From positions 1 through 21,531 of the forward strand of contig NZ_JAKEDR010000045.1 in NCBI RefSeq assembly GCF_023653455.1: a stretch of DNA of 21,531 bases. The letters are read 5' to 3'. The DNA is from Paraclostridium ghonii. Its GTDB lineage: Bacteria > Bacillota > Clostridia > Peptostreptococcales > Peptostreptococcaceae. Positions 1 through 21,531 of the stretch are shown in pieces (the first letter of the stretch is position 1; each line of letters opens with the position of its first letter). A program made the position numbers and the translations under genes. Under the pieces are notes generated by a model. It saw nothing but the letters and a program-made list of their open reading frames with translations. It ran no database searches and had not been told where the DNA came from.

Positions 1-103
1 GTAAAATATGTTTTTGTAAACTTAATAAATAAAAATTTAATATCAACTAGCTCAAATATATTTATATATTTTGATGGGTATTATAATGAAAATAAAAAAA
101 TAT

Positions 104-156
104 AAATCCCTTATATAAAGATTAAATACAAATAATCTTAATATAAGGGATTTTTT
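104..156. terminator. Bidirectional intrinsic terminator
   Basis: A long hairpin: a 13-bp arm at 104-116 pairs with 141-153, then an A/A mismatch (117/140), then a 7-bp inner arm 118-124 pairing with 133-139 around an 8-nt loop. Six T follow on the plus strand (151-156). An A-rich run to the left (91-106) gives a U-tract for minus-strand transcripts. It would end the minus-strand DUF11 gene that stops at 188, and any plus-strand gene entering from the left. Bases 1-100 hold nothing else I can recognise. Confidence 0.85.
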
Positions 157-187
157 ACGTTTAATGAGCCAAGCGAATTTTTTAGTT

Positions 188-3100
188 TTAATAACTTGGA
201 TCTATATTTAATACAGTTTGCTCAGGGTAAGGGCTAGTAACTGATTTAGAAGTAACTATAAAGTCATATCTAGTTCCAAGTGTATTGCTAGAAGGAATTA
301 AGGCAGTTATTTTAATAATTTTAGTTGTATTAGGCGATAAGTTTGACATTTCAGGCAATGTTTGTTGAAATAATGTATTCTTTTGAACATCTGCTATCTT
401 AGCGTTATCAATGTAGATTGTATATGGTATTGCTACTTTCTGTATAGTTAAAGTGAAATCATCATATCCACCACCAATATTTTTAAAATAATCTAATATA
501 ACGGCGGTATTACCAGGTTGAGTAACTATAAATGAAGTAGAATCATTTATTTTAGTTAATGGGTCTGGAGTAAGAGACACACCAGGAGGTAAAATGCATG
601 TTACTATATTGCTTTTTTCGCCACTATAAATTTTTGAAGTTGATACATCGTTGTAATAAGATACAGCAGTAGCTTGTGTAGATATAGAAGTTCCAGATCT
701 AAGTGTAGACATAGGGATTACAGTAAAAGATACATATCCAGAAGTAGAAGGATCTAACTGAGGTATAAATATAACAATTTTTTTAGAAGAACTATTATAA
801 GAAGCAGTACAAAATACATTTGTATTTATTTGAGAAAATAAAAAATTGCCACTTATAGGTATTTCTATAGTACCATTTATTAATCTAATAGAGCTGTTAT
901 TTTGAAACGTTAGTTTAAATTGCATTATTGAATTAGTATTTATATTTGCATTTTGATTATAAATTATAGAATTTGATTTATCCATTGCAGTTAAATTCAT
1001 AACTAAATTAGGATGGTTTATAGTTATAGTCAAACTTTTACTAATACTAGAAAAACTTCCTCCTTGAACTTGTTGATAAAAACATTGTATAGAGTTTGTT
1101 TGAGTTGAAGTTGTTGAGTTTAGATTTTTATTCGCATTAGTAATTTGGCATTTCATAGTATAATTAATAGTTTGTGAGCTGAGTCTAGCATCAACTGTAC
1201 CTTCACTAGGTAATGTTATTATATTGGAAGAAACTGTGGGGTTAATAGGGGTATTGTTTTTTGTAGTTGGACCCACATAAGATTGACCACCACTTGGAAG
1301 TGTATCTTTTAAATACAAACCATAGGCAATCGTTCCTTGAGGAACAGTTACTCCAATTAAATATGTTATATTTGAACCAACTTTAAATATATCTGAAATA
1401 TTAGTTTTTGTAAGAGATATAGATAGTGACGATAAAGTAATGGACGCAGTTTTTATAAGATTAGAGTATTGATAGTTAGTAGAACCTTCTTCATATACTT
1501 GTGAATAGGGGTTTGTATTAGTAGCTGCAGTTGTTATATTAACTCCAGGAGCTAATACTGAACTTATTGTAACATTATAAGTTAAAGTTAAAGATTGACC
1601 AGGAGCTAGCTTACTTATGCTTACAATTATATTATTATTTTGTATATTTATAGAAGAATAAGTTCCTGAACCACTAACTTTTAAGCTACTTGAGTCAAGT
1701 GTAAACCATGAGGATAAGGTATCACTAAGTGTAAAGTTAAATGCATCTGTTTCAGTTCCTAGATTATTAGTGTTAGATATAGTAACTGAATAGGTATAAA
1801 TTTCATTAGCTTTTATAGCATTTTTATTAGGTCCACTCACAGATTTAGTTAATTGTAAATTTGGAGTTCCTATATTAAAGTTTACCTGAGATCTATTGCT
1901 ATATGAATTACCATATGTGTTTACTCCTTTTAATTTCATTAAATTTGCATTTTGAGTAGATGATCCAAGTTGAGCTATAGGTACTTTAAAATTAATAGTA
2001 GCAGATGATAGTCCAGGAATATCTCCGTAATAAAAATCAACCCCATGAGGGCTTATAAGCTGAGGAGATTCTATGGGATTATAACCTGTATATACATAGT
2101 TTAAGTTATTTATTGGATCTGCTGAAAGAGGGAAAAAATCGTCTATATAAACTTCTTTTTGTATGGCCTTCAAGGTAGATGCATTATATGATAATAAGTA
2201 TTCAGCTAAATCTCCAGGAGCTAAAGTATTTATACTTTTAGGGGTTCCATTTTTATAATAAGCTTTTATAAATTGTTTAGTTATAGATCCTATATTAATA
2301 CTAGAAGACACATTTGCACTATCTGTAACAGTAGATAAAGGGCCTATAAGCACGCCAGATATCTTTGTAGTAGCTAGAAATGGGTCTGATGCAACCACTG
2401 GAAGATTTAAAGATTGATTATCTTTTTTATATCTATAATAACTATCAACTTTTGAAGATATAGTAATAGTTTTAGTAGAGTTTTGAGTAGCTAAACTAAA
2501 GTTATAAGTTAAATTAAATCCTTGAAGTGTTGGATCGTCAACAACAGAAGTTGGCGAAGTTGAACTAGAAATATAGTATATTCCATCTGGTAAAAAATAA
2601 TTAACTACTATATTTTGAATATTGTAGTATTGGCCAACTTTATAAACGTAGGTATATGTTACAATATTTTGAACGTCGACTAAACTTTTACTTATAGACG
2701 TAGTTATAATCAAATCCATAGCAGAAAATTTAGTAGTACTATCTGAACTTGAAACTACGAGTGGATCAGCTGAAGTCATATTAATATTCATATTTAACAT
2801 AGTTCCATGAACTATAAAATTTCCTTGATTATTATCATATTGATTCCATACAGCATAACTAAAAGTCAAAGTAGTAGCACTATTTACTGATAAATTTATA
2901 TTTCCATAATAAATTTGAGTGTAAATTTTACCATTTATATTTACTAAACTTATAGTAGGGTTTATAAATTTTGAAGCATCTGTACCTGATAAAGTTATAT
3001 TGCCAATATATCTAATTCCGTTTTCTAATAAAATTGATATATTTACTAAAGATGTTGAATTTGAATTATTATAAAACTTACAAGTAGCTGTATTTACTTG

Positions 3101-3622
3101 AGTATAATCATTTAAATTAGTAGATGTTCCAGCTCCTTTTAATACCTTACTTGTGGTAGAAATAGTACTGTAAAATCTTACTGTTTGAAAAGACATAGCT
3201 AATTGTTGTGTTAAAACTTCATTTCCTATATCGTAAACTCCTCTAGGCATTGTATCGACTTGGCAAGAAACATTAATTCCTGAAAAGGTATAACCAAAAG
3301 GAATATTAGTTCCATTTTTAAATTTAGTGTTACATTTTACAGTAATAGTAAAAGTATAATCGATTTCAAGTGGTGCTAGATCTTTTAAATTAATCCAAGA
3401 GTAAGTAATACTATTATCTGCATTAGTAGTACTAGATGTTTGAGCTACAGTTGAACTAGAAAGAACCATACCATCAGGCAGTTTTAAAAATAAACCTAAA
3501 TTATACAATCTTTGAGAGGTGCTTAAATTTTTAATTTTAACATCAAATGATGACGTACTGCCTATTAATATAGGAATATTTTGGGTTTTATCTATACTCA
3601 TACTTAATATATTTGAAGGCAT
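188..3622 (-). CDS. Large DUF11-repeat (Ig-like) protein, probable surface or spore protein
   Basis: An 1144-residue protein of Thr/Ser/Asn-rich beta-sandwich repeats of the DUF11 (TIGR01451, 'conserved repeat domain') type. The clearest repeat is at residues 588-730: opening strand LTKSV, a TLSDTL segment, the proline/glycine turn LAPGQS and closing strand YSNLIKT. Others are at about 304-446, 735-868 and 871-1010; the ends are more diverged. I see no signal peptide, transmembrane helix, LPXTG or S-layer-homology motif. The start is ATG at 3622 because AAGGAG (3631-3636) lies 8 nt upstream; the longer GTG start at 3631 would put that ribosome site inside the gene. It is transcribed away from the 2693-residue DUF11 gene and ends at the hairpin at 104-156. 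Function is not known from sequence; a structural role at the cell or spore surface is inferred from repeat architecture. Confidence 0.85.
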   Translation of the reverse strand: MPSNILSMSIDKTQNIPILIGSTSSFDVKIKNLSTSQRLYNLGLFLKLPDGMVLSSSTVAQTSSTTNADNSITYSWINLKDLAPLEIDYTFTITVKCNTKFKNGTNIPFGYTFSGINVSCQVDTMPRGVYDIGNEVLTQQLAMSFQTVRFYSTISTTSKVLKGAGTSTNLNDYTQVNTATCKFYNNSNSTSLVNISILLENGIRYIGNITLSGTDASKFINPTISLVNINGKIYTQIYYGNINLSVNSATTLTFSYAVWNQYDNNQGNFIVHGTMLNMNINMTSADPLVVSSSDSTTKFSAMDLIITTSISKSLVDVQNIVTYTYVYKVGQYYNIQNIVVNYFLPDGIYYISSSTSPTSVVDDPTLQGFNLTYNFSLATQNSTKTITISSKVDSYYRYKKDNQSLNLPVVASDPFLATTKISGVLIGPLSTVTDSANVSSSINIGSITKQFIKAYYKNGTPKSINTLAPGDLAEYLLSYNASTLKAIQKEVYIDDFFPLSADPINNLNYVYTGYNPIESPQLISPHGVDFYYGDIPGLSSATINFKVPIAQLGSSTQNANLMKLKGVNTYGNSYSNRSQVNFNIGTPNLQLTKSVSGPNKNAIKANEIYTYSVTISNTNNLGTETDAFNFTLSDTLSSWFTLDSSSLKVSGSGTYSSINIQNNNIIVSISKLAPGQSLTLTYNVTISSVLAPGVNITTAATNTNPYSQVYEEGSTNYQYSNLIKTASITLSSLSISLTKTNISDIFKVGSNITYLIGVTVPQGTIAYGLYLKDTLPSGGQSYVGPTTKNNTPINPTVSSNIITLPSEGTVDARLSSQTINYTMKCQITNANKNLNSTTSTQTNSIQCFYQQVQGGSFSSISKSLTITINHPNLVMNLTAMDKSNSIIYNQNANINTNSIMQFKLTFQNNSSIRLINGTIEIPISGNFLFSQINTNVFCTASYNSSSKKIVIFIPQLDPSTSGYVSFTVIPMSTLRSGTSISTQATAVSYYNDVSTSKIYSGEKSNIVTCILPPGVSLTPDPLTKINDSTSFIVTQPGNTAVILDYFKNIGGGYDDFTLTIQKVAIPYTIYIDNAKIADVQKNTLFQQTLPEMSNLSPNTTKIIKITALIPSSNTLGTRYDFIVTSKSVTSPYPEQTVLNIDPSY

Positions 3623-3630
3623 AAAAATCA

Positions 3631-3636
3631 CTCCTT
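3631..3636 (-). promoter_or_regulatory. Ribosome-binding site fixing the start at 3622
   Basis: AAGGAG on the minus strand, 8 nt before ATG 3622. It overlaps the upstream in-frame GTG, so the shorter start is preferred. Confidence 0.8.
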
Positions 3637-3803
3637 TTTAATAAAATATATTCATTTTAAGTACTTTGTGATACGACAAATTATTAAAAATGAACTAATT
3701 TCATTAAAAGTAAATAAAACAGTCAACTAAAAAGATGAGTATTAATAGTATATAGAAGGGTTATTTTGAAAATTATTAGACCTTATAAATATAGTATTAA
3801 AAT

Positions 3804-3810
3804 AGGAGGA
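3804..3810 (+). promoter_or_regulatory. Strong ribosome-binding site fixing the GTG start at 3817
   Basis: AGGAGGA lies 6 nt before GTG 3817. The alternative TTG at 3766 has only a weaker AGAAGGG upstream and would place this strong site inside the coding region. Confidence 0.75.
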
Positions 3811-3816
3811 GATATT

Positions 3817-6800
3817 GTGGCGTTAACACCCAGATTTACAGCTATAGATAAAGCTGTATTAGTAGCGACAGGAAATAGTTTTGTAGTATGTGGAAGTACA
3901 ACAGCTACAGGAGTAAATACATCTGATATGATAAAACCAGATGGAAGCACAACAAGGAACTGGACAGAAGCTGGAAGTACAGCTAATTTAAATATATTAT
4001 CAAATAGTACTATACTATATGCAGAACTTTTATGGTATTCAACTGTAAAAAGTAATATACAAGGTGCCCCAGACCTTAGAACTATAGAAGATGATGCTAT
4101 AACTTTTACAACACCAAAAGGTAGTTATCAGATAATACCTCAAAATACTGAAACTAATACAGGTACATCAGGAAGCATAGACAGATATAGAGCCGCAGAT
4201 GTAACATCATATGTACAAGGTGCTTTATCTGGAAACTATACTGTATCAAAAGTTCCTATAAGTATTCCAGATACAGGATTAAGCAATACTAGAGCAGGAT
4301 GGACACTTTCAGTAATTTATAGAAATGATGTTTTACCACCTCAACAGGTAATATATCTATCAGGTATATCCGTTGCAAAACCTGGAGAACCTTTACAAAC
4401 AACTATTTCAGGATTTACAACAAGTTCAGATATATCTAAACTTAAAGGAAATGTATTTATAGCTTGTGCAAATGGAGAACCGCTAAATGGTAATGATTTT
4501 ACTTATGCAGGCCCATCTTTTGCACAACTTAGCAATATAGGTAATACAGTAAACACCCCTAATCCAAATCCTGGGACATCACCAAACAATCCAGGAAATA
4601 ACTTTTTTTCAGGATTAATAAACTTAGTAAATCCATTGAGTGATAATAATGGATTAATAAACATAAATGGTACTAATGGAAGCAATAATAATGATGGATT
4701 TGTTCCAATCCAAAAACTAGGGGCTAGAAATAAATGGGATATAACAAATGTAGATATAACTAAAACTTTAGTTCCAAATCAAACATTATTAGTAGGTCAA
4801 GTAAATTCAGCGGAATCTGGAGATGGAGTACAACTTTTAGCAGTTGCTTCACAAATTAATGTAAATGCTCCTAATATGATAGCTACACTAGATGCTTATG
4901 ATATAGATGGCGATGGGGAATACAACATACAAGTTGGAGAGCCTTTGGTTTACTGTGCAAAAGTAAGAAATGATGGAAATGTAGATGCAAATAATGTTAT
5001 TTTATCGGCAGTTATAGATTCTTCAACAAGCTTTATTCCAGGTTCTGTAACTATAAATGAAGTTTCATATCCATCTGCTAATATATCTGCAGGGATAAAT
5101 ATAGGAACTATTCCAGCTAAAGGGGTTAAAAATGTATTTTTCACAGTCAGAGTTAACTCGGTTCCAAATGGTGGATTACTACATCAAAATGTAAATTATA
5201 ACTATCAATTTACTTCAGGATCAGACACGATTACTAACTATGCAAAAACTAATACTATAGAGATAATAGTTCAAGATGGATTATTATCAATACTAAAATC
5301 TTCATCTAAATCAACTGCAGTTGTGGGAGATAATATAACTTACACAATTACTATAGAAAATATAGGAACAGAAATAGCTAAAAATGTATTTTTCCAAGAT
5401 AAAATAGATATAAATTGTTCATTTGTACAAGGAAGCGTAATAATTGATGGAACTGAATATATTGATTATAATCCAGTAACCGGTATAGGATTACCTGATT
5501 TAGCTGTTGGAGAAACTACGCAAATTATTTTTCAGTTTAGTGTAAATTCATTACCAGTTTCAACTAAAGTAAATAATATTTCTTGTGTAACATTTGGATA
5601 TATATTTAACCAATATGGATATTTAAGAGAAAGAACTATATTTAGTAATATTACACCTACTACGATTCAGTATGTAGATATAATAGGAGAAAGATGTAAT
5701 AACAATAATTACCCTAAAGTAGGAGATACAGTAACTTATACATTAAGTTTAACTAACACAGGTAACATAGATGCTACAGACGTTCAAGTTTTAGAACCTC
5801 CTATACCTGGTGCAACATTTGTTGATGGAAGCGTTAAGATAAATGGAAATATAAAACCAACATTAAATCCATTTAACGGATTTATATTGCCTAATCCAAT
5901 CCAATCTAAAGATACAACTGAAGTTGAGTATAAAGTTTTAATAAATGAAATAAATCCAGCTAGCTTAATAGAAAATACAGCTCAAGTTCCATTTAAATAT
6001 CAAATATCTTCTGAAACTGGTGTTGTACAATCTGAAAAAGATTCTAATAAAGTAGATACTGTTGCAAATTATACATGTATGAATATTGTTGAAAGTGTTG
6101 ATAAAGATTATGCAACTATAAATGATATCTTATACTATAAAGCAACTATAACAAATAATGGCAATATAAACTCTACAAATACAGTGTTTTTATCTAGCAT
6201 ACAATCAGAAACTTCATTTATTACAGGATCAGTTAGCATAAATGGAATCAGTTATCCTTCATACAATCCAAATCAAGGATTTACATTAGGTACTATTTGC
6301 CCAGGAGGGACTGTAGAAGTTTTATATGAAGTGAAAGTAAATTCTATGCCTAATCCAAATATAGTATATAATCAATCAGATTTAGTATATAGCTATCAAC
6401 CAGCCCCTGATGGAATTACACTAACAACTACAATTTACAGTAATATTGTTCAAACGATTATAAATAAATCATCATATACAGTAACAAAGTCTGTAGATAA
6501 ATCATATGCTCAACCAGGAGATTATATAGTTTATACAACAGTAATTCAAAATACAGGAACTGTTAGTTTAAGAGATGTAAAATTTGTTGACTTTTTAGGT
6601 ATTTTCTTGAATTTTTATCAAGGCAGTTTATATATAAATGGAATAAATTATCCAGACTATAATCCAAATATACAGTTTACTATAGGAGATTTACATCCTG
6701 GTGATACAGCAACAATAGTATTTGGAGCAAATATCGTTAGTAATACTCCGGTTGGATATATACCAAATACATCTGAGGTTACGCTTAGTTATAAAGAAAC

Positions 6801-9800
6801 TCCATATAGCCCAACTATCACTAAAACTGTTTATTCAAATACTGTAAAAACGTATGATCCATACGCTCAAATAGATATTGTAAAGAGTGTAGACAAAACA
6901 TATGCAGGAGTAGGTGAAACTTTAACATACTCATTTACAGTAACTAATAACGGTAATACTAGTGCAAATAATGTAATGTTTGCAGATATACTTCAATCTC
7001 AAACATCATTTATTTTAGAATCTGTATATGTAAATGGAGTAAATAAACCAAGTTACAACCCTCAATCTGGATTTAGCTTAGGTAATATTAATATTGGTCA
7101 GGTTGTAAATATTGAATTTAAAGTTAAAGTAGATAGTTTACCAAGCCCAAATAATGTTAAAAATAATGCTACAGCATCGTATAGCTATTATATAGATCCA
7201 AACCAACAACCAATATCTAAGACTTCTACAAGTAACACAGTAACTATTACAATAAATTCTTACTCAGCGACATTAACTAAGTCAGTGAATAAGTTATATG
7301 CAGTTGTAGGAGACACACTTGATTATGAAGTAATAGCAAATAATACAGGAACAATACCATTAACTAATGTAACTTTTAAAGATTTAATTCCAAATGGGGC
7401 AACATTTGTGGATGGATCTGTAGTTGTAGATGGAGCTAGCAAACCAAATGCCAATCCTAATAATGGATTTGCGATAAGTGACATTTTACCTGGAGGAAAT
7501 GTTATTGTAATGTTTAAAGTAAGTGTAACTAGTGTTCCGAATCCTCCACAAATTATTAATAGTGCTAATATTAACTTCAAATATAAATTAAGTCCAACGA
7601 CCCCAGATATTGATGGAAGCTTAAATAGTAATAATGTAACTACAAATGTAAGAAATATAAATGTAAGCAATACAAAAAGTGTAAATAAAACGTATGCAAC
7701 AGTAGGAGATAAATTAACGTATACTTCTGTTATAACTAATAATGGAAATATAAATATAACAGATACTAATTTCATCGACTTAGTTCCAAGTAATACAACG
7801 TTTGTAAGTGGATCTGTAAAAATAGGCTCTACAGAATATCCAGACTATGATCCTAATACAGGATTTACTCTAAACACTATATCACCAGGAGCATCAGTTA
7901 CTGTAAGCTTTGATGTAAATGTAGAATCCGTTCCTAATAATGGATATATAACTAATACATCAAATATAAACTATTCATACAAAATAGATCCAAATGGAAG
8001 CAATATATCAGGGAATAAAACAAGTAACTCTGTAACAACTTATATAAGATTAGGAAATTTAAATATTACGAAGTATTCAGATAGAACTGTAGTTAGAATA
8101 AATAATGTAATAACTTACAGCTTTGTTATATCAAATACAGGAAATACTGTATTAAAAAATTTAATATTCACGGATATGATTCAAGAAGAGTCGTTATTTA
8201 ATGTAGGATCAGTATATGTAAATGGAGTAAATAAACCAACTTATAATCCGGAATCTGGATTTGCCTTAGACGATATAGATATAGGGCATCAAACTACTGT
8301 TAGTTTTAGTGTTACAACTGAACAAATACCATTAAATAATGAGTTGTTAAATAAAGCTACTGTACAATATTCTTACTATGTAGATCCTAATGGAAGTCCT
8401 ACGACTAAAACGAAAGATTCAAATACAACTACTGTTTATGTTTATGACACTATAGTATCTGCAAATAAATCAGTAGATAAAAGCATTGCAAAAGTGGGAG
8501 ATACCTTAAACTTTAGTATAGATATAACTAATGATGGTAATGTAGCAGCTCAATTTGTAGAATTTATAGATACTTTAGATTCACATTTAACATTTATATC
8601 AGATTCTGTATATGTAAATGGAGAGCAAAAAACAGGATACAACCCAAATAATGGATTTGCATTAAATGATATTGAACCAAACACAACAACTACAGTAACT
8701 TTTAAAGCTACGATAGATAGTAGACCTTTAGATAACACAATTTATAACTTTGCTACTATAAACTATAAATACACTGTAGGAACTGAATTAGTAAATGCAA
8801 CAATAAATACAAATACAACAATGACGTTTGTTGCAGTTGGAGAGTTAACACTTACAAAATCAGTAAATACAAATTATGCTACAGTTGGAGATAATTTAAG
8901 TTATTCAGTAATGATAAAAAATACTGGATCAGTCAATGCAACTAACTTAACATTTACAGATTTAATGCCAACTGCAACTTCGTTTAATAGTGGAACTGTT
9001 GTAGTGGATGGAATACCACAGCCAACTTTTAACCCTATTAATGGATTTGTATTAAGCGATTTAACACCAAATCAATATCACACAGTAACATTTAGTGTTC
9101 ATGTAGATTCGCTACCTCAAAGTGGAAAAGTAGAAAATACTGCAGATGTAGAGTTCACTTATAAATTAACGCCTACTGATAATCCAGTTACAATAACAGC
9201 TACATCTAACAAAGTTACTACCTTCATTAATTTAGGTTTATTAAATCTTACAAAGTCAGTAGATAAGTTATACGCAACTATAAATGATATATTAACTTAT
9301 ACAATTAGTATAGTAAACCAAGGAAATGCAACTTGTTCGAGTATTGTATTTAAAGATTTAATACAATCAGATGCAAGTTTTGAAAATGGATCAGTTTATA
9401 TAAATGGAGAAAATAAGCCAAATTACAACCCTAACTCAGGGTTTAACTTAGAAGATATAGTAGGTTATGGAACATCTACAGTTAGCTTTAAAGTTAAAGT
9501 TAATAGTATACCACCATCAGACTATACTTTATATAATAGTGCTACAGCAAATTATAACTACAATGTAGACCCTGATAAAACTCCGGTATCAAAACAAGCT
9601 ACAAGTAATACTGTAAGTACAGTTATAAATGTAGGATCATTAAATGCAACTAAGTCAGTTAGCAAATCATATGCTACTATTGGAGATGTATTAACATACA
9701 CAGTTAATATATTAAACAATGGAAATGTAATTGCTAAAAATGTAAACTTTAGAGATGTAATTCCAAATGGATTAACTTTTGTAACAGATTCAGTAACTAT

Positions 9801-11898
9801 AAACGGAATATCACATCCTGGATATAATCCTTACGCAAGCTTTAGTTTAGGAGATATAATATCTGGAGATACAGTTGTTGTTAAATTTGATGCAACTGTA
9901 ACTTCATTGCCAAATCCATCACTAGTAAGTAATACTGCTAATTTAACATTTGCATATAGAATAAATCCTAATGGAAATGATTTATATGGTCAAACAAACT
10001 CAAATACAGTAACAACTCAAATAAACTTGGGTTCATTAAATCTAGTGAAGAGTGTTAATAAGGGTTATGTAACAATAGGCGAGACGATAGTTTATACAGT
10101 TACTGTAACTAATAATGGTAATGTAAATGCAACAGATGTAATTTTTACAGATAACTTACAATCTGATGTTACATTTAATTCAGGGTCTGTTAAAATTGAT
10201 GGAAATATTTATGAAAATTATGATCCTAATCAAGGATTTAATTTAGGTACTATAGAGCCTTTAGCTAGTGTAACAGTTGTATTTACTGCTAATGTTATAC
10301 AACAACCAACACATGATACTGTACTAAACTATGCAGTAGGAACGTTCAACTACAAGGTAAACCCAAATGGTCAAAACTATAGTAAATCATCAAATTCAAA
10401 TACGGTTTATACTATTATAATTTATCCAAAACTAAGTATGACTAAGTCAGTAGATAAATTATATGCAACATTACAAGATACACTAAATTATAATGTATTG
10501 GTTAAAAATGATGGAAATACAACTATATCTAACTTAGTATTTACAGATGTTTTATCAAATGGAGCTATATTTAAATCAGGGACAGTTACAATAGATGGAA
10601 TTAGTTATCCTAACTATGATCCAATAGTAGGATTTAATTTGCCTAATAACCTTATAGCAGGTAACACATCTTTAGTACAATTTAGTGTAATTGTAAATAC
10701 TTTACCAGCACCTCCACAGGTAACAAACTATGCTACATCAAACGGAGTATACAAAGTAGACCCACAAGGTAATAATTACCCTATATCATCAACATCAAAT
10801 ACTGTAACGACTAATATAAATGTAGGCAGTTTATCTAATACAAAATCAGTTGATAAATTATATGCAAAAGTAAACGATACTCTAACTTACACTTCAACAA
10901 TCATAAATACAGGAAATGTAAATGCAACTAATTTGAAATTTACAGACTTACTACAATCGGAGTTAAGTTATATATCAGGAACTGTTAGAATAAATAATGT
11001 TTTATATCCAGCACTAGATCCAACTATAGGATTTGATTTATCTGATTTAGGAGCAAATCAGACAGTAACAGTGACTTTTGATGCTAAAATAAACGCTTTA
11101 CCAGTGCCAGCTTATGTAACAAACACATCACAAATTCAATTTAGTTATAAAGTGGATCCAAATGGTACTTTATCAACTAAGACACAAACAAGTAATTCAG
11201 TAACAACTAATGTGGTATTAGGAAAAATTACAGCAGTTAAAACTGTAGATAAAGCAATAGCAACTATAGGAGATATACTAAATTATACGGTAACACTTAC
11301 AAATGTAGGTAATGTTATAGATAATGAGGTATTATTCCAAGATACTCCATCTACAGGAGCACAATTTAAATCAGGAACTGTAGTTGTAAATGGAGAAAGT
11401 AAACCAAATTATGACCCTACGGTTGGATTTAGTATAGGTGATATAGGAATAGGTAATGTTGTAATAGTACAATTTAGTGCTACAGTAGTTTCAGTTCCAT
11501 CATCTAATAAAGTAACGAACCAAGCTGTTATACCATTTAAGTACTTGGTAGATCCAAAACAATCTCCATACAGTGATACAGCTTACTCAAATACAGTAAC
11601 TACTAATATTGCATATGGCAATTTAAATGTAACTAAATTTGTAAATAAAAAATATGCGACTATTGGAGAAAAATTGACTTATACAATTACAATTGAAAAT
11701 ATAGGAAATATAAATGCTACAGATGTAGTATTTTTAGACTATACTCCTCATAATTCTATATTTGTATTAGGAAGTGTAACTGTAAATGGAGTGGTTCATA
11801 CAGACTATAATCCATCAGCAGGATTTAATTTAGGAACTATGGTTCCAGGTCAAATAATAACAGTTGTCTATCAAGTTCAAGTTGTAGATTTATGTTAA
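3817..11898 (+). CDS. Giant DUF11 protein with 18 tandem ~132-residue repeats
   Basis: With GTG 3817 as start the product has 2693 residues; an upstream TTG at 3766 would add 17. Residues 1-352 are a distinct head that opens ALTPRFTAIDKA, as in other clostridial/bacillar DUF11 proteins as I recall them, with an Asn/Gly/Pro-rich linker at about 243-297. Residues 353-2693 are 18 DUF11 repeats with period ~132. The consensus has an opening strand TKSVDK.YA..GD.L.Y, then N.GN, F.D, GSV.ING, Y.P..GF.L, PG, and closing strand SNTVTT. The 18th (2604-2693) stops after about 90 residues, lacks the closing strands and ends in Cys; a terminator follows 14 nt later. There is no signal peptide, membrane anchor or sorting signal. 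Repeats are diverged at DNA level, so the array is old. A rod-like surface or spore-appendage protein is inferred, not shown. Confidence 0.88.
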   Translation: MALTPRFTAIDKAVLVATGNSFVVCGSTTATGVNTSDMIKPDGSTTRNWTEAGSTANLNILSNSTILYAELLWYSTVKSNIQGAPDLRTIEDDAITFTTPKGSYQIIPQNTETNTGTSGSIDRYRAADVTSYVQGALSGNYTVSKVPISIPDTGLSNTRAGWTLSVIYRNDVLPPQQVIYLSGISVAKPGEPLQTTISGFTTSSDISKLKGNVFIACANGEPLNGNDFTYAGPSFAQLSNIGNTVNTPNPNPGTSPNNPGNNFFSGLINLVNPLSDNNGLININGTNGSNNNDGFVPIQKLGARNKWDITNVDITKTLVPNQTLLVGQVNSAESGDGVQLLAVASQINVNAPNMIATLDAYDIDGDGEYNIQVGEPLVYCAKVRNDGNVDANNVILSAVIDSSTSFIPGSVTINEVSYPSANISAGINIGTIPAKGVKNVFFTVRVNSVPNGGLLHQNVNYNYQFTSGSDTITNYAKTNTIEIIVQDGLLSILKSSSKSTAVVGDNITYTITIENIGTEIAKNVFFQDKIDINCSFVQGSVIIDGTEYIDYNPVTGIGLPDLAVGETTQIIFQFSVNSLPVSTKVNNISCVTFGYIFNQYGYLRERTIFSNITPTTIQYVDIIGERCNNNNYPKVGDTVTYTLSLTNTGNIDATDVQVLEPPIPGATFVDGSVKINGNIKPTLNPFNGFILPNPIQSKDTTEVEYKVLINEINPASLIENTAQVPFKYQISSETGVVQSEKDSNKVDTVANYTCMNIVESVDKDYATINDILYYKATITNNGNINSTNTVFLSSIQSETSFITGSVSINGISYPSYNPNQGFTLGTICPGGTVEVLYEVKVNSMPNPNIVYNQSDLVYSYQPAPDGITLTTTIYSNIVQTIINKSSYTVTKSVDKSYAQPGDYIVYTTVIQNTGTVSLRDVKFVDFLGIFLNFYQGSLYINGINYPDYNPNIQFTIGDLHPGDTATIVFGANIVSNTPVGYIPNTSEVTLSYKETPYSPTITKTVYSNTVKTYDPYAQIDIVKSVDKTYAGVGETLTYSFTVTNNGNTSANNVMFADILQSQTSFILESVYVNGVNKPSYNPQSGFSLGNINIGQVVNIEFKVKVDSLPSPNNVKNNATASYSYYIDPNQQPISKTSTSNTVTITINSYSATLTKSVNKLYAVVGDTLDYEVIANNTGTIPLTNVTFKDLIPNGATFVDGSVVVDGASKPNANPNNGFAISDILPGGNVIVMFKVSVTSVPNPPQIINSANINFKYKLSPTTPDIDGSLNSNNVTTNVRNINVSNTKSVNKTYATVGDKLTYTSVITNNGNINITDTNFIDLVPSNTTFVSGSVKIGSTEYPDYDPNTGFTLNTISPGASVTVSFDVNVESVPNNGYITNTSNINYSYKIDPNGSNISGNKTSNSVTTYIRLGNLNITKYSDRTVVRINNVITYSFVISNTGNTVLKNLIFTDMIQEESLFNVGSVYVNGVNKPTYNPESGFALDDIDIGHQTTVSFSVTTEQIPLNNELLNKATVQYSYYVDPNGSPTTKTKDSNTTTVYVYDTIVSANKSVDKSIAKVGDTLNFSIDITNDGNVAAQFVEFIDTLDSHLTFISDSVYVNGEQKTGYNPNNGFALNDIEPNTTTTVTFKATIDSRPLDNTIYNFATINYKYTVGTELVNATINTNTTMTFVAVGELTLTKSVNTNYATVGDNLSYSVMIKNTGSVNATNLTFTDLMPTATSFNSGTVVVDGIPQPTFNPINGFVLSDLTPNQYHTVTFSVHVDSLPQSGKVENTADVEFTYKLTPTDNPVTITATSNKVTTFINLGLLNLTKSVDKLYATINDILTYTISIVNQGNATCSSIVFKDLIQSDASFENGSVYINGENKPNYNPNSGFNLEDIVGYGTSTVSFKVKVNSIPPSDYTLYNSATANYNYNVDPDKTPVSKQATSNTVSTVINVGSLNATKSVSKSYATIGDVLTYTVNILNNGNVIAKNVNFRDVIPNGLTFVTDSVTINGISHPGYNPYASFSLGDIISGDTVVVKFDATVTSLPNPSLVSNTANLTFAYRINPNGNDLYGQTNSNTVTTQINLGSLNLVKSVNKGYVTIGETIVYTVTVTNNGNVNATDVIFTDNLQSDVTFNSGSVKIDGNIYENYDPNQGFNLGTIEPLASVTVVFTANVIQQPTHDTVLNYAVGTFNYKVNPNGQNYSKSSNSNTVYTIIIYPKLSMTKSVDKLYATLQDTLNYNVLVKNDGNTTISNLVFTDVLSNGAIFKSGTVTIDGISYPNYDPIVGFNLPNNLIAGNTSLVQFSVIVNTLPAPPQVTNYATSNGVYKVDPQGNNYPISSTSNTVTTNINVGSLSNTKSVDKLYAKVNDTLTYTSTIINTGNVNATNLKFTDLLQSELSYISGTVRINNVLYPALDPTIGFDLSDLGANQTVTVTFDAKINALPVPAYVTNTSQIQFSYKVDPNGTLSTKTQTSNSVTTNVVLGKITAVKTVDKAIATIGDILNYTVTLTNVGNVIDNEVLFQDTPSTGAQFKSGTVVVNGESKPNYDPTVGFSIGDIGIGNVVIVQFSATVVSVPSSNKVTNQAVIPFKYLVDPKQSPYSDTAYSNTVTTNIAYGNLNVTKFVNKKYATIGEKLTYTITIENIGNINATDVVFLDYTPHNSIFVLGSVTVNGVVHTDYNPSAGFNLGTMVPGQIITVVYQVQVVDLC
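4873..11895 (+). repeat. 18 tandem DUF11 repeats (17 complete, 1 truncated)
   Basis: Coding repeats of about 396 nt. Repeat 1 starts near residue 353, repeat 2 near 489, repeat 7 near 1152 and repeat 18 at 2604. Repeats 5-17 share the opening K-S-V-D/N-K pattern most closely. Repeats 1, 3 and 4 are the most deviant, lacking both the opening-strand Lys and the mid-domain Asp. The conserved Asn of the closing strand is in repeats 1-17 and absent only from truncated repeat 18. Confidence 0.9.
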
Positions 11899-11912
11899 TA
11901 TAAATTATTTTT

Positions 11913-11948
11913 ATCTCGAAGTTATTAATAACTTCGAGATATTTTTTT
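11913..11948 (+). terminator. Intrinsic terminator of the giant DUF11 gene
   Basis: A perfect 14-bp inverted repeat (11913-11926 with 11927-11940; in practice a 12-bp stem and a TTAA tetraloop) is followed by ATTTTTTTATTTT. It lies 14 nt after the stop codon. The minus-strand side has A rather than U after the hairpin, so it probably does not terminate the convergent lysP transcript well. Confidence 0.9.
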
Positions 11949-11951
11949 ATT

Positions 11952-13370
11952 TTAATCAAAAGTTAAATCAACTTCATCTAAAGATACAACTTTACTTTTA
12001 TGTTTTAATTTATACCCTAGGTATAAAGCTAAAAATAGGGGGATTCCTATATAAGAAGCTATTAAACTATTCCAGTCAATTCCACTTGGAGTTATGCAAG
12101 AGTAACCTTGTCCTAAGATAATTATTAAACACATTATAAGTGCTAATACAGGTCCAAATGGGTACCATTTAGCCTTGAATTTTAAATCTTTTATATCATG
12201 ACCTTGATGAACATATGCTTTTCTAAATCTATAATGACAAATTGCTATACCAACCCATGCTATAAATCCAGCAAGACCAGAAGCTGAAACTAACCAAACA
12301 TAAACTGTACTCTCTGCAAATATACCAGTTAAGAAACATGCAGAAGCTACTAATGTAGTTAATATTAATGAATTTACAGGAACACCTCTGTTATTAGTTT
12401 TTGCAAAAACTTTAGGAGCAAGTCCATCTTTGGCCATTGAATAAAGCATTCTAGTTGATGCGTACATACCAGAGTTACCAGCAGATAACACAGATGTTAG
12501 TATTACTGCGTTCATAAGAGACGCAGCACCTGCAATTCCTGCTTTTTCAAAGACCATAGTAAATGGACTTTGATAAACACTAGCTTGAGTAAATGGTATA
12601 ATAGCGCCTAAAACAATTATCGTTCCTAGGTAAAATATTAATATTCTCCAAAAAATTGATTTTATAGCTTTTGGTATAGTTTTTTCAGGATTCTCACTTT
12701 CTCCAGCAGCAACTCCTATAAGCTCTGTTCCTTGGAATGAAAATCCTGCAATTAAGAAAATTGCAAATACGGATTTTAAACCACCGTGAAATGGACCATC
12801 AGCTATAAAGTAGTTATGAAAACCTACATCATCTGAACCCATTACCCCAATTATCATAAGAACCCCTATTATTAAAAATACTATTATAGTTACAACCTTA
12901 ATTCCTGCAAACCAATATTCAGATTCTCCATAAGCTTTTGCTGATAAAAAATTTAAACCAACAATTATTGTTAAAAATAATATACTCCAATAAAGTCCAG
13001 GAATATTAGGGAACCAATATTTCATAATTAATGAACCTGCAACCATTTCAGCTGCTATAGTTATAGCCCAGTTATACCAATAATTCCACCCAAGTGCAAA
13101 TCCAAGCGCTGGATCAATAAATTTTGTAGCATAAGAACTAAAAGAACCAGATATAGGCATATAAGTTGCCATTTCTCCTAAACTGGTTATTAAAAAGTAA
13201 ACCATAATACCTATTAGCCCATAAGCTAACAACGCACCTCCTGGACCTGCTTGGTGAAGAGTATCTCCCATTGCAAGAAATATACCTGTTCCAATAGATC
13301 CTCCTAAAGCAATCATATTTAGATGCCTAGCTTTTAAATCTCTTTTTAAGTCATGACTTTCATTACTCAT
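11952..13370 (-). CDS. lysP: Lysine-specific permease (AAT family)
   Basis: A cytoplasmic-membrane amino-acid/proton symporter of 472 residues, expected to have 12 membrane helices. Family signatures include DLKARHLNMIALGGSIGTGIF at the start of helix 1 (residues 11-31; the G-S-I-G-T-G stretch is the substrate-contacting unwound segment in this family), GFALGWNYWYNW near 90-101, the helix-6 segment SFQGTELIG, and the tail motif QGHDI. Similarity to enterobacterial LysP runs end to end by eye. Substrate assignment rests strongly on the lysine riboswitch just upstream. The start is ATG 13370, because AGGAGG (13380-13385) lies 9 nt before it; the longer TTG start would contain that site. It converges with the giant DUF11 gene, 53 nt away. 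Confidence 0.93.
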   Translation of the reverse strand: MSNESHDLKRDLKARHLNMIALGGSIGTGIFLAMGDTLHQAGPGGALLAYGLIGIMVYFLITSLGEMATYMPISGSFSSYATKFIDPALGFALGWNYWYNWAITIAAEMVAGSLIMKYWFPNIPGLYWSILFLTIIVGLNFLSAKAYGESEYWFAGIKVVTIIVFLIIGVLMIIGVMGSDDVGFHNYFIADGPFHGGLKSVFAIFLIAGFSFQGTELIGVAAGESENPEKTIPKAIKSIFWRILIFYLGTIIVLGAIIPFTQASVYQSPFTMVFEKAGIAGAASLMNAVILTSVLSAGNSGMYASTRMLYSMAKDGLAPKVFAKTNNRGVPVNSLILTTLVASACFLTGIFAESTVYVWLVSASGLAGFIAWVGIAICHYRFRKAYVHQGHDIKDLKFKAKWYPFGPVLALIMCLIIILGQGYSCITPSGIDWNSLIASYIGIPLFLALYLGYKLKHKSKVVSLDEVDLTFD

Positions 13371-13379
13371 TTCAATTAT

Positions 13380-13385
13380 CCTCCT
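13380..13385 (-). promoter_or_regulatory. lysP ribosome-binding site
   Basis: AGGAGG on the minus strand, 9 nt before ATG 13370; it decides against the upstream TTG at 13388. Confidence 0.85.
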
Positions 13386-13442
13386 CAATTGTAGTGAACT
13401 TTATGTAAATAAGTAACCAAGATAATAAATCTTTATGACAAT

Positions 13443-13474
13443 AAAAAAAGTCATGAGACTATGCCCATGACTTT
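13443..13474 (-). terminator. Lysine-riboswitch expression-platform terminator
   Basis: On the minus strand a 9-bp stem, AAAGTCATG with CATGACTTT, encloses a 10-nt loop and runs into seven T. It sits between the aptamer and lysP. Its loop and 3' arm contain AGTCTCAT (plus coordinates 13453-13460), the complement of ATGAGACT in the aptamer (13552-13559), so stem formation competes with an antiterminator. High lysine should favour the terminator and shut lysP off. Confidence 0.9.
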
Positions 13475-13524
13475 ATACGAAAAAATTCATACGAAAAAAG
13501 TATGATAATACCGTACGTTTTCAT

Positions 13525-13689
13525 TGAAAATAGCACCCCACAAAATGTGACAGTCTCATATATGTTTTATATAAGCCCAGCAAATAGTATTAAAGCTATC
13601 AACTATTCACTTCGGCGAAATTCCCTTTCATATTATTTCATTGAGCTTACCTCCATAATATTACTTATAAGTTTCGCGCCTCTATCTCA
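13525..13689 (-). promoter_or_regulatory. Lysine riboswitch aptamer (L-box)
   Basis: Read on the minus strand, this leader matches the L-box consensus (Rfam family 'Lysine') block by block: GAGATAGAGGCGCGAA at the 5' side of P1 and the core, AGTA in P2, GAAAGGGAA, then CGCCGAAG, TTTGCTGGGC, CTGTCACATTTTGTGG and closing TGCTATTTTCA. P1 forms from the first and last blocks with one bulge. The order and spacing resemble the Bacillus subtilis lysC leader. It lies ~155 nt upstream of lysP, in the same orientation, behind a good promoter and before an intrinsic terminator. It therefore regulates the permease by transcription attenuation in response to lysine. Confidence 0.96.
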
Positions 13690-13710
13690 GTTATATACTT
13701 GTTGTATACA

Positions 13711-13738
13711 ATTATAAAACAAATTTGAGATAAGTCAA
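13711..13738 (-). promoter_or_regulatory. Sigma-A promoter of the lysP riboswitch transcript
   Basis: On the minus strand, TTGACT (13733-13738) and TATAAT (13711-13716) are separated by 16 nt. Transcription should start near 13703, about 14 nt before the aptamer. Confidence 0.85.
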
Positions 13739-13876
13739 TAGAGAATCACATAGGAATTTAATTATTTTCAGATTATTGAAATAAATGAAAAAATTGAGAG
13801 GGAATATTAAAGTGAATTGTTAAAATACCGATAATATATATAAAATTATATGTTATTTTTATTATAAAAATATTTA

Positions 13877-13910
13877 AGGATGTGATCAATTTAAACATGA
13901 TTCACATCCT
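13877..13910. terminator. Hairpin terminator after the CotF-like gene
   Basis: AGGATGTGA (13877-13885) pairs with TCACATCCT (13902-13910) around a 16-nt loop that can pair a little further. On the minus strand a U-containing stretch follows (TTAAATATTTTTATAAT), just after the coat-protein stop codon at 13917. On the plus strand it is followed by ATTTTTC. Bases 13741-13876, between this hairpin and the lysP promoter, hold nothing recognisable. Confidence 0.7.
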
Positions 13911-13916
13911 ATTTTT

Positions 13917-14405
13917 CTAGTTGTACATATTATGTTGACTCATATAATTATAAATTTTTTCGCCGTGTTCTTGTTCTTCTTTTTGAATATGATTTAAAAC
14001 TTGGCGTATGTTTTTGTCTGCAAATTCAAATATAGCTGTATTATATGTAGAAGAAACATATTTTTCAGTACTAAGAGAATCTTGACATAACATTTTATCT
14101 TGTTCATTGTAAGTATTCATTTGTAATGGTTGTGAATTGATATTAGGCATTGTATTTATATTTTGCATATTTGGATTTTGATTTCCTTGGTTTTGACCTT
14201 GGTTAATATTTGGAACAGTACCGCTTAAAATTTGATTTATAGAATTTAAATGTTGCTGTTCATGTTGGGAAAGTTCATTAAATAAATTTTTAAGCTGTGG
14301 GTCTGAAGCTTTTTGAGAGTACTGTTGGTATTTTTGAATACATAACTCTTCGTGACTTTTTTCATCTTCTAATAATATTTTTTCTTTAGCAGTTAAATTT
14401 AACAT
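13917..14405 (-). CDS. CotF-family (ferritin-like) spore coat protein
   Basis: A 162-residue soluble protein of the spore coat F type (Coat F domain, ferritin-like fold). Two helical halves flank a low-complexity Asn/Gln/Gly/Met linker at about 62-100. The first half ends with E44-L-S-Q-H48 and E49-Q-Q-H52; the second carries E144-Q-E-H147. These glutamate/histidine pairs resemble ferritin-like metal-binding helices, though metal binding is not shown. The start is ATG 14405, because GGAGGTG (14412-14418) lies 6 nt upstream; the longer frame from ATG 14420 overlaps that ribosome site. It is monocistronic and ends at the hairpin 13877-13910. The family is usually made during sporulation and found in the coat. 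I could not identify a sporulation sigma promoter upstream. Confidence 0.85.
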   Translation of the reverse strand: MLNLTAKEKILLEDEKSHEELCIQKYQQYSQKASDPQLKNLFNELSQHEQQHLNSINQILSGTVPNINQGQNQGNQNPNMQNINTMPNINSQPLQMNTYNEQDKMLCQDSLSTEKYVSSTYNTAIFEFADKNIRQVLNHIQKEEQEHGEKIYNYMSQHNMYN

Positions 14406-14411
14406 AAAATA

Positions 14412-14418
14412 CACCTCC
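14412..14418 (-). promoter_or_regulatory. Ribosome-binding site of the CotF-like gene
   Basis: GGAGGTG on the minus strand, 6 nt before ATG 14405; it overlaps the upstream in-frame ATG at 14420 and so excludes it. Confidence 0.8.
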
Positions 14419-14492
14419 ATTAATAGTTTGTATAATAAACAATTTATTATTCATTTATGATAAAATTAGTACATAATAAAAAAATTGCCCTT

Positions 14493-14499
14493 AAAGGAG
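14493..14499 (+). promoter_or_regulatory. Ribosome-binding site fixing GTG 14508
   Basis: AAAGGAG lies 8 nt before GTG 14508. The ATG at 14457 has no Shine-Dalgarno sequence in front of it. Confidence 0.75.
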
Positions 14500-14507
14500 T
14501 ACGAAAA

Positions 14508-15542
14508 GTGAGAAATGAAAATTTAAGTCTAAATAAAATAATAGATTTTAAAAAATGGAATAACTTACAAGATTATCTTTCGCTAGTTACTAAAATGGCA
14601 ATAGTTATAGTTGACTATAAAGGAAATCCAATAACTAAACACAGTAGATGTCACAAGTTTTGCGAATTAGTAAGAGGTAATTCTAAACTATCGAAATACT
14701 GTGAAAAATGTGATTCAAGAGGTGGATTAGAAGCTGTAAGAATGAATAAACCTTATATATATTTATGCCACTATAATATAGTGGATGTAGCTATACCTAT
14801 TATAATAGATGAAAAGTATATAGGGGCTATAATGGCAGGTCAAGTAAGAATAGACGATTATAAATCAACAGATATGTTAGAGCAAATATTAAAGGTTCCA
14901 GATAAAGTATTAAATCAAAATGATATTTCAAATAAACTTAGTGAATATTATAATGATTTACCTATTTTATCATACAAAGAAGTTGAAGATACATCTAATA
15001 TGTTATTTTTACTGTCTAATTACATAGTAGAAGAAGCGTTAAATAAAAACTTAATTTTAGAAATGTATGAAAAAACTATGAAAAATGGAATAGAAATAGA
15101 TAGCAAAACTTTTAATGGTTATAGCATAAAAAATATAGAAAATGTAAAAAAAGAAATATCTAATGCAATTGTAAGTAGATATATTACTCATGATAATAAA
15201 AAAGATATAGAAGAGATTAATGTAAGTAAAACTTTAAAACCAGCAATGGAATATATATACAATAATAAAAGTGAAAATATATCAATGGATAATATGGCCA
15301 AGCTATGTCACGTTAGCACAAGCTATTTTAGTAGGTTATTTTCAAAAGAAATAGGTGAAAATTTTTCAACATACATATCAAAACTTAAAATAAAATGGGC
15401 AAAAGCACTTTTAGAAGAAACTGACATGACTATAAATGAAATTAGTGATGAACTTGGGTTTAGTGAATCTGGATACTTTATAAAGATATTTAAAAAGTAT
15501 GAGGGTGTAACCCCTAATCTATATAAGAAACACCTTAGATAA
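14508..15542 (+). CDS. PocR-domain / AraC-type transcriptional regulator
   Basis: A 344-residue cytoplasmic DNA-binding regulator. Residues ~10-175 form a PocR-type sensory domain (a family linked to glycerol and propanediol control) with a cysteine cluster: C48, C52, C65, C68, then C87-H89. Residues ~240-342 are an AraC/XylS double helix-turn-helix: ISMDNMAKLCHVSTSYFSRL for the first and MTINEISDELGFSESGYF for the second, ending GVTPNLYKKH. The GTG start at 14508 is preferred over the in-frame ATG at 14457, which lacks a ribosome site. It stands 192 nt upstream of gldA on the same strand, the usual place for a dedicated activator, so its target is probably gldA-dhaK. The ligand (glycerol, dihydroxyacetone or propanediol) cannot be told from sequence. 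Confidence 0.88.
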   Translation: MRNENLSLNKIIDFKKWNNLQDYLSLVTKMAIVIVDYKGNPITKHSRCHKFCELVRGNSKLSKYCEKCDSRGGLEAVRMNKPYIYLCHYNIVDVAIPIIIDEKYIGAIMAGQVRIDDYKSTDMLEQILKVPDKVLNQNDISNKLSEYYNDLPILSYKEVEDTSNMLFLLSNYIVEEALNKNLILEMYEKTMKNGIEIDSKTFNGYSIKNIENVKKEISNAIVSRYITHDNKKDIEEINVSKTLKPAMEYIYNNKSENISMDNMAKLCHVSTSYFSRLFSKEIGENFSTYISKLKIKWAKALLEETDMTINEISDELGFSESGYFIKIFKKYEGVTPNLYKKHLR

Positions 15543-15609
15543 GGTATATATTAGATTTGTTAAAAAAATTTCAAAAAGTACAAAAATTCCGATTATAGTA
15601 TTTTACATC

Positions 15610-15640
15610 AAAAAATTACGGTTTTAAATTGTAATTTTTT
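15610..15640 (+). promoter_or_regulatory. Inverted repeat upstream of gldA: operator or weak terminator
   Basis: Perfect 10-bp arms, AAAAAATTAC (15610-15619) and GTAATTTTTT (15631-15640), have an 11-nt spacer. As RNA the stem is nearly all A-U, but its 3' arm is a T-run, so it could be a poor terminator for the regulator gene. As DNA it lies 15 nt upstream of the gldA -35 position and could be a protein-binding site. Confidence 0.5.
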
Positions 15641-15654
15641 AATATATATATCCA

Positions 15655-15683
15655 ATGTATTTTAGGGAAAACGGTATTATAAT
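15655..15683 (+). promoter_or_regulatory. Probable gldA-dhaK promoter, activator-type
   Basis: A perfect TATAAT at 15678-15683 has only ATGTAT at the -35 position (15655-15660, 17-nt spacer). A good -10 with a poor -35 suits dependence on an AraC-type activator, such as the one encoded just upstream. The leader to ATG 15735 is about 45 nt. Confidence 0.6.
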
Positions 15684-15734
15684 GAATATAACTTAAAAAA
15701 TAATATAACTACAAAATACAAAGGAGAGATTAAT

Positions 15735-16862
15735 ATGAGAAAAGCATTTATATGTCCTACAAAATATGTACAAGGTCAAGATGAGTTATTAAATTTAGGA
15801 TACTTTATAAAAGTATTTGGGGATTCAGCTTTATTAATCGCACATAAAGATGATATAGAACGTGTTAAAGATAAATTAGATTCAACTGCTAAAAAGTTTG
15901 GAGTAACTTTTGTTGAAAGTAACTTCGATGGAGAGTGTTCTAGAGAAGAGGTAGCAAGATTACAAGAGTTAGCTAAGAACAATAAATGTTCATGTACAAT
16001 TGGTCTTGGAGGAGGAAAAGCAATAGATACAGCTAAGTGTGTAGCTAAAGGAGATAATTTAATAATAGTTCCGACTATAGCTGCAACAGATGCCCCTACA
16101 AGTCATTCAGCAGTATTATATACACCAGATGGAGCTTTTGATGATTATGCATATTTCAAACAAAGTCCAGATGTAGTTTTAGTTGATACTACAGTTATAG
16201 CTAAAGCTCCAACTAGATTTTTAGTTTCTGGAATGGGAGATGCTTTATCAACTTATTTTGAAGCAAGAGCAACTTCTAATTCATATTCAAATGTAAATGC
16301 AGGACTACCTTGTGGTTATAGAGAAGGATTATGTGGAGAAGCGAAAGGAACTAATACAGCGTTAGCGTTAGCTAAGTTATGTTATGAAACTCTTATAAAA
16401 GATGGTTTAAAAGCAAAAGTAGCATCAGATTGTAATTTAGTTACTCCAGCCTTAGAAAATATAATTGAAACAAATATTCTTTTATCTGGACTTGGGTTTG
16501 AAAGTGGAGGGCTAGCAGCAGCTCATGCTATTCATGATGGACTTACTATATTAGAAGGAACACATAAATATTTCCATGGAGAAAAAGTTGCTTTTGGAAC
16601 AATAGCACAATTAGTTTTAGAAAATGCACCAACAGAAGAGATAGAAGAAGTATTAGAATTTTGTTTACAAGTAGGTCTTCCTGTTTGTCTAGAAGATATA
16701 GGGGTAGACACTATTACAGAAGAAGAACTTAAAGAAGTAGCACAAAAAGCATGTATTAAAGAAGAATCTATACATTCTATGCCATTCCCTATAGATGTTG
16801 AAGAGGTTGCAGCTGCTATAATTACAGCTGATAGCATGGGGAAAAACTATAAAAACAGATAG
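15735..16862 (+). CDS. gldA: Glycerol dehydrogenase
   Basis: An NAD+-dependent, zinc-containing enzyme of the iron-type alcohol dehydrogenase superfamily (EC 1.1.1.6) that oxidises glycerol to dihydroxyacetone in the cytoplasm. The product has 375 residues. The NAD-binding loop is GLGGGKAIDTAK (90-101). Expected metal ligands are D169 in SGMGDA, H264 in AAAHAIHDG and H281 in HGEKVAFG, corresponding to D171, H254 and H271 of E. coli GldA. Between D169 and H264 there are about 12 extra residues relative to E. coli GldA, around LPCGYREGLCGE (191-202), including C193 and C200. The start is ATG 15735 with AAGGAGAG (15721-15728) 6 nt upstream. It forms an operon with the dihydroxyacetone kinase gene, whose ribosome site overlaps the gldA stop codon. 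Confidence 0.96.
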   Translation: MRKAFICPTKYVQGQDELLNLGYFIKVFGDSALLIAHKDDIERVKDKLDSTAKKFGVTFVESNFDGECSREEVARLQELAKNNKCSCTIGLGGGKAIDTAKCVAKGDNLIIVPTIAATDAPTSHSAVLYTPDGAFDDYAYFKQSPDVVLVDTTVIAKAPTRFLVSGMGDALSTYFEARATSNSYSNVNAGLPCGYREGLCGEAKGTNTALALAKLCYETLIKDGLKAKVASDCNLVTPALENIIETNILLSGLGFESGGLAAAHAIHDGLTILEGTHKYFHGEKVAFGTIAQLVLENAPTEEIEEVLEFCLQVGLPVCLEDIGVDTITEEELKEVAQKACIKEESIHSMPFPIDVEEVAAAIITADSMGKNYKNR

Positions 16863-16873
16863 AGGTGTGACAC

Positions 16874-18640
16874 ATGAAAAAAATAATTAATAAACCAGAA
16901 ACTGTAGTTATGGAAATGTGTAATGGGATAGCTATGGCACATCCAGAACTTGAATTTTTAAAAAAATATAAGGTAATTAAGAAAAAGGATATAAATAAAA
17001 ATAAAGTAAGTTTAATAAGTGGTGGTGGTAGTGGTCATGAGCCAGCACATGCAGGATTTGTAGGAAAAGGAATGTTAGATGCAGCAGTTTGTGGAGATGT
17101 ATTTGCATCCCCATCTCAAATTCAAATATACAATGCAATTAAAGAAACTGCTAGTAATAAAGGGACTTTACTAATAATAAAAAATTATAGTGGAGATGTA
17201 ATGAACTTTAAAAATGCATCACATCTTGCAATAGAAGATGGAATAATGGTTGATTATATAAAAGTTGATGATGATATCGCTGTTGAAGATAGTTTATATA
17301 CAGTAGGTAGACGTGGAGTTGCAGGTACAGTTTTAGTTCATAAAATAGCAGGAGCTGCAGCTGAACTTGGAATGAGTTTAAATGAAGTAAAGGAAGTTGC
17401 ACAAAAAGCTGCAAATAATGTTAGAAGTTTAGGATTTGCACTTACATCATGCACAGTACCAGCAAAGGGAACTCCAACTTTTAAGTTAGAAGAAGATGAA
17501 ATAGAATTTGGAGTTGGAATACATGGAGAACCAGGTGTAAGAAGAGAAAAAATGTCTTCTGCAGGCGAGTTAGCTAAAAAAATGGTAAATGATATATTAG
17601 CAGATATGAAAATAGATGATTCAAATGAAGAAGAAATTGCATTAATGGTTAATGGATTTGGAGGAACTCCTCTTCAAGAATTATACTTACTTAACAATTC
17701 TGTAATGCGTGAATTGTCTAAGAAAAATATTAAGATATGTACAGTTTTTGTTGGGAATTATATGACTAGTATAGATATGGCAGGAGCATCTGTATCTATA
17801 ATGAAGTTAGATAATGAATTAAAGCATTTATTATCTCAAGTAAGTGAAGCACCAGGATTTAAAGTTTCAGGACCTTTTGCACCTGTAGAGTACACAGACA
17901 TAGATATAGAAAAAGGTAATAACGATGATTCAAAAGTATGTTTTGAAGTAGAAACTAATAAAGAATTTTCAAAAGTTGAAGACTACAAGTTTACTTTAGA
18001 AAATATGATTTATGTAATTGATAAAATGAGTGAAATAATAATAAAAAATGAAGTGCCATTCTGTGAATTAGACTCTTATGCTGGAGATGGAGATTTTGGT
18101 ATGAGTGTTGCAAAAGGATTTAAACAATTAAAAAGAGAATGGGCAAATATAATTTCAATGGAAGACTTAACTATAGGCAAGTTTTTAAATGAATGTTCTA
18201 TGGTAATTATGGAATACTGCGGGGGAGCATCAGGACCAATATGGGGAAGTGCTTTTAGAGCTGCAGGAAGATATGTAGGAGATAAAGATGAACTTACTGT
18301 TTTAGACTTTGCTAATATGATGGATGCTGCAGTTAATGGAGTTCAAGCTACAGGAGAAAGATCATTTGGTAGAGGTGCTGGAGTAGGTGATAAAACTTTA
18401 ATAGATGCATTAGTACCATGTGCAAATTCATGGGAGTTAAGTGTAAAAGAAAATGATACATTTAAAGAAGCTTTTGAAAAAGGAGCAAGAAAAGCTGTAG
18501 AAGGTGCAGAGTTAACTAAAGATATTGTAGCTCGTATGGGTAGAGCAGGAACTGTTGGAGAAAGAAGTTTAGGGCACCCAGATGCAGGAGCTCATGCACT
18601 TGGAGTAATATTTACTGATATATCTAACGATTTAAAATAG
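16874..18640 (+). CDS. dhaK: Dihydroxyacetone kinase, fused DhaK-DhaL (ATP-dependent)
   Basis: A 588-residue single-chain kinase (EC 2.7.1.29) converting dihydroxyacetone to dihydroxyacetone phosphate for glycolysis. The DhaK half (1-335) has GGGSGHEPAHAG (50-61), SGDVMNF (106-112, D108) and H217 in GVGIHGEPG, the histidine that binds dihydroxyacetone covalently. The DhaL half (~370-588) has D400, D405 and D407 in LDSYAGDGDFG, spaced exactly like the Mg-ATP aspartates D30/D35/D37 of E. coli DhaL, plus GGASGP and RGAGVGDKT. Fusion of both halves, as in Citrobacter freundii DhaK, means ATP rather than a PTS DhaM partner is the phosphate donor; no dhaM is in the window. It lies 11 nt after gldA, and AGAGGTG overlaps the gldA TAG, suggesting translational coupling. 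Its substrate is the product of gldA. Confidence 0.95.
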   Translation: MKKIINKPETVVMEMCNGIAMAHPELEFLKKYKVIKKKDINKNKVSLISGGGSGHEPAHAGFVGKGMLDAAVCGDVFASPSQIQIYNAIKETASNKGTLLIIKNYSGDVMNFKNASHLAIEDGIMVDYIKVDDDIAVEDSLYTVGRRGVAGTVLVHKIAGAAAELGMSLNEVKEVAQKAANNVRSLGFALTSCTVPAKGTPTFKLEEDEIEFGVGIHGEPGVRREKMSSAGELAKKMVNDILADMKIDDSNEEEIALMVNGFGGTPLQELYLLNNSVMRELSKKNIKICTVFVGNYMTSIDMAGASVSIMKLDNELKHLLSQVSEAPGFKVSGPFAPVEYTDIDIEKGNNDDSKVCFEVETNKEFSKVEDYKFTLENMIYVIDKMSEIIIKNEVPFCELDSYAGDGDFGMSVAKGFKQLKREWANIISMEDLTIGKFLNECSMVIMEYCGGASGPIWGSAFRAAGRYVGDKDELTVLDFANMMDAAVNGVQATGERSFGRGAGVGDKTLIDALVPCANSWELSVKENDTFKEAFEKGARKAVEGAELTKDIVARMGRAGTVGERSLGHPDAGAHALGVIFTDISNDLK

Positions 18641-18666
18641 TAATCCATAAATTTCATTATAAATAT

Positions 18667-18700
18667 AAAAGAGCCTCAACTTTAAGTTGAGGCTCTTTTT
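18667..18700. terminator. Bidirectional terminator between dhaK and adhE
   Basis: GAGCCTCAACTT (18671-18682) and AAGTTGAGGCTC (18684-18695) form a strong GC-containing stem around one to five loop bases. It is flanked by AAAA on the left and TTTTT on the right, so it works for the plus-strand gldA-dhaK transcript and the convergent minus-strand adhE transcript. Confidence 0.95.
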
Positions 18701-18730
18701 ATATAAAATATAATTAATCTAAAGTACAAT

Positions 18731-21397
18731 TTATTTTACAGTTTCTAATTCTTTAACTTTTTTTTCTGCTTTTGCATTTTCTCCGTAATAAACAGTTAAG
18801 AACATTTCTTTGATTTCACTCATTAGAGGATATCTAGGGTTAGCACCAGTACATTGATCGTCAAATGCTTGTTCAACCATTTCATCTAAGCTCTCTAAGA
18901 ATACTTTTTCATCTATTCCACAATCTTTTATAGTTTTAGGGATTCCTACAGCAGCTTTTAATTCATCTATTTTAACTAGTAATTTATTAAATTTATCTTC
19001 ATTAGAATTTCCGTTAATACCTACGAATGAAGCTATTTCAGCATATCTTTCTAAAGCTTGAGGGTATTTGTATTGAGGGAAAATACCCATCTTAATAGGA
19101 GCAGGAGATACATTGAATTTAAGAACTTCATTTATTAAAAGTGCATTTGCAACACCATGAGGTATATGGTGGAATGAACCTAATTTATGAGCCATAGAGT
19201 GACAAACTCCTAAGAATGCATTTGCAAATGCCATACCAGCCATTGTAGATGCATTAGCCATTTTTTCTCTAGCTTCAGGATCAGTTGCACCGTTTTCGTA
19301 AGCTCTTGGTAGATATTCAAATATACCTTTAACAGCTTGAAGAGCTAAACCATTTGTATAATCAGTTGCTAACATAGATGCATAAGCTTCTAAAGCATGA
19401 GTTAAAGCATCTATACCAGAAGCTGCAGTTAAACCTTTTGGCATACTCATCATTAAGTCAGAATCTACTATTGCCATGTTTGGCATTAATTGATAATCAG
19501 CTAAAGGATATTTAATTCCTGTATCTTGATCTGTTATAACTGCAAAAGGTGTAACCTCAGAACCAGTACCAGCAGAAGTTGGTATAGCTACAAAGTAAGC
19601 TTTTTCACCCATTGTAGGGAATTCATAAACTCTTTTTCTTATATCCATAAATCTCATTGCTAAATCTTTGAAGTCGATTTCTGGATGTTCATACATTGTC
19701 CACATGATTTTAGCAGCATCCATAGCACTACCACCACCTACGGCTATTATTACATCAGGTTTAAAGTCAGCCATAGCTTTAGCACCATCTTTAGCAGTAT
19801 CTAAAGTTGGATCTGGAGCAACATCATAGAATGTATGGTGTTTAATATTCATTTCATCTAATGAATCAGTTATACCTTTTGTATATCCATTTTGATAAAG
19901 GAAAGTATCTGTAACTATAAAGGCTCTTTGTTTTTTGATTACATGCTTAAGCTCTTTAAGAGCAACTCCTAAACAACCTTTTTTGAAATAAACTTTTTCT
20001 GGGGCTCTAAACCAAAGCATATTTTCTCTCCTTTCAGCTACAGTTTTTATATTTATTAAATGTTTAACTCCTACGTTTTCAGATACAGAGTTTCCTCCCC
20101 AAGAACCACATCCAAGTGTTAAAGATGGAGCTAGTTTGAAGTTATATAAATCTCCTATACCACCTTGAGAAGCAGGAGTGTTAACTAAAACTCTACAAGT
20201 TTTCATAGTATTTCTGAATTTCTCAAGTTTAGAAGCTTGAGTTATTGTATCTATATATATAGAAGATGTATGACCTAATCCACCATCAAATACAAGTTTA
20301 TCAGCTTTAGCTATTGCATCATCGAAATTTTTAGCTTTGTACATTGCAAGTACTGGAGATAATTTCTCATGAGCAAAAGGTTCAGATATATCAACAGATT
20401 CAACTTCTCCAAGTAGTATTTTTGATTCTTTAGGTATTGTAAGACCTGCTAGTTCAGCTATTTTATATGCTGGTTGACCTACTATATCTGCATTTAAGCC
20501 TCCCTTTGCATTTAATATAACACCTTTTACTTTTTCTGTTTCAGATTTATTTAAAAGGTAAGCTCCACGTTTTACGAATTCAGCTTTTACTTTTTCATAA
20601 ACTCCACTTAAAACTACAACAGATTGCTCAGAAGCACATATCATACCATTATCAAATGTTTTTGAAAGTAAAACTGAGTTTACAGCAGTTTCTATATCCG
20701 CACTATCGTCTATTATTGCAGGCGTATTCCCAGCACCAACACCTATTGCAGGTTTACCTGAAGAGTATGCTGATTTTACCATACCAGGACCACCAGTTGC
20801 TAATATAATATCAGCAGATTCCATTATAGTAGTTGTCATTTCAAGAGATGGTACATCTATCCAACCTATAATTCCTTCTGGAGCACCTGCTTTTACAGCA
20901 GCTTCAAGAACTACTTTTGCAGCTTGAATAGTTGATTTTTTTGCTCTAGGGTGAGGTGAAATTATGATACCATTTCTAGTTTTTAAAGCTATTAAAGTTT
21001 TAAATATTGCAGTTGAAGTTGGATTTGTAGTAGGAATTACTGCAGCAATAACACCTATTGGCTCAGCTATTTTTGTTATACCAAAAGCTGGATCCTCTTC
21101 TATAACTCCGCAAGTTTTTACATCTTTATAAGTATTGTATATATATTCTGAAGCAAAGTGATTTTTTATAACTTTGTCTTCTACTATACCCATATTAGTT
21201 TCCTCGTGTGCAAGTTTTGCTAAAGGAAGTCTTTGTTGATTTGCAGCCATTGCTGCAGCTAAAAATATTTTATCAACTTGTTCTTGGGTATAAGTTGCAA
21301 ATATTTTTTGAGCTTCTTTAATTTGAGCTAGTTTAATAGCTAAAGATTCAGGTCCATCTACAATTACGTGATTAGTTTCACAAACTTTTTTGTTCAT
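18731..21397 (-). CDS. adhE: Bifunctional acetaldehyde-CoA / alcohol dehydrogenase
   Basis: An 888-residue two-domain cytoplasmic enzyme (EC 1.2.1.10 and 1.1.1.1) reducing acetyl-CoA through acetaldehyde to ethanol and oxidising two NADH. The N-terminal aldehyde dehydrogenase domain (~10-440) has catalytic C254 in GMICASEQS and GVGAGNTP (219-226). The linker is near 440-465. The C-terminal iron-dependent alcohol dehydrogenase (~466-870) has AVGGGSAMDAAK and ligands D663, H667, H733 and H747, each exactly 10 above E. coli AdhE D653/H657/H723/H737. Length is normal for the family. The start is ATG 21397 with AGGGGGAA (21403-21410) upstream; an in-frame TTG at 21448 would add 17 residues and enclose the ribosome site. 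It is monocistronic and convergent to gldA-dhaK. The likely role is to regenerate NAD+ during glycerol and sugar fermentation. Confidence 0.97.
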   Translation of the reverse strand: MNKKVCETNHVIVDGPESLAIKLAQIKEAQKIFATYTQEQVDKIFLAAAMAANQQRLPLAKLAHEETNMGIVEDKVIKNHFASEYIYNTYKDVKTCGVIEEDPAFGITKIAEPIGVIAAVIPTTNPTSTAIFKTLIALKTRNGIIISPHPRAKKSTIQAAKVVLEAAVKAGAPEGIIGWIDVPSLEMTTTIMESADIILATGGPGMVKSAYSSGKPAIGVGAGNTPAIIDDSADIETAVNSVLLSKTFDNGMICASEQSVVVLSGVYEKVKAEFVKRGAYLLNKSETEKVKGVILNAKGGLNADIVGQPAYKIAELAGLTIPKESKILLGEVESVDISEPFAHEKLSPVLAMYKAKNFDDAIAKADKLVFDGGLGHTSSIYIDTITQASKLEKFRNTMKTCRVLVNTPASQGGIGDLYNFKLAPSLTLGCGSWGGNSVSENVGVKHLINIKTVAERRENMLWFRAPEKVYFKKGCLGVALKELKHVIKKQRAFIVTDTFLYQNGYTKGITDSLDEMNIKHHTFYDVAPDPTLDTAKDGAKAMADFKPDVIIAVGGGSAMDAAKIMWTMYEHPEIDFKDLAMRFMDIRKRVYEFPTMGEKAYFVAIPTSAGTGSEVTPFAVITDQDTGIKYPLADYQLMPNMAIVDSDLMMSMPKGLTAASGIDALTHALEAYASMLATDYTNGLALQAVKGIFEYLPRAYENGATDPEAREKMANASTMAGMAFANAFLGVCHSMAHKLGSFHHIPHGVANALLINEVLKFNVSPAPIKMGIFPQYKYPQALERYAEIASFVGINGNSNEDKFNKLLVKIDELKAAVGIPKTIKDCGIDEKVFLESLDEMVEQAFDDQCTGANPRYPLMSEIKEMFLTVYYGENAKAEKKVKELETVK

Positions 21398-21402
21398 TGG
21401 TA

Positions 21403-21410
21403 TTCCCCCT
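21403..21410 (-). promoter_or_regulatory. adhE ribosome-binding site
   Basis: AGGGGGAA on the minus strand, 5 nt before ATG 21397; it excludes the upstream TTG start at 21448. Confidence 0.8.
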
Positions 21411-21421
21411 TTATATAATTG

Positions 21422-21450
21422 AGTTGTAAGATTAAAAAATGTCTTCAACT
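21422..21450 (-). promoter_or_regulatory. Hairpin in the adhE 5' leader
   Basis: AGTTG-AAGA pairs with TCTT-(A)-CAACT: nine base pairs with one bulge around a 10-nt A/T loop. It is placed 11 nt upstream of the ribosome site. It could influence leader stability or translation; function is not shown. Confidence 0.45.
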
Positions 21451-21457
21451 TTTTTTA

Positions 21458-21488
21458 TTTATAAAATTTAATAAGGATTTTTATACAA
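21458..21488 (-). promoter_or_regulatory. Tentative adhE promoter
   Basis: On the minus strand, TTGTAT (21483-21488) and TATAAA (21458-21463) are separated by 19 nt, longer than ideal. It is the best pair I find, but the region is so AT-rich that chance matches are easy. Confidence 0.3.
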
Positions 21489-21506
21489 ATATAATTATTT
21501 TTATCG

Positions 21507-21529
21507 ATTATATAAATTATTTATATAAT
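21507..21529. promoter_or_regulatory. 23-bp perfect palindrome upstream of adhE, possible operator
   Basis: Two 11-bp arms, ATTATATAAAT and ATTTATATAAT, flank a single central T at 21518. It lies ~110 nt upstream of the adhE ATG, just upstream of the tentative promoter. It does not match the Rex or FNR consensus. Composition alone makes AT palindromes commoner here, so confidence is low. Confidence 0.35.
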
Positions 21530-21531
21530 TT

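Follow-up and report, generated by a model that had tools for sequence, protein, structure and literature searches.

A clostridial DUF11 rod with an open last domain, and a separate protein that may complete it as a natural tag/catcher pair

The window analysed here, a 21,531-nucleotide stretch of Paraclostridium ghonii DNA, holds a gene (3766..11898, + strand) for a long rod-like protein of 18 DUF11 repeats, the last of which stops partway through its fold. A sequence-only reading of the window had proposed self-forming isopeptide bonds between a Lys and an Asn of the repeats, with an Asp as acidic catalyst. The locus raises the questions of which residues could form such bonds, in which repeats, and what might supply the end of a domain that the rod itself does not finish.

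Architecture of the rod and its predicted cis bonds

Read from the TTG at 3766, the rod gene encodes 2710 aa; we prefer the GTG at 3817 (2693 aa), which has AGGAGG just upstream and is the start used by most orthologs. Residues are numbered here from the TTG, which adds 17 to GTG-based numbers; those given in the sequence-only reading are consistent with the GTG start at 3817. Pfam PF01345 (DUF11) matches 18 stretches of the chain with 494.8 bits against a cut-off of 24.6, and the repeats have the CnaA-like beta-sandwich of DUF11/CLIPPER isopeptide domains. They are preceded by an N-terminal head domain (3817..4899, +) in which Pfam gives no match and whose mean column identity is 80% over 12 loci, namely the window and 11 further rod loci. 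The ortholog alignment has 90 rows, made up of the query and 89 proteins of 2500-2800 aa among 120 listed of 429 matches (31 of those listed were left out on length; the 309 beyond the listing did not enter the alignment). The 89 orthologs show 48-98% identity and come from Clostridium, Romboutsia, Paraclostridium, Clostridioides, Paenibacillus and others; because rod length does not drift among them, each repeat can be read as an orthologous position. A related rod of 4096 aa (L156 5031-17321, -) has an open end of the same kind as that described below, and the mucin/carbohydrate-binding Pfam domain PF03272 is found in P0097 (4087 aa, Clostridium tarantellae), which appears to be its homolog.

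Alignment of the repeats confirmed that repeats 2 and 5-18 carry the opening-strand Lys, with Asp, Arg and Glu in its place in repeats 1, 3 and 4, respectively, and that the mid-domain Asp occurs in exactly the Lys-bearing repeats, giving way in the other three to Ala, Glu and Ser, in that order. The two columns lie 34 residues apart in 18/18 repeats. The SNTV-type closing-strand Asn, third residue of the original proposal, was likewise found at all 17 internal repeat boundaries. Among the 90 rows, repeat 4 has Lys with Asp in 40, Glu with Ser or Ala in 50 and a mixed pair in none, and on the tree two changes suffice, both joint. Independent changes are few, however: repeat 15 has lost Lys independently four times, and each time Asp and/or Asn went too (sign test p 0.125, on too few events), and in repeat 2 Lys changes are poorly tracked by Asp plus Asn (on average 2.9 pairs the same way, 0.6 opposite and 2.5 with no difference). 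Lys and Asp are each found in at least 89 of the 90 rows in repeats 6-14 and 16-18; in repeat 1, Lys occurs in one row, Asp in one and Asn in six.

The Asn first proposed as bond partner does not agree with the solved structure of a DUF11 domain. In 9IFR the bond joins Lys715 to Asn806, with Asp748, i.e. spacings of +33 and then +58 (PMC12617251). A single-sequence PDB search gave no matches; a profile search led to 9IFR, with the rod Lys and Asp aligned to a Lys and an Asp of that chain, and since the alignment ends short of the Asn, spacing was used to locate the bond Asn. In the HMMER alignment, Lys and Asp of the 9IFR chain are 34 apart, against 33 from the residue numbers in the paper (715, 748; PMC12617251). 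In rod repeats 2-17, the Asn of a VxN[T/S]A strand follows the Asp by 59 or 60 residues and the Lys by 93 or 94, whereas the SNTV Asn of repeat 7 is at Lys+117, about 24 residues past the VxN Asn and beyond the end of the solved 9IFR domain (828). Because the VxN[T/S]A spacing matches 9IFR and the SNTV Asn lies past the solved domain, the bond partner is probably the VxN[T/S]A Asn, and the SNTV Asn was rejected for this role. The ends of repeats 3 and 4 do not decide between the two, since both are kept there despite the lost Lys and Asp (SNTV Asn in 90/90 rows, VxN Asn in 90 and 88 of 90). In Lys-bearing repeats of orthologs the VxN position is sometimes Asp (repeats 2, 4, 6, 11 and 14); the reactive partner of SpyTag is described as an Asp.

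Complete Lys/Asp/Asn triads positioned for bonding in cis are found in 14 of the 18 repeats. Repeat 2 (5296..5577, +; K511-D545-N604) is predicted to form one such bond, and repeats 5-17 (6487..11520, +), with Lys+34=Asp and Asp+59/60=Asn, 13 more. The triad of repeat 7 (7279..7560, +) consists of K1172 (7279-7281), D1206 (7381-7383) and N1265 (7558-7560); the SNTV Asn of the same repeat (7630-7632, +), the N1272 of the sequence-only reading, is by homology a residue other than the bond Asn. Repeat 1 (4858..5247, +), with D/A/Q at the Lys, Asp and bond Asn positions, and repeats 3 and 4 (5692..6372, +), with R/E and E/S at the first two and the Asn kept, are predicted to be unbonded. The isopeptide reading thus survives with Lys, Asp and an Asn in a CnaA-like domain and with a rod-like protein, its estimate of up to 14 bonds equals the number of predicted triads, and its SNTV Asn was, by the 9IFR spacing, probably the wrong one. 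Its remark that DUF11 is not generally described as an isopeptide domain is overtaken by the published CLIPPER (DUF11) work, which comprises a crystal structure (PDB 9IFR), a K715A mutant, and thermostability and protease data (PMC12617251). From its sequence, the rod is predicted to be a tandem CLIPPER (DUF11) stalk with 14 cis Lys-Asn bonds.

An open last repeat and a candidate partner protein

Repeat 18 (11608..11895, +) carries K2624 (11635-11637) and D2658 (11737-11739), and the stop codon at 11896 precedes the Asn strand. What remains is an open half-domain, or 'catcher', without its last two strands, the split falling in the loop that precedes the Asn strand. Its Lys and Asp are both present in 90/90 rows, and in 89 of these 49-55 residues follow the Asp before the chain stops, short of the Asn strand (P0058 ends earlier). 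The same end is seen in 19 rods from separate loci, the window included. The incompleteness of the last repeat had been noted in the sequence-only reading, which missed that Lys and Asp are kept without an Asn strand and that such a strand exists on a second protein. A C-terminal sorting signal, as expected of a sortase-anchored adhesin, is absent from the rod, which ends ...VVYQVQVVDLC within a DUF11 domain; its orthologs also end inside DUF11 without a sorting signal. No clear signal peptide appeared in a crude hydrophobicity scan, the best 15-mer near the rod N-terminus scoring 1.53 vs 1.89 in one secreted-looking control.

In 9 of the 12 loci, within the flanks examined, a gene pair lies near the rod, and its second gene encodes a protein of about 285-310 aa, here called the tag protein. 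The Asn-bearing hairpin missing from repeat 18 is found at its first residues (for example M-R-V-I-N-E-C-R-I-D-F-K-Y, onward to an SN-x-V strand), followed by a DUF11 domain, present in 9/9 members with its own Lys, Asp and Asn invariant, and then by a SPOCS-like domain. A hairpin HMM built solely from window repeats 2-17 and run on 700 ORFs matched 12 rods and 11 tag proteins (from residue 2-5) at E<=0.01, and nothing else. When open end and tag were joined in silico, the domain match extended from about position 93 to position 134 of 137. The gain was 12.5-26.8 bits in 19 clostridial pairs, each above all 154 control N-termini; overall, 21 of 22 junctions beat all 154. Of 31 tag-protein homologs, 27 have the tag Asn, and the four without it are the tag-less Clostridioides form.

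Two other ideas about the rod ends were set aside. A C-terminal disulfide between rod and tag would not be general: Cys is found among the last five residues in 60/90 rows, the rods of L025 and L156-L160 end without Cys, and the L157 and L158 tags carry Ser. The rod N-terminus, whose TGN motif holds an invariant Asn, was considered as a donor strand for head-to-tail polymers; this idea, still conceivable, was left once the separate tag protein had come to light.

AF2 modelled repeats 17-18 confidently (92.6) with the donor strand absent, so that the open end may fold unaided, a point against the tag/catcher proposal made below. In the AF2 model of the tag protein, the tag residues have block pLDDT values of 28-52, and the hairpin alone is predicted to be unfolded, which, beside the confident repeats 17-18, speaks for that proposal; the SPOCS-like part is mostly at 66-93, with a dip to 44. 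Foldseek with the tag protein returned generic matches, at low model confidence. SPOCS (SpoVID-CotE-SipL; PF12673) matches the tag protein weakly, in 1/9 members at E<=0.1 (0.0082, 16.8 bits, cut-off 23.6), and the neighbouring small protein in 7/9 members (best 1.3e-5; 22.2 bits in the first member). In a profile alignment, the C-terminal domain of the tag protein matches this small protein at 97.5% (E 5e-12). The SPOCS domain of Bacillus SpoVID binds CotE (PMC10867305). The tag protein is probably a spore-coat protein, as judged from these resemblances. Because there is no clear signal peptide and DUF11 proteins occur in clostridial spore appendages, the location that we infer as best for rod and tag is the spore surface. 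A scan for sporulation sigma-factor promoters found a sigma-K-like pattern in 6/30 upstream regions at a shuffle fraction <=0.05 (single-base shuffles), most clearly at L025, and a sigma-E pattern in 0/30.

Co-occurrence, loss and fusion of rod and tag, and a second split lineage

The order and strand of the rod and tag genes vary between loci; the two are often kilobases apart or on opposite strands, and the tag has its own start codon. The window's own genome encodes the tag protein on another contig, in an ORF that is cut by the contig end at about 240 aa with the tag intact, and L027's genome also has it on another contig than the rod. Among the genomes behind the 11 further loci, the tag protein was found in 10/10 searched (L028 excluded). 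For genome counts, a rod was called from a head-domain match at E<1e-150 and a tag from a separate ORF matched from its first residues or, in Clostridiaceae, from any match at E<1e-40. The tag protein occurs in 9/9 rod genomes and 2/62 others in the window's family (f1, 71 genomes), and a tag match in 11/11 rod genomes and 1/176 others in Clostridiaceae (187 genomes). Together this gives 20/20 rod genomes vs 3/238 others, with Fisher p of 7e-10 (f1) and 7e-17 (Clostridiaceae), relatedness being ignored. The single Clostridiaceae genome with a match and no rod, G593, is counted as an exception because its tag match sits inside a long chain. In a small genus of five genomes, two have the rod and the same two the tag (G395 and G464 recur among the 187). 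Across 393 Clostridia genomes, only the window's genome and G260 gave strong tag matches, and the rod head was confined to the window's genome and, as a distant match, G149; weak A1 matches in this wide sample were mostly ordinary-DUF11-like and left uncounted. Head-domain relatives that matched only weakly, in G429, G632 and G633 and as a second copy in G398, were kept out of the rod count; a separate tag protein was seen in none of G429, G632 and G633.

The rod-less Clostridioides-type genomes (group g3, a label inferred from the names of matching proteins) have the tag altered in two cases (G410, G260) and missing in five, 7/7 in all. In the latter (G406, G408, G409, G411 and G412), the anchor protein is matched from profile position 19 only, and the frame starts past the Asn strand in 5/5. 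G407, in which the rod is present, has both an intact tag protein adjoining it and a tag-less paralog. The loci L112, L097-L101, L127 and L128, from Clostridioides-type genomes, make up a natural deletion series of the tag strand. A fusion is found in G593, where a single chain (L153 4538-9955, +) carries both junction halves and ends in a SPOCS-like domain; the match to the tag profile (positions 2-293 of 295) shares sequence with the closing strands of the DUF11 domain before it, which is complete.

The distant Clostridia genome G149, whose rod head is related to the clostridial ones, contains a three-gene operon of split DUF11 proteins (L075 5700-8418, -). Gene A encodes a head and then DUF11 domains, the last one open; after its stop come a GGAG site and then gene B, encoding a tag start, one DUF11 domain and another open domain at the end. 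Gene C, after B, has a tag-like start and a Cys-rich tail. The B protein has 165 homologs, mostly of 252-257 aa. Among the 120 listed, the tag Asn is found in 115 (four rows lack the start and one has Thr), the catcher Lys and Asp in 120 each, and in 119 the chain stops exactly 49 residues past the Asp. The A-to-B and B-to-B junctions passed the joining test. The B-to-C junction failed, with 100/154 controls scoring equally well, and was rejected; the likeness of C to a tag is by eye only, and gene C was not matched by the hairpin HMM among the 700 ORFs.

A proposed welded joint, its alternatives and known relatives

The triads, the conserved open end and tag, the completion of the domain on joining, and the co-occurrence, joint loss and single fusion of the two proteins make it likely, in our judgement, that rod and tag protein are a natural tag/catcher pair, in which two chains would complete one Ig-like domain and a Lys-Asn crosslink would weld the rod to a spore-coat anchor. 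The tag hairpin would insert into repeat 18 and complete its beta-sandwich, and a spontaneous isopeptide bond would form between the rod Lys and the tag Asn, with the Asp as catalyst. The C-terminus of the rod would then be fixed to the coat, with the head domain outermost. Pairing in trans is supported by the invariance of Lys and Asp in repeat 18, given that they are replaced in other repeats and that their partner is absent from the chain.

A rather improbable alternative is that the tag joins repeat 18 by donor-strand complementation only, with Lys, Asp and Asn kept for packing or hydrogen bonding. Strand insertion is all that the sequence facts demand, and pairing of this kind without a covalent bond is common, e.g. 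in TasA; chaperone-usher pili are a further case. Repeats 3 and 4 keep the Asn without the Lys, so that conservation may have causes other than a bond. Yet Lys and Asp are replaced in repeats 1, 3, 4 and sometimes 15 and remain invariant in 18, the second split family keeps the catcher Lys and Asp in 120/120 and the tag Asn in 115/120 listed rows, and the same triad forms a bond in the crystal of a related domain (9IFR, PMC12617251).

We give little credence to the idea that the 14 cis bonds are all that matters, with repeat 18 as a capping domain and the tag N-terminus as a relic of a fused ancestor. The fused chain of G593 makes the fission of one ancestral gene plausible, and AF2 is confident on repeat 18 alone, but relics should decay, whereas the tag Asn is kept in 27/31 homologs and neither the open end nor its Lys and Asp vary; the differing orders and strands of the two genes also exclude read-through. 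Some DUF11 domains lack bond signatures (PMC12617251), and the 14 bonds here are predicted from sequence alone; that Lys and Asp are mere DUF11 consensus, with no isopeptide bonds at all, is nevertheless very unlikely in our view. A sequencing or assembly artefact, in which a frameshift or stop cut the rod short and left the last repeat of the window incomplete, is rejected as next to impossible, since the same end recurs in 89/90 rows and 19 separately read rods and the missing part is a separate gene with its own start, often kilobases off or on the opposite strand.

The invention of tag/catcher chemistry consisted in dividing natural isopeptide domains into two parts. Like SpyTag/SpyCatcher, SnoopTag and DogTag (PMC5487036, PMC8878318), the proposed rod/tag joint has an isopeptide domain in two parts that join in trans, the Lys and the acid being on the rod and the Asn strand on the tag protein; the engineered pairs are human-made from intact domains, whereas the rod/tag split is found in genomes. 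A comparable cut seems to have arisen in genomes and to have persisted in two or more lineages of bacteria, joining separately made proteins. The CLIPPER domain solved in 9IFR, from an adhesin of Acinetobacter silvestris (Costa et al. 2025, PMC12617251), resembles the rod in family, CnaA-like fold, triad spacing and tandem stalk. It is, however, a single, whole domain that forms its bond in cis, and its adhesin is OmpA-anchored, whereas the last domain of the clostridial rod is split over two proteins. None of the words split, donor, truncat and SpyTag appears in the text of PMC12617251, and our search of the open-access literature found no natural split isopeptide Ig domain. What is new here is the split of repeat 18 with a partner protein, DUF11 isopeptide bonding itself being already known (PMC12617251).

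The nearest natural precedent that we found is the archaeal thread of Saci_0406 (PMC9715654), a natural filament that, like the proposal here, combines donor-strand complementation with a proposed intermolecular isopeptide bond, of different chemistry. There, the N-terminal alpha-amine of Asp24 is linked to Asn57 two subunits away, in a subunit described as type I pilin-like (PMC9715654); by this description the rod is set apart, its conserved Lys suggesting a side-chain bond. For natural autocatalytic intermolecular isopeptide bonds, PMC12617251 points to phage capsids and to 'sporesilk', the latter of which by its title concerns endospores, as proposed for the rod; these cases involve capsid subunits and an alpha-helical hairpin fold, respectively, whereas rod and tag would share a split Ig-like domain. 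Like the rod, F-Anchor-3 of Clostridium aceticum and the C. taeniosporum appendage proteins contain DUF11, in clostridial spore appendages (PMC11952670, PMC5749712). In F-Anchor-3, unlike the rod, DUF11 is combined with DUF4183 and with CsxA-like domains, and PMC11952670 does not use the word isopeptide. If the tag/catcher proposal is true, very long rods may be fixed to clostridial spores with no need of sortase, and these genomes would be a source of naturally matched tag/catcher pairs.

A wider scheme, which we offer tentatively and with some doubt, is that CLIPPER domains split between genes build sortase-free covalent surface fibres. The G149 A, B and C proteins would be tip, self-polymerising shaft and base, with each B catcher welding the tag of the next B, and the clostridial rod with its SPOCS-like tag protein would be a one-joint relative.

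The divergent gene beside the rod (188..3631, -) encodes 1147 aa with 3 weak DUF11 stretches and adjoins the rod in 12/12 loci; its L021 ortholog has 4 weak DUF11 stretches and a weak match to an isopeptide fimbrial model. Its product is likely part of the same structure as the rod, and may be its head-end partner. Close to the rod, 13917-14420 (-) encodes a small protein that we take to resemble CotF-type spore-coat proteins. A lysine riboswitch (13523-13692, -; Rfam RF00168, 120 bits) lies upstream of a permease-like gene (11952-13388), and the remainder of the window, 14457-21448, carries a regulator with glycerol-dehydrogenase-like, dihydroxyacetone-kinase-like and AdhE-like genes, assigned by eye and belonging to unrelated metabolism.
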